Made by a program: the position numbers and the translations under genes
Source: Alkalibacillus filiformis
Lineage (GTDB): Bacteria > Bacillota > Bacilli > Bacillales > Alkalibacillaceae
Assembly (NCBI RefSeq): GCF_030814115.1
Contig: NZ_JAUSUP010000013.1
Span: 1 to 53,144, forward strand
Reading direction: 5' to 3'
DNA length: 53,144 nt
Shown here: positions 1 to 53,144 of the stretch, piece by piece
Layout: each line of letters begins with the position of its first letter
Position numbering within the stretch: position 1 is the first letter of the stretch
Notes under the pieces: generated by a model
Seen by the model: only the letters and a program-made list of their open reading frames with translations
Database searches by the model: none
Told to the model about the DNA's origin: nothing

Positions 1-91
1 CGTGGACACCCTTGCCTTTGACTATGTGCTTACCGCTACTAGGTCGCACTCGGGACTTTCACCCGTTAGAGCTCACCCATGCCGGGCAAAC
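1..91 (-). mobile_element. Group IIC intron, 5' end (partial)
   Basis: Read on the minus strand from position 91, this begins GTTTGCCCGGCATGGGTG and continues with the GGGTGAAAGTCCC and CAAGGGTGTCC segments of domain I. This matches the 5' end of the Oceanobacillus iheyensis group IIC intron as I recall it, with small differences. The intron runs off the left edge, so its maturase ORF and 3' end are not visible. It lies 3 nt beyond the terminator stem of mnaA, which is the usual insertion site of class IIC introns. The exact first base (G at 91) is inferred from the alignment in memory. Confidence 0.85.
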
Positions 92-93
92 AG

Positions 94-126
94 AATAGGC
101 TTGTTCCAAAATGGAACAAGCCTATT
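94..126 (-). terminator. mnaA terminator and intron target hairpin
   Basis: A perfect 15-bp stem (94-108 with 112-126) has a 3-base loop. The mnaA stop codon (122-124) lies inside the stem. The run of T expected after it is replaced by the start of the group IIC intron at 91, so the intron appears to have landed at the foot of the terminator. Confidence 0.85.
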
Positions 127-1240
127 TAATATTAAAATAACTCACTAAAGCTTCTGTAATTCTTCTTGAAGCCTCTCCATCACCGTATGGGTTTGATGCT
201 TTAGCCATTTTCGCATGTGCCTCATCATCTGATAATAACTCATCTGCCAATTTGAAAATGTGATCTTCATTTGTACCTGCAAGCTTCAATGTACCAGCGG
301 CAACTCCTTCTGGGCGCTCCGTCGTATCGCGTAGTACTAATACTGGCACACCCAATGAAGGTGCTTCTTCTTGAACCCCACCAGAATCCGTTAAAATTAA
401 ATGCGATCGTGCGGCGAAGTTATGGAAATCAATAACGCCCAGCGGCTCAATTAAATTAATGCGATCATCATCACCTAAAATTGAATTCGCTGTCTCTTGG
501 ACGACAGGGTTTAAATGTACAGGATAAACGACGTGGATGTCATCATGATTATCCACTAACCGCTTGATTGCACGGAACATTTGCTCCATGTTTTGGCCTA
601 AATTTTCACGACGGTGGGCTGTCACTAAGACTAATCGCTTGTCACCAATCTCTTGCATAATAGGGCTTGTGTAATTGTCATCAACGGTCGTCTTAAGTGC
701 ATCAATTGCAGTATTACCCGTCACTTTGATCGTCGACTCATCTTTGTTTTCGTCTAATAAGTTTTGCTTTGCTTGATCAGTCGGAGAGAAGTGCAAGTCA
801 GCCATCACACCTGTTAGTTGGCGGTTAAGCTCTTCAGGGAACGGTGAATGCTTATTCCACGTACGCAACCCTGCTTCAACGTGCCCTACCGCGACTTGGT
901 TGTAAAACGCTGCGAGCGATGCGGCGAATGTCGTTGTTGTATCGCCGTGGACGAGGACGATGTCAGGCTTAGTCTCTTTAATGACTTCATCTAAGCCTTC
1001 TAATGCGCGGTTTGTCACTTGAGCTAATGTCTGCTTAGCCTTCATAATATTCAAGTCATAATCAGGTGTAATTTCAAATATATCTAACACTTGGTCCAGC
1101 ATTTCACGGTGCTGTGCTGTAACCGTTACAATAGTTTCGAATTGTTCACTTTTTTTATTCAGTTCTAACACGAGAGGTGCCATTTTAATCGCTTCAGGCC
1201 TTGTCCCAAAGACGCTCATAACTTTGATTTTTTGCTTCAT
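122..1240 (-). CDS. mnaA: UDP-N-acetylglucosamine 2-epimerase (non-hydrolysing)
   Basis: This cytoplasmic enzyme interconverts UDP-GlcNAc and UDP-ManNAc. The 372-residue length is normal. Family signatures are visible: GTRPEAIKMAPL near residue 12, HGDTTTTFAASLAAF near 98, HVEAGLRT near 120, FPEELNR near 133, TAHRRENLG near 207 and the LTDSGGVQEEAPSLG loop near 283. UDP-ManNAc is the donor for the TagA enzyme at 42688-43431, so its first job is probably wall teichoic acid linkage-unit synthesis. A WbpI-like role on the diacetamido-uronate made from the central cluster is less likely but possible. The ATG is preceded by GGAGTG. It follows the sulfotransferase gene by about 48 bp and ends in a strong terminator. 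Confidence 0.95.
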   Translation of the reverse strand: MKQKIKVMSVFGTRPEAIKMAPLVLELNKKSEQFETIVTVTAQHREMLDQVLDIFEITPDYDLNIMKAKQTLAQVTNRALEGLDEVIKETKPDIVLVHGDTTTTFAASLAAFYNQVAVGHVEAGLRTWNKHSPFPEELNRQLTGVMADLHFSPTDQAKQNLLDENKDESTIKVTGNTAIDALKTTVDDNYTSPIMQEIGDKRLVLVTAHRRENLGQNMEQMFRAIKRLVDNHDDIHVVYPVHLNPVVQETANSILGDDDRINLIEPLGVIDFHNFAARSHLILTDSGGVQEEAPSLGVPVLVLRDTTERPEGVAAGTLKLAGTNEDHIFKLADELLSDDEAHAKMAKASNPYGDGEASRRITEALVSYFNIK

Positions 1241-1287
1241 TGTAACACTCCATCAACTTCGTATTGTCACCTCTCATTTTACACCAA

Positions 1288-2253
1288 TCATTTGTGAAAA
1301 TATACTTCAGGCAAATTTAGATTCTCACGTTGATTCAACTGTTCATTATCTTGTATATAGTAATTCATAATTTTCTCTTTCATTTCTGGAGAAAGCTCGT
1401 ATCTTTTGTAATGGATTTTATAGCTTAGCTCATTTTGCAATAACGATCTAGGCGAAAGCGTGATTTTTTTACGTTTTCTGTTAAAGAGTTTCTTCACGAT
1501 CTTCTTCGAGTAATTTCTTTTTAACTTAATCTTCACTTCAGGAATGAAGCCTTTGGGACTTTTGTTCGTCTTAAACCATTTGTTTAAACGCCTTGCTAAC
1601 TTAGCTTGTAGCCTACCATAGCTTCGATTTAATTGGACATGTTCATATTTAGGTATATGATTAAACCCTAGAAAGTTTAATAACTTTAATAAGTAATCTT
1701 CTTTCTGTTCCTTAAAGTTCTCATATACCCAAACAAAATATTGGTCTCCATACAATGACTCAATGTGATCAATGTATTGATTGTATAAATAGTTATCAAA
1801 CACTTCATGATCGACTAATTCTTGTATATAAGTCTCTTCTTTCTTATCGCCTCCTTGGTGAAGAAATTCAATGTATAATGAGGTCATTAAGTCGACTTGA
1901 TTCCTTAGACCGAGTATGACATGAACGTCGTACTCCTCTTTTGGAAATATGTTTCTAAGGTCACTTAAAATTTGATATGAACTTTTCATCTTCTTCTGAG
2001 AGAAAGGACTTCCACTGAAACCTTCATAAGAAATGAGTAAAGGTTGATCACCTTTACGTTTCTTTTCTAATGATTGTCGAATCTCTTCAAAATCTTCACC
2101 TTTAAGCTTTTTGTTTTTTATTCGGTACAGTAACTTCTTGGAGTTTGATTTTCGAACTAATGATATTCCTTTAAGTTTAGGGAAGACTTGCCATTGTAGA
2201 AAAGTTGTTGCTGTCTTATGAACCCCTATATGCAAATATACTTTCTTCTTCAT
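1288..2253 (-). CDS. PAPS-dependent sulfotransferase family protein
   Basis: This would transfer a sulfuryl group from PAPS to an acceptor, probably a sugar hydroxyl of a surface glycan. The N-terminus shows the 5'-phosphosulfate loop (YLHIGVHKTATTFLQ), and around residue 110 there is a plausible 3'-phosphate segment (LGLRNQVDLMTSLY). The remainder is basic and poorly conserved, as is common in this family. I take ATG 2253 as start rather than the in-frame GTG at 2262, because GAGGTGG lies at the right distance before 2253 and overlaps the GTG; this gives 321 residues. A 28-codon ORF ends about 20 bp upstream. The acceptor cannot be told from sequence. The cys genes at 12-17 kb would supply PAPS. 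Confidence 0.8.
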   Translation of the reverse strand: MKKKVYLHIGVHKTATTFLQWQVFPKLKGISLVRKSNSKKLLYRIKNKKLKGEDFEEIRQSLEKKRKGDQPLLISYEGFSGSPFSQKKMKSSYQILSDLRNIFPKEEYDVHVILGLRNQVDLMTSLYIEFLHQGGDKKEETYIQELVDHEVFDNYLYNQYIDHIESLYGDQYFVWVYENFKEQKEDYLLKLLNFLGFNHIPKYEHVQLNRSYGRLQAKLARRLNKWFKTNKSPKGFIPEVKIKLKRNYSKKIVKKLFNRKRKKITLSPRSLLQNELSYKIHYKRYELSPEMKEKIMNYYIQDNEQLNQRENLNLPEVYFHK

Positions 2254-2274
2254 ATATTCCACCTCAAACTAGAA

Positions 2275-2361
2275 TTAAATATAGCCTTTAGTTTCTAAAT
2301 AACCGATAATTTTGTTTACACTTTCTTCTACTGTCATAACATAAGGCTTAATAATAGTCAT
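2275..2361 (-). CDS. 28-residue ORF resembling the C-terminal helix of APS kinase
   Basis: A short ORF starts at ATG 2361 with a strong AGGAGG site 9-10 bases upstream and ends about 20 bp before the sulfotransferase start. The peptide contains MTVEESVNKIIGYLETKGYI, which looks to me like the end of CysC-type APS kinases (compare MSLDEATDYIVKQI at the end of the CysN/C in this window). No other part of a kinase is present. It may be a gene remnant, a small translated leader coupled to the sulfotransferase, or chance. The good ribosome binding site supports translation. Confidence 0.4.
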   Translation of the reverse strand: MTIIKPYVMTVEESVNKIIGYLETKGYI

Positions 2362-2456
2362 TACAAAATCCTCCTGTTATTAAAACTGAATATTCAAACA
2401 TTTACTTCGAAGATATAGAATATATGAAATAATGTCAAATAATAACTGGACAAACC

Positions 2457-2492
2457 TAAAAAAGCCCAAAGGCGAAAATACCTTTAGGCTTA
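2457..2492 (-). terminator. Terminator of the M14 repeat-protein gene
   Basis: On the minus strand an 11-bp stem with mismatches (2481-2491 with 2462-2472) is followed by a run of T. It lies just after the stop of the carboxypeptidase gene at 2510. Confidence 0.85.
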
Positions 2493-2509
2493 AAACTATT
2501 AATCTTTAA

Positions 2510-5230
2510 TTATCTTAAATAAGCTTCTTCAGCTAACATTAATCCTATAGAATCGTTTTGTTCCCAAATAGCGTCATAGTTACTTAACGGTACTGGACGA
2601 TCTCCTATATAAGGTGAAAGTTCTGGTGTATAACCAGGGTAACCTAATGAATCTAGCACCCAATCTTTATACCCTCCTCCACTTGGATTAAACGGAGTAT
2701 ATAATGGATAACCAGTCTTATCACTAATCATATTAGCAATACGTAATGAATCATCTTGTAGTTGACCGCTTGTATAATAGTCCCAATACAGAATCTCACC
2801 AGAAGAGTGGTAAGCTACTGCTGTTTGAAAATCATGACTAATTGTGAAATCAAACATAGCTTGTGTTTCTGGTTCTGATAATGGACGTGGGCCTTTATAT
2901 CGTTCTGGACCTGGCGTCGGTTCAACATATCTAATCGTATCCCAATCTGCAGGGTACTGCCTGTTTAAGTCAACCCCTCTTATATTGGCCTTCCAACCGT
3001 CAAAGTTAGTACTACCACCATTTAAAGCAATCACATAATCTGTGTTTTCTACTGCTTTTGGCCCTTCTTGAACAAGTACTACACCATCTGGATTAACCAT
3101 TGGAACATAGTAAATTGAAGCTTGTTCTAATATCTCTCTAGCATCATACCCATCTACCGTTTCTTCTTTAACATACGCCTGACTGTAGGTATCGATCTGA
3201 TGCATAACTAGATTAGTAGAAATCCACTCACGCGCATGGTGAGATGAGTTTATGGTAATCTTAGTATCTCCATTACCAACTTTAACTGCGTGGATATCTC
3301 GACCTTCAACAGATTGTCCAATGACTTCTACCTCTATTAAACCTGGGTATTGTCTAGCAAGTTGGTGTATATCTTTCACCATTTGATCATAAGTATAGGT
3401 TGTTTTTGCATTCACAATTGGTTCTGCATTAACGCCATCTAAACTTACGTCATCTTTATAAATATACCCTGTATGACGTTGACCTTCTACTACAACTTCT
3501 GCTTCATACCAATTTTCTGTAAATGACTTAAAGATTAAATCTGACCCGAAATTATAACCTTTCAATTGTCTTGAGTTTTTAGATGGATCACTATAAACAT
3601 ACGTTTTATCATAAATAGCAATCCCATCAAGGTTTTCTTGACTGGCGTCAACCGCTATTACATCATCCTTATGAATATAACCGGTTTGTGCATTACCACC
3701 TAAAATCACTGTTGCTTCATACCAGTCTTGAATGTATGTTCTATACTGTAACAGCCTACCTTCTGAATAACTCTTTAGTGTCCCAGAGTTTTTACTTGGC
3801 GTACCGTATACCTTTGTATTTGGACTGTATGCATAACCTTGCAAACTTTCTTGTTCTTCTACTGGTTCTTCTACATCATCTTTATGAATATAACCTGTAT
3901 GCGCTTCTCCATTTAAAAAGACAGTCGCTTTATACCAATCATGAATGAAAGTTTCATATTTTAATATATGTCCCTGATTATAAGCTTTTAACGTGTCACT
4001 GCTTTTATTAGGACTATCATATACATGGGTGCGAACTTTTAGTGCTACACCTGATAGAGATTCAGGGTTGTCCACAGGCTCTTCAACATCTGAATGATTG
4101 ATATAACCCGTATGACCTTCTCCATTCAAGAACACCGTTGCCTTATACCAACCATCTATAAATGACTCATAAAGTAAAGTTGCACCTGGTGAATAATCTT
4201 TTAAAACATTTGATGATACATTTGGACTAGAATAAACATTCGTTCGATCTTTCAAAGCTATACCAGAAAGATCAACAGGATTATCTACTGGTTCTTGAAC
4301 ATCACTTTTTGATAAGTAACCTGACTTTCGTTCACCATCTAAAATTACTTCTGCTCTATACCAGTCTTCTAGATAAGATTCATATTTTAAAACAGAGCCT
4401 ACTGCATAGCTTTTTAAAACACCTGATTGGTTATTAGGACTATTGTATACGTTTGTTCGATCAGTTAAAGCAACCCCCGATAGATTCGTAGAGTCTTCAG
4501 TCGGTTCTTCAACATGACCTTTGTTTATATAACCTACATGTTGCTCACCATTTATATATACTACTGCCCTATACCAATCTGACAAATAAGTCTCATAGTA
4601 AAGTAAATGACCACGGTCATACGTCTTCAAGACACCAGCATTCAAAGTCGGACTAGCGTAAACGTGTGTTTCCTCATTTAAAGCATACCCAGATGAATTC
4701 TCTTGTTCATCAACTGGCTCTTCGACATCATTTACATGAATATAACCTGTTTGACGTTCACCATCAACGATAACCGATGCTTCATACCAATTTGCACTTA
4801 ATGAAGTATAATATAATAATCTACCTTCTGAATAACTCTTCCATGTACCTGACTGTTTAGTGGGGCTCTTATACACACTGGTGTTGTCAATTGAATAACC
4901 TGATAGATTGGTTCTTTCTTCATTAATTAAATCTACATCATCCGTATGTATGAAACCTGCTTTTCTTTCTCCATCCACTATAACTTCTGCATCGTACCAT
5001 TCTTCATCATCTGATTCTGTAAATATTAAGGTTGAACCTTCTGAGTATGTTTTTAATGCTGAAGATTCCTTAGTTTTTTCCTCATAAACTGCTGTATCCC
5101 CATTTATGACAATACCTTTTTCTGTTTGAGTACCTGCATATACTGTGCTTCCAACAAACAATAACAAGAAAGAAAATAATGCTAAAGATCCTACAAATGC
5201 TCCTATAGAACTTTTGACCCTAAAATTCAA
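2510..5230 (-). CDS. Secreted repeat protein with C-terminal M14 zinc carboxypeptidase domain
   Basis: A signal peptide (residues 1-32, hydrophobic core SLALFSFLLLFVG, cleavage near VYAG) is followed by eight repeats of about 60-70 residues (roughly 39-99, 110-169, 180-240, 250-311, 322-382, 392-452, 463-523, 535-595). Each has the pattern VYxSPxxxSxxLKxY, then WYxAxVxxxGExxxGYIxxxDVE, resembling bacterial SH3-like wall-binding modules. Residues about 611-905 are a peptidase M14 domain: zinc ligands in HAREW (H665, E668) and H808 (AYHSSGE), substrate residues in LNRQYP, and catalytic glutamate E870 in TPELSP. Related enzymes of Bacillaceae cut gamma-D-glutamyl-diamino-acid bonds in peptidoglycan. 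The start is TTG 5230, preceded by GGGGGG. The same repeats occur in the glucosaminidase at 50505-53042. The exact substrate is inferred. Confidence 0.9.
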   Translation of the reverse strand: MNFRVKSSIGAFVGSLALFSFLLLFVGSTVYAGTQTEKGIVINGDTAVYEEKTKESSALKTYSEGSTLIFTESDDEEWYDAEVIVDGERKAGFIHTDDVDLINEERTNLSGYSIDNTSVYKSPTKQSGTWKSYSEGRLLYYTSLSANWYEASVIVDGERQTGYIHVNDVEEPVDEQENSSGYALNEETHVYASPTLNAGVLKTYDRGHLLYYETYLSDWYRAVVYINGEQHVGYINKGHVEEPTEDSTNLSGVALTDRTNVYNSPNNQSGVLKSYAVGSVLKYESYLEDWYRAEVILDGERKSGYLSKSDVQEPVDNPVDLSGIALKDRTNVYSSPNVSSNVLKDYSPGATLLYESFIDGWYKATVFLNGEGHTGYINHSDVEEPVDNPESLSGVALKVRTHVYDSPNKSSDTLKAYNQGHILKYETFIHDWYKATVFLNGEAHTGYIHKDDVEEPVEEQESLQGYAYSPNTKVYGTPSKNSGTLKSYSEGRLLQYRTYIQDWYEATVILGGNAQTGYIHKDDVIAVDASQENLDGIAIYDKTYVYSDPSKNSRQLKGYNFGSDLIFKSFTENWYEAEVVVEGQRHTGYIYKDDVSLDGVNAEPIVNAKTTYTYDQMVKDIHQLARQYPGLIEVEVIGQSVEGRDIHAVKVGNGDTKITINSSHHAREWISTNLVMHQIDTYSQAYVKEETVDGYDAREILEQASIYYVPMVNPDGVVLVQEGPKAVENTDYVIALNGGSTNFDGWKANIRGVDLNRQYPADWDTIRYVEPTPGPERYKGPRPLSEPETQAMFDFTISHDFQTAVAYHSSGEILYWDYYTSGQLQDDSLRIANMISDKTGYPLYTPFNPSGGGYKDWVLDSLGYPGYTPELSPYIGDRPVPLSNYDAIWEQNDSIGLMLAEEAYLR

Positions 5231-5265
5231 AACATTATCCCCCCTAAATAACTTTTTACAGGACC

Positions 5266-5274
5266 ATTATAACA
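5266..5274 (-). promoter_or_regulatory. Extended -10 promoter of the M14 repeat-protein gene
   Basis: The minus strand reads TGTTATAAT (TATAAT at 5271-5266, TG element at 5274-5273), about 35 bases before the TTG start. No good -35 box is seen, which fits an extended -10 promoter. The glucosaminidase gene at the other end has the same nine bases upstream. Confidence 0.6.
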
Positions 5275-5332
5275 GAAATATTGCGAAAATATTACAGAAT
5301 ATGGCTAAATACTTATAATTTTCCCAAAGGAA

Positions 5333-6736
5333 TTACTGTTTAATTTTTTTAAGAGCATTAAATACCTCTTTTAATTCAGATCTACTTAACACCACAATGA
5401 TTAAAGCAAAGACGGTATTTAATAACCATGATGACTCGAATAAGTTGATAAAGCTTACCCCTAACAATACTATTGTCACTAACATGAGGTTTCGAATCGG
5501 GAACTTAAACCACAACATTCTGGAGAACAATGACCTCACCCATAAATATAAAACAAAGCTTAATCCAGTAGCGATTGCTGCACCTAAGCTACCATAGATT
5601 GGGACTAACAAAACATTACCAATGACATTAAAAACTACTGCTATGGTAGAAGATATTAAGTTAAAAATTGTTCTCCGAGAGAAGGCAATTCCTTTTCCTG
5701 TTGTCTGCATAATGATCTCACTAATAGGAACGATGACCAGAAAGGGAATTATGATTGATGCCGCTAAGTAACTTTCATCAAAGATTAGTAAAATGACATC
5801 TTTAAACAACACGATTAGAGCAAAGACTAACAGAGACATCGAGATAACAATGCTGTTAATCCTGACAAATTTTTTATTGGCCACCCCTTCTTCATACCAA
5901 CGATAAGCAGTCGGTGACCAGAATGATCCAAAGGACACATTAAAGATCCCCATAACTCCTGCAATTTTCATCGCAATCGCATAGATTCCTATTTCATCAA
6001 AGCTCGCCCAAGCTCTTAAAGAAAACTTATCAATTGTCGTTAATAAGAAAGTGAGTAAAACAGCTGGCATAATTGGTAAACCGAACTTCAGTAACTGTTT
6101 GTTTAAGTTAAAGTCAATACGAAAAGCACTAAACCAATACTTACAATTTATGATCGTTAAAATAACCGTTGTTAAAGTAAAAGAAATAAACTGTGCTATG
6201 ACAATACTTTTAAAGCTTGTATCAATCCAATATAAAATGGAAACTAAGACGACTAGATTAATCAACTTTTCAGCTATTAACGCCACTGAATAATAAATTG
6301 GCTGTTCTAACTGTCTTAATAACAAAATGTTAAATTGATGACTAATAAAGACAGGAAGTAGTAAGGCAAGGATGACCATGACAAGTAACTCAATATCACC
6401 AAATAACAAAACAGACAATGGTGCGTAAAACAGTAAAATGATCGACCCTAATATTAATGAAAAAGATAGAGGAATAACAGAACTATTGAGTAGTAAATGT
6501 GTAACGTGACTTCGCCATAACGTAAACTCTCGCTCAAACGCCCCATCCATCCCTAACTTGCAAAATAATATAAGCATCGATAAGACGGTTGTAAACATCG
6601 TCGCTTTACCGAATTCATCCGGTGAAACGAACCATGTCGTGATAGGTACAATAAAGAAACTTATAACTGCTGATACAATTGGCCCTATTGAAAATAATGA
6701 AAACCGTTTTAGTAAACCACTCGCATGATCCGCCAT
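5333..6736 (-). CDS. Polysaccharide flippase, Wzx/MATE-like
   Basis: This 467-residue membrane protein has about 12-14 hydrophobic segments and the N-terminal pattern of Wzx flippases (LLKRFSLFSIGPIVSAVISFFIVPITTWFVSPDEFGKA). Family members turn undecaprenyl-diphosphate-linked repeat units over the cytoplasmic membrane. It lies 18 bp upstream of nothing on its own strand except its terminator region, and follows the phosphotransferase gene closely, but no polymerase is adjacent. A second full flippase lies at 20854-22374. The two differ clearly, so two distinct lipid-linked products may be exported; which glycan this one handles is not clear. Confidence 0.88.
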   Translation of the reverse strand: MADHASGLLKRFSLFSIGPIVSAVISFFIVPITTWFVSPDEFGKATMFTTVLSMLILFCKLGMDGAFEREFTLWRSHVTHLLLNSSVIPLSFSLILGSIILLFYAPLSVLLFGDIELLVMVILALLLPVFISHQFNILLLRQLEQPIYYSVALIAEKLINLVVLVSILYWIDTSFKSIVIAQFISFTLTTVILTIINCKYWFSAFRIDFNLNKQLLKFGLPIMPAVLLTFLLTTIDKFSLRAWASFDEIGIYAIAMKIAGVMGIFNVSFGSFWSPTAYRWYEEGVANKKFVRINSIVISMSLLVFALIVLFKDVILLIFDESYLAASIIIPFLVIVPISEIIMQTTGKGIAFSRRTIFNLISSTIAVVFNVIGNVLLVPIYGSLGAAIATGLSFVLYLWVRSLFSRMLWFKFPIRNLMLVTIVLLGVSFINLFESSWLLNTVFALIIVVLSRSELKEVFNALKKIKQ

Positions 6737-6754
6737 GACAATGCTCCTTTTAAT

Positions 6755-7795
6755 TTAATAGGCCATGCCACTAAACTTGTCGATAAAACGTTGATAAGCT
6801 TTTATAATATCTTCTATGTTACTTTCACCCAATGTAACTTCAGACTCTAACCTAACGATTGAGTAATTGTAGAAATAAACATCTCTGCACGTAGGATCAA
6901 ACTTCAACCCACAAGATTGAAACAGCTTAATTAACGAAGAATCAAATTGCCCGTTTAAGTAACATTCAATCAGTCTAAAGTCATCTCGTATAAATGCCTC
7001 GACAAACATGATGTTTAACACATCATAGTAAAAGATTTTGTTGGAACAATCTTCCCAATCAATCAAGTATAGTTCGTCGCCTTTTAATAACATATTCTCG
7101 AAATGTAGATCAGAGTGCATAGGTACAACAGGGACTAACTCTTCTTGGTTAACGACAGTTTTTAAGCTTGATAACAGACCATTTATAGAAGAGTTATTCG
7201 AAAAACGATCAAAATAATAATCTAAATTAATATAGTAAAACTTCTCATGTTGACTCGATAAGTATTGATCATATTGTTCAATCACCTGTTCTACAACTTG
7301 AATTTGTTGGTCAAAAGATCTTTCAATTATTGGTTGTGTATTAATTAATTGCTCCATAACCGTTCTCTGTTTTTGATCAATGTTCAGAATCGTCGTATTA
7401 AAATAAGGACTGAAGAAGTTGATTGTCTCTTCAAAAGCTTCAAAACGGGAACAGTCTTTAAAGTAAGTTTTAGTCAACTGATTTTTAAAACTGAACACTT
7501 TAATATCTCCACTTCGGTTTAATAATAACAGTCCACCTTTATATTTGTGATTTGACCCGTTATTCGTCCAGTTCAAAACCCTCTCAATAGACCTTTTCAC
7601 ATTTACTTTTACCGTATTGCTGTAGTCACTTTTAATTAATTGACTTACAAACTGTTCAGCTTCTGAGTCTTCTTTATAAACAATTCTCTTGCTGTGTAAA
7701 TGCGTTTTATATACTCCATTTTCTAAGTCAGGCTGCACCATGTTAAAGGCTTCTTTTAGCTTTCGATATTGTTTAACGTAATGTAACACTTTCAC
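6755..7795 (-). CDS. Kinase-fold phosphotransferase (APH/choline kinase-like)
   Basis: A putative cytoplasmic phosphotransferase of 346 residues. The catalytic loop of the aminoglycoside/choline kinase superfamily is clear: HSDLHFEN (H227, D229, N234) followed by the metal-binding LIDWED about 12 residues later. The N-terminal lobe is divergent. The substrate is unknown; a sugar, a choline-like amine or a lipid-linked intermediate are all possible. I place the start at GTG 7795, preceded by TAGGGTG. The frame stays open to 7858, but that extension would run through the pgcA terminator. It lies 18 bp before the flippase gene, so the two are probably co-transcribed. Resistance to an aminoglycoside is not implied. 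Confidence 0.7.
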   Translation of the reverse strand: MKVLHYVKQYRKLKEAFNMVQPDLENGVYKTHLHSKRIVYKEDSEAEQFVSQLIKSDYSNTVKVNVKRSIERVLNWTNNGSNHKYKGGLLLLNRSGDIKVFSFKNQLTKTYFKDCSRFEAFEETINFFSPYFNTTILNIDQKQRTVMEQLINTQPIIERSFDQQIQVVEQVIEQYDQYLSSQHEKFYYINLDYYFDRFSNNSSINGLLSSLKTVVNQEELVPVVPMHSDLHFENMLLKGDELYLIDWEDCSNKIFYYDVLNIMFVEAFIRDDFRLIECYLNGQFDSSLIKLFQSCGLKFDPTCRDVYFYNYSIVRLESEVTLGESNIEDIIKAYQRFIDKFSGMAY

Positions 7796-7824
7796 ACACC
7801 CTATCTGTCTGTCACACATATTTA

Positions 7825-7860
7825 TAAAAAAAGTGATGACACTACACAGTATCACCACTC
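7825..7860 (-). terminator. Terminator after pgcA remnant
   Basis: On the minus strand a stem with G-U pairs (GTGGTGATAC paired with GTGTCATCAC) is followed by seven T. It follows the end of the broken pgcA frame at 7872. Confidence 0.75.
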
Positions 7861-7871
7861 TTGTTGTATGT

Positions 7872-9391
7872 TTAAACTTTTGCGTTCACTCTTTTTAACA
7901 CTTCATCTTTAAGTGCTACAAGCCGTTCTTCTGCCTGCTCTTTCGTCTCACCCTTAACACCGAAGTAAAATTTAAGCTTCGGCTCAGTTCCAGACGGTCT
8001 TAAACAAGTCCAACAGTCATGGTCGAATTTGAACTTCACGCAATGTAATAACCAAGACGTTCATATAAAGAATCAAGAGCATCAAACAACGTTTTACCTT
8101 GAGACTTCCAGTATGCAGCCATTTCACTCGCTAACACCGTTGCTTGAACGGCATCTTTATCACGAGCAAAATCTTTCACTAAATAACCGTAGCTCTCTTC
8201 ATACCCAAAAACAAATTCATACTCTCCAGACTGATTGAACTCTTCAATCTTCTCAGCAATAAACTTGAACCCTGTTAGTGTATCAAGTGTCGAAATGCCA
8301 TGATGTTCTGCGACAGCTTGTCCTAATTGTGACGTTACAATCGTCTTAATCATCAAACCGTTTTCCGGTACTTCAGCTTTGTTAGCTAAAATATAATCCA
8401 ATAACAGCGCCCCTAATTGATTCCCTGTTAACACTTGATATTGATCCTCTCGATTTAAGGCCGCTACCCCTAAACGGTCAGCATCAGGGTCAGTTGCGAC
8501 TAATAGATCAGCCCCAACATCACGCCCTTTGTGAATCGCATATTCAAATGCTTGATGCTCTTCTGGATTTGGAGAAGAAACGGTTGAGAATTCAGGGTCT
8601 TCTACAACTTGTTCAGAAACCGCATGAACTTGGTTGAACCCTGCTTGTTTCAACCCTTCAGTCACAGGCATATTCGCTGTTCCATGTAACGGTGTAAATA
8701 CAATACTTAAATCATCAGCATGACGCTTTAACAAGTCATGATTCATCGTCACAGATTTTAGCGCAGTTAAATACGCCTCATCGACTTCACAATCGACCCA
8801 CTTCAACAAGCCCTTCTGATTAAGTTCTTCTTCACTTAGTACATCTATTTTCAACTCTTCTTCAACACAATTAACCTTCTCAATCATTTGATCGGCTTGT
8901 TTTGGTGGCAACTGTCCACCTACTTCATTGTAAACTTTATAAACATTGTATTCAGGTGGATTATGACTTGCTGTGATCATTACTCCAGCAGCCGTTTCTA
9001 ATTGACGCACAGCAAAAGACAATTCAGGTGTTGGACGTAGTGAAGTGAACACATAAGTTGGAATACCATGGACACCTAACACTTTCGCCGTCTCAAGTGC
9101 GAACTCTTTTGATTGATAACGTGAATCATAGGCAACGACTACACCACGCTCAGCGTTCCCTTGCTCTTCTATGTATAACGCTAGCCCCTTTGCTGCTTTA
9201 CGTACTGTATAGATATTCATTCGATTGGTTCCAGGTCCTAATTCTCCGCGCATCCCACCTGTTCCAAACTCTAACGTCTGATGAAAAGCATCTTCTAGTT
9301 CAGATTCATTCATTTGGAATAGCTTAATTTTTAATGATTCATCAAGTTGTTTAAACTCTCGCCACTTTTTGTACCGCTCTTGCCAACTCAT
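7872..9391 (-). pseudogene. pgcA: Alpha-phosphoglucomutase with internal deletion and frameshift
   Basis: Intact members isomerise glucose-6-P and glucose-1-P and feed UDP-glucose. The first 451 codons (9391-8036) are a good PgcA: active-site serine in TASHNPPEYN, metal loop DPDADRLG, and GYEESYGYLV. The frame then stops just after ERLGYYIA. The real C-terminus continues in another frame from about 8037: FDHDCWTCLRPSGTEPK, the phosphate-binding loop, ending in RVNAKV at 7872. The two parts total about 505 residues against roughly 580 usual, so about 75 residues are missing and the reading frame is lost at the joint near 8036-8040. The start is ATG 9391 with GGAG upstream, 4 bp after the VanZ-family gene. 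It is either a true disabling deletion or an assembly error. Confidence 0.88.
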
Positions 9392-9395
9392 ACCA

Positions 9396-9830
9396 TCACT
9401 CTCCTCTAGTTATTAAACGATAAAACACAAGATATATCAACATACCAAAACTAGCACCAACCGTATCTAAAACAACATCGCTCACTTCTCCGGATCTTCC
9501 TGGTATGTATAATTGATGCACTTCATCTGAAATGGCGTATAATAGACAAACTAAAATCGACACCCAAACACTTCTCTTTAACTTTACACCACTGATTCTT
9601 AAAGCATTTATCACAAGAACACCTAAAATAAAGTATACAAAAAAATGCGCCCCTTTTCGAATGACAATGTGTACCCATTCAGTATCAGCGTCAATAAAAG
9701 GCACAATCGAAAGCACGATTTCGACGACACTACCACTTAACTCACTTGATTCTTCTCCCGGCTGGTGAGAGAAATAAAAAATAAGCCCCATCCACATAAG
9801 GACAGCCAGCCAAGACACAATCTTCTTCAT
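9396..9830 (-). CDS. VanZ-family membrane protein
   Basis: This small membrane protein of 144 residues has four hydrophobic segments. The family signatures RKGAHFFVYFILG and ISDEVHQLYIPGRSGEVSDVVLDTVGA are present. The function of chromosomal VanZ-like proteins is poorly known; the original one gives low-level teicoplanin resistance. It lies 4 bp upstream of pgcA and was probably co-transcribed with it. The ATG is preceded by AAGGAGATGGG. Confidence 0.85.
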   Translation of the reverse strand: MKKIVSWLAVLMWMGLIFYFSHQPGEESSELSGSVVEIVLSIVPFIDADTEWVHIVIRKGAHFFVYFILGVLVINALRISGVKLKRSVWVSILVCLLYAISDEVHQLYIPGRSGEVSDVVLDTVGASFGMLIYLVFYRLITRGE

Positions 9831-9988
9831 AACCCATCTCCTTAAGCCCTACGATCAATCAAAAAACATTATGTAAAACAAAAATAACCTATCATCATAT
9901 AGTACAACAACTTCCATTATTTTGGAATCTATTAAACTAAAATCATAATGAAAATTAAGTGGAGAGATCAAATACCGCATTAAATTTT

Positions 9989-10018
9989 AAACTCCACCGC
10001 ACAAAGGCGGTGGAGTTT
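9989..10018 (-). terminator. Terminator downstream of the 74-residue gene
   Basis: A 12-bp perfect stem (9989-10000 with 10007-10018) is followed on the minus strand by TTTAAAATTT. On the plus strand it is followed by a T-rich tract after a short gap, so it may act both ways. A second weaker hairpin (GTGGG/CCCAC) lies at about 10052-10077. Confidence 0.65.
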
Positions 10019-10108
10019 CGTCTGAGTGTCTTTTTATTTTATTTTTTGGGGAAAGTGGGCTCCATTAATTCCCACTGTGTTTATTGAGAGTTATTTTCCG
10101 TTCAATTT

Positions 10109-10333
10109 TTAGTTACCTTGCCTTTTTTGGCGAAAATCTTCTTTAAGGACTTGTATAAACTTAAACATACTTAGAGGAATCTTGCCACCACTTAGCTTAA
10201 AGATCCTCCAATGAAGTCCGAGCATCTGTTCAAGATCTTCTTTCCGATTCTCCTTGGCGAATCTATAGTAAGCATGAATGAACTCAGATTTCATTTTTTC
10301 AATCTCTTCTGCTTTGTCTTTTACAGTTTCCAA
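10109..10333 (-). CDS. Small charged protein of unknown function
   Basis: The 74-residue product is highly charged and predicted to be helical (KDKAEEIEKMKSEF near the start, KFIQVLKEDFRQKRQ near the end), with no signal peptide or membrane segment. I do not recognise it. The start is TTG 10333, with GGAGGTGAGAAGG upstream. A hairpin terminator follows at 9989-10018, so it is probably a stand-alone gene. A possible -10 (TAAAAT) lies about 105 bases upstream, and two direct copies of ATTGTTCA lie above that, near 10480-10500. Confidence 0.55.
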   Translation of the reverse strand: METVKDKAEEIEKMKSEFIHAYYRFAKENRKEDLEQMLGLHWRIFKLSGGKIPLSMFKFIQVLKEDFRQKRQGN

Positions 10334-10602
10334 AAAGCTACCTTCTCACCTCCACTATAATTTGTTGAAAAAAGCTGCGATTACAATTAGTTCCTAATAA
10401 CCACCACCTTGTTCCTACAAAGTACATCTTTATTTTACAAAGTTTTCAGAATAAGTAAAGTACTTTTTTGAAAATAATTATGAACAATTTGTGAACAATC
10501 GCGCAAGAAAGTAACCATTGACCCATCATTATTTAATTTTTAGGTAAAAACGGCAGCCACAAGCTTGTTTATAGATATTATGAACAAGTTAAAGCTTGAT
10601 CG
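10334..10602. other. Non-coding stretch upstream of the small gene
   Basis: No coding sequence is seen. It holds the leader and probable promoter of the 74-residue gene, a direct repeat of ATTGTTCA on the minus strand near 10480-10500 that could be a regulator site, and an imperfect palindrome at about 10564-10590 (CTTGTTTATA/TATGAACAAG) just before the IS21 relic. Confidence 0.4.
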
Positions 10603-10819
10603 TTGTAAACGCTAAACTAAAGTAGACAGTTTTTGCTTAATAAAAGTTTACACTTTTCAATCAAAAATAACTCTCTGTAGTATGATAGAATGATCAACTG
10701 TCAGCGTCAGCAGTAGGATAAAAGATGGAATAGTGAGACAAATGTTTATGGAAATCTATCAAATTAAGAAACAACGATTTAAAATTAGGAGGATTGTAAG
10801 GAAGTTAGGTGTTTCATGA
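10603..10819 (+). mobile_element. IS21-family relic: left end and start of istA
   Basis: A 25-base end sequence (10603-10627, TTGTAAACGC through GTAGAC) is repeated in inverted orientation at 19701-19725. Short repeats of the GTAGAC/GTTTAC type follow, as in IstA-bound ends of this family. An ORF from GTG 10733 gives VRQMFMEIYQIKKQRFK then IVRKLGVS and stops at 10819. This is the N-terminal helix-turn-helix of an IS21 IstA transposase, cut off after about 28 codons. No further istA, istB or second end is seen here. Confidence 0.75.
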
Positions 10820-10901
10820 ACAAAAATTCAATAACAGTTTCAATTTGGCTATAATATATTTAATGCTCTTATTAAGTATTCTTTCGATGGATTAAAGTTA
10901 A

Positions 10902-10921
10902 AGGTGGCCTTTCGGCCACCT
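10902..10921 (-). terminator. Terminator of the ugd transcription unit
   Basis: An 8-bp GC-rich stem (AGGTGGCC/GGCCACCT) with a 4-base loop is followed on the minus strand by TTTAACTTTAAT, directly after the ugd stop. Confidence 0.8.
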
Positions 10922-12088
10922 CTAATCTCTACTAAACACATCTCTTGTATAAACTTTGTCACGAACATCTTGTAGTTCTTCTGATAGTCTATTGGCTACA
11001 ATTACATCAGATGAAGCTTTGAACTGATCAAAGTCGTTAATAACTTTCAAGCCTTCAAACTCATCGTCTGTTAGTGATGGTTCATAAACAACTATTTCAA
11101 CACCATTCGAGCGTAAGCGTTCAATAACACCTTGGATGGCTGGTTGTCTGAAGTTATCAGAATCTGTTTTCATCGTTAAACGATAGATTCCAACTTTCTC
11201 AGGGTTTCTTGCTAAAATTCTATCTGCATTGTGAGTTTTTCTTGTTTCATTAGCGTCGACAATTGCTGTAATGATGTTATTAGGTACATCTTCAAAGTTC
11301 GCTAATAACTGCTTGGTATCCTTCGGTAAGCAGTAACCGCCATAGCCAAATGAAGGGTTGTTGTAATAATCTCCAATTCGTGGGTCTAGACTTACCCCTT
11401 CAATAATTTGTTGTGTATCTAAGCCATTAATCTCGGTATAGCTGTCTAGCTCATTAAAGAAAGATACGCGCATTGCTAGATAAGTATTAGCAAATAGTTT
11501 AATAGCTTCTGCTTCTGTTGAGTTTGTAAATAGCGTTGGGATATCTTCCTTGATGGCACCTTCAGCTAATAGATTAGCAAACGTCTCGGCACGTTCTGAT
11601 TGCTCTCCAACGATAATACGAGAAGGGTGTAAATTATCGTATAACGCCTTGCCTTCTCTTAAAAACTCAGGTGAGAAGATAATATTCTCAGTATTATACT
11701 TCTTCCTTAACTCTTCTGTATAACCAACAGGGATTGTTGACTTGATCACCATGATAGCATCTGGATTAATATCTAAAACATTCTCAATCACCGTTTCAAC
11801 TGAGCTTGTATCAAAATAATTCTGTTCTGGAACATAGTTTGTTGGTGTTGAGATAACAACATACTCAGCATCTTTAAATGCTTGTTCTTTATCTGTTGTT
11901 GCTGTTAGGTTTAAGTCTTTAGTCGCTAAGAACTCCTCAATCTCAGGATCAACAATTGGAGATTGTTTATTTTTAATTAGATCTACTTTCTCTTCCATTA
12001 TATCTAATGCAATGACTTCATTATACTGGGCTAGTAGGACTGCGTTTGATAGACCTACATAGCCTGTGCCGGCGATTGTGATTTTCAT
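10922..12088 (-). CDS. ugd: UDP-glucose 6-dehydrogenase
   Basis: It oxidises UDP-glucose twice with NAD to UDP-glucuronate. The 388-residue length is that of the short E. coli-type Ugd. The NAD fold starts with [12 protein letters not shown], followed by [15 protein letters not shown], the [11 protein letters not shown] loop and the catalytic cysteine in [14 protein letters not shown] near residue 260. The different dehydrogenase at 29471-30811 is of the UDP-GlcNAc type, so this gene probably supplies glucuronate. It is the last gene of the run that starts with cysD and lies 38 bp after cysQ, which links uronic acid supply with sulfate activation. AAAGGAGA precedes the ATG. Confidence 0.92.
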
Positions 12089-12126
12089 ATAAAAGTCTCC
12101 TTTATGAAAGTTTGCTATTTAACAAC

Positions 12127-12909
12127 TTATCTTTTCACTAAAAACCATTCATTCAATAACTCTTTCTTATTATAAGTAAACCTCTCGCCATCTGACTCTC
12201 GTAACACTTGTCCACCTGCTGCTTCGACAATCGCTTGGCCTGCACCTGTGTCCCATTCCATAGTTGGGGCGTAGCGTGGGTAATAGTCTGCTTCACCTTC
12301 AGCGACTAAGCAAAACTTTAAGCTACTGCCGGATGATACAGTTTGAACATCACCTTTTAACCCTTCAATAAAAGCCTCAGTTTCTTCAGACATGTGCGAG
12401 CGACTTGCAACAACGTGAATCGTGTCGCGCTCTTGATCCATAGGCAATTCCACTGCTGCATCAAGCCAATAATCTGCAGTCACTTTTGATGCTTGTTCAA
12501 CTTTATAAGCACCCTCACTTTCTGAACCAATATACATAATGTCTAAAGCTGGTGCGTAAATCACACCTAATGTTGAAACATTTCCTTCAACAAGAGCAAT
12601 GTTAACGGTAAATTCACCATTTTTCTTAATAAATTCTTTCGTACCATCAACCGGGTCAACTAACCAAAACTCACTCCATTTCTTACGTTCTTCATAAGGA
12701 ATATCGCGACCTTCTTCGCTTAAAATCGGGATGTCTGGAAAAGCTGATTTCAGTCCTTGAGAAATCACGTGATGTGCTCGTTCATCCGCAATTGTTAGTG
12801 GGGAATCGTCTTCTTTAAATGCCACGTCGAAATCTTGTTCATAAACAGACATGATTTCTTTCCCTGCTTCTAAACAAATGTCATATAATGTCTTAATTTG
12901 ATCACTCAT
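12127..12909 (-). CDS. cysQ: 3'(2'),5'-bisphosphate nucleotidase
   Basis: It hydrolyses PAP, the by-product of sulfotransferases, to AMP. The 260 residues show the lithium-sensitive phosphatase motifs: LTIADERAHHVI, ILSEEGRDIPYEER, the metal site DPVDGTKEFIKKNGEF and the late WDTGAGQAIVEAAGG. It lies 18 bp after the permease gene and 38 bp before ugd. In a sulfation system it would relieve PAP inhibition of the sulfotransferases. Confidence 0.93.
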   Translation of the reverse strand: MSDQIKTLYDICLEAGKEIMSVYEQDFDVAFKEDDSPLTIADERAHHVISQGLKSAFPDIPILSEEGRDIPYEERKKWSEFWLVDPVDGTKEFIKKNGEFTVNIALVEGNVSTLGVIYAPALDIMYIGSESEGAYKVEQASKVTADYWLDAAVELPMDQERDTIHVVASRSHMSEETEAFIEGLKGDVQTVSSGSSLKFCLVAEGEADYYPRYAPTMEWDTGAGQAIVEAAGGQVLRESDGERFTYNKKELLNEWFLVKR

Positions 12910-12927
12910 ATATATTCTCCTTTCTTA

Positions 12928-14706
12928 TTAAAACCAAACAAAGTTCACAATGGTTACTGTCGTAATCATTACAAGTAATGCGAGTGGTGTACCGACTTTA
13001 ATGTAATCTTTAAAGTGATAGCCACCGGGGCCGTAAACAATCAAATTCGTTTGATAACCAATTGGGGTAATAAAACTGGCTGAAGCTGCGATGGCAATGA
13101 TTACAGCAAACCCCATGTAATCCACTCCTAATGTTGATGCCATTTCAAGTCCAATTGGAAGCATTAACACAGCAGCGGCACTATTAGTAATCAACTCTGT
13201 AAAGATATTCGTTAATATATACACGGCAGCTAACAACACCAATATACCCAATGGTTCACCTATTACTAGTAATCCATTAGCTAACCACGATGCCAAGCCA
13301 GTCTGTGTCATCGCTTCTCCAACCCCAAATGCACTAGCTATTAAAAGTAACACATTAAATTGGATATAACCCTTTGCTTCTTCTGGTGTTACTAATTTAG
13401 TAATCACGTAAATAAAGACGGTTAATAACATGGCTTTAAACATGGTTAAGAACCCAAGTGTTACTGACATGATCATCAATAGTAAAACCGCAATCGACAA
13501 CCATCCTTTACGTGGATTGCCATTTAAATCTTTCGGTGTCTCTAATGAAGACACAATATAAAAATTATTGGAGTTGCTGTAGCGCTTCACAAAATCTGAA
13601 CCGGCGAGTAAGAGTAATACATCACCAGGCTTTAAAATGATATCACCGATTTTACTTTGAATCCGTTCATTGTTACGGTGCACGGCTAGCACGCCGGCAT
13701 CAAACTGTGAACGAAACTGAGATTGTTTTATTGTTTTTGATAATAAAGAAGATTGGTGGGATACAACAGCTTCCACAAGTTGAACACCACCATCTTTTAA
13801 ATCCTCTAAGTCGAGGTTGGAACCTGTTTGTAGTTCTAGTCCTTTTATTTGTTGTAATTCTGCAATGGTTGACATCAATCCAGTAAAAATTAATCGGTCG
13901 CCCTCTTCAATGATGGTTTGCGATTTAACAGGTGAAAGGCGGTCTTCGCCACGAATAATTTCAATCAAGTATAGCCCTTTTAATTCACGTAATCCTGCAT
14001 CGGCAACCGTTTGGTTAACTCCATGAAATGATGATAACACGACCATTTCTGCTATGTATTCGCGTGTTTCTTCCTTAATACGTTCACTAAATCCTTTATG
14101 ACCTGGTAACAACTTATTTCCGATCGTAAATAAATAGATAAAACCGATAATCATGATTGGAATACCAACGACAGCAAGCTGGAATATACTAAATCCAGTT
14201 AGTTCACGATCCAATAACATTCCATGAATGACAAGATTCGTCGACGTACCCATCAGTGTAATCGTGCCACCTAAGATCGTGACATAGGACAACGGAATTA
14301 AAAATTTCGATGGAGCGATTCCGCGCTCCTCACACCAGTTTTTAATCATTGGGGTGAATGTGACAACGATTGGTGTATTGTTTAGAAAGGCAGATGATAA
14401 AGATGCTGGAAAAAAGAAACGAAACATCGCGTGTTTAACACTTTGACTTTGATCGAGCCACCTTACCATTAGCTTCTCCAACACACCATATTTTTGAATC
14501 GTTCCAGCTACTACAAATAATAATGCAATAGTTAACATACCTTGGTTAGAAAAACCGTTGAAGGCTTCTTGAGGTGTTAACAGGCCAGTTAAAACAAAGA
14601 CGATTAAGACAGAAAATACAATCATATAGGGGCGCGCCATTTCAAACAGTAAGGCACCAAACATAACTAAAATCATACATAGTACAAAAATCATCTCTAT
14701 TGTCAC
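12928..14706 (-). CDS. SLC13-family permease with two TrkA-C domains, probable sulfate importer
   Basis: A 592-residue inner-membrane transporter with hydrophobic blocks at about 1-200 and 395-590, separated by two TrkA-C-like soluble domains (about 205-375, with EGDRLIFTG and KPGDVLLLLAG). Conserved SLC13/DASS-type segments are visible: LNNTPIVVTFTP, LMGTSTNLVIHG, TNSAAAVLMLPIG and PIGYQTNLIVYGPGGY. Close family members are found beside cys genes and are taken to import sulfate; the gene position supports this, but the ion is inferred. The start is GTG 14706 with GGGGTGAT upstream. A terminator separates it from cysN/C by about 20 bp. Confidence 0.85.
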   Translation of the reverse strand: MTIEMIFVLCMILVMFGALLFEMARPYMIVFSVLIVFVLTGLLTPQEAFNGFSNQGMLTIALLFVVAGTIQKYGVLEKLMVRWLDQSQSVKHAMFRFFFPASLSSAFLNNTPIVVTFTPMIKNWCEERGIAPSKFLIPLSYVTILGGTITLMGTSTNLVIHGMLLDRELTGFSIFQLAVVGIPIMIIGFIYLFTIGNKLLPGHKGFSERIKEETREYIAEMVVLSSFHGVNQTVADAGLRELKGLYLIEIIRGEDRLSPVKSQTIIEEGDRLIFTGLMSTIAELQQIKGLELQTGSNLDLEDLKDGGVQLVEAVVSHQSSLLSKTIKQSQFRSQFDAGVLAVHRNNERIQSKIGDIILKPGDVLLLLAGSDFVKRYSNSNNFYIVSSLETPKDLNGNPRKGWLSIAVLLLMIMSVTLGFLTMFKAMLLTVFIYVITKLVTPEEAKGYIQFNVLLLIASAFGVGEAMTQTGLASWLANGLLVIGEPLGILVLLAAVYILTNIFTELITNSAAAVLMLPIGLEMASTLGVDYMGFAVIIAIAASASFITPIGYQTNLIVYGPGGYHFKDYIKVGTPLALLVMITTVTIVNFVWF

Positions 14707-14726
14707 TTCATCACCCCATTCCTATT

Positions 14727-14765
14727 AAAAAGGGCTACTACCATAACATTGATAGTAGCCTTTTT
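14727..14765 (-). terminator. Terminator between cysN/C and the permease gene
   Basis: An 8-bp stem (GGCTACTA/TAGTAGCC) flanked by A-run and T-run works in both directions. On the minus strand it ends cysD-cysN/C, only about 20 bp before the permease start. There is little room for a new promoter, so partial read-through may set the level of the permease, cysQ and ugd. Confidence 0.8.
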
Positions 14766-14768
14766 CGT

Positions 14769-16595
14769 TTATGCTAACTGTTGTTGAATTTGTTTTACGA
14801 TATAATCTGTTGCTTCATCTAAACTCATTTGACTTGTGTCAACTTCGATATCTGGGTTCTGTGGTGCTTCATATGGGCTTGTGACACCCGTGAAGTTAGG
14901 GATTTCTCCATCTCGAGCTTTTTGATATAGCCCTTTAACATCACGTTCTTCACATACTTCAAGTGGTGTACTGACATAAATTTCGATAAATGATTCACCG
15001 ATAATGTCACGTGCATTTTGGCGATCACCTTCGTATGGTGAAATAAATGACGACAACGTGATCAGACCTGCATCATTCATTAACTTACTTACCTCAGCAA
15101 TACGACGGATATTTTCGACTCGATCGGCCTCTTTAAACCCTAAGTTTTGGTTCAAGCCATGACGAACATTATCACCGTCTAATAACATCGTATGGTGGCC
15201 ATGTGCGACAAGACGTTTTTCCACTTCGTTAGCTAAGGTTGATTTACCTGAGCCAGATAAACCTGTAAACCATAGTGTAAGTGGTTGTTGGCCTTTCTGT
15301 TGTGAACGGATTGGACGTGTAATATCCGTATCTTGCCACACAACATTCGATGAGCGACGTAGAGCATGATTAACTACACCTGCAGCTGATGTCATGTTTG
15401 ATACACGATCAATTAAGATAAAACCACCAAGCGCTTCGTTATTTTCGAATTTGTCAAAAACAGCTTTCTCAGATAAGGCAATATCACAGACAACAAGCTC
15501 ATTTTTATAAACTTTGTCAGCTGGTACGTCATCACCTGTATTAATATCGATTTTATGTTTGATTTTCATGACTGTACCAGGAAGTGTTTTCGTTCCAAGT
15601 TTGACTAAATAGTTACGTCCTTCGACTAATTCGTCACCATCCATCCATAATAGTGTTGTCGTAAATTTATCGGCAACATTAAGCTCTTCATTTGTTGTTA
15701 AAACGTCACCACGTGATACATCGACTTCTCGATCTAATTGAACCGTGACAGCTTGGCCAATGCCCGCTTCACCAGACTCTTGATCTGAAACTAGTAAACT
15801 CTTAACATTTGCTTTCTCTTTACTTGGTAACGTTATAACTTCATCGCCAACATTAATTTGGCCTGATTCAACTTGACCTTGAAAACCACGGAATTGATGG
15901 CTTGGACGGCTAACGCGCTGAACAGGTAATGTGAACGCTGCTTCGTCCATTTGATCTGTCACATCAATATCCTCTAAATACTGTAGCAACGGCTTACCAT
16001 CATACCAAGGTGTGTTTTCGGATAATTTCGTGACGTTATCGCCAGCAGTTGCTGATACTGGAATAACTTGAATGCTCTCTAAATTGAAATTATACGTAAA
16101 CTGTTCAAATTCTTGTTTAATCTCGTTAAAACGTGCTTCATCATAGTCAACCAAGTCCATCTTGTTCACGGCTAAGACAATATGGTTAATCCCCATAAGT
16201 GAACAAATACGTGCGTGACGCTTTGTTTGCGCAATAACACCTTTAGTTGCGTCAACTAAAATTACCGCTAAATCCGCAAAAGACGCACCAACAGCCATAT
16301 TACGTGTATATTCTTCGTGTCCGGGGGTGTCTGCTACGATAAATGAACGGTTATCTGATGTAAAATAACGATATGCAACATCAATTGTAATCCCTTGTTC
16401 ACGCTCAGCCATAAGGCCATCTAGTAATAAAGAATAGTCTATTTCACCACCACGACTACCAACTTTACTATCGAGTTCTAATGCTTTTTCTTGGTCCGCA
16501 AATAATAGTTTAGCATCATATAGCATATGTCCAATTAATGTTGATTTACCATCATCGACACTACCACATGTGAGGAATTTTAATAGTCCCTTCAT
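14769..16595 (-). CDS. cysNC: Sulfate adenylyltransferase subunit 1 / APS kinase fusion
   Basis: The product is a two-domain enzyme of PAPS synthesis. The N-terminal GTPase half (CysN) shows the P-loop GSVDDGKSTL, DTPGHEEYTRNMA and NKMDLVD, followed by EF-Tu-like beta domains. From about residue 425 there is an APS kinase (CysC) with Walker A FTGLSGSGKSTLANEV, DGDNVRHGLNQNLGF and the FTGVTSPYEAPQNP tail. I set the start at ATG 16595 (608 residues), which overlaps the cysD stop (TAAAATG) and has GAGAGGGG upstream; the longer frame to 16652 lies inside cysD. With CysD it makes APS and then PAPS in the cytoplasm. Confidence 0.95.
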   Translation of the reverse strand: MKGLLKFLTCGSVDDGKSTLIGHMLYDAKLLFADQEKALELDSKVGSRGGEIDYSLLLDGLMAEREQGITIDVAYRYFTSDNRSFIVADTPGHEEYTRNMAVGASFADLAVILVDATKGVIAQTKRHARICSLMGINHIVLAVNKMDLVDYDEARFNEIKQEFEQFTYNFNLESIQVIPVSATAGDNVTKLSENTPWYDGKPLLQYLEDIDVTDQMDEAAFTLPVQRVSRPSHQFRGFQGQVESGQINVGDEVITLPSKEKANVKSLLVSDQESGEAGIGQAVTVQLDREVDVSRGDVLTTNEELNVADKFTTTLLWMDGDELVEGRNYLVKLGTKTLPGTVMKIKHKIDINTGDDVPADKVYKNELVVCDIALSEKAVFDKFENNEALGGFILIDRVSNMTSAAGVVNHALRRSSNVVWQDTDITRPIRSQQKGQQPLTLWFTGLSGSGKSTLANEVEKRLVAHGHHTMLLDGDNVRHGLNQNLGFKEADRVENIRRIAEVSKLMNDAGLITLSSFISPYEGDRQNARDIIGESFIEIYVSTPLEVCEERDVKGLYQKARDGEIPNFTGVTSPYEAPQNPDIEVDTSQMSLDEATDYIVKQIQQQLA

Positions 16596-16596
16596 T

Positions 16597-17496
16597 TTAG
16601 AAATACCCCTCTCGTTTGCGACGTTCCATGCTGCCTGCAGCCTCTTGGTCAATCACGCGACTTGTACGCTCAGATGAGACAGCGCCAAGTGTTTCTTCAA
16701 TGATTTCATCTAAGGTATCAGCTTCTGACTCCACACCACCAGTTAATGGATAACAACCCAATGTACGGAAGCGCACTTTCTTATGCTCAACTTTTTCATC
16801 TTCACCAATAGACATGCGGTCATCATCGACCATAACGATATTGCCATCGCGTTCAACCACTGGTCGTTCTTTCGCAAAATAAAGCGGGACAATCTCAATA
16901 TTTTCACGGCGTATGTACTGCCAAATATCTTTTTCTGTCCAGTTAGAAAGCGGGAACACACGCATGCTTTCACCTTTATTAATGTGCGTATTGTATAACT
17001 TCCACATTTCAGGCTTTTGATTCTTCGGATCCCACGCATGGTTTTCGTTACGGAATGAAAATACACGTTCCTTTGCACGTGACTTCTCCTCATCACGACG
17101 TCCACCACCAAACACTGCATCAAATCCATGTTTATCAAGTGCTTGTTTTAAAGCTTGTGTCTTCATGACGTCTGTATAAGACGCCCCATGATCAAATGGA
17201 TTGATCCCTTTTTCAACACCTTCTTGATTAATATGTTCAAACATTTCAATACCAAGTTCTTTTGCCTTTCGATCACGGAAATCTATCATTTCTTTAAACT
17301 TCCACGTCGTATTTACGTGTAGTAACGGAAATGGTGGTTTTTCCGGATAAAATGCCTTCATTGCTAAATGAAGCATAACTGAACTATCTTTACCGATCGA
17401 ATAGAGCATGACCGGGTTTTCACATTCTGCTGCTACTTCTCTTATAATATATATTGCTTCAGCCTCAAGTTGATCGAGGTGTGTTAGTTCTTTCAT
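16597..17496 (-). CDS. cysD: Sulfate adenylyltransferase subunit 2
   Basis: It forms APS from sulfate and ATP together with CysN. The ATP-pyrophosphatase loop [19 protein letters not shown] lies near residue 35, followed by [21 protein letters not shown] and [14 protein letters not shown]. The start is ATG 17496 with GGAGGT upstream (299 residues), nine codons inside the longest frame. It is the first gene of the cysD-cysNC unit. No cysH, sulfite reductase or other reductive gene is in the window, so the product is probably PAPS for sulfation. Confidence 0.95.
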
Positions 17497-17619
17497 TGAT
17501 AAGTACCTCCTTTGAAATTTCAAAATTAGTATACATTCAAACTATTAAAAATTTGCGAAAATATTTAATTTTATAGAGTGTCATTAAAACCTGTGGCTAA
17601 CTAAGTACACTTCTGACCC

Positions 17620-17763
17620 TCAATAACGAGCAGCAATAAAATTAAAAAACAAACCAAAGATTAGTGCAACAACCTTCCCAAGAAAAACAAAGCTTAGTTG
17701 TTTAGTTACATTGGATAACTCCTTTTTCATGTTCATCTTCTTAACTTTAGTAACTAACTTCAT
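17620..17763 (-). pseudogene. Truncated flippase, N-terminal fragment
   Basis: A frame from ATG 17763 (or 17736) to TGA 17620 encodes MNMKKELSNVTKQLSFVF then GKVVALIFGLFFNFIAARY. This closely parallels the start of the flippase at 20854-22374 (LKNVTKQSSIVFIGKILGLVF, FNLIAARF). Only the first of a dozen membrane segments remains. It begins about 10 bp after the polymerase stop, so it was probably the next gene of an older polysaccharide operon that was cut when the cys block came to lie beside it. Confidence 0.7.
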
Positions 17764-17772
17764 GTATCAGTT

Positions 17773-19203
17773 TTATTTAAAGTAATGATCCTGTCTAGAG
17801 CCTATATTTTGATCTTTTTCATATTTATTAATTACAGTTGATAGCCCCAATAAAATCCATAAATGTGTTACAATCCCATTCGTATTCATATTCATAAGAA
17901 TTTCATCATACCTTCTAAATAGAACAAGCTCATAAGCAACGAAATTCATAAAGAATAAAACTGAGATTAATAAAACTAATGGTAGAACCTTTAATGTATC
18001 TTTCTTTATTATCGCCTTAAATTTTATATGCGAAATTATAATATAATGATATAATACTGAACCAATGACTCCTAGTGTTGTTGCTAAATTTAACAATGAG
18101 TTATGAGCAGAAGTCCAACCTGTTTGCCCAAAAGTATTATAATAGTAATTCCCTATCCCGGTTCCCCACAACATATAATTATTTTCATTAATATACTCTA
18201 ATGTTAAATCCCATATCATCACCCTAGGTGTATTTAAACCTTGATCTAAAAAACGAGACATTGTTGTTGAAAACTCAGCTAGATATGAAGCGTTTAAAAT
18301 AAAAGGAATAATTAGTAAAGCATACACACAAAACAGAATTAACCTTTTTAATGTAATTGGAATTGTAATTAGAAATAGGCACATCCCCACTAAAAGGCTA
18401 AGTAGCGCACCTCTAGAACCAGTAACAAGTAACAAGAATATAAACACACCTATTCCAACAACATATACTGTATTAAATTTTTGGTAGTTTAGGTATAATG
18501 CTATTAAAATAGCAATTACTAATAAAACAGCTAACTGATTTGAATTAGTAAATATTCCCGAGAACCTTTCATTTTCTAAGGCTATATATATTATGTTCTG
18601 CGTTTCTAAAATAATTGTTGTTAGGCTATGGATTAGCATAACAACAAAAATTGTATTTAATACTAAATGTATATCTCTTCTATTTTCAACAATATTACTA
18701 ATAACTAGAAATATTGCATAAGGAATTATCCCCCCGTAAATAACACCATTAATAGCAACATCTATTCTCTCCGCGTTTATTACTGAGAAAATAGCAAAGA
18801 TTAGAACTACCCAATTAATATAAATTATTTTTCTATCTACTTTTAATCTCTTATTTACAAGTATCCTAGATATTAATACTATCCAATAAATCAAACTATA
18901 GTTTATAATTAAACCCAATAAAGAAAAGTTTAAAAAAACAATATCTCTCATAATATACCACTGCAGTAATGGGTAGATCATAAGATAAAGGAAAATTAAA
19001 TAAATATAGTTATTTTTTGTGATTGCCTCAACCAAAACCCATATACATACGAACATTGACAAATAATATATTACTGGAGGGCCACCCACATTTGATATAT
19101 CTATTAACCCCAAGTAATAAAGAACTATATATATAGGTAGTGATAATATAAAATTAACCAATGTCTTTGATGTAAAAAAAGAATGATAGTAAATTTTTAA
19201 CAT
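17773..19203 (-). CDS. O-antigen polymerase/ligase-like membrane protein (Wzy)
   Basis: The 476-residue protein has about 12 hydrophobic segments and a long extracellular loop near residues 310-365 ending in WGTGIGNYYYNTFGQTGWTSAHNSLLNLATTLG, the usual Wzy_C/O-antigen ligase signature (H in AHNSLL). Such proteins join lipid-linked repeat units. The gene is visibly richer in A+T than the neighbouring cys genes. Its ribosome binding site (AAGGATTGGG) is moderate. It lies between the truncated flippase and the IS21 relic. It is probably the polymerase of the heteropolysaccharide, but two other polymerase-like genes exist in the window. Confidence 0.85.
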   Translation of the reverse strand: MLKIYYHSFFTSKTLVNFILSLPIYIVLYYLGLIDISNVGGPPVIYYLSMFVCIWVLVEAITKNNYIYLIFLYLMIYPLLQWYIMRDIVFLNFSLLGLIINYSLIYWIVLISRILVNKRLKVDRKIIYINWVVLIFAIFSVINAERIDVAINGVIYGGIIPYAIFLVISNIVENRRDIHLVLNTIFVVMLIHSLTTIILETQNIIYIALENERFSGIFTNSNQLAVLLVIAILIALYLNYQKFNTVYVVGIGVFIFLLLVTGSRGALLSLLVGMCLFLITIPITLKRLILFCVYALLIIPFILNASYLAEFSTTMSRFLDQGLNTPRVMIWDLTLEYINENNYMLWGTGIGNYYYNTFGQTGWTSAHNSLLNLATTLGVIGSVLYHYIIISHIKFKAIIKKDTLKVLPLVLLISVLFFMNFVAYELVLFRRYDEILMNMNTNGIVTHLWILLGLSTVINKYEKDQNIGSRQDHYFK

Positions 19204-19272
19204 AAAAAAAGACCCAATCCTTTTTCATTTTTTTATAATAGATCTTATCTCTAACTTCACAGCATAGCCCTA

Positions 19273-19725
19273 TTGTAAGCGTCAAGTAAAAAAGAACACT
19301 TTTTGCTAATTAATTCTGAACACTTTCTTCCTCAAATATGGACGTTCGATTCTTCATCTGATGACTATTTTCATCGCGAAATTGAATGACTTCTACTCGA
19401 TGTAGAGCCCATCCAAAATGGCTGTGCTGATCCCTTGATCACCTAATATCACTTGGACCCTTATTTAAATTTATATAATCGAGGCTTTGTCATGTAAGTC
19501 ATTGATGAGATGGAAAAAGAGGTTAGCTTCTCTCTGATCCATCGCCATAAACATTAGATCATCAATAATGACCAGATTAACGTTTCTTAATCGTTTCATC
19601 CTAATTTGGGCTTTTCGTCTGAATTCTTCAGCTTTTAAATTCCTTATTAATTCTTCCAATGTTATAAACATGACCTGTTCCTCTTTCTTCTGGCCACTCG
19701 GTCTACTTTAGTTTAGCGTTTACAA
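19273..19725 (-). mobile_element. IS21-family relic with both ends and degraded istB
   Basis: On the minus strand it starts at 19725 with the same 25-base end as the relic at 10603 and finishes at 19273 with a related end (TTGTAAGCGTC on the plus strand, followed by repeats of GAACACTTT). All of istA and the start of istB are gone. The remaining istB fragment (19671-19471) gives VMFITLEELIRNLKAEEF, RNVNLVIIDDLMFMAMDQ and ANLFFHLINDL, the region around Walker B of the IstB ATPase. It is then frameshifted; pieces matching LGDQGISTAILD follow in other frames. The element is dead. Its 19725 end interrupts a sulfotransferase gene. Confidence 0.85.
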
Positions 19726-19799
19726 TGATTAGGGAATAAAACTTCTTGCATAAAATTTGTGCCAGTTTTGTGATATCCAATGTGAATAATTTTATCCAT
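19726..19799 (-). pseudogene. Sulfotransferase 5' fragment cut by the IS21 relic
   Basis: A frame from ATG 19799, with GGGTGGGTG upstream, encodes MDKIIHIGYHKTGTNF followed by MQEVLFPN and then runs into the IS end at 19725. HIGYHKTGTNF is the 5'-phosphosulfate loop of sulfotransferases and closely resembles HIGVHKTATTF of the gene at 1288-2253. The rest of the gene is not found beyond the IS relic. The gene would have followed the intact sulfotransferase at 19847. Confidence 0.75.
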
Positions 19800-19846
19800 T
19801 TTTTCACCCACCCAATTAATTAACTTTAATTAGCATTGAAACAAAC

Positions 19847-20824
19847 CTATTTATAACCTAGCATTTTTAAGTTTTTTTCTAAGTTTGAATTAACATACTC
19901 TTTTTCATTCAGAGACAATTCATGTTCCCATTTCCCTATTGAGTTTTTATTAACAGAATTATTTAAGTTCTTATGATGGCTTAAACTTGTATCTCCTAAT
20001 CCACCAATATTTTCATAGAAAGACAGCATAGATTCTTCGAATTTAATATTTAAAAAGTTGCATATTTTTTTTAGTTCATCTTTAGGATTTCTAACAATAT
20101 CTTCGTATTGAACTTCATAATATTGCTGCCTTTCTTTCTTCCTACCGAACTTCTTAGCTCGTGTAATACTTTCGTTCCACCTTTCACATGAATACTTTAA
20201 GTCATATAAACCCGCTTTTTGATAAGAATTTGCGACATCTCTACCATCCCTAATAATATGAATATACTTAGCATTAGGAAATAAACTATCTAACCAATTC
20301 AAACCTAACGTATTTAACGGAGTTTTATCTCCCCAAATTTGAGAACCAGGAAAATGAACTTCGGAATAATAAACATATAACTCATCTATAATATTTGCTA
20401 GAGTCCTTTTTTCCTTTGATAATAACTTGAGTCTTTGGTAGAGTTCATTTGTATTTATATCCCAAGTTGGAAATTGTTGATGAGATTCAAATTCACCTAT
20501 AACAATCTTCACCAATTCATCCCACTCTAAAAAATTATATGTATGGAACTTTCTAATGACTCTATTTAAAACATAAGATTCTGGTGGAATTGATATTTCT
20601 GAGTGGCTTGTAAGCATAGCTCGTAACAAAGTGTTTCCAGACCTACCCGATCCTATAATGAAAAAGGGCGTACAACTCACATTTTCAGTCTTATAATTGA
20701 GTGGAGATCTGTTTAATAAAAACCTTTTTAGTAATTTCGCTGTATCATACATATTATAAACTTTTCTAGGATATCTATTTTTTTTAGATATTTTGTTTTC
20801 TTTTAATGTTTTCACCCTGAACAC
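19847..20824 (-). CDS. Sulfotransferase family protein
   Basis: The 325-residue product has both PAPS-binding motifs: the 5'-phosphosulfate loop FFIIGSGRSGNTLLRAML (residues about 51-68) and the 3'-phosphate site YIHIIRDGRDVANSYQKAG. WGDKTPLN and CERWNESI also fit the Sulfotransfer_3 type. The predicted acceptor is a glycan repeat unit on the inner membrane face or an exported one; the protein has no signal peptide. The start is a GTG; either 20824 or a second GTG nine bases downstream is possible. It follows the flippase gene by about 30 bp and precedes the truncated sulfotransferase. Codon use is AT-rich like the polymerase. Confidence 0.85.
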   Translation of the reverse strand: MFRVKTLKENKISKKNRYPRKVYNMYDTAKLLKRFLLNRSPLNYKTENVSCTPFFIIGSGRSGNTLLRAMLTSHSEISIPPESYVLNRVIRKFHTYNFLEWDELVKIVIGEFESHQQFPTWDINTNELYQRLKLLSKEKRTLANIIDELYVYYSEVHFPGSQIWGDKTPLNTLGLNWLDSLFPNAKYIHIIRDGRDVANSYQKAGLYDLKYSCERWNESITRAKKFGRKKERQQYYEVQYEDIVRNPKDELKKICNFLNIKFEESMLSFYENIGGLGDTSLSHHKNLNNSVNKNSIGKWEHELSLNEKEYVNSNLEKNLKMLGYK

Positions 20825-20853
20825 CCTTTCTCAAATATAATGTCAATTTAAGT

Positions 20854-22374
20854 TTAATTGTTCTTAGTTTTATTTCCTTTTATTTTATCCATAATTTTAT
20901 ATAAAATAAATTTGTCATCATTACTTAAACCAAATAAATACATAACTAACGAAAACAACAAAATGGTTATTGGTACATATATAATTAAATCTACTATATA
21001 AGATATAGTAAAAACCATTTTAATAAAGTACACTGACACAAAACTAATCAAAACAGCAAATATAGCATTGATATATTGGAAACTATATGGATGTATTCGA
21101 TAAAGCTTATATACTAACAACAATCTTATAATGTTTGCCAGAGCGACTGAAACTAGAGAAGCGACCGCTGCTCCTGATATACCATGGTTAGGAATTAACA
21201 TAAGGTTTAATACTATATTTATTACAACTATTAAAATATTAATATACATGCCATACATTGAGTAACCTGTCATAATTAATATATAACCTGATGAACCGAC
21301 TCCTACGTTTACCAGCTGGCCACAAGCAATTATAACTAGCACAGTAGATCCTATTAAAAACTCTTCACCAAACAAATACATTATTTCATCATTTAGCAAA
21401 AGAATAATACTAAAAGCAAATAAATTAACTATAACAACCCATTTTGTAATGGTCTTAAACATGGATTCTAATTCTTTCATATCCCCTCTATGAAAAAGAG
21501 AAGATATGGTTGGAGCAAACATCATATTAAAAGCTACAAGTATAAAACCGCTTAAAGTTCCAATTTGTAACGCAATTCTATACACCCCTACCTCTTCGTC
21601 TGTTAAAAAGTAGCCTATCATTAAGATGTCAGTTTTTTGACTTATAAATCCTAAAAACCCTGTAAACATTAATGGCAAGGAATAAATTAATACTTTCTTA
21701 TATTCCTTTAAAGCATCTATTTTTATTCTTGAAAAAAGCTTTTTGTTGTGAACTTTATATATTAAATAAAGAACACCAATAAAGATAGAAATATAAAATG
21801 AAAGAACTAATGTTTCTAAAGTTGTTCCTAATAATGTTAAAGCAAAAGTTAGTGATATAATTTTTAGAATTGGTATAATTATATCTTGATTAATAACAAA
21901 TGGTTTAATGTCTTTAATACCTCTAAAGACACCTTGAGTTAATTTTGATAACACTAACAATATTATTAACGGTGACAATATTTTAATTATATAACTATAA
22001 TCAGATTCAGAACCATTTAATAAAGATCCTATCCATTCACTATTAGTTATTAATAAAATAGTAAATAATAAACTTACAAGAAGTACAAAAATATAACTAA
22101 TACTTATTATTTGATTCCTGTAGTTATAATTCTTTTCTTCAGTCATTTTTGGTAAATAATACACTAACCCCTGTTGCAAGCCTAATAATGCTAACATAGG
22201 AAAGAAGCTTATAAAAGTAAATATTAATGTGAATTGACCATATACTTCAGCTCCAAGAAAACGTGCTGCAATTAAGTTAAATAGAAGACCAAATACAAGC
22301 CCTAGGATTTTACCTATAAAAACAATACTTGATTGTTTAGTAACATTTTTTAATTCACTTCCCACAACATACAC
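20854..22374 (-). CDS. Polysaccharide flippase (Wzx)
   Basis: This 506-residue protein has about 14 membrane segments and the N-terminal flippase pattern SIVFIGKILGLVFGLLFNLIAARFLGAEVYGQFTL. It should translocate lipid-linked repeat units for the central cluster. The start codon is a GTG; AAAGGTG sits just in front of it, so a GTG four codons in (VGSELKN) is an alternative. It lies 16 bp after a glycosyltransferase gene and is followed by the sulfotransferase, so the three are probably one operon. Confidence 0.88.
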   Translation of the reverse strand: MYVVGSELKNVTKQSSIVFIGKILGLVFGLLFNLIAARFLGAEVYGQFTLIFTFISFFPMLALLGLQQGLVYYLPKMTEEKNYNYRNQIISISYIFVLLVSLLFTILLITNSEWIGSLLNGSESDYSYIIKILSPLIILLVLSKLTQGVFRGIKDIKPFVINQDIIIPILKIISLTFALTLLGTTLETLVLSFYISIFIGVLYLIYKVHNKKLFSRIKIDALKEYKKVLIYSLPLMFTGFLGFISQKTDILMIGYFLTDEEVGVYRIALQIGTLSGFILVAFNMMFAPTISSLFHRGDMKELESMFKTITKWVVIVNLFAFSIILLLNDEIMYLFGEEFLIGSTVLVIIACGQLVNVGVGSSGYILIMTGYSMYGMYINILIVVINIVLNLMLIPNHGISGAAVASLVSVALANIIRLLLVYKLYRIHPYSFQYINAIFAVLISFVSVYFIKMVFTISYIVDLIIYVPITILLFSLVMYLFGLSNDDKFILYKIMDKIKGNKTKNN

Positions 22375-22390
22375 CTTTTCACATCATAGA

Positions 22391-23575
22391 TTAATTTCGT
22401 TTTACAATCTTATTGTAATGGTATTCTTCCAATTCACAGACTACTTCCCAAGAAAAGTTTTCTTCTATCCTTTCCTTTAATTTCAAAGCATTGGATTCAT
22501 AGTTAGAAGAGTTTAAAATCTCAACAACTCTTTTAGCTATATTTTTTTCAAAATTATCATCTAGTGAATAAACATTTTTGTTATAACCGATAGCTTCTGG
22601 GATTCCTCCAACTTCCGAACCGACTACAGGAATCCCCATTGCATTAGCTTCCAACACTACCATACCTAACCCTTCAGCACGACTTGGGACTACTAAAACA
22701 CCAACATCTTCGAGGGTTTCGGGAACTTTTTCAGGTGGTATATTACCTAATAATTCAACCTTTTCTACAAGCTCATTCTTTATTAAATCCATTTCAACAT
22801 TATTTTTCAACACTCCATCACCTATGAGTTTAAAGGAAATGTTACTTTCTAGTTTATTAATTTCTCTAAAAATTTCTGGAAGCAAATCGACCCCTTTTAT
22901 TTCCTTGAATGCTCCCATATATGCAACTTTCTTTTGTTTAGCACTAGTAATTTTAATTTCACGATTGAACTCCATTAGATCAACGCCATTATAAGTGACC
23001 ACCGCATTTTCTCCAGAATAACCTTTAGATTTAGCCTCTCTTAACAACGCCTCACTTACAAAAAAACACTTTTCAGCATTCTCCATGGACTTAATTAACT
23101 TAGTTTTGTTATTCTCTTGTACCCTATTCAGTTCACTCCCATGTATGGTAACAAAATAAGGAACTCTATACTTTTCATTTAATTGATATGCTATATATCC
23201 ATGCGGAAAACCTTTATGTGCATGAATAATATCAGTCTTTTCCAAATCATCCTTGAAGCACTTGATATAATACTTAAACATATGTTCTGCTGGAGAGTTT
23301 GTTAAGAAGTTTTTTAAATAAAATAAGGCTGATAATGGAATATTCAAATTACGTACTTGAACACCTTTTATATCTTGAGTTGAAAACTCGGATTTATAAT
23401 TAATACCCTTTCTTAATAATTTTTTAATATTAGCTACAAAAGTACTATGATAAGTATTATTATTAATCACGGTCACATCGTGTTTTTTAGAATGTTTTAA
23501 AACTCTTTTATATGTTGCATTGAATAAGCCACCTGTTTTTCTGATATCCAACTCGGTAATAAATAGAATTCTCAT
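22391..23575 (-). CDS. Glycosyltransferase family 4
   Basis: A GT-B enzyme of 394 residues (from ATG 23575, preceded by AAAGGATGG). The N-terminus MRILFITELDIRKTGG, the HGSELNR acceptor-side segment and the C-terminal donor motif VVPSRAEGLGMVVLEANAMGIPVV with the E-x7-E pair are visible. It adds one sugar to the lipid-linked repeat unit. The donor and linkage cannot be told. It is the first gene after a 500-bp debris region, so its promoter should lie there. Confidence 0.9.
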   Translation of the reverse strand: MRILFITELDIRKTGGLFNATYKRVLKHSKKHDVTVINNNTYHSTFVANIKKLLRKGINYKSEFSTQDIKGVQVRNLNIPLSALFYLKNFLTNSPAEHMFKYYIKCFKDDLEKTDIIHAHKGFPHGYIAYQLNEKYRVPYFVTIHGSELNRVQENNKTKLIKSMENAEKCFFVSEALLREAKSKGYSGENAVVTYNGVDLMEFNREIKITSAKQKKVAYMGAFKEIKGVDLLPEIFREINKLESNISFKLIGDGVLKNNVEMDLIKNELVEKVELLGNIPPEKVPETLEDVGVLVVPSRAEGLGMVVLEANAMGIPVVGSEVGGIPEAIGYNKNVYSLDDNFEKNIAKRVVEILNSSNYESNALKLKERIEENFSWEVVCELEEYHYNKIVKRN

Positions 23576-23584
23576 GGTTTCCAT

Positions 23585-24078
23585 CCTTTAAAAATCTAAT
23601 GTAGTGTGTCAATAACAATCTTCCTCAATAAATTAACTATTTCTTGAATTTTCGTTTAAATTTTATTAAATATTTCATAGGTCTTGTCTTGAATTTGGAT
23701 TGCTTCAATATAAGCAGGTATACCTATAATTCTGTCTCGTTTGTGTTGTCTATATAGATAATGGTATAAGATTATAGACTATAGGGCTCAAAATCATAGT
23801 CAGTGACTGTGGCTAAAAATAAAATGAATATATATCAATAAAAGTAATATATAAAGTATACATTAATATTATAACAGTAAGTTTATTAACCTTTAGTTTA
23901 TATAATGAAAAAAGAAGCAATATTAAATAAAGAACAATTATACCAATGTAGCCCCTGCCACTATATTTGGTGCAAGAAAATCAAGGTATAATAATAAAAA
24001 GAAGAAGATATACTACACACTATAATTTGGTTTATTTTTTTCATTACTAATAGAATTTGTCTTCATTATAGTAAAACC
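23585..24078 (-). pseudogene. Debris between glycosyltransferases, with a membrane-protein fragment
   Basis: No intact gene is seen in these 494 bases. On the minus strand a frame of about 50 codons near 23825-23975 encodes KYSGRGYIGIIVLYLILLLF and further hydrophobic sequence ending in DIYSFYF. This looks like the end of a polytopic membrane protein such as a Wzy polymerase. Other frames are broken. The stretch is very AT-rich. The family assignment is a guess. Confidence 0.35.
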
Positions 24079-25257
24079 TTACCTTTTAATTCTTTTTAAA
24101 GTACGCAAATAGTCTTCAGAAATTTGATTTTGAGTCATCTTCTTGGCAGTGGAAACTGCATTTGTTAACATCTTATCTTTATTTGTATTATGAATGCTTT
24201 GTGCTAACTTCAATTTTAATTCATTGACATTTCTTGGGCTACATAAATAACCATTTTCACCATCAACTATTGTTCCGTCTATTCCTTCACCTTTTGCTCC
24301 TATTGTGATACAACCTTTTGCCATCGCTTCTAAATAAACTAAACCAAAAGTTTCAGGTGAACTAACCATTACAAATACATCAGATTCTTCCATATATTTC
24401 AACACTTCTTTTCTGCTTAAGAACCCTAAAAAACTCACTTTATGTTCTATGCCTAACTGACGAACCAATTTCAATAACTTATTTTTTTCAGGTCCACTTC
24501 CTGCAATTTTTAACACTATATCTTTATCATTTAGTTTTGAAAATGATCTTAAAAGGACATCTATATTTTTCAGCTTTATAAGTGAAGCGGCTATAAATAC
24601 TTCTTTCGACTTACGATTCTTTTTATTTTTCAATTTATTTAAGTCTATGATTGCATCTTCATCAATCCCAGACGAAACAATGCTCGTTTGATCCACAATA
24701 AATCCTATCTTATTATATGTTTCTCGAATAGATTCACTTCTAAAACAAAGTTGATCTATATTTCGTAATACCTTATCATATCTAGAACGATGCTTTTTTT
24801 TACTATCCAAGTACAATAAATCCGTTTGGTGAAGTGTTACAACTAAGGGAACATCGATATACTTTTTTACTAATTCTGCTATATATAATGATGGGTTTAT
24901 CATATGACATAAAATAACATCAGGTTTATCAATCTCATCCAGATAATTTTTAATAATTTTATAGCTTTTATTAATAGATGCTTCACCATAATTAATTTTA
25001 GGTATTTTAGTTATCGGAACCCTTGTAACATTCACATTATCTTTCTTGAAAGAACTGACTGTTTTAAAAGCATTTGCCATTTTACTCTTTTTCAACACAT
25101 TAAAAACACTAGGATATGTTGGTTGTATTCTAACAACTTGAACTTTATGCCCTTGTTTGGCCCAATCATCAAAAAAATAATGTAATGCATGGGTGATTTC
25201 GTTCCTTTGTTGTTCTTTGTGCGTCGGGTATAGTGTAGTAATGACCATGATATTCAT
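24079..25257 (-). CDS. Glycosyltransferase family 4
   Basis: A GT-B enzyme of about 392 residues. The start MNIMVITTLYPTHKEQQRN is typical, and the donor site reads VFVMVSSPETFGLVYLEAMAKGCITIGAKGEG with the E-x7-E motif. GSGPEKNKLLKL precedes it. I chose ATG 25257 over the TTG at 25266. It is separated from the aminotransferase gene by about 100 bp. The sugar specificity is unknown. Confidence 0.88.
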   Translation of the reverse strand: MNIMVITTLYPTHKEQQRNEITHALHYFFDDWAKQGHKVQVVRIQPTYPSVFNVLKKSKMANAFKTVSSFKKDNVNVTRVPITKIPKINYGEASINKSYKIIKNYLDEIDKPDVILCHMINPSLYIAELVKKYIDVPLVVTLHQTDLLYLDSKKKHRSRYDKVLRNIDQLCFRSESIRETYNKIGFIVDQTSIVSSGIDEDAIIDLNKLKNKKNRKSKEVFIAASLIKLKNIDVLLRSFSKLNDKDIVLKIAGSGPEKNKLLKLVRQLGIEHKVSFLGFLSRKEVLKYMEESDVFVMVSSPETFGLVYLEAMAKGCITIGAKGEGIDGTIVDGENGYLCSPRNVNELKLKLAQSIHNTNKDKMLTNAVSTAKKMTQNQISEDYLRTLKRIKR

Positions 25258-25366
25258 AATTATCAACTCACAGATCTTTTTAAATTTGACAAGCTCAAAC
25301 GGTGTAAGAGTTTTTCTGTATTATTAAGATAATGGTTCAGCTATAATTAACCTATATGTGATGAAT

Positions 25367-26464
25367 TTATAAAAACCTTTTTATTATATGTCCTATTTTA
25401 TTTATTTCATCAATAGACAGGTGCGGATACATAGGTAAACTCAGAACTTCATCAGCTAACATTTCAGATATAGGAAGTTTTATACTTGAGTTGTATAAAG
25501 GAAGCTTATGAACAGGAGTAGGATAATACACCATTGTTCCAATACCTTGTTCTTTCAAATATGCTTGCAATTTATCACGTTTGCCGTTCAACACTCGAAT
25601 CGTAAATTGATGATACACGTGTTTCGTACCACCCATCTCTGTGGGTAAAATTATCCCGTCTAAATCAGACAGCAATTCTTTGTATTGTTGATCTACTCGC
25701 CTTCTTCCTTCATTCCATTCCTCTATACTATTCAATTTAACTCGAAGAATGGCCGCTTGAATAGAATCAAGTCTGGAATTATAACCTACTAACTCATTGT
25801 GGTACTTTTTCTTTGAGCCGTGTGCACGCAACATGGATGCCATTTCATAAATTTCTTCATCATCTGTTACGATAAGACCACCATCACCATACGCCCCTAG
25901 GTTTTTAGTAGGGAAGAACGAGAAGCAACCTATGTGGCCGATTGACCCTGTTTTTTGCCCTTTATATTCTCCTCCAAATGCTTGTGCAACGTCCTCAATA
26001 ACTATTAAGTTATAATTATTAGCAATTTCCATCAGTGGATCCATATTAACAGCATGTCCAAATAAATGAACCGGAATAATTGCTTTCGTCTTTTTTGTTA
26101 TTAGATTCTCCATTAAGCTAATATCAATATTATACGTTGATTCATCAACATCAATAAAGACAGGTGTTGCTCCAACGTGTTCAACTGCTTCTGCAGTAGC
26201 AAAAAACGTGAACGATGGGACAATTACCTCATCACCTTCTTGAATATCTAATGCTCTTAAAGCAATTATTAGTGCATCTGTTCCTGAATTTAAGCCAATT
26301 GCATACTTAACATTTAGATACTCCGCCACTTCTTTTTCCAAATTTTTAACATCAGGACCCAAAATAAACTGTCCTGAATCAATAACACGTTCAATTTCTT
26401 GCATAATTTCTTTCTTTAATAATTTCGTTTCTTCAGCTGTAGTGAATGGAGGAATTTGATGCAT
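25367..26464 (-). CDS. DegT/DnrJ sugar aminotransferase, WbpE-like
   Basis: A PLP enzyme of 365 residues that aminates a keto-sugar nucleotide. GLNSGTDALIIALRAL, EDVAQAFGG and the PLP lysine in FFPTKNLGAYGDGG are visible. It overlaps the WbpD-like acetyltransferase gene (the ATG lies in the TAATG junction). With the WbpB-like dehydrogenase and WbpA-like enzyme upstream it best fits the 3-aminotransferase step to UDP-GlcNAc3NA. A QdtB/FdtB-type enzyme is an alternative, but the matching dTDP-sugar genes are absent. Confidence 0.87.
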   Translation of the reverse strand: MHQIPPFTTAEETKLLKKEIMQEIERVIDSGQFILGPDVKNLEKEVAEYLNVKYAIGLNSGTDALIIALRALDIQEGDEVIVPSFTFFATAEAVEHVGATPVFIDVDESTYNIDISLMENLITKKTKAIIPVHLFGHAVNMDPLMEIANNYNLIVIEDVAQAFGGEYKGQKTGSIGHIGCFSFFPTKNLGAYGDGGLIVTDDEEIYEMASMLRAHGSKKKYHNELVGYNSRLDSIQAAILRVKLNSIEEWNEGRRRVDQQYKELLSDLDGIILPTEMGGTKHVYHQFTIRVLNGKRDKLQAYLKEQGIGTMVYYPTPVHKLPLYNSSIKLPISEMLADEVLSLPMYPHLSIDEINKIGHIIKRFL

Positions 26465-27036
26465 TATACCTCATCCTTTGCTATTAAAATATTTTTAGTT
26501 AACTCATAAGTTCGTCCACATTGATAACATGCATAATAAGTATTTATTTTGTGACCGCATTTACACATCCAACCTATTTGTTTTGCTGGTACTCCAACCA
26601 TGATCGCATAATCAGGAACATCATGGTTAACAACTGCTCCAGCTGCTATGAAAGACCATTTACCAAGAGTATTGCCGCACACTATTGTCGCATTCGCTCC
26701 AATACTAGCTCCATAACCAACTTTTGTTTTTAAATAGCCTTGATTAATATCTTTTGGAAATGCAGCACGAGGATTGATATCATTCGTAAAAACCATGCTA
26801 GGACCACAAAATACATAATCTTCTAATTCGACACCTTCATATACAGATACATTATTTTGTATTTTAACCCCGTTACCTATCTTTACATTCTTTCCAATGA
26901 AAACATTTTGACCCAGATTACAATTATTACCTATCTGAGCGTAAGGCATAACATGAGAAAAATGCCACACTTTACTATTAGTGCCTATTGTAGCACCTTC
27001 ATCTATATAACTTGTTTTGTGTATATAATAAGACAT
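26464..27036 (-). CDS. Left-handed beta-helix N-acetyltransferase, WbpD-like
   Basis: The 190-residue product has hexapeptide repeats through residues 10-150 (IGTNSKVWHFSHV, IGNNCNLGQNVFIGKNVKIG, GASIGANATIVCG). It ends in a short four-cysteine segment, CKCGH followed by CYQCGRTY, likely to bind zinc, which I recall from other members of this group. It should acetylate the 3-amino group of UDP-GlcNAc3NA to give UDP-GlcNAc(3NAc)A. The gene precedes and overlaps the aminotransferase by one base pair set, which is strong evidence for a shared pathway. Confidence 0.87.
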   Translation of the reverse strand: MSYYIHKTSYIDEGATIGTNSKVWHFSHVMPYAQIGNNCNLGQNVFIGKNVKIGNGVKIQNNVSVYEGVELEDYVFCGPSMVFTNDINPRAAFPKDINQGYLKTKVGYGASIGANATIVCGNTLGKWSFIAAGAVVNHDVPDYAIMVGVPAKQIGWMCKCGHKINTYYACYQCGRTYELTKNILIAKDEV

Positions 27037-27052
27037 ATAAATCCTGCTTTCT

Positions 27053-28276
27053 TTATTTAGAAACGTTTTTCAAAAGTACCTTTTCTATTTTTTCTGTTAA
27101 CATTTTGTAATCATATTTTTTTGCAACTTCTAATGAATTTTTACAATATTGCTGATAATTTTCATTTGTCAAATTCTCAAATTGTATAATTTCATTAGCG
27201 AAATCTTCAATTGAATCACTCTCTACCGTTGTTCCACAACGATGCCTTCCTATTAGGTCATACTGACATTTCAAATTTGATATTACTGGCTTAGCTGAGG
27301 CGAAATAATCAAATATCTTATTCAAACTAATTCCATAATTATATAGATAAGTTTGTTGACCTGTAATAATATTTAAATCACTCTTCGACAAGATATTTGG
27401 TATATATTTTTTTGGCACCTTCCCTTTAAATTTTACATTACAAAGTCCAAGTTCCTTAACGCGTTTTTGGTGACTTTCTCTTAAATAACCATCGCCAAAT
27501 AATATGAATTTAATATTAGTATACCCTCTATGCTCTATTTCCTGAGCAACATCAATAATGTCATCCACTGCATTTGCAATTCCCATTGATCCAGTGTAAA
27601 CAATTTTAAATGACGATTTATCATCTAAGTCATCGTCATTATATTCGTATGTGCGAACATTGTAATTATACTCATAAAGGTCTACACCATTATTGACATG
27701 ATATACATTTTTTCTTTTAATTGAACGTTCTTCTAAATAACTTTGACCACCTTCCATTGTAAAAATTAATGAATCAGCTTTTTTATAAATAAATTTTTCA
27801 AGACTATACATCAATTTGGCAATTACACTTGTTTTATTTATTTTCCGCATAGCAACCAGTGTTTCAGGCCATAAATCACGGGTCTCAGCAATGAATTTTG
27901 CATTATAACGTTTTGCTAATAAATAACCTGATAACCAAGATAAAGGATGAACAGATGATGCATATATAATATCCGGTTTATCATGTCCAAATTGTTTTGA
28001 AACTTTTAATAACCGCCATGCATAATCTAACATATTTTTATACCGTTTTTTTTCATTTCCTAAGTAAGCGGTTGAATTAATGAAAACAAAAGGAACACTA
28101 TCATAAACTTCTAATTTATAATTTTCATTTTGTGAAATTCGATTCTGCTGAGTACCATGGATTGTACTTGCAGAAAATACTTTAACTTTATGCCCCTTTT
28201 CAGTTAGATATTTCGATATTTTAAAATGTCTGCCCTCATGTGGTTTTGCGTAATGGTTTAGGATCCAAACTTTCAT
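27053..28276 (-). CDS. Glycosyltransferase family 4 (WbuB-like)
   Basis: A GT-B enzyme of 407 residues starting MKVWILNHYAKPHEGRHF, which is typical of WbuB-like transferases for deoxy- or N-acetyl-amino sugars. AETRDLWPETLVAM, VNNGVDLYEYN and IVYTGSMGIANAVDDIIDVA are characteristic. It lies 17 bp before the acetyltransferase gene in the same run. Donor specificity is not established. Confidence 0.88.
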   Translation of the reverse strand: MKVWILNHYAKPHEGRHFKISKYLTEKGHKVKVFSASTIHGTQQNRISQNENYKLEVYDSVPFVFINSTAYLGNEKKRYKNMLDYAWRLLKVSKQFGHDKPDIIYASSVHPLSWLSGYLLAKRYNAKFIAETRDLWPETLVAMRKINKTSVIAKLMYSLEKFIYKKADSLIFTMEGGQSYLEERSIKRKNVYHVNNGVDLYEYNYNVRTYEYNDDDLDDKSSFKIVYTGSMGIANAVDDIIDVAQEIEHRGYTNIKFILFGDGYLRESHQKRVKELGLCNVKFKGKVPKKYIPNILSKSDLNIITGQQTYLYNYGISLNKIFDYFASAKPVISNLKCQYDLIGRHRCGTTVESDSIEDFANEIIQFENLTNENYQQYCKNSLEVAKKYDYKMLTEKIEKVLLKNVSK

Positions 28277-28345
28277 ATTTAACTTTTCCTTTTTTAATTT
28301 TCTGTTAGATAATTACTTACAATCCAAATACTATCTAATTTCAGT

Positions 28346-29443
28346 TTATAGATCTATGTCTTTATAAGTCCCTATTAGCTTGATTGACTCTTGTTCCCAA
28401 TTAAAATAATTTTCAACAGCCAACCTTCCATTTTCACCCATTTTTTTAGCTTCCTTAGGGTTATCGATAATCCACTGAATCGCTTCAGCTATTTCATCTT
28501 CATTTAATGGATTAACACAAATCCCACAATTGTTTTTTTCAATAATGTTTTTCCATAAGGGAAAATTGGAAGCTATCACAGGAATGCTAGCAGACATATA
28601 CTCAAACATTTTAATAGGTAGGGAATCTAAGTAATTTTCTTTCGGTTCTAATATTACTAACCCTGCTAAAGATTCACTCAGTGTATTTTTGATTTCTTCA
28701 CGATCTATAAACCCTAAATGTTTAATATTATTTGCAGTTATATGATTATAAAATTCATTTTCTTCTGTTTTTGTAAGAAAAGAACCTGCTAATACTAATT
28801 TAGCAGAAGTATTATTAATAGCTTTTGCCATCGTAATGCTACCTCTTGCTTTTGAAATCCCACCTATATAAGCTATTTGTCTTTTTTTAAAGGTTTCTGA
28901 ATGATCGATATGCATTTCACTTAATATTGGGTAATTGTTTACATTTACAGAATTTTCATTAACATTATAAAACCTTTTCTTTATGAATGGTGTAGCAACA
29001 ATTAAAGCATCAAACTTTTTTGCTGAATTGTTTTCATACCTTTCAAATACTGATGAAACACTTTTTCTTAATGGCTTAGGAATCCAACTCTTACTCATGA
29101 TTTGCCTTGGCACATCTTCATGAATATCATAAATTACGTTTTTACCTTTGCGTTTCAACTTCAAACCCACCGGAATAAGCTCTGGATCATGGAAATGATA
29201 AACATCGGCATCAAGTTCTACAGCTTTTTGATAAATTTGTTTAGTAAATTTTTTAATTCTATTCAATCTACCATTATAGTTATTAAATAACCCATGAATA
29301 GTAACACCATTAAATTCCTTAACCCTTGTATTAGGTGCAATTAAATGTACATCATAACCAGCATTGACTAACGTTGTACATTCTTTAACTGTGATTCTTA
29401 TGTCATTGTATTTATGAACTGATGTTAAGTGACATATTTTCAT
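28346..29443 (-). CDS. Glycosyltransferase family 4
   Basis: A GT-B enzyme of about 365 residues beginning MKICHLTSVHKYNDIRI. FHDPELIPVGLKLKRKGKNV and YDIHEDVPRQI are seen in many capsular transferases, and the donor site has KMFEYMSASIPVIASNFPLW. I favour ATG 29443 with GGTGAAG upstream over ATG 29470, which touches the previous stop. The product adds one sugar to the repeat unit; the linkage is unknown. Confidence 0.87.
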   Translation of the reverse strand: MKICHLTSVHKYNDIRITVKECTTLVNAGYDVHLIAPNTRVKEFNGVTIHGLFNNYNGRLNRIKKFTKQIYQKAVELDADVYHFHDPELIPVGLKLKRKGKNVIYDIHEDVPRQIMSKSWIPKPLRKSVSSVFERYENNSAKKFDALIVATPFIKKRFYNVNENSVNVNNYPILSEMHIDHSETFKKRQIAYIGGISKARGSITMAKAINNTSAKLVLAGSFLTKTEENEFYNHITANNIKHLGFIDREEIKNTLSESLAGLVILEPKENYLDSLPIKMFEYMSASIPVIASNFPLWKNIIEKNNCGICVNPLNEDEIAEAIQWIIDNPKEAKKMGENGRLAVENYFNWEQESIKLIGTYKDIDL

Positions 29444-29470
29444 ACAATCTTCACCATTTTCATTTCTCAT

Positions 29471-30811
29471 TTATATTTTGTAATATTTATTCATTATAAC
29501 TTCTTCAATTGAGTTTCTTGTATCTAGAATTACCGAAGAAATATATTGAATCTTCTTATAATCAAATGCTGAGTGGTTTGTAGTAATTAATGTTAAATCA
29601 GGTGAATTGTTTGTGAAATCATCAAGCGTGCCATCAGAAGTCGACCTCATCTTATTATTAAGCTTAAATTCGTTAATATATGGGTCAATAATAGTTAAAT
29701 TAGCACCTCGATTTTCGAGTAATTGAATTATCGGTAACACTGGCGATTCTCTATAATCATCAATATCTTTTTTGTATGCAACGCCTAATATCAGAATACT
29801 TGATCCATTTAATGCTTTGCCTTCATCATTCAATAACTCCATCACTCTCTTAACTACATATTCAGGCATTTCATTATTAATTTCTCCAGCTGTTTCAATT
29901 AATCGAGTATGGTAATTGTATTCACGTGCTTTCCAAGTTAAATACCAAGGGTCAATTGGTATGCAATGACCACCTAAACCTGGTCCTGGATAAAATGGCA
30001 TAAAGCCATATGGCTTTGTTGCGGCTGCATCAATTACTTCCCATACATCTAAGCCCATTTTATTACACAAAATGGCCATTTCATTTGCCAAGCCAATGTT
30101 TATATTACGAAATGTATTTTCTAGAATCTTCTCCATCTCTGCAACTGATGGACTAGATACTTGATGAATATTACTTTCTAGTACACTCTCATACATTGAA
30201 GCAGCTACTTTTGTGCATTCTTCAGTTATACCACCAACAACTTTCGGCGTGTTCTTCGTGTTAAATTGTTTATTACCAGGATCTACCCGCTCTGGTGAAT
30301 ACGCTAAGAAGAAGGTTTCTCCACAACTAAACCCGCTCTTTTCAATCAACGGTTTTACTATTTCTTCTGTTGTTCCTGGGTACGTAGTACTCTCTAAGAC
30401 GACGAGAGTCCCCTCTTTAATATATTTCGATATTTCACTGGATGAGCTTTCCACATAAGAAGTATCCGGCTGTTTGTAGATATCTAAAGGTGTCGGCACA
30501 CAAATAGCAACAGCATCAACTTCTTCTATCAATCTATAATCCGTTGTAGCTTTCAAAGAATCATCTTTAATGATTTGGTTCAATTCTTCGTCAACCACAT
30601 CACCAATGTAGTTAATGCCATCATTAACTTGATTGACGCGTTCTTGCTGAACATCAAATCCAATCACTTTGTAACCTGCTTTAGCTTTTTCAACTGCTAA
30701 CGGTAGGCCGACGTAACCTAATCCGACAACACCGATTGTTGCAGTTTTACTTTCTAATTTATCAATTAAAGTTTTAGCATTCGAGTTTTTTATTTGATCT
30801 GTTAATGTCAT
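29471..30811 (-). CDS. UDP-N-acetylglucosamine 6-dehydrogenase, WbpA-like
   Basis: The product has 446 residues: NAD-binding IGVVGLGYVGLPLAVEKAKAG, VPTPLD, LESTTYPGTTEE, FLAYSPERVDPGN and the catalytic cysteine in GLGGHCIPIDPWYL. These are features of the WbpA/WecC group rather than Ugd, so the product should be UDP-GlcNAcA (or the ManNAcA isomer if the substrate is UDP-ManNAc). The gene touches the WbpB-like gene (stop and start share bases at 30811), and WbpE and WbpD types follow, completing the route to UDP-GlcNAc(3NAc)A. Confidence 0.9.
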   Translation of the reverse strand: MTLTDQIKNSNAKTLIDKLESKTATIGVVGLGYVGLPLAVEKAKAGYKVIGFDVQQERVNQVNDGINYIGDVVDEELNQIIKDDSLKATTDYRLIEEVDAVAICVPTPLDIYKQPDTSYVESSSSEISKYIKEGTLVVLESTTYPGTTEEIVKPLIEKSGFSCGETFFLAYSPERVDPGNKQFNTKNTPKVVGGITEECTKVAASMYESVLESNIHQVSSPSVAEMEKILENTFRNINIGLANEMAILCNKMGLDVWEVIDAAATKPYGFMPFYPGPGLGGHCIPIDPWYLTWKAREYNYHTRLIETAGEINNEMPEYVVKRVMELLNDEGKALNGSSILILGVAYKKDIDDYRESPVLPIIQLLENRGANLTIIDPYINEFKLNNKMRSTSDGTLDDFTNNSPDLTLITTNHSAFDYKKIQYISSVILDTRNSIEEVIMNKYYKI

Positions 30812-31860
30812 TAATTCAACATCCCTTCACGTAATTCACTTAAATAAATAGGCTTACCACCCTGCTTTGACGATTCATAAATAGCAAGAATGATTTCAAG
30901 AGCACTTTTGCCATCTTCTAAGGTAATATAAGGTTCACGGTCTTCTTTGATTGAATTAACCATATCTTGTACAATGCGTTGATGGCCGAACCCGTATACA
31001 TCAGTTGGGTTTTCTTGTTCAACTACCATTGTTGCTTCTTCATCATGAAAATCCTCATTAAATCGCCATGATTCAATTTTATTTACTGCTATCCCACCAA
31101 GGATAACAGTCCCTTGTTCACCGAATAGATTCAAAGTTTCTTCCAAATTAGATGGGTATGTTGTCCCTGCTCCTTCTATTACTCCTATCGCACCACTTTC
31201 AAATTCAAGCGTTGCAGCAGCGACATCTTCCATTTCTATATCTCTAAAACGTGTTTTTATTATTCCCGTTACTTTTTTGACTGGTCCCATCATCCAAATT
31301 AAAAGGTCAATATTATGGATGCACTGATTCATTAAAATACCATCTTTATGGTCAGCTGATCCGCGCCAACTATTTAAATTATAATAATTCATGTTTCGAT
31401 TCCATCTAATACTTGCAACTCCGTGGGAAAATTCCCCAAACCTCCCTTGCTCTAAGGCTTCACGTGTTTTTTGTACAACGTCATTAAAACGATTTTGGTG
31501 AACAACTGATGCTTTAACACCTGTTAATTTTTGAGTTTCAATAAGTCTATTAGTATCAGGCAAATTAACTGCAATCGGTTTTTCGATCATTACATGTTTT
31601 TCGGCATGCATAGCGTCAATTCCAATTTGGGTATGTGGGATATGTTCTGTACACACGTTCACAACATGTACATTCTTATCACCTAATAATTCTTGATAAT
31701 TCGAGTATACTTTTACATCAGTTAATCCTTGAACTAAATCGTGAGCTTTAGATTCTTCTACATCACAAACAGCATAAAGCTTTGCTTCTTTTGTATTTAA
31801 AATTGCCTCTTTATGCTTTTTGGCAATACGGCCACAACCTATGATTGCGAAATTTATCAT
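30811..31860 (-). CDS. Gfo/Idh/MocA oxidoreductase, WbpB-like
   Basis: A 349-residue NAD enzyme with INFAIIGCGRIAKKHKEAI, the conserved EKPIAVNL motif near residue 95 and HNIDLLIWMMGPV. It should oxidise C3 of UDP-GlcNAcA before transamination. The start is ATG 31860, six bases after GAGGTG; a GTG three codons earlier overlaps that site. It adjoins the WbpA-like gene with overlap and follows the PglE-like aminotransferase by 37 bp. Confidence 0.88.
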   Translation of the reverse strand: MINFAIIGCGRIAKKHKEAILNTKEAKLYAVCDVEESKAHDLVQGLTDVKVYSNYQELLGDKNVHVVNVCTEHIPHTQIGIDAMHAEKHVMIEKPIAVNLPDTNRLIETQKLTGVKASVVHQNRFNDVVQKTREALEQGRFGEFSHGVASIRWNRNMNYYNLNSWRGSADHKDGILMNQCIHNIDLLIWMMGPVKKVTGIIKTRFRDIEMEDVAAATLEFESGAIGVIEGAGTTYPSNLEETLNLFGEQGTVILGGIAVNKIESWRFNEDFHDEEATMVVEQENPTDVYGFGHQRIVQDMVNSIKEDREPYITLEDGKSALEIILAIYESSKQGGKPIYLSELREGMLN

Positions 31861-31897
31861 AAATAACACCTCTTCAATTATTAAGAATTTTTTAAAG

Positions 31898-33004
31898 TTA
31901 CCATAAAGACTTAATACTTCTTATAACTCTGTTTATTTGTTGAACAGTCATCTTTGTATCACTTGGTAAACATACGCCTACATCAAACAACTTTTCTGCA
32001 ACACCATGCCCGATATAATCATATTTTTCAAAGTATGGTTGCATATGTATTGGCTTCCAAATGGGTCTGGACTCGATGTTTTCTGCATCTAACGCATCCA
32101 TAATATCAGCTGGTTTTACACTACCATTTAATGTTATACAGCTTAACCAGTAGTTAGGGTCATCAAAGTCGTTCTCTGGCATGAAACCAATTCCATCAAG
32201 GGCATTCAATTCTTGTTTATAAGTTTCATAGATAGATTTCTTTTTCTGAACTCGTTCATCTAACACCTTTAATTGACCTCTACCAATACCAGCGACAACA
32301 TTACTCATTCGATAGTTATAACCTAGTTCACTATGTTGGTAATGTCGGGCTTGATCACGCGATTGAGTCGCCCAAAATCTTGCCTTTTCCACCATTTCTT
32401 CATTATTGGAAACTAGCATTCCTCCACCAGAAGTGGTAATGATCTTGTTACCATTAAATGAGAAAATACCGTAATCTCCAAATGTGCCCGTTTGTTTACC
32501 TTTGTAATAAGTGCCCAATGATTCTGCAGCATCTTCAATTAATGTAACGTTATATTGATTACATAGTTCTACAATACGGTCTAATTCTGCTGATAATCCG
32601 TAAAGGTGAACAACGATGACTGCTTTAACTTCTGGGTACTTTTCAAATGCTTCTTCTAATGCTTCTGGACACATATTCCATGTTTTATAATCGCTATCGA
32701 TAAATACTGGTATTGCACCTTGATAAATGATAGGGTTGGCCGTTGCTGAAAAAGTTAACGTCGGACAAAAAACGATGTCTTCTCGTCCAACTCCAGCAGC
32801 TTTAAGCGCTAAATGAATAGCTGCTGTACCTGACGACAGTGCAGCAGCTGATTTAATTCCAACTTTATCGGCTAACTCTTGTTCAAAACCGTTCACATTA
32901 CTCCCTAATGGTGCAATCCAGTTTGTATCAAATGCTTCTTGTACATATTGTTGTTCGTAACCCTCTTCACTCATGTGTGGTGACGATAAGTAAATTCTTC
33001 CCAT
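31898..33004 (-). CDS. DegT/DnrJ aminotransferase, PglE/EpsN-like
   Basis: A PLP enzyme of 368 residues starting GRIYLSSPHMSEEGYEQQYV and DTNWIAPLG, the standard opening of PglE and EpsN. ALSSGTAAIHLALKAAGV, EDAAESLGTYYKG and the lysine in FSFNGNKIITTSGGGML are present. It should form UDP-4-amino-4,6-dideoxy-GlcNAc from the 4-keto product of the PglF-like enzyme at 35209. The PglD- and PglC-like genes lie upstream in the same run, separated by an SDR-like gene. Confidence 0.93.
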   Translation of the reverse strand: MGRIYLSSPHMSEEGYEQQYVQEAFDTNWIAPLGSNVNGFEQELADKVGIKSAAALSSGTAAIHLALKAAGVGREDIVFCPTLTFSATANPIIYQGAIPVFIDSDYKTWNMCPEALEEAFEKYPEVKAVIVVHLYGLSAELDRIVELCNQYNVTLIEDAAESLGTYYKGKQTGTFGDYGIFSFNGNKIITTSGGGMLVSNNEEMVEKARFWATQSRDQARHYQHSELGYNYRMSNVVAGIGRGQLKVLDERVQKKKSIYETYKQELNALDGIGFMPENDFDDPNYWLSCITLNGSVKPADIMDALDAENIESRPIWKPIHMQPYFEKYDYIGHGVAEKLFDVGVCLPSDTKMTVQQINRVIRSIKSLW

Positions 33005-33013
33005 AATAAGACC

Positions 33014-33826
33014 TCATTTATAAAAGTTTAAGCTGCTACTTGCCTTTTTTGTTATTTCTGGATCTAAAGGGATTCTATTTAATAAATATGGCTCCTTATT
33101 TAATACAATAGAATTACTTTTACCATTTAACTTGTTGTTAACTATGTAGAATAGATTAGCAATTTCAATACTTGAACTTTTCACCTCTATATAGTTCTCA
33201 ACTGAATTTAAATGGTCTAAAATTATGCTAACTACTTCATTCACATGAACAAATTCCCTTTTAGATACCGTTACAGTTGACGGTTGATTGCTTTTGATAT
33301 TATTTTTGAAAATTTGCATCACCGAATGTTGCGGAGCATATTTTCCTATCAAATTAGGTAACATAAAAATTGATATTTTTTCGTTATTAACCTTACTTAA
33401 GTATTTGAAGTATGTAAGGTAGAAATCTAGAATTATATTATATTGGTTTTGATAACTGTTACTGGGTTCTAAGTATTGATTCTTATTTAGTAGCAATAGC
33501 ACATTCGCATTTTGCCTCTCAATTAGGTCTAAACAGAAATTTAGTGTTTGTAGTAATAAATTTTGACTTTGTTTACTTTCATGTATTGCACTTGGGTCCA
33601 GTAAATCATATAAATTTATAAAGATATAATCTACATCTTTTGAATAGTTCCCTAGTTTCACAAGGTCTCTCATATCTAAAAATTCTTCATCAGATGTTTT
33701 AAATAACAAATAATTTTCTCTCGGCAAATCTATGGATGTTATATGACTACTTAAATAAATTCTCTTAAACTGGCTTTTTAAGGAATGGCCAAGAAAGGTT
33801 GACCCACCGATAAACAAAGCGTTCAT
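33014..33826 (-). CDS. Divergent SDR-like protein, possibly inactive
   Basis: The N-terminus NALFIGGSTFLGHSL keeps a nucleotide-binding glycine pattern of extended SDR epimerases, and the late REFVHVNEVVSIILDHL matches the usual RDFVHVDDV segment. The catalytic Tyr-x3-Lys is not evident, since NQYNIILDFYLTYFK offers only YxxxxxFY. The protein has 270 residues, shorter than typical epimerases (about 310). It lies 2 bp from the PglD-like gene and 9 bp from the PglE-like gene, so it belongs to the operon. It may be a reductase or epimerase with altered chemistry, or a degenerate partner. I cannot name a substrate. Confidence 0.6.
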   Translation of the reverse strand: MNALFIGGSTFLGHSLKSQFKRIYLSSHITSIDLPRENYLLFKTSDEEFLDMRDLVKLGNYSKDVDYIFINLYDLLDPSAIHESKQSQNLLLQTLNFCLDLIERQNANVLLLLNKNQYLEPSNSYQNQYNIILDFYLTYFKYLSKVNNEKISIFMLPNLIGKYAPQHSVMQIFKNNIKSNQPSTVTVSKREFVHVNEVVSIILDHLNSVENYIEVKSSSIEIANLFYIVNNKLNGKSNSIVLNKEPYLLNRIPLDPEITKKASSSLNFYK

Positions 33827-33828
33827 AA

Positions 33829-34467
33829 CTATACACCAATACTTTTAACTTTCTTGCAAGGGCTACCTATCGCCACTACATTACTTTCAATATCTTTCGT
33901 GACGGTCGAACCAGCTCCTACAGTCGTACATTCACCGATGTTCACCTTTGGTAGAGTGTTCGCACCCAATCCAAGGAATACACTCTCTTTTAAATATGTG
34001 TATCCTCCTAAAGCACACCCTGGTGAGACTTGTGTATAATCTTCTAACACCGAGTCATGACCAATACTACTATTTTTGTTGATTATAACAAGGTTGTTTA
34101 TCTTAACATCCGGGTCAATCGTAGAATTAGCCAGTATAATGTTCCCCACTCCGTAAGATGAATTCGCAGAGATCGTTGCATTTGGATGAATTACATTGAT
34201 ATATGGTAAAGTTAATTCATCTGCGATTTTCTTTCTAATCTTATTATTTGAGATAGCAATTATAAATTTATAGCCGTGACTTTTAAATTTGTTTGCTTCA
34301 TCGAGCCCTCCGACTACTTTGGCACCTAAAAATTCAGTATCACGCTCTACCACATCATCGAGAAACACTATATTCTTCAACTCATATGTATTTGCTTGTA
34401 ATACTGTATCTAACACAACTTTCCCTAAATCACCAGCGCCGATTATAACTAACTTATTCTTGTTCAT
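33829..34467 (-). CDS. Sugar O/N-acetyltransferase, PglD/NeuD-like
   Basis: The 212-residue product has an N-terminal nucleotide-sugar domain (LVIIGAGDLGKVVLDTVLQ) and a C-terminal left-handed beta-helix (ISANSSYGVGNIILANSTI, NSSIGHDSVLEDYTQVSPGC with the catalytic histidine). It should N-acetylate UDP-4-amino-4,6-dideoxy-GlcNAc to UDP-diacetamidobacillosamine. It lies 5 bp after the PglC-like gene. Confidence 0.9.
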   Translation of the reverse strand: MNKNKLVIIGAGDLGKVVLDTVLQANTYELKNIVFLDDVVERDTEFLGAKVVGGLDEANKFKSHGYKFIIAISNNKIRKKIADELTLPYINVIHPNATISANSSYGVGNIILANSTIDPDVKINNLVIINKNSSIGHDSVLEDYTQVSPGCALGGYTYLKESVFLGLGANTLPKVNIGECTTVGAGSTVTKDIESNVVAIGSPCKKVKSIGV

Positions 34468-34472
34468 ATATT

Positions 34473-35060
34473 TTACTCTCCTCGAAACTTTTCAACAAAT
34501 TGACCTTGGCTAGAGTTGATCCCTTCTCTTTTAAACACTTTTATAAAGGTTAACAATAATATTTTCATGTCTAATAAAAAAGACCGATTCTCTACGTACC
34601 AGACATCTAATTCGAACTTCTCTTCCCATGAAATCGAGTTGCGACCATTTACTTGTGCCCAACCTGTAATGCCAGGTTTCACATCATGCCTTTTCGCTTG
34701 TCTCTCTGAGTATAAAGATAAATACTCCATCAATAAAGGCCTTGGCCCAACTAGGCTTATATCGCCTTTAATCACATTAATTAGCTGTGGTAATTCATCC
34801 AAGCTTAATTTCCTAATTATAGACCCAGTTCTCGTTATTCGTTGTTCATTAGGCAACAAGTTACCTTCGGAGTCAGTTCCATTTGTCATTGAACGAAATT
34901 TATATAAATAGAAAGGTTTTTCACCTTCCCCAGGACGTTTCTGCATAAAAAGAATTGGACGTCCCATTGAAAGCAATATAGCTAGTGCAACCATTAATAT
35001 TGGGATGAATAATAACACGGCTATAGTTATTGATACTATCAAATCAAACCATCTTTTCAT
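34473..35060 (-). CDS. Initiating sugar-phosphate transferase, PglC-like
   Basis: A monotopic phosphoglycosyl transferase of 195 residues: an N-terminal re-entrant hydrophobic helix (LIVSITIAVLLFIPILMVAL), then QKRPGEGEKPFYLYKFRSM, the catalytic Asp-Glu in LSLDELPQL, and VGPRPLLMEYL and PGITGWAQVNGRN. It transfers a phospho-sugar, probably diacetamidobacillosamine-1-phosphate, to undecaprenyl phosphate and so starts the heteropolysaccharide. A different initiating enzyme (TagO) is at 40440. Confidence 0.92.
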   Translation of the reverse strand: MKRWFDLIVSITIAVLLFIPILMVALAILLSMGRPILFMQKRPGEGEKPFYLYKFRSMTNGTDSEGNLLPNEQRITRTGSIIRKLSLDELPQLINVIKGDISLVGPRPLLMEYLSLYSERQAKRHDVKPGITGWAQVNGRNSISWEEKFELDVWYVENRSFLLDMKILLLTFIKVFKREGINSSQGQFVEKFRGE

Positions 35061-35208
35061 TAAGTATTCCCCTTATATAACTTTGTGTTTCTCTAACACT
35101 TCACTCATAAATTGTAGAATTTCATCTCACATCATCACTCTCAAGAGACACCTCAATCGTTGTCTTTAAGAAAACTTTATTTTCGCCTACGTTCTAATAC
35201 CTACGTCT

Positions 35209-37041
35209 CTAAGATAAGCTTTTCAAATAAGATAACGGCTCCACTTTGTCATACCGACCATTTGCTAAATTAACAAGGTAGTCCCGGACATCTTCTTGTT
35301 CAATATTTAACAAATCATTTGTAATTTGATTAATTGGTCGCTGTTCACTTAATACACTTTTACCGATATAAATCTTAGGAAACACTTGTCGTTCCATCTC
35401 TTCGGTTTTATTTAACAATTCTTCATACATCTTTTCCCCAGGGCGCTTACCTGAGTAAACGATGTCAATCTCATCTTCAGTGAATCCTGATAATTTAATT
35501 AAGTTCTTTGCTAAATCAACAATCTTTACTGGTTCACCCATATCTAGTACGAAAATTTCTCCACCACGAGCAAGAGCACCAGCTTGAATCACTAACCGAC
35601 TAGCCTCTGGTATGGTCATAAAGTACCTTGTCATTTCTGGATGCGTAACTGTAACAGGACCACCTTTAGCAATTTGTTGCTTGAATAGTGGAATTACACT
35701 TCCTCTACTACCTAATACATTACCAAAACGAACTGCTACAAAATTTGTATCACTTTGTTGGTTTAGTTGTTGAATCACCATTTCAGCAACACGCTTAGTT
35801 GAACCCATCACATTCGTTGGATTAACAGCTTTATCAGATGAAACTAATACGAAAGTACCTATACCCGCTTCATGCGCTGCTTCAGCAATATTTTTAGTGC
35901 CGAACACATTATTTTTCACAGCTTCTAATGGGTTATATTCCATTAGAGGGACGTGTTTATGTGCCGCTGCATGGTACACAACATCTGGCTGGTAATGTTT
36001 CATTAACCCAAACATCCTCTCACGATCTTTTATATCAGCAATGACAGGTTCAATCGTGAAGTTGCCACTAAGTTCTCCTCTTAGCTCTCGTTCAATTTTA
36101 TATATGCTATTCTCACCATGGCCTAGCAGGATTATTTTATCAGGTGAGAATTGACTCACTTGACGACAGATCTCAGAACCAATTGAACCACCCGCACCTG
36201 TAATTAATACTGTTTTATTTGTTAAGTATTTAGACACAGTTTCAATATCTAATTCAACCGGTTCCCGACCTAATAAATCTTCTACTTCAACATCTTTAAA
36301 CTGGTTAACCGACACTTTACCAGTTAAGATATCTTCCATTTTAGGCATCGTTTGCGTTCTTATTTGAGTCTCTGAACATAAATCAAAGACTTCGTTCAGT
36401 TTAAATCGATCCATTGATGGTGCTGCTATAATGATATGTTCAATTTTTTCACGTTTTACCACTTCTATGACATCTTGCACTTTCCCCTTAACTGGAACAC
36501 CTAAAAATTGAATCTTCTCTTTTTTAGGGTCATCGTCTAGAAATGCTACAGGATGAAGGTCACTTTCCTGACTGGATAGTAGTTGTCTTACGACCATCGT
36601 TCCACCTGCACCAGCTCCAATAATTAAAGTCCGCTTCTTACCTTTAATGTTCTGAAACCAGTTATCACGAAACATACGCCAAGCAAAGCGAGAACCACCG
36701 ATCATTAACATGTGAAGCATCCACGTAACGAGGAGTGCACGTAACATAATATTCCCGTAGAACAAATATTGGGTTAAAGCCGCTAGTAAAATCGATACTG
36801 TAACAGTGTTAAAGATAATAAACAATTCACCAATACTCGCATATTCCCAAGCTTTTTGGTAAAGTCCATAAAATAGGGCTAAAGCATGATGTGATAAAAA
36901 CAATACAATGGCTGAAATGATTAATACATCTTCACGTAAAGCAAATGTATTGTAAAGAATATATGAACTTAGGAATATAGCTGTTAGAACAATCGCTGAA
37001 TCTAATGACATTAATATCGCGATCCGCTTCCGATAAGTCAT
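35209..37041 (-). CDS. UDP-GlcNAc 4,6-dehydratase, PglF/CapD-like
   Basis: A membrane-anchored dehydratase of 610 residues with four N-terminal membrane segments, a first Rossmann-like domain (LIIGAGAGGTMVVRQLL) and a catalytic SDR domain (ITGAGGSIGSEICRQV near residue 279, SSDKAVNPTNVMGSTKRVAE with the MGxxK active site). These large enzymes convert UDP-GlcNAc to the 4-keto-6-deoxy sugar. It heads the PglF-PglC-PglD-SDR-PglE series. GGAGGG precedes ATG 37041. Confidence 0.93.
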   Translation of the reverse strand: MTYRKRIAILMSLDSAIVLTAIFLSSYILYNTFALREDVLIISAIVLFLSHHALALFYGLYQKAWEYASIGELFIIFNTVTVSILLAALTQYLFYGNIMLRALLVTWMLHMLMIGGSRFAWRMFRDNWFQNIKGKKRTLIIGAGAGGTMVVRQLLSSQESDLHPVAFLDDDPKKEKIQFLGVPVKGKVQDVIEVVKREKIEHIIIAAPSMDRFKLNEVFDLCSETQIRTQTMPKMEDILTGKVSVNQFKDVEVEDLLGREPVELDIETVSKYLTNKTVLITGAGGSIGSEICRQVSQFSPDKIILLGHGENSIYKIERELRGELSGNFTIEPVIADIKDRERMFGLMKHYQPDVVYHAAAHKHVPLMEYNPLEAVKNNVFGTKNIAEAAHEAGIGTFVLVSSDKAVNPTNVMGSTKRVAEMVIQQLNQQSDTNFVAVRFGNVLGSRGSVIPLFKQQIAKGGPVTVTHPEMTRYFMTIPEASRLVIQAGALARGGEIFVLDMGEPVKIVDLAKNLIKLSGFTEDEIDIVYSGKRPGEKMYEELLNKTEEMERQVFPKIYIGKSVLSEQRPINQITNDLLNIEQEDVRDYLVNLANGRYDKVEPLSYLKSLS

Positions 37042-37096
37042 GTTCGCCCTCCGATAAATATAGATTAATAGTCTTATGTACTACAAGTTTAGTTAA

Positions 37097-37125
37097 AATA
37101 TATCACAGTTTTTAACAGTTTCCAA
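37097..37125 (-). promoter_or_regulatory. SigA-type promoter of the PglF-like gene
   Basis: On the minus strand TTGGAA (37125-37120) is separated by 17 bases from TATATT (37102-37097), about 55 bases before the start. It lies just after the terminator of the Wzz-type gene. Confidence 0.6.
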
Positions 37126-37152
37126 CCCAATTCGACAGCTTTTGAAGATATG

Positions 37153-37180
37153 GAAAAAGGTGACAACAAGTGTCACCTTA
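37153..37180 (-). terminator. Terminator of the Wzz-type gene
   Basis: A 9-bp stem (AAGGTGACA/TGTCACCTT) overlaps the wzz-like stop codon and is followed on the minus strand by TTTTCC. Confidence 0.8.
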
Positions 37181-38110
37181 CTCCGATTCTTTCAAGTAAC
37201 TTCTTAAGAAAACGACGAAAACACCAACCATTAGTCCTAAGACTAAAGCAATAGCTAAATTCAATGTTTTGTTCGGACTTACAGGGTTCCCTGTTGAAAA
37301 TGGTTCAGATATAACATGTATAGATTCACCAACAACATCAACAGCTTGCGCTGACCTTACATCTTCTAAATATCCTACATATGTTTGGTGATTACTATAT
37401 AGTCGACTTATTTCATCATTAATTTGCTCAAATTCAATTTGTGCTACTTTATCTAAATCGTGTAACTCTTCCATCATTTCTTCATCAGCTTCTAAAAGAA
37501 ACTGCGAACTACTTGCAATATCTTCAAATAACACAAGTGTTGGTAACCCTTCACCTGCTCTTAAGTTATTATACTCATTGATTTGTTCTTGAAGTCTATT
37601 TTCTTCTGTTTGCATCTGCATTTCATATTGTTCTTCTAAATGGGCCAACCGATCAGTTACTGACTTAGACAACTCATCCGTTGTAGCATTAATCACTGTA
37701 TAAAGAAGGTTAGTAATTTCATATGAATCTCCACCTGAGATATTCATATCAATTACTGATGGATCTTCACTTTCTTCTACTTCAAAAGACAGACTCCCTC
37801 TTAGACTACTGACAGAGCGTCCTTCTAGGTTTTCTTCTTCCAATACGTTAGATAGAACTTCTGGTGACTGAGCCGTTCTTACAAACATATCTGTATCTAT
37901 GACTTCATCAACATAATCTGAAGCTGTCCCTAATTGGTAATTCGGCTGACTAATACGAACAGTTGTATCCGCTTCATAACTCGGTGACATAACAAGGAAA
38001 CTAACCATTGCACTAATGATTAAAGCAACAGCAGTAATACTTGCTATAATCCACTTACCTGACCATAACGTATCAATAATCTCCCTAAGACTAATTTCTT
38101 CTTCCTTCAT
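37178..38110 (-). CDS. Chain-length determinant, Wzz/YveK-like
   Basis: The 310-residue product has two membrane segments (about 23-48 and 280-302) around a large extracellular region with coiled coil (about 155-200, rich in Glu and Gln). ISLREIIDTLWSGKWIIA and NPVSPNKTLNLAIALVLGLMVGVF are typical of Wzz/PCP proteins. It sets polymer length. I prefer ATG 38110 (GGTGGAG upstream). The tyrosine kinase (CpsD/YveL) and phosphatase that usually accompany it in Gram-positives are absent from the window. Confidence 0.88.
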   Translation of the reverse strand: MKEEEISLREIIDTLWSGKWIIASITAVALIISAMVSFLVMSPSYEADTTVRISQPNYQLGTASDYVDEVIDTDMFVRTAQSPEVLSNVLEEENLEGRSVSSLRGSLSFEVEESEDPSVIDMNISGGDSYEITNLLYTVINATTDELSKSVTDRLAHLEEQYEMQMQTEENRLQEQINEYNNLRAGEGLPTLVLFEDIASSSQFLLEADEEMMEELHDLDKVAQIEFEQINDEISRLYSNHQTYVGYLEDVRSAQAVDVVGESIHVISEPFSTGNPVSPNKTLNLAIALVLGLMVGVFVVFLRSYLKESE

Positions 38111-38171
38111 ACTCTCCACCCTTTATTCTACTTTTCTATTACTAAATATTATGTAAATTCAATCGCAAATT

Positions 38172-38200
38172 AGTATACCATAGAAACATATAACTGATAA
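38172..38200 (-). promoter_or_regulatory. SigA-type promoter of the Wzz-type gene
   Basis: On the minus strand TTATCA (38200-38195) is followed after exactly 17 bases by TATACT (38177-38172), with an extended -10 TGG just before it. It sits about 60 bases from the start, after the terminator of the teichoic acid unit. Confidence 0.7.
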
Positions 38201-38245
38201 GAAGATTATTGGAATTTGTCATTATTTGTGAGTATATGAATAAAA

Positions 38246-38280
38246 AAAGTCGTTATAGTAAATTTACTATAACGACTTAG
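38246..38280 (-). terminator. Terminator of the tagA-to-tagF unit
   Basis: A near-perfect palindrome (AAGTCGTTATAGTAAA with its complement) is followed on the minus strand by seven T, directly after the end of the 708-residue gene. Confidence 0.85.
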
Positions 38281-38289
38281 TAATCACAG

Positions 38290-40416
38290 CTATTTAAAGA
38301 CTTGGTCAATGACCTTCTTCGATGCTTGACCATCTTCCCATGCACAAAACTTTGCATAAAATTGTTCATATCGCTCCTCATACTTCATAGCCACATCTTC
38401 TATATTTTCTATTGCTTCAATGACTTCTTCATTTGTTTTTAATAATGGACCAGGGACTCCTGTTTCCATATCAAAATAGAAACCACGTAAATCATCTTTA
38501 TAATCTTCCAAATCATAAGTGTAGAATAAGATCGGCCTTCTCAAGTTCGCATAATCAAAAAATACAGATGAATAATCAGTAATAAGTATATCTGAGATTA
38601 AATACAACTCTGCTATATCATCATGTTTGGATAAATCAAAGGCAAAGCTTGGATACTCTGTTAGATCTAATTGATTTGCAATTAAATAATGTAGCTTAAG
38701 TACAATTACATAATCATCAGATAACTGCTCTTGCATTTCATCTAAATCTAACGGTAATTCAAAACTATATTGCCCTTTATCAATATATTGATTATCTCTC
38801 CACGTTGGAGCGTATAAGATCACTTTCTTCTCTTTCGGCATACCTAAACTTTCTTTAATTCGCTCTGCTCGTTCTTGACTATTTTGTTGCAACACATCAT
38901 TTCTCGGATAACCCGTTTCCAACATCTCTTGCTCAAACATAAAAGCTCGCTTAAATATATCGGTTGAGTATTGGTTAGGTGATATTAAATAATCCCAGCG
39001 ACTTACTTCGTCTGTGAAGTTCTTGCGATACTTTCCTGTGTCAGTACCTGGCATTTGGACATTTTCAATATCTAACCCTAATCGTTTTAATGGAGTTCCA
39101 TGCCACGTCTGCAGAAGGATCGTATCTTCTCGTTTAGTAACATGTTTAGGGACTCTTGTATTAAACACCCAATATTTCGCTCTAGCCATATAGTAATAAT
39201 AGGCAAGTGAGAAGCGTTTTATTTGTTTAGGCTTACCTGGAATGTCCAACTTATCATTAGCATGAATCCATATGAATTGATAGTCGTGATTGTTATTGTG
39301 CATATGTTCATGTATAGCCTTTGGATTACATCCATAACTTTTCCCCATGAAACTTTCGAACACAACGGTTTGTTCCTTTAAGTCCATTTTCTTGAAGACT
39401 CTTTTAAATAAATATTTCTTTAATGAACCGAAACCTTTAAATCCCCGCTTTAATAGTCGCATCTCATCATGTAGGTTAAACCATTTTAAAAACTTGGCTT
39501 GGTCACCTTGCTTTAAATAGTTAATTTCTTTTTTTAATATAAAGTTCAATTTATTATATGAACTTTTGGGTACTTGTTTAAATGCTTCTGACAGCACTGA
39601 AAATGTGTGATTAAAATCTTCTGGCTCTTTTAAGTGAAGTACCGCTGTCTTTCGGTAGAAGTTGAGAAAGTCTGAATCGATTAACTTTTGCATAGTTGGG
39701 TTGCCCTCATACTGTTCTTTAACGGAATGGAACATATATGCATAATGATCGATTTTCTCGTAACGTGGAGTTAGAACAAGATTCGGATTAGTCACACGAT
39801 CAATACGATTCTTTCTAAAGTAGCGACTATCTCTTGTGTAGTTAATATATGGTTCTAACTCAATTAATTTGTACATAAATGTATAATCTGAGTATAACCT
39901 CGAGTCTTCATAAAACCTAATGTTATGTTCGCGAATGAATTCCAAGGAATAAAGACCCTTTAATACGGATCTAGATTTAAAGACTTTTGAAGTCTTCCTT
40001 CTCTTAATCTGTATTTCATCATTTTGTTCAAATTCTTCTATTTGGTATAAATCATTAATTGTTGATACGCTACCTGCTATAACATGCTCGTCCCCTACTT
40101 CTTCAACTAGCACTCTGATTGCTTCTTCATGAATCACATCATCACTATCGACAAAGTATACATAATCCCCTGTCGCTTGATCTAGTCCAATGTTTCTCGA
40201 ATAACCTACACCCATATTCGTTTCATTTTCGATAACTTCTACCCTTGAATCTTCCTTTTGCAATTCCTTTGCGACAGATAGGCTTTGATCAGTCGATTGA
40301 TCATTGATCAAGATAATCTCTAAATGACTATATGTTTGGTGTAAGATCGAATTTAGGCAATCCTGTAAGTGTTTCTCTGTATTATAAAATGGTACGATTA
40401 CTGATACTTTTTTCAT
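38290..40416 (-). CDS. Bifunctional GT2 / CDP-glycerol glycerophosphotransferase (TagF-like)
   Basis: Residues about 1-260 are a GT2 glycosyltransferase (VSVIVPFYNTEKHLQDC, LINDQSTDQS, DYVYFVDSDD). Residues about 345-705 are a glycerophosphotransferase of the TagB/TagF family (QTWHGTPLKRLGLDIENV, LYAPTWRDNQYI, ILITDYSSVFFDYANL, RGFYFDMETGVPGPL). The second half closely parallels the stand-alone protein at 47841-49034. It would add sugar and glycerol-phosphate units in wall teichoic acid synthesis at the cytoplasmic membrane. GT2-TagF fusions are known in Gram-positives. It is the last gene of the tagA unit and ends at a strong terminator. Confidence 0.9.
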   Translation of the reverse strand: MKKVSVIVPFYNTEKHLQDCLNSILHQTYSHLEIILINDQSTDQSLSVAKELQKEDSRVEVIENETNMGVGYSRNIGLDQATGDYVYFVDSDDVIHEEAIRVLVEEVGDEHVIAGSVSTINDLYQIEEFEQNDEIQIKRRKTSKVFKSRSVLKGLYSLEFIREHNIRFYEDSRLYSDYTFMYKLIELEPYINYTRDSRYFRKNRIDRVTNPNLVLTPRYEKIDHYAYMFHSVKEQYEGNPTMQKLIDSDFLNFYRKTAVLHLKEPEDFNHTFSVLSEAFKQVPKSSYNKLNFILKKEINYLKQGDQAKFLKWFNLHDEMRLLKRGFKGFGSLKKYLFKRVFKKMDLKEQTVVFESFMGKSYGCNPKAIHEHMHNNNHDYQFIWIHANDKLDIPGKPKQIKRFSLAYYYYMARAKYWVFNTRVPKHVTKREDTILLQTWHGTPLKRLGLDIENVQMPGTDTGKYRKNFTDEVSRWDYLISPNQYSTDIFKRAFMFEQEMLETGYPRNDVLQQNSQERAERIKESLGMPKEKKVILYAPTWRDNQYIDKGQYSFELPLDLDEMQEQLSDDYVIVLKLHYLIANQLDLTEYPSFAFDLSKHDDIAELYLISDILITDYSSVFFDYANLRRPILFYTYDLEDYKDDLRGFYFDMETGVPGPLLKTNEEVIEAIENIEDVAMKYEERYEQFYAKFCAWEDGQASKKVIDQVFK

Positions 40417-40439
40417 CTACGAACAACACCTCTCCCTTG

Positions 40440-41495
40440 TTACTTTGAACCGATTAACCGTTTTAATTGGTTAAGTAATGGTGTTTTTCCACCATAAACT
40501 AGCCCTGTCAACTCTGCCAATAAATGCAAAATAATAACAAGGATTGCCATAATAATTAGAGATAAAATCATAGTAGCATTAGTGAAAATGATCGCAAGTG
40601 CTCCGAATGCAGCACTAAAAGCATAAATGATCAACACTGTGTTGCGATGGCCGAATCCCATACCTAGTAGCACATAATGGATGTGCATACGGTCAGCCGT
40701 CATTATATGCTGCTTATTAATCGCTCTTCTTACAATCGCAAACAAAGTATCAAAGATTGGGATCATTAATACAATGATCGGTACAATGAAACTAAACACC
40801 GTTACGTTCTTAAATAGTCCCATCATAGAAATAACAGCTAATGAGTAACCAATAAATAAAGACCCTGTATCCCCTAAGAAGATCTTTGCAGGATAGAAAT
40901 TGTAGACTAAAAACCCTAATAAACTCGCAAGGAATAGAATACTTAAATAGATCACAACTGTGACACCATCAGCAATTGCCATAATTAGAATACTACCAAA
41001 TGCAATTGCTGCTACTCCGCCAGCTAAGCCATCCAATCCATCGATCAAGTTCAATGCATTGGTTACACCTACAATCCACAGGAGAGTAACAATAAAACTA
41101 AGAATGCCTAAATCAACACTACCTAAAAACGGTACTGTTAACGTTTCAATCATTAAACCTGAAGAAATTACGATAACCGCAGCCGTTAACTGGACTAAGA
41201 GTTTTGTTAATGGTTTTAATGAGTATACATCATCTGCTATTCCAGAGAGAATGATTAAGATTGCACCAAGTACGACTGCCCCTAAGTATGGATCTTCCAA
41301 TTGTAAGAAAATCCCTACTACAAAGACTGGAATAATTATAGCTAAACCGCCCAATAGCGGGATTTCACCATCATGTTTTTTACGATCGTTTGGTCGATCA
41401 ACAATACCTACTTTTTTAGACATACGTATAACAAGCGGTGTTGTAATAAGTGTCATTATTGCTGTTACTAAAAATATAACAACTAACTCTTGCAT
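40440..41495 (-). CDS. tagO: Undecaprenyl-phosphate GlcNAc-1-phosphate transferase
   Basis: A polytopic enzyme of about 351 residues and 11 segments. RPNDRKKHDGEIPLLGGLAI, DDVYSLKPL, ALNLIDGLDGLAGG, FLGDTGSLFIGY and HIHYVLLGMGFGHRN are MraY/WecA-family signatures. It starts teichoic acid linkage-unit synthesis by making undecaprenyl-diphosphate-GlcNAc. I take ATG 41495 with GAGAAGGTG upstream. It lies between a glycosyltransferase and the TagF-like gene in the tagA unit. Confidence 0.93.
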   Translation of the reverse strand: MQELVVIFLVTAIMTLITTPLVIRMSKKVGIVDRPNDRKKHDGEIPLLGGLAIIIPVFVVGIFLQLEDPYLGAVVLGAILIILSGIADDVYSLKPLTKLLVQLTAAVIVISSGLMIETLTVPFLGSVDLGILSFIVTLLWIVGVTNALNLIDGLDGLAGGVAAIAFGSILIMAIADGVTVVIYLSILFLASLLGFLVYNFYPAKIFLGDTGSLFIGYSLAVISMMGLFKNVTVFSFIVPIIVLMIPIFDTLFAIVRRAINKQHIMTADRMHIHYVLLGMGFGHRNTVLIIYAFSAAFGALAIIFTNATMILSLIIMAILVIILHLLAELTGLVYGGKTPLLNQLKRLIGSK

Positions 41496-41574
41496 GTTAG
41501 TCACCTTCTCACAAAAATATCGAAACATATTGTATCATATATCTTATAAAAATTGACAGAGATAAATGATAAGT

Positions 41575-42681
41575 TTAATTTAGTCTAATTGATTTATATA
41601 TTCTTTTCGTGTTTTCATAAAACTTCTCTAATGAGAAATGTTTGGAAGCGAAATCATAAAGTCGTTCGCCATTATTAGATAGTTTGTTACGGTTCTTTAA
41701 TAAGTGTGCTTCATTAAATGTTTTAACAAATGCCTCATGTTGGTCTGATTCTACAATCCAGCCGTGGTCTTTCGTTGGAATTAAAGTTTTAACGTCTCCT
41801 ACATTAGTTGTGACAACCGGAACTTTAGCTCTCGCCGCCTCTAATAACACAAGCGGGAAGCTTTCACTTTTAGACGTTAATAACACAATGTCTGATAAGC
41901 CGTACAAACGGTTAACATCATTCCTTCTGCCTAACATCCATACATGATTATCTAAGTTAAACTTCTCAATTAGAGAACTTATCTTCTCCTGCTCAGAACC
42001 ATCGCCAACTAAAATTAATTTAGAAGAAGGGTTATCCATGTTAAATTGACGAAACGCTTCTATTGCCATCTTATGCTGTTTCACTGGCTCTAACCTTGCA
42101 ACCATCATAATAATAAAATCACTTTCATTTAAGCCAAAGTCTTCTCGATTATATCCTTCGTATGAATCATCGAAATTCAGACCATTTAAGACGACTGAAA
42201 TTTTTTCTTGTGGGACTTTATACTTCTTTTGCATTAAGTTAGAAAAATTGTTAGAGACAACTAGAAAATGATCGACATACTTAAACGACCACTTGTGCAA
42301 TTGATGACATACCCAACCTTTAATACCTTTCCCCTTAAAATCGTCACAGGGACTACTATGAATCGTTGTAATTAAAGGTTGTGAAATCTGCTTTTTAATT
42401 AAAGCCATCAAAAAGGCAGCTCTAGGGCCATGAGTATGAATAAAGTTAAAGTTATGATCTCTAATATATCTTGTTAATTCACTAAGGATCGATAAATCAC
42501 CTTGGTGCCTTTGTTTAAACATAATTGTATTAATACCTTTTTCCTTAGCTTTGTGGTAAAGCTCACCTTCTTCAAAAACTCCTAACACAACTTCCTCTTT
42601 TGGGAACTTTGATAGTAAAGACAGTATATGAAACATACCTCCACCTGTTTCATTCCCTGCATTCAAATGTAAAACACGCAA
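41575..42681 (-). CDS. Glycosyltransferase family 4
   Basis: A GT-B enzyme of 368 residues: LHLNAGNETGGGMFHILSLL, THGPRAAFLMALIKK, SVVLNGLNF and the donor motif VLLTSKSESFPLVLLEAARAKVPVV. It lies 6 bp after tagA and before tagO, so it may modify the teichoic acid or make another tagO-started glycan. The sugar is unknown. Confidence 0.88.
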   Translation of the reverse strand: MRVLHLNAGNETGGGMFHILSLLSKFPKEEVVLGVFEEGELYHKAKEKGINTIMFKQRHQGDLSILSELTRYIRDHNFNFIHTHGPRAAFLMALIKKQISQPLITTIHSSPCDDFKGKGIKGWVCHQLHKWSFKYVDHFLVVSNNFSNLMQKKYKVPQEKISVVLNGLNFDDSYEGYNREDFGLNESDFIIMMVARLEPVKQHKMAIEAFRQFNMDNPSSKLILVGDGSEQEKISSLIEKFNLDNHVWMLGRRNDVNRLYGLSDIVLLTSKSESFPLVLLEAARAKVPVVTTNVGDVKTLIPTKDHGWIVESDQHEAFVKTFNEAHLLKNRNKLSNNGERLYDFASKHFSLEKFYENTKRIYKSIRLN

Positions 42682-42687
42682 TAAGGG

Positions 42688-43431
42688 TCATCCTTTACGG
42701 CTAAATTTTCCCCTTAATACATGAATAAGAAACAACGGCAGTTTTATTACTCTTTTAAACCGAGTTGGATCCGCCAATAAGCGATAGAACCATTCAAGGT
42801 ATAGTTTCTGCCACAGTTTCGGTGCTCGTTTAACCTCTCCCGCTAACACATCAAAACTTCCTCCAACCCCAACCCATATACCTTTATTTAGTTTAGACTT
42901 ATTTTCGTATATCCATTCTTCCTGTTTTGGAAAACCTAAGGCTACTAATATAAAGTCTGGCTGAGTTTCTTCTACTTCGTTAATGACTGTTGGGTCAAAT
43001 GAGTCGATATAACCATGATGAAAGCCAGCTATCGTTAAATTTGGATAGCTGTTCTTAATATTGTCAACTGTTTTATATAAGACAGATTCTTTTGCACCAA
43101 ATAAGTAGATTGACTTTTTTTGTTTGTCTGCGTAAGCAAGCATTTCTTCTACTAACTCAAAACCAGGAATTCGTTCTGGTAACGTTTTTTTTATAATTTT
43201 AGAGGCAATAATAATACCGATCCCATCAGCAACGACATAGTCAGCTTTTGAGACGATTTCTTTATAGTTCGAATCTTCTTGAGCATACATAACGATTTCC
43301 GGATTGGCTGTAACAATCATTTGTTTCTCTTGTTTCTCTACTGATCTGTATACAACTGTTTCTAAAAATTGTTTCTTTGTTATATAGACGAATGGTACCC
43401 CTAAGATAGTTACATGTTTTTTTAAATCCAT
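42688..43431 (-). CDS. tagA: N-acetylmannosaminyltransferase, WecG/TagA/CpsF family
   Basis: It adds ManNAc from UDP-ManNAc to undecaprenyl-diphosphate-GlcNAc in the teichoic acid linkage unit. The 247 residues hold VTANPEIVMYA, VADGIGI, ERIPGFELVEEML, LVALGFPKQEEWIY and GVGGSFDVLAGEVKRAP. Its donor would come from mnaA at the left end. It is divergent from the polymerase-like gene at 43468, with only 36 bp between the starts. Confidence 0.93.
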   Translation of the reverse strand: MDLKKHVTILGVPFVYITKKQFLETVVYRSVEKQEKQMIVTANPEIVMYAQEDSNYKEIVSKADYVVADGIGIIIASKIIKKTLPERIPGFELVEEMLAYADKQKKSIYLFGAKESVLYKTVDNIKNSYPNLTIAGFHHGYIDSFDPTVINEVEETQPDFILVALGFPKQEEWIYENKSKLNKGIWVGVGGSFDVLAGEVKRAPKLWQKLYLEWFYRLLADPTRFKRVIKLPLFLIHVLRGKFSRKG

Positions 43432-43467
43432 ACTAAAGTCCCTTTCTATTTAAACTGGAGTGTTTTG

Positions 43468-44889
43468 ATGAGGTTTTCTTATATCTTATTATTTATATAC
43501 ATTGCGCTTATAGCATCTTGTTTAATCATTACGAACCCATTATGGGGTTACATAATTACAATTATTATATTGACTAATTTGCTTCAGCTAAAGACTAATA
43601 TAGTATTTCTCTTTATTTATTTCCCAATAAGGCCGTTTATAACTGAATTCAACACAGGTCTATTATTTCTTGGTGACGCAATTATCGTTCTATCTTTCTT
43701 ACAAGTCATCTTCATTGAGCGAGACAGGCTTAAAACGATATTTTTAAAGTCTCACTTTATGGTTTATTTTTATTTATTCTTAGCTTTTGGTGCAGCTACT
43801 GCAATAGTGTCAAATGTTCCCCTTGCATCTATTATATTTCAATTAAGAACGCTCGGCATTATGTCGTTACTAGTCTACATTTTATGTTCTAATTATTGGC
43901 AACCAAAAGACTTATCAAGAATTGTAAACACGTCCATGATCACTGCATTAATTTTAAGTTTACACGGAATTGTTGAGAAAGTATTTTCAAGAACATATTT
44001 ATTCCCTGAAACTTGGAGTGAATGGGAACTAGCATCAGTAAATGCAGAGCGGGTATATGGAATGCTTGCTAATCCTAATGTTTTAGCTACATATTTATTA
44101 ATTGTTTTTTGGCTCAGTTTCTTGCCAATTCAAAACGATTCAAAAATTACTCGACTCTATCCAATCATTCGTCCAATTATATTAGGGACCACCTTACTGA
44201 CCGTTTCACGTGGTGCTTTTATTGCTTTTGCAGTCGGCTTTGCTATTTATCTAGTCTTAACAAGAGACTTAAAGACATTACAAAAACTAACACTATCAGC
44301 AATACTTGCTTTCACTTTTATATACTATCCAGCTACAAGCAACTGGACTTCCAATATACACCCTATTGAGAGTGATGAACATATTGAAGAATCTCCCGAG
44401 CAATCAAGTCAATATGATAGTTTCTTTCAAAGAATCACTACTATGCTATCAGACGATACGATTCAAGCAAGTACAGAGTGGGGGCGCATTTACATTGTCA
44501 TTAAAGGTTTAGAACTATTTAAGAATAGTCCAGTTTTAGGCCATGGGTTTGGTACGTTTGGTGATGCCGCAACTTTAAGGTATGGCTCTCCAATTTACGA
44601 ACAATATGAAATAGAAAGTAGAATCTATTCAGACAATCAGTACGTTAACATTCTAGCTTCAACTGGTATTACAGGTATTATCTTATTAATTGCTTTGATC
44701 GTGTCACTGCTCAAAAAACTATTTCCTATAATAGGACATAGAGAACGAGCTACTTTAATTATGCTCACCATTGTTTTATTAATATTGGCTAGTTTTTACA
44801 ACATTTTAGAAGATCAAGTTTTTATGGTGTATTATTTTACCATTTTAGGTTATTTAATTAATTTTAACAACTTTAAGGATGTGTCTTAA
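43468..44889 (+). CDS. O-antigen ligase/polymerase-like membrane protein
   Basis: The 473-residue protein has about 11-12 membrane segments and a large extracellular loop near residues 285-385. Wzy_C-type residues are visible: LTVSRGAFIAFAVG, VLGHGFGTFG and YSDNQYVNILASTGITG. It would join lipid-linked units or attach a glycan. I use ATG 43468 with TGGAGTG upstream rather than the TTG before it. It runs on the plus strand between teichoic acid genes on the minus strand and is followed after 2 bp by a glycosyltransferase. Confidence 0.83.
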   Translation: MRFSYILLFIYIALIASCLIITNPLWGYIITIIILTNLLQLKTNIVFLFIYFPIRPFITEFNTGLLFLGDAIIVLSFLQVIFIERDRLKTIFLKSHFMVYFYLFLAFGAATAIVSNVPLASIIFQLRTLGIMSLLVYILCSNYWQPKDLSRIVNTSMITALILSLHGIVEKVFSRTYLFPETWSEWELASVNAERVYGMLANPNVLATYLLIVFWLSFLPIQNDSKITRLYPIIRPIILGTTLLTVSRGAFIAFAVGFAIYLVLTRDLKTLQKLTLSAILAFTFIYYPATSNWTSNIHPIESDEHIEESPEQSSQYDSFFQRITTMLSDDTIQASTEWGRIYIVIKGLELFKNSPVLGHGFGTFGDAATLRYGSPIYEQYEIESRIYSDNQYVNILASTGITGIILLIALIVSLLKKLFPIIGHRERATLIMLTIVLLILASFYNILEDQVFMVYYFTILGYLINFNNFKDVS

Positions 44890-44891
44890 CG

Positions 44892-46061
44892 ATGCGTATT
44901 TTAATTGCGACAATATTTAACTACCCACACGAAGGTGGACTATCCACCCATATGACAACTTTAAAAAAAGGTTTAGAAACAAGAGGTCATACAGTTGATA
45001 TTATATCTGGTAGCGACTTTTCTAAACGAGACACCACAAGTATTCGCGGGAGAAGTTTTATTGTAAATAAGTTCAGGAAAGGAAAGGGGCAACTACTTGG
45101 TGATCAACTAAGGATGAATTTGCTAAAGAATTTAATTAACAATGAATCTAGTCAATATGATGTTATTAACACGCAGGATGTGTTTGCCACATTAGCTTGT
45201 AAAGAGATGGGTATAAAAATCGTTGAAACCGTTCATGGCTATTATACTTTTGAAGCCATTAGTAGAGGTGCTTATAAAGAAAATAGCAAGTCAGCCATTA
45301 AGGCTAAAGAAATAGAAAGAGATGCCTATCAATCTGCAGATGACATTATTTGTGTCGATCAACGTATAAAAGATTATATAAAGAAAGAAGTAAGCATTGA
45401 AGGAAATGTAATCAGGAATTTTATTGACCTAGAACTCTTTAACACTTCTCAAGAACAGATCGAAAATACATTTACAAAGTACAACATATCTAACAACAAA
45501 AAAATACTACTAGTTCCAAGAAGGCTAACTGAGAAGAATGGTGTGATCCTTCCATCACTCGCATTACCGACTATTTTAGAGGAGCACCCACATGTTCAGC
45601 TCGTTTATGCTGGTAGTGGTGAACTTTTAGAGCGTTTAAAAAATAAAGTGAAAGAACTTAACATTGAATCTAACGTTATGTTTCTTGGGTCAGTTCCCCA
45701 TCATGATATGAGATCCCTATTTCAAGGTTGCGATGTCGTTATAGTACCTTCTATCCACTCAAAGGGTGTTGAAGAAGCCACATCTATCGCAGCATTAGAA
45801 GGGATGGCTGCCAAGAAACCTGTCATAGCAGGTGGAGTAGGAGGATTAAAAGAGATGATTAATCACTCTGACAATGGCATGTTGTTCGAAAATGAAAACT
45901 ATAATGAATTAGCTGAACATATTAATATTTTGTTAAGAGATTCTAACCTGTATAACCAAATAGCATCCTCAAGCTATCGATACATTAAAAAAAACCATGC
46001 ACTTGATACAGCAACAGCACATTTTGAGCAAATATATGTACAGGCCTCTGAAAAGAAATAG
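44892..46061 (+). CDS. Glycosyltransferase family 4
   Basis: A GT-B enzyme of 389 residues: RILIATIFNYPHEGGLSTHM, TVHGYYTFEAI, VPRRLTEKNGV and the donor site VVIVPSIHSKGVEEATSIAALEGMAAKKPVIAGGVGG. The gene follows the polymerase-like gene with 2 bp between them, so the two form a small plus-strand operon. Specificity is unknown. Confidence 0.88.
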   Translation: MRILIATIFNYPHEGGLSTHMTTLKKGLETRGHTVDIISGSDFSKRDTTSIRGRSFIVNKFRKGKGQLLGDQLRMNLLKNLINNESSQYDVINTQDVFATLACKEMGIKIVETVHGYYTFEAISRGAYKENSKSAIKAKEIERDAYQSADDIICVDQRIKDYIKKEVSIEGNVIRNFIDLELFNTSQEQIENTFTKYNISNNKKILLVPRRLTEKNGVILPSLALPTILEEHPHVQLVYAGSGELLERLKNKVKELNIESNVMFLGSVPHHDMRSLFQGCDVVIVPSIHSKGVEEATSIAALEGMAAKKPVIAGGVGGLKEMINHSDNGMLFENENYNELAEHINILLRDSNLYNQIASSSYRYIKKNHALDTATAHFEQIYVQASEKK

Positions 46062-46095
46062 ATGATCGACTGCTTTCAATATATTTCTTAGATAT

Positions 46096-46127
46096 GAAAA
46101 ACCACAGAACGAATTCTGTGGTTTTAT
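46096..46127. terminator. Bidirectional terminator between convergent genes
   Basis: A 10-bp stem (AACCACAGAA/TTCTGTGGTT) with A-run on the left and T-rich sequence on the right lies between the plus-strand glycosyltransferase and minus-strand tagH. Confidence 0.8.
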
Positions 46128-46133
46128 TAAATG

Positions 46134-46934
46134 CTATTCTAGCTTGGCACTTTGTTTCGCAAGGGCTTGTTTTCGGAAATCTTTTTTCTCTTTTTTAGAC
46201 ATCTTTTTATAATGATTTAAAAACTCTTCATATTGCGGAAGAACTTCATTAACGTCACCGTACATCTTAACTTCACCAAATTCTAGCCAAAGAATCTTCT
46301 CACAAAACTCCTTCATTTGCCCAATCGAATGGCTGACAAAGAACATCGTTTTGCCAGATTCCTTAAATTCCTTCATCTTATCTAGACTCTTTTGCGCGAA
46401 GGTTTTATCCCCTACCGACAATGCTTCATCGATTAATAAGATATCAGGGTCAATATTAATCGAGATTGAGAAGCCGAGACGAGATTTCATTCCACTCGAG
46501 TATGATTTCACTGGTTGATCGATAAACTTGCCTAATTCTGAAAACTCAATGATGTCTTCTTCCATGCTCGCAATTTCCGTTTTATTAAATCCAAGCATTA
46601 ACAATTTTAATTCAATGTTCTCTCGTCCAGTCAACTTCTTGTCTAACCCTGCATTTACAGCAATCAGTGACGCTTGGCCATCAAGTTTCACTTCCCCTTC
46701 GGTTTGAGGTATAACGCCAGCCACGATATTGGCCAATGTTGACTTTCCTGAACCATTAACGCCTACGAAGCCAACAATGTCACCATGTTCTACATCGAAA
46801 GAAACATTTTGTAAAGCATAAAAATCTTCACCGTAATCTTTGCCAGGGAGAAGCAGGTCTAGCATTCTCTCTGAGCGTTTACTATATAGTTTATATTTTT
46901 TATATACATTTTCAACAATGACAGACTTACTCAT
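46134..46934 (-). CDS. tagH: Teichoic acid ABC exporter, ATP-binding protein
   Basis: The 266-residue ATPase shows Walker A GVNGSGKSTLANIVAGV, signature YSSGMKSRLGFSI, and Walker B DILLIDEALSVGD. It is of the polysaccharide-exporter class and matches TagH without the long C-terminal extension that Bacillus subtilis TagH has. With TagG it moves the lipid-linked teichoic acid outward. It lies 18 bp after tagG. Confidence 0.93.
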   Translation of the reverse strand: MSKSVIVENVYKKYKLYSKRSERMLDLLLPGKDYGEDFYALQNVSFDVEHGDIVGFVGVNGSGKSTLANIVAGVIPQTEGEVKLDGQASLIAVNAGLDKKLTGRENIELKLLMLGFNKTEIASMEEDIIEFSELGKFIDQPVKSYSSGMKSRLGFSISINIDPDILLIDEALSVGDKTFAQKSLDKMKEFKESGKTMFFVSHSIGQMKEFCEKILWLEFGEVKMYGDVNEVLPQYEEFLNHYKKMSKKEKKDFRKQALAKQSAKLE

Positions 46935-46952
46935 TTAAGCCACACACCCTAA

Positions 46953-47759
46953 TCATAAGAAATCTACAAAATGTCTTCTAAATTTAACATGTAAGTAGGA
47001 ACCGAATAAAAATAATACGATTACTAATGACCAGAAATATAATGAATATTCCCAGTTTGCAATAAAGAACCATTCTCCACCTAATAAAGATTGCCTATAA
47101 CCCTCAACAATATAGTAAAAAGGATTAATCATCATGACCATCTGTAGCCATTCTGGTAAACGGGTTGGTGGCCATAGGATTGGAGATAAATATAACAACA
47201 TCCTCATAATGGATTGCAAAAACATTTGAACATCTTGTGCAATAGTAGAGAGTGTTGAAGTGATTAATGAAATACTAAACAGTAATGCCATAACAGCAAA
47301 CATATATATTGGTAACTGCAAATAATACACCGATATTGGATAGCCAGCAAACTGTAACACGACCATAACGATTAATAAGAGCACTAAGTGGGGATATAAT
47401 TGCGAAAATATGACGTAATTAGGGATCACACTCATTGGAAAATTCATTTTAGAAAGCATTTTAATCTTTGAATAAATCGCTTTAGAACCTTTCAACACAC
47501 CGTTGTTAATTAAAAACCAAACAACAATTCCTGCTAACATCCACTGAAAGAAAGGAACGTCTTCGATTGGTTCTCTTTGACGAATACCGTAACCAAAAAC
47601 AAACCAAAAGATTGAGATCTGGATCATTGGGTTAATTAATTCCCAAGCCATCCCTAAATATGTATTCATCGTTGTACTTTTCAGTTCATAAACAGAAAGC
47701 CTTCTAACTAAGTAAAAATATTTAATCTGTTCCATTAGAACAGTTATACCTGCTCTCAT
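46953..47759 (-). CDS. tagG: Teichoic acid ABC exporter, permease
   Basis: A 268-residue ABC-2 permease with six membrane segments; YLGMAWELINPMIQISIFWFVFGYG and SPILWPPTRLPEWLQMVMMINPFYYIVEGYRQSLL are typical of TagG. It is followed by tagH and preceded by the TagB/F-like gene about 80 bp upstream, forming the export unit. Confidence 0.93.
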   Translation of the reverse strand: MRAGITVLMEQIKYFYLVRRLSVYELKSTTMNTYLGMAWELINPMIQISIFWFVFGYGIRQREPIEDVPFFQWMLAGIVVWFLINNGVLKGSKAIYSKIKMLSKMNFPMSVIPNYVIFSQLYPHLVLLLIVMVVLQFAGYPISVYYLQLPIYMFAVMALLFSISLITSTLSTIAQDVQMFLQSIMRMLLYLSPILWPPTRLPEWLQMVMMINPFYYIVEGYRQSLLGGEWFFIANWEYSLYFWSLVIVLFLFGSYLHVKFRRHFVDFL

Positions 47760-47840
47760 TGTTATTCCTACTTTCTAATGAGCATACTAAAATGTTAAAC
47801 AATCTGTATTATCTTATAGTTTCTATACATTTTCAAGAAT

Positions 47841-49034
47841 TTATTTATCGTTATAAAAAGCTTCTACAACTCGTTTCGAAGCCTCTCCATCTTCTATACC
47901 GCAAAACGTACTGTAAAATTGTTGATATGAAACACTTAAATCATTATCTTTAGATACTGCTTGAATATGTGAAATTACTTGTTCAGTATTTTTCACTAAA
48001 GGACCTGGCGCTTCTTGCTCTAAATCGAAGTAGAACCCTCTTAAATGATCGCGATACTCATCTAAATCATAGACGTAAAAAATAATAGGGCGTTTCAAGT
48101 TCGCAAAGTCGAAAAACACAGAAGAATAATCAGTAATTAATATATCTGAAATTACATAAAGCTCTCTTATATCCAAGTAATTAGAAACGTCATACGCAAA
48201 CCCTTCATACTCAGTTAAGTCAATATTTTCTGAGATTAAATAGTGCATTCTTAAGAGGATTACGTATTCATTGCCTAATTGCTCTTTCATTCGATTAAGG
48301 TCTAATTTAATATCAAACTTATATTGTCCTACACTGTAAAATTGGTTATCACGCCATGTTGGTGCGTATAATATTACTTTTTTATCCTTTGGTATATTTA
48401 ATTGTTCTTTGACTACGCTTACATCGCGTTGAGTGTAATTATATAAGAAATCATTACGTGGATAACCTGTTTCTAACACTTGACCGTTGAAACTAAAAGC
48501 TCTTGTAAAGATTTCTGTTGAGTATGCATTTGGTGATACTAAGTAATCCCAATTGCTTGATTCCGTTATAAAGTTTCGTTTATATCGTCCTGTATCTGTC
48601 CCTGGCATATGAATTTCTTTGATGTCTACTCCTAACCTTTTTAATGGTGTTCCGTGCCAAGTCTGAACATACTCCGTCTTCTTCGGTTTCGGCAACCAAT
48701 TAGGTAGTCGGACGTTGTTCACCCAATATTTCGCTCTAGGCATCGTTAGAAACCACTTGATTGTAAATCGTTTAATATATGGAATATTTAGACCTTCAAA
48801 TAATTTAGTATGGCGACGATCAACACTCCAAACGAGTTGTGCGTTAGGTGTATTTTCACTCATGTATTCGAAAATTGCCCTAGGACTATCACTATATTGT
48901 TTACCATGAAAACTTTCGAATACGACTAAACTGCTTTTTTTTGGTAATTCACCAACTATTTTAAAAATGATTTTGTATATTTTCTGCATTTTACTACCTG
49001 ATAAGATCCTTTTTATAACCTTACTAACCAACAT
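47841..49034 (-). CDS. CDP-glycerol glycerophosphotransferase, TagB/TagF-like
   Basis: The 397-residue product is a single glycerophosphotransferase domain with an N-terminal basic/hydrophobic segment for membrane binding. VQTWHGTPLKRLGVDIKEI, MPGTDTGRYKRNF, LETGYPRNDFL, YAPTWRDNQFY and DYSSVFFDFANLKRP are visible. It may be the TagB-like primase or the TagF-like polymerase; length slightly favours TagB. It closely parallels the C-terminal half of the 708-residue protein. It is the first gene of the minus-strand export unit, with GAGGTGAG before the ATG. Confidence 0.9.
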   Translation of the reverse strand: MLVSKVIKRILSGSKMQKIYKIIFKIVGELPKKSSLVVFESFHGKQYSDSPRAIFEYMSENTPNAQLVWSVDRRHTKLFEGLNIPYIKRFTIKWFLTMPRAKYWVNNVRLPNWLPKPKKTEYVQTWHGTPLKRLGVDIKEIHMPGTDTGRYKRNFITESSNWDYLVSPNAYSTEIFTRAFSFNGQVLETGYPRNDFLYNYTQRDVSVVKEQLNIPKDKKVILYAPTWRDNQFYSVGQYKFDIKLDLNRMKEQLGNEYVILLRMHYLISENIDLTEYEGFAYDVSNYLDIRELYVISDILITDYSSVFFDFANLKRPIIFYVYDLDEYRDHLRGFYFDLEQEAPGPLVKNTEQVISHIQAVSKDNDLSVSYQQFYSTFCGIEDGEASKRVVEAFYNDK

Positions 49035-49063
49035 TTCTCACCTCTTCTATTAATTCATCCCTT

Positions 49064-49092
49064 TTGAACATTGCGTTAACAGTATATAATAA
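49064..49092 (+). promoter_or_regulatory. Probable promoter of the right-end polymerase-like gene
   Basis: TTGAAC (49064-49069) is followed after 15 bases by TATAAT (49085-49090), or after 17 by TAATAA. It is about 45 bases before the start at 49135. Confidence 0.5.
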
Positions 49093-49134
49093 CTTAAGAG
49101 ATTTATATTGGATGAAACAAAAGGAGCCTTTTAA

Positions 49135-50343
49135 ATGAACATTCATGAGCATTTAAGCCAATTATTCAAATTACTCTTAATCATATTACTTTCCCTTCTA
49201 CCTATAAATATAATTGTTTCAACCAATTTCGCTAGTGACATTAGAGAAGTCGGCCTTACAACAACCGATTACACATTATATTTAAGTGCTATTCTAATAG
49301 TTTTATATCTTATTATTAACAAGAACTATTGGAAAGGTATATTGGATAAATTTATATACTTATACATTGCATCAGGTTTATTTATTATTATTAATTTAGT
49401 AAGCCATATTTATAACTCTAATTTTAATGAAAATTCAACTTTCATTGAATTAATATTTTCTCTCTTAATTATAATTGCTTTCGCTAAAGTTACTTGGTCT
49501 CCAAAACTGATTATAAATATCGGTTTTGTTGCTAGTTTTATTGTAATTTTAATCTTTATACATTGGCAAGTACTTGATAACCCTACTAACAGATTTCAGA
49601 GCATATTTAGAAATCCAAACGGCCTGGGAATAGTTGCATTTTGTTTAATCTTCTTTCAGATTATAGCAATTAGATTCATGCCTTTAATTTACAAATCTTA
49701 TTTCTATATAACAATCTGCCTTAACGTTGTTTTGGTATACGTTACTACATCAAGAGCTGTATGGCTAGCATTACTAGTTTCATTAATTTCATTTATTGTT
49801 ATTAAATTTTACAGAGAGAAGAGCAAGCACTTATTTGGGATTACTATTGGTACGTCATTTACACTTGTATTTCTATACATTCAGTTAGAAGGCACTCGAT
49901 TAGGTGATTGGCTTAATGATCAATCCCGTGAACATTTTTCTAAAAACTTTTTCTCAGGAAGAAGTGGTTTGTGGGCAGAGTTATGGGAAGCAATAATGGC
50001 TTCTCCAGTGATTGGGCACGGTGTCGGTGTCCATGCTAGAGATATTACATCTTATCAACTAACATCACATAACCAATTTTTACAGACTATGTTAGAGTCA
50101 GGATTTATTGGCTTCGTCATATTAATTGGCCTTTTATTAAGTCTATGGCTTTTACTATTAAAGAATTTGAATCATGGTGTTACAGTTTGGTCTATGAGTT
50201 TCTTTGTCGGCATTCTAGTATATCAATCACTTGAAATGAGCTTGTTTATTAACAATACATGGTTTGGACTATTTCAATGGCTAATTATTTGTATCGGTAT
50301 AAGCTTCAAAGATAATTATACAAAAACTGACAAAAATCTATAA
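49135..50343 (+). CDS. O-antigen ligase/polymerase-like membrane protein
   Basis: The 402-residue protein has about 10 membrane segments. FQSIFRNPNGLGIVAF, TSRAVWLALLV and GHGVGVHARDITSYQLTSHNQFLQTMLESGFIG form the O-antigen ligase (Wzy_C) signature, with histidine in SHNQFLQ. The gene is on its own, with AAAAGGAG before the ATG. Whether it polymerises repeat units or attaches a glycan to the wall is unknown. It is the third such gene in the window. Confidence 0.83.
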   Translation: MNIHEHLSQLFKLLLIILLSLLPINIIVSTNFASDIREVGLTTTDYTLYLSAILIVLYLIINKNYWKGILDKFIYLYIASGLFIIINLVSHIYNSNFNENSTFIELIFSLLIIIAFAKVTWSPKLIINIGFVASFIVILIFIHWQVLDNPTNRFQSIFRNPNGLGIVAFCLIFFQIIAIRFMPLIYKSYFYITICLNVVLVYVTTSRAVWLALLVSLISFIVIKFYREKSKHLFGITIGTSFTLVFLYIQLEGTRLGDWLNDQSREHFSKNFFSGRSGLWAELWEAIMASPVIGHGVGVHARDITSYQLTSHNQFLQTMLESGFIGFVILIGLLLSLWLLLLKNLNHGVTVWSMSFFVGILVYQSLEMSLFINNTWFGLFQWLIICIGISFKDNYTKTDKNL

Positions 50344-50379
50344 AATTATTAAATTCAATGTAGGATATTCGACTAAATA

Positions 50380-50388
50380 TGTTATAAT
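50380..50388 (+). promoter_or_regulatory. Extended -10 promoter of the glucosaminidase repeat gene
   Basis: TGTTATAAT (TATAAT at 50383-50388) lies about 115 bases before the TTG start. No clear -35 box is seen. The same nine bases stand upstream of the M14 repeat gene. The leader carries a short stem at about 50477-50494 (CCAAAATTA/TAATTTTTGG) directly before the ribosome binding site. Confidence 0.55.
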
Positions 50389-50504
50389 TCTTACAAGATT
50401 GTTACTCTATTTGATAGAAAGGAGTGTACTTACAGTCTAGCAATCTATTTCTACTAAATTACTAAGTTCCTATCCAAAATTAATAATTTTTGGAGGGAAG
50501 CTAA

Positions 50505-53042
50505 TTGAAAATTGAATTTAATCGCATCTTACAGTTATCTGTGATGGCATTAATTATAACTATTCTTAGTTTGAGTGGTGCACATCAGTCTCAAGCTAGT
50601 GGCGATACTTTAGAAGGTGTAGCTTTGAAGGATCGCACCCATGTATATGAATCAACTAACCGTAATTCTGACGTTTTACGAAGCTACTCAGAAGGTAGTA
50701 TCCTTCTTTACAAATCGTATTCTGAAAATTGGTATGAAGCCGTTGTCTTTGTAGATGGTGAGAGGAAGATAGGTTACATTAATGCATCAGATGTAGAAAC
50801 TTCTACCAGTAATCCATCAAGTCTACAAGGGATCGCATTAAAAGACCGCACCCCTGTTTATAGTAAAGCTTCAACAGACTCTAGCTCTCCACGCTCATAT
50901 GCGGAAGGAAGACTTCTTTACTATCAAACTTATACATCTGAATGGTATAAGGCAATCATTATTCGAAATGGTGAACGCGAGACAGTCTACATAAACGCAA
51001 GTGATGTAGAAAGTAAGGTTGACAGTCAAGAGTCACTTCAAGGCGTAGCATTAGCTGATCGTACACATGTGTACAGTAGAGCAAGTCGTGATGCAAGTAC
51101 TCTACGTTCGTACGCTCAAGGTCGAGTACTGTACTACAAGACTTTCTCTTCTGAGTGGTATGAGGCTATCGTCATTATTAACGGTGAACGACAAACTGGT
51201 TATATCCACCGTGATGATGTTGACAATCTAGTTGACAACCAAACAACTCTTGAAGGCATTGCAAAGGATACAACTAATGTTTATAGCCGTGCTTCCCGTA
51301 ATTCAAGCACATTTCGTTCATATAGCACTGGTACATCGCTAATCTATAAAACGTACTCTTCTGAGTGGTACGAGGCAATAGTTTTCATTAACGGTGAGCG
51401 ACAAACTGGTTATATCCACCGTGATGATGTTGACTCGAAGTTAGATAGTCAAGTTAGCTTAAGAGGTATCGCTACAGAGAGTAATACTAATGTGTACTCT
51501 TACCTATCAAGAAATGCTGATGTGTTAAGATCCTACAATGAAGGCTCTGTATTAATGTATCGTTCATTATCAGATAACTGGCATGAAGCTGTTGTATTTG
51601 TTGATGGTCAAAAACAAATTGGTTACATTAATGTGGATGATGTAGAGAATGCCTATAATACCCAAGAGAGTTTACAAGGTGCAGCAGTTAAAGATCCGAC
51701 AAATGTTTATAGTGGTGCTTCGAGAGATTCAAGCGTCCTAAGGTCTTATGATGAAAACCGAACATTACTTTTTAGAACATTTTCTGATTCTTGGTATGAA
51801 GCGACTGTTATTATTGATGGTGAGCCACAAACCGGTTATATCCATCGTGACGATGTAAATACAGACGCTAGAGTCGAAGATACAACACAGTATGATCGAG
51901 ACTTTAATGATGCTGTTGATAAATGGATGGCTCGCAGTCCACAAATTTGGGATAATGGTGGCTTCAAAGACGCTACTAGAGAAGACGTCATTTATTATGC
52001 AAATCCCGACAACTTCTCCGACAACAATGCCAATAGTTTTTTCCAGTATTTAGTCTTATCACAACCTGCAGGCCTTGATGCTAATGAGTTAGACCAAAAC
52101 TTGCTACATGATAAGGGTACATTACGAGGTACTGGTAGTGATTTTGTACGAGCAGGCCGTGACTATGATGTAAATGAGGTTTATTTAATTGCTCATGCAT
52201 TACACGAAACTGGTAACGGTACTTCTGAATTAGCTCAAGGTGTAGAGTACAACGGAACAACTGTTTATAACATGTATGGTATTGCTGCATATGACAGATG
52301 TCCTGTAGAGTGTGGAGCAGAACATGCGTACGAACAAGGTTGGGATACACCTGGTAAAGCTGTCATTGGCGGAGCTGAGTTTATCAGACAAAGGTACTTA
52401 GACTCTGGACAGGATACACTATATAAGATGAGGTGGAATCCTGAAAGCCCAGGTGATGACCAATATGCTACTGATGTCAACTGGGCTATTGGCCAAACAC
52501 ATCGTATAGCTAACCTGTATAGTTCAATAGATAACTATACTTTATTCTTTGATATCCCTGAATACAGTGGTGAAACTGATCAACCTAGTGAAGTAGCATC
52601 TTACCCAAGTGAAACAACAGGAACTACTACTGCTAGCTCCTTGGACTTCCGTAGTGGTCCTTCTACATCCGATTCAGTACTTGGGTCAATTTCTAACGGT
52701 ACAGAAATCGATGTATTAGGATATGCTGTCGGTCAGGAAGTAAGCGGTAATGACATTTGGTATCAAGTTAAGCATAATAACCAAACTGGATGGGTTCATA
52801 GTAATCATGTAGATTTAGATAACTTGCTACAAGTTAATACATCTTCGACTTCACTGAACGTTCGTTCTGAACCTGAAGTAGCTGACGGAAACATTATTGG
52901 TTCATTAGCTAAAAGTTCTTATGCTAATGCAGTAATGGAAAGTGGCTCAATGGTTAAAGAAGATGGATGGTATAAAGTTCATCTAACTGACAGTTCAGAA
53001 ACTGGATGGGTGAGCGGAGATTACATTCGTGAAATTAGATAA
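50505..53042 (+). CDS. Secreted repeat protein with glucosaminidase (GH73-type) and SH3 domains
   Basis: A signal peptide (residues 1-32, hydrophobic core LSVMALIITILSLSG) is followed by six repeats of about 62 residues at a period of about 70 (37-98, 107-168, 178-239, 249-309, 319-380, 389-451) of the same type as in the M14 protein. Residues about 465-685 are an endo-beta-N-acetylglucosaminidase with the catalytic glutamate in LIAHALHETGNGTSELA (E568) and NMYGIAAYD. Two SH3 domains close the protein (about 707-770 and 778-844, LDFRSGPSTSDSVLG and LNVRSEPEVADGN). It cuts the glycan strand of peptidoglycan and acts as an autolysin. The start is TTG 50505 after GGAGGG. The stop lies a few bases from the group IIC intron end. 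Confidence 0.92.
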   Translation: MKIEFNRILQLSVMALIITILSLSGAHQSQASGDTLEGVALKDRTHVYESTNRNSDVLRSYSEGSILLYKSYSENWYEAVVFVDGERKIGYINASDVETSTSNPSSLQGIALKDRTPVYSKASTDSSSPRSYAEGRLLYYQTYTSEWYKAIIIRNGERETVYINASDVESKVDSQESLQGVALADRTHVYSRASRDASTLRSYAQGRVLYYKTFSSEWYEAIVIINGERQTGYIHRDDVDNLVDNQTTLEGIAKDTTNVYSRASRNSSTFRSYSTGTSLIYKTYSSEWYEAIVFINGERQTGYIHRDDVDSKLDSQVSLRGIATESNTNVYSYLSRNADVLRSYNEGSVLMYRSLSDNWHEAVVFVDGQKQIGYINVDDVENAYNTQESLQGAAVKDPTNVYSGASRDSSVLRSYDENRTLLFRTFSDSWYEATVIIDGEPQTGYIHRDDVNTDARVEDTTQYDRDFNDAVDKWMARSPQIWDNGGFKDATREDVIYYANPDNFSDNNANSFFQYLVLSQPAGLDANELDQNLLHDKGTLRGTGSDFVRAGRDYDVNEVYLIAHALHETGNGTSELAQGVEYNGTTVYNMYGIAAYDRCPVECGAEHAYEQGWDTPGKAVIGGAEFIRQRYLDSGQDTLYKMRWNPESPGDDQYATDVNWAIGQTHRIANLYSSIDNYTLFFDIPEYSGETDQPSEVASYPSETTGTTTASSLDFRSGPSTSDSVLGSISNGTEIDVLGYAVGQEVSGNDIWYQVKHNNQTGWVHSNHVDLDNLLQVNTSSTSLNVRSEPEVADGNIIGSLAKSSYANAVMESGSMVKEDGWYKVHLTDSSETGWVSGDYIREIR
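51189..51434 (+). repeat. Recently duplicated segment inside the glucosaminidase gene
   Basis: A 36-base stretch at 51189-51224 is identical to 51399-51434, exactly 210 bases (70 codons) apart, and the sequence just before each copy also matches well. The two encode RQTGYIHRDDVD at the end of repeats 3 and 4. Such identity beyond the protein level suggests recent duplication or gene conversion. Confidence 0.8.
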
Positions 53043-53045
53043 ATA

Positions 53046-53144
53046 ATCAAGTAGGAGGAGGTGATTAACCTCCGACCTCTCACACCACCGTACGTACGGT
53101 TCCGTATACGGCGGTTCAATTTTATATTAAGCACGTACTTTCTT
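53046..53144 (-). mobile_element. Group IIC intron, 3' end (partial)
   Basis: On the minus strand the sequence reads TTGAACCGCCGTATACGG, then CGTACGTACGGTGGTG, the domain V hairpin (about 53083-53117). A domain VI hairpin follows (GGAGGTTAATCACCTCC, about 53053-53072) and ends in CTACTTGAT near 53046. This matches the 3' end of the O. iheyensis class IIC intron as I recall it. The rest lies outside the window to the right. The 3' splice point is uncertain by a few bases. Confidence 0.87.

Follow-up and report, generated by a model that had tools for sequence, protein, structure and literature searches.

A probable PAPS-supply module for surface-glycan sulfation in a polysaccharide locus of Alkalibacillus filiformis

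Animals, algae and cyanobacteria are the best-known sources of sulfated polysaccharides, and lately such polymers have become known from some Gram-negative marine bacteria too. Rhizobial NodP and NodQ are a dedicated PAPS supply of the CysD/CysNC type that serves the sulfotransferases NodH and NoeE; they resemble the locus described here in this dedicated supply and differ from it in their target, a lipo-chito-oligosaccharide. Of the known cases, the operon for the sulfated capsule of Cobetia marina KMM 1449 comes closest. According to the parts of the source consulted, a bifunctional cysN/cysC, cysD, cysQ and a sulfate permease form an operon in the cluster of a capsule of solved structure, with sulfotransferases in the same polysaccharide cluster; the organism is Gram-negative and uses ABC (Kps) export (PMC11766843). 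The capsule locus of Vibrio sp. KMM 8419, also Gram-negative with ABC export, contains copies of cysC, cysN and cysD and sulfotransferases, but cysC and cysN are named as separate genes and the text of the paper nowhere contains the word cysQ (PMC11641403). Synechan of the cyanobacterium Synechocystis (xss) is a sulfated exopolysaccharide of the Wzx/Wzy type whose cluster has two sulfotransferases from different subfamilies, and knock-outs and sulfate analysis exist for it; the text of that paper nowhere contains the word PAPS, and the parts consulted list no PAPS-supply operon (PMC8205485). The same paper stated in 2021 that, among bacteria, sulfated polysaccharides are exclusive to cyanobacteria (PMC8205485). 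The attachment of sulfate to surface sugars is a trait known mostly from other bacterial groups than Gram-positives. A first-pass annotation of the present DNA had called such polymers little described in Gram-positive bacteria. In the papers searched this stands for work on genes, but as far as the consulted parts of two reports go, exopolysaccharides from a Bacillus and from a Virgibacillus had sulfate measured or suggested in them (PMC11039919, PMC9570845). Among the matches listed from the open-licence PMC literature, no Bacillota sulfation gene cluster and no sulfated teichoic acid were found, and the consulted parts of PMC10978704 and PMC4189415 leave this unchanged.

The locus and its proposed function

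The window (the whole stretch of 53,144 nucleotides that was analysed) carries CysD, CysNC, CysQ and an anion permease in one run, and sulfotransferases (ST1, ST2 and a stump) within a polysaccharide locus, as in C. marina. In contrast to C. marina, the host is Gram-positive, Wzx/Wzy and teichoic acid genes surround the run, and no reductive branch was found in the genome. The features are as follows.

122..1240, minus strand: wecB/mnaA, UDP-GlcNAc 2-epimerase (TIGR00236 over cut-off)
1288..2262 (ATG at 2253), minus strand: ST1, divergent PAPS sulfotransferase (homologue over the PF00685 cut-off; predicted fold)
10603..10860, plus strand: second IS21-like remnant, IstA-like start and the same 25-bp end as the first (far end by eye)
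17523 to 10922, minus strand: gene run cysD–cysNC–SLC13 permease–cysQ–ugd, amid Wzx/Wzy and teichoic-acid genes
10922..12088, minus strand: ugd, UDP-glucose 6-dehydrogenase type (TIGR03026 over cut-off)
12127..12909, minus strand: cysQ, PAP phosphatase (TIGR01331 over cut-off, 291 vs 228.8)
12928..14706, minus strand: SLC13/DASS-type permease with TrkA_C domains (PF03600, PF02080, PF00939 over cut-off)
14769..16652, minus strand: cysNC, ATP sulfurylase GTPase subunit fused to APS kinase (NF004035, TIGR02034, TIGR00455 over cut-off)
16597..17523, minus strand: cysD, ATP sulfurylase small subunit (TIGR02039, NF009214 over cut-off)
17773..19203, minus strand: Wzy-type polymerase / O-antigen ligase family protein (PF04932)
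19267..19725, no strand assigned: decayed IS21-like element, IstB-like remains (from translations; ends at the stump; far end by eye)
19725..19799, minus strand: ST1-like sulfotransferase stump, 25 aa, N-terminal, with PAPS P-loop motif (local alignment to relatives)
19847..20824, minus strand: ST2, PAPS sulfotransferase, Sulfotransfer_3 family (PF13469, E 1.2e-34)
20854..22374, minus strand: Wzx-type flippase (PF01943)
29471..30811, minus strand: nucleotide-sugar 6-dehydrogenase, a second uronic-acid source (TIGR03026 over cut-off)
37178..49034, no strand assigned: chain-length control and wall teichoic acid genes, among others (PF02706, PF04464, PF00953, PF03808, PF00005, PF01061), presumably wzz, tagF/B-like, tagO, tagA, tagG, tagH and tagB/F-like, as named from their Pfam families

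The first-pass annotation had placed cysD, cysNC and cysQ, with ugd in the run of cysQ, among polysaccharide genes together with two intact sulfotransferases and a third, cut one, and this picture was borne out throughout. CysD scored 496.3 bits against TIGR02039 (cut-off 396.6) and 519.6 against NF009214 (413), CysNC 868.6 against NF004035 (715) and its APS-kinase domain 246.9 against TIGR00455 (138.7); cysNC likely starts at an ATG near 16595, immediately 3' of the cysD stop. Ugd matches the equivalog NF011631 over its full length (5.5e-188), yet under its cut-off. The permease had been called sulfate-type. Its gene is present, but by profiles it is only SLC13/DASS-like (108.9 against TIGR00785, below the cut-off of 198.6), so that sulfate uptake is its probable role. 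Promoter and terminator scans of the locus gave counts no better than shuffles.

We are fairly confident that the block is a PAPS-supply module for surface-glycan sulfation, probably acquired laterally, and sulfate is very probably attached to cell-surface sugars rather than turned into amino acids. Sulfate would enter via the SLC13 permease and would be converted by CysD and CysNC, through the established chemistry of these families, to APS and then to PAPS. ST2 and ST1 would transfer the sulfuryl group, in the cytoplasm, to sugars of a lipid-linked repeat unit, which Wzx would flip and Wzy polymerise, while CysQ would clear the inhibitory by-product PAP, again by established chemistry. Since Ugd belongs to the same run and would supply UDP-glucuronic acid, the polymer probably contains uronic acid and would thus be carboxylated as well as sulfated. 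The ugd neighbourhood recurs in other genomes: homologues 74-76% identical come after cysQ in two loci (L018, L021) and lie about 3 kb from it in a third (L027), and homologues 81% identical lie beside cysQ or on its contig in two genus mates (G004 and G005, respectively).

Sulfotransferases and their possible targets

ST2 has the PF13469 profile and, in its model, a sulfotransferase fold; it scored 56.5 bits against the equivalog of the Nod-factor sulfotransferase NoeE, far under the cut-off of 500. Among folds and solved sequences, those nearest to ST2 are tyrosylprotein sulfotransferases and sulfotransferase domains of the polyketide type (CurM), and ST2 could therefore act on a protein or a small molecule. 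ST1 itself matched no Pfam or NCBIfam profile, and its own profile matched no PDB sequence, but a homologue 51% identical scores above the PF00685 cut-off (25.5 vs 22). The ST1 model, of low confidence (pLDDT 59), has a sulfotransferase fold with what we take to be a 5'-PSB P-loop motif, and it resembles heparan-sulfate sulfotransferases. The stump aligned to its best relative with a local score of 82, whereas 200 shuffles reached 49 at most.

That the sulfate goes to another target, be it tyrosine of a secreted protein, a flagellin glycan or a small molecule, is improbable in our view. The affinities of ST2 would fit such a target, as would the same module in O. limi, which lies between Maf- and NeuB-type genes and a flagellin gene, and a second set in the A. 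filiformis genome itself: on contig C1, sat and cysC are accompanied by a third sulfotransferase and by a NeuB-type cluster. However, ST2 lies between wzx and wzy, and in three other loci (L020, L025, L027) relatives 46-47% identical neighbour wzx genes at no more than about 8 kb from the module; of these loci L025, from G. suaedae, has a wzx 55% identical to that of the window in front of the ST2-like gene and cysD. Furthermore, with the exception of one bacterial entry, the ST1 model has its closest folds among glycan sulfotransferases.

Within surface-glycan sulfation, it is tempting to speculate that ST1 serves specifically to sulfate wall teichoic acid or the glycans that decorate it, because its relatives adjoin tag-like genes and cysD; we consider this improbable. 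In the window ST1 adjoins mnaA/wecB. Relatives lie directly beside a tagF-like gene (G005), a tagH-like gene (G011) and a weakly tagB-like gene (G018, 30% identity), inside the tag locus of G010, and adjoining cysD in three Salinicoccus; here tag, wzx and similar labels denote BLAST matches to the window proteins, and the ST1/ST3 labels of relatives mean 'sulfotransferase-like' only, since the iterated profiles grew broad, that of ST1 taking in PF00685-like sequences such as L017 and, at 2e-4, L059. The tagO, tagA, tagB/F and tagGH families in the ST1 locus have no bearing on its acceptor. If true, Gram-positive cells able to activate sulfate, though unable to reduce it, would be placing it on their teichoic acid. 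In any case, the locus offers a genetic handle on Gram-positive sulfated polymers, and ST1 is a bacterial enzyme with a model like heparan-sulfate sulfotransferases.

Sulfate activation and reduction in the genome and its relatives

CysDN(C) and CysQ serve assimilatory reduction in many bacteria. Ordinary assimilation, in which CysDNC and CysQ would feed a PAPS reductase for cysteine and the nearby sulfotransferases would be incidental, was the first reading tested. Its support comes from outside the family: Paenibacillus and Cohnella carry CysDNC without an adjoining permease or cysQ, with CysH in nine of nine such genomes searched, and among 58 other genomes of the order 44 have APS kinase and 41 of these also CysH, so that APS kinase is mostly assimilatory there. 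For the A. filiformis genome this reading was rejected. A PF01507 search of the whole assembly (97.89% complete) returned only CysD above the cut-off, and a PF01077 search for a full-length CysI/NIR_SIR sulfite reductase returned only a 212-aa protein. As this 97.9% complete assembly yielded no CysH and no full-length sulfite reductase, the cell would be unable to use PAPS for cysteine by the known route. The lack of both enzymes, noted by the first-pass annotation for the window, thus extends to the assembly, and a search for its counter-case, in which cysH and sulfite reductase genes elsewhere would draw their PAPS from this block alone, had a negative outcome. The block is also not the only PAPS source: given the sat–cysC set on contig C1, PAPS supply does not depend on it alone. 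Likewise, searches of six CysD-bearing genomes (G000, G006, G106, G107, G110, G126) found neither CysH nor a full CysI.

In 22 genomes of the family, six of which come from one genus so that they are not independent, APS kinase and any sulfotransferase family occurred together in 15, kinase alone in none and neither in six (Fisher p 9.4e-5); the remaining genome (G017, 82% complete), with a sulfotransferase only, has a broken sat and a broken ST1. Co-occurrence of the cys block with sulfotransferases in related genomes had been suggested as a check on the reading, and sulfotransferases were found in 15/15 kinase genomes and were lacking in 6/7 others. CysH was present in 3/22, all among the 15, and NIR_SIR frames longer than 500 aa in 0/22. 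In this Bacillales-type family sulfate activation therefore seems to be kept chiefly for sulfation, as 12/15 PAPS-making genomes lack CysH and all 15 have a sulfotransferase. Of 17 genomes, with that of the window left out, 13 had a sulfotransferase no further than 30 kb from an APS kinase (null mean 0.87, maximum 7 in 20,000 draws); in the other four the nearest one found was more than 30 kb away. Together with the position of the module inside polysaccharide loci, these findings make assimilation very improbable, and the core of the first-pass annotation, that PAPS serves sulfation instead of reduction, has strong support.

Recurrence and origin of the module

The four-gene module (CysD, CysNC, permease, CysQ) occurs in 12 of the best 80 named CysD loci, with hosts in Gracilibacillus, Bacillus, Oceanobacillus and Rossellomorea. 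Four of 14 other four-gene-module loci (L018, L030, L045, L029) showed no sulfotransferase family match in the examined stretch although the contig continues; in L018 a sulfotransferase lies 11 kb away, and the L029 stretch has only a PF10364 protein. Two of the 14 end at contig ends. Some module-bearing genomes, for example G100, G102, G103 and G108, have a separate CysH/Sat/CysI set elsewhere, and therefore the module is a second set there.

In two genus mates (G004 and G005) the same module is built with a different ATP sulfurylase, as sat–SLC13–cysC–cysQ. In six such loci of the family (L153, L155, L158, L160/L161, L163, L167), permease and PAP phosphatase are as in the window, but Sat replaces CysDN and the APS kinase is separate rather than fused as CysNC; five of the six have a sulfotransferase-like gene in the examined stretch, within loci for teichoic acid or polysaccharide. 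Permease, PAPS maker and PAP phosphatase thus behave as one exchangeable unit, and a supply of either type (CysDNC or Sat and CysC) around permease and PAP phosphatase is a signature for genome mining.

In the permease tree the window copy groups with Gracilibacillus-type modules (branch support 100/98), and therefore a lateral origin of the module is probable; the CysQ tree left the window copy without a resolved placement. The Gracilibacillus CysD is about 90% identical to that of the window. Identical 25-bp ends in inverted orientation (10603-10627 and 19701-19725) mark the two remnants, which we take to belong to the IS21 family. A simple composite transposon carrying the block of about 9 kb was considered, yet transposition is not claimed because the left flank holds no sulfotransferase remainder (tblastn, best of many weak matches E 0.05) and no target duplication matching at the two ends was seen by eye. 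That the locus is a decaying, possibly silent island being lost, as these remnants and the 25-aa truncated sulfotransferase might suggest, is barely credible, since the five module genes, ST1 and ST2 are all intact reading frames and AG-rich, ribosome-binding-like stretches precede both cysQ and ugd. A plasmid search gave 314 records with CysD matches, none above 80% identity and by genus mostly rhizobial; among the 20 matches listed, the one Bacillota plasmid is from Paenibacillus.

The PAPS-supply module and the search for a reductive branch in Alkalibacillus filiformis

In contig C13, which is the window, of the 2.72-Mb genome (97.89% complete), five genes lie head to tail:

17523-16597, minus strand: cysD, passes curated cut-offs
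16652-14769, minus strand: cysNC, passes curated cut-offs
14706-12928, minus strand: SLC13/DASS-type permease with TrkA_C domains (Pfam and subfamily models)
12909-12127, minus strand: cysQ, passes curated cut-offs
12088-10922, minus strand: ugd (Pfam and subfamily models)

The genes cysD, cysNC and cysQ are where the first-pass annotation had placed them, and ugd belongs, as it had stated, to the same run as cysQ. From cysD to ugd the intergenic gaps are about 1, 62, 18 and 38 bases, with a probable ATG of cysNC near 16595, immediately 3' of the cysD stop. The G+C content of the five genes is 37-41%, compared with 34.5% for the window and 28-31% directly upstream (window positions 17-25 kb). 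An identical 25-bp sequence flanks the module on both sides in inverted orientation (10603-10627 and 19701-19725); the copies are the ends of two decayed IS21-like elements.

PAPS reductase and sulfite reductase genes elsewhere in the genome, with this block as their only PAPS source, had been named as evidence against a sulfated surface polymer. Whole-genome searches returned CysD and two below-cut-off matches for PF01507, and for PF01077 a single protein of 212 aa with NIR_SIR as its sole domain (contig C5; L004, 1261-1899); therefore, neither CysH nor a full-length siroheme sulfite reductase is present in the assembled sequence (97.89% complete). The 212-aa protein is too short to be a sulfite reductase, and its gene adjoins a small CsoR-like gene, presumably encoding a CsoR-type regulator. 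On contig C1 we observed sat and cysC together with another sulfotransferase:

L152 (G000:C1:32700-52699), 663-11222: sat and cysC with a PF03567 sulfotransferase, next to NeuB-type (pseudaminic-like) genes

The neighbours include further nonulosonic-acid-type pathway genes besides the NeuB-family synthase. The three genes are also grouped in G001-G003, where this is the only such locus among the places found, and PF03567 gave zero matches in the genus mates G004 and G005. This appears to be a second sulfation locus of the genus. Thus, among the genes found, the genome has three intact sulfotransferases of three kinds (the PF03567 protein; ST1, a divergent PAPS sulfotransferase; ST2, a PF13469 sulfotransferase), two PAPS sources and no PAPS-reducing enzyme.

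Co-occurrence in the family and order

The first-pass annotation had proposed a search for cys/sulfotransferase co-occurrence in related genomes. We sampled 22 genomes of the family, that of the window included and six from one genus, using the PF13469, PF03567 and PF00685 profiles and ST1 as protein query for sulfotransferases, and PF01583 for APS kinase. Both were found in 15 genomes, a sulfotransferase without APS kinase in one (G017, assembly 82% complete), APS kinase without sulfotransferase in none and neither in six (Fisher p = 9.4e-5, uncorrected for kinship). G016 was entered through an ST1 match (26% identity, E 1.9e-7), and PF03567 was the sole basis for G001-G003 and G009; restricted to PF13469 and ST1, the table reads 11, 1, 4 and 6 (p = 0.02). 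Stops in sat and in ST1 (G017, contigs C20 and C31) look like joint decay. CysH-type matches occurred in 3/22 genomes (G009, G018, G021), excluding weaker PF01507 matches in 528-542-aa frames of G001 and G020, and no NIR_SIR frame exceeded 500 aa in any of the 22. The three genomes with CysH have no NIR_SIR protein at E 1e-10, an odd half pathway.

The order outside the family shows the usual picture, with APS kinase accompanied by CysH: among 58 further genomes, 44 have APS kinase and 41 of these CysH. The exceptions are G028, G040 and G073; in G028 and G073 a PF13469 gene lies 22-23 kb from APS kinase. The window genome left out, 17 genomes carry a PF13469 or ST1 gene plus APS kinase, and in 13 the two are within 30 kb on one contig (exceptions G014, G018 at 30.7 kb, G021 and G064); random placing gave a mean of 0.87 and a maximum of 7 in 20,000 draws. 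Gene positions were transcribed by hand and fragments of one gene merged.

CysD loci in other genera and probable exchange of the module

cysD–cysNC–SLC13–cysQ stand in a row in 12 of the best 80 named CysD loci (at least 575 confirmed):

Gracilibacillus, seven loci: L017-L020, L025, L028, L030 (cysNC of L030 in two frames)
Bacillus, two loci: L021, L027
Rossellomorea, one locus: L029 (permease in two frames)
Oceanobacillus, two loci: L043, L045

G006 and G074 add one each, giving 14; L026 (Aquibacillus) is complete except for the permease. A sulfotransferase (profile or Pfam) lies inside the fetched stretch in 8/14 (L017, L019, L020, L025, L027, L043, L097, L098) and 11 kb from cysD in L018. 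L021 and L028 end at contig ends, L029 has a PF10364 protein as its sole candidate, and L030 and L045 gave no match in the stretch fetched. Genome-wide, PF13469 matched in 11/14 genomes with the four-gene module, but in only 4/20 Paenibacillus and Cohnella genomes searched, where neither permease nor cysQ adjoins CysDNC and the sulfotransferases lie on different contigs or at a distance of 153 kb. In three Salinicoccus an ST1 relative adjoins cysD–cysNC on the opposite strand. Neither CysH nor full CysI was found in six CysD genomes (G000, G006, G106, G107, G110, G126). Several Gracilibacillus have a separate CysH, CysI and Sat set elsewhere in the genome; therefore, the module there supplements assimilation.

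PF10364 (NKWYS) proteins with a P-loop-like QMGKVGS motif lie a few genes before cysD (L017, 8173-8967; L029, 6855-7637) and are possibly a further sulfotransferase family. The module of Oceanobacillus limi (L045, 1-17316), a genome in which PF13469 found no sulfotransferase, has NeuB/Maf-type genes for flagellin glycosylation on one side and a flagellin gene on the other, a setting that hints at sulfation of a flagellar glycan.

The genus mates G004 and G005, as well as G010, G011, G016 and G018, have sat–SLC13–cysC–cysQ instead; G007 has sat–SLC13–cysC, with no cysQ within the stretch read. This Sat form lies amid tagO-, tagA-, tagG- and tagH-like genes in G005, G010 and G011. In G005 and G010, ST1 adjoins cysQ or is separated from it by a small frame; it is also close to cysQ in G016, and in G011 its distance from sat is about 12 kb. 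In a permease tree of 22 rows, the window copy is nested among 14 CysDNC-type rows (branch 100/98), apart from G004 and G005. The nearest outside row is the Sat-type permease of G018 (83/76) and two Salimicrobium permeases are distant, so neither permease type is a single clade. The CysQ tree placed the window copy without resolution. Gracilibacillus suaedae nearly matches the window order, with wzx (55%)–ST2-like (47%)–cysD–cysNC–SLC13–cysQ. We read the permease tree, this gene order and the Sat form in relatives as lateral gain: the supply module, perhaps along with its sulfotransferase and flippase, would have entered a lineage with Sat-form relatives.

Known systems and the putative polymer

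In Cobetia marina, an operon of the same content as in the window (cysN/C, cysD, cysQ and permease) belongs to the gene cluster for a sulfated capsule whose structure has been solved (PMC11766843), and PAPS genes with sulfotransferases were termed a hallmark in Vibrio KMM 8419 (PMC11641403). A review reports six bacterial genera as makers of sulfated polysaccharides (PMC11625862). The proposal that such polymers are little described in Gram-positive bacteria holds for gene clusters in the literature searched, but sulfate measurements exist for an exopolysaccharide of Bacillus licheniformis (PMC11039919; the terms sulfotransferase and gene cluster are absent from its text), and elemental and infrared data suggest sulfate for a Virgibacillus (PMC9570845). 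Therefore, a PAPS-supply operon in a sulfated-polysaccharide cluster is an already known kind of system; our searches of that literature gave no description of the Gram-positive form, which is teichoic-acid-linked, reduction-free and exchangeable.

Around the module, the window encodes Wzx, Wzy, Wzz, an initiating-transferase-type protein, Ugd and a second nucleotide-sugar 6-dehydrogenase, proteins of UDP-GlcNAc 2-epimerase and dehydratase type, and aminotransferases, with wall teichoic acid enzymes of the TagO, TagA, TagB/F, TagG and TagH kinds nearby. This gene set fits an anionic, uronic-acid-bearing polymer, whose structure is not readable from genes. Two secreted-looking proteins (2510-5230 and 50505-53042) share, by eye, a repeat of roughly 60-80 residues in many copies (DRTHVY...SYxxG...WY), which precedes a carboxypeptidase-like and a glucosaminidase-like part.
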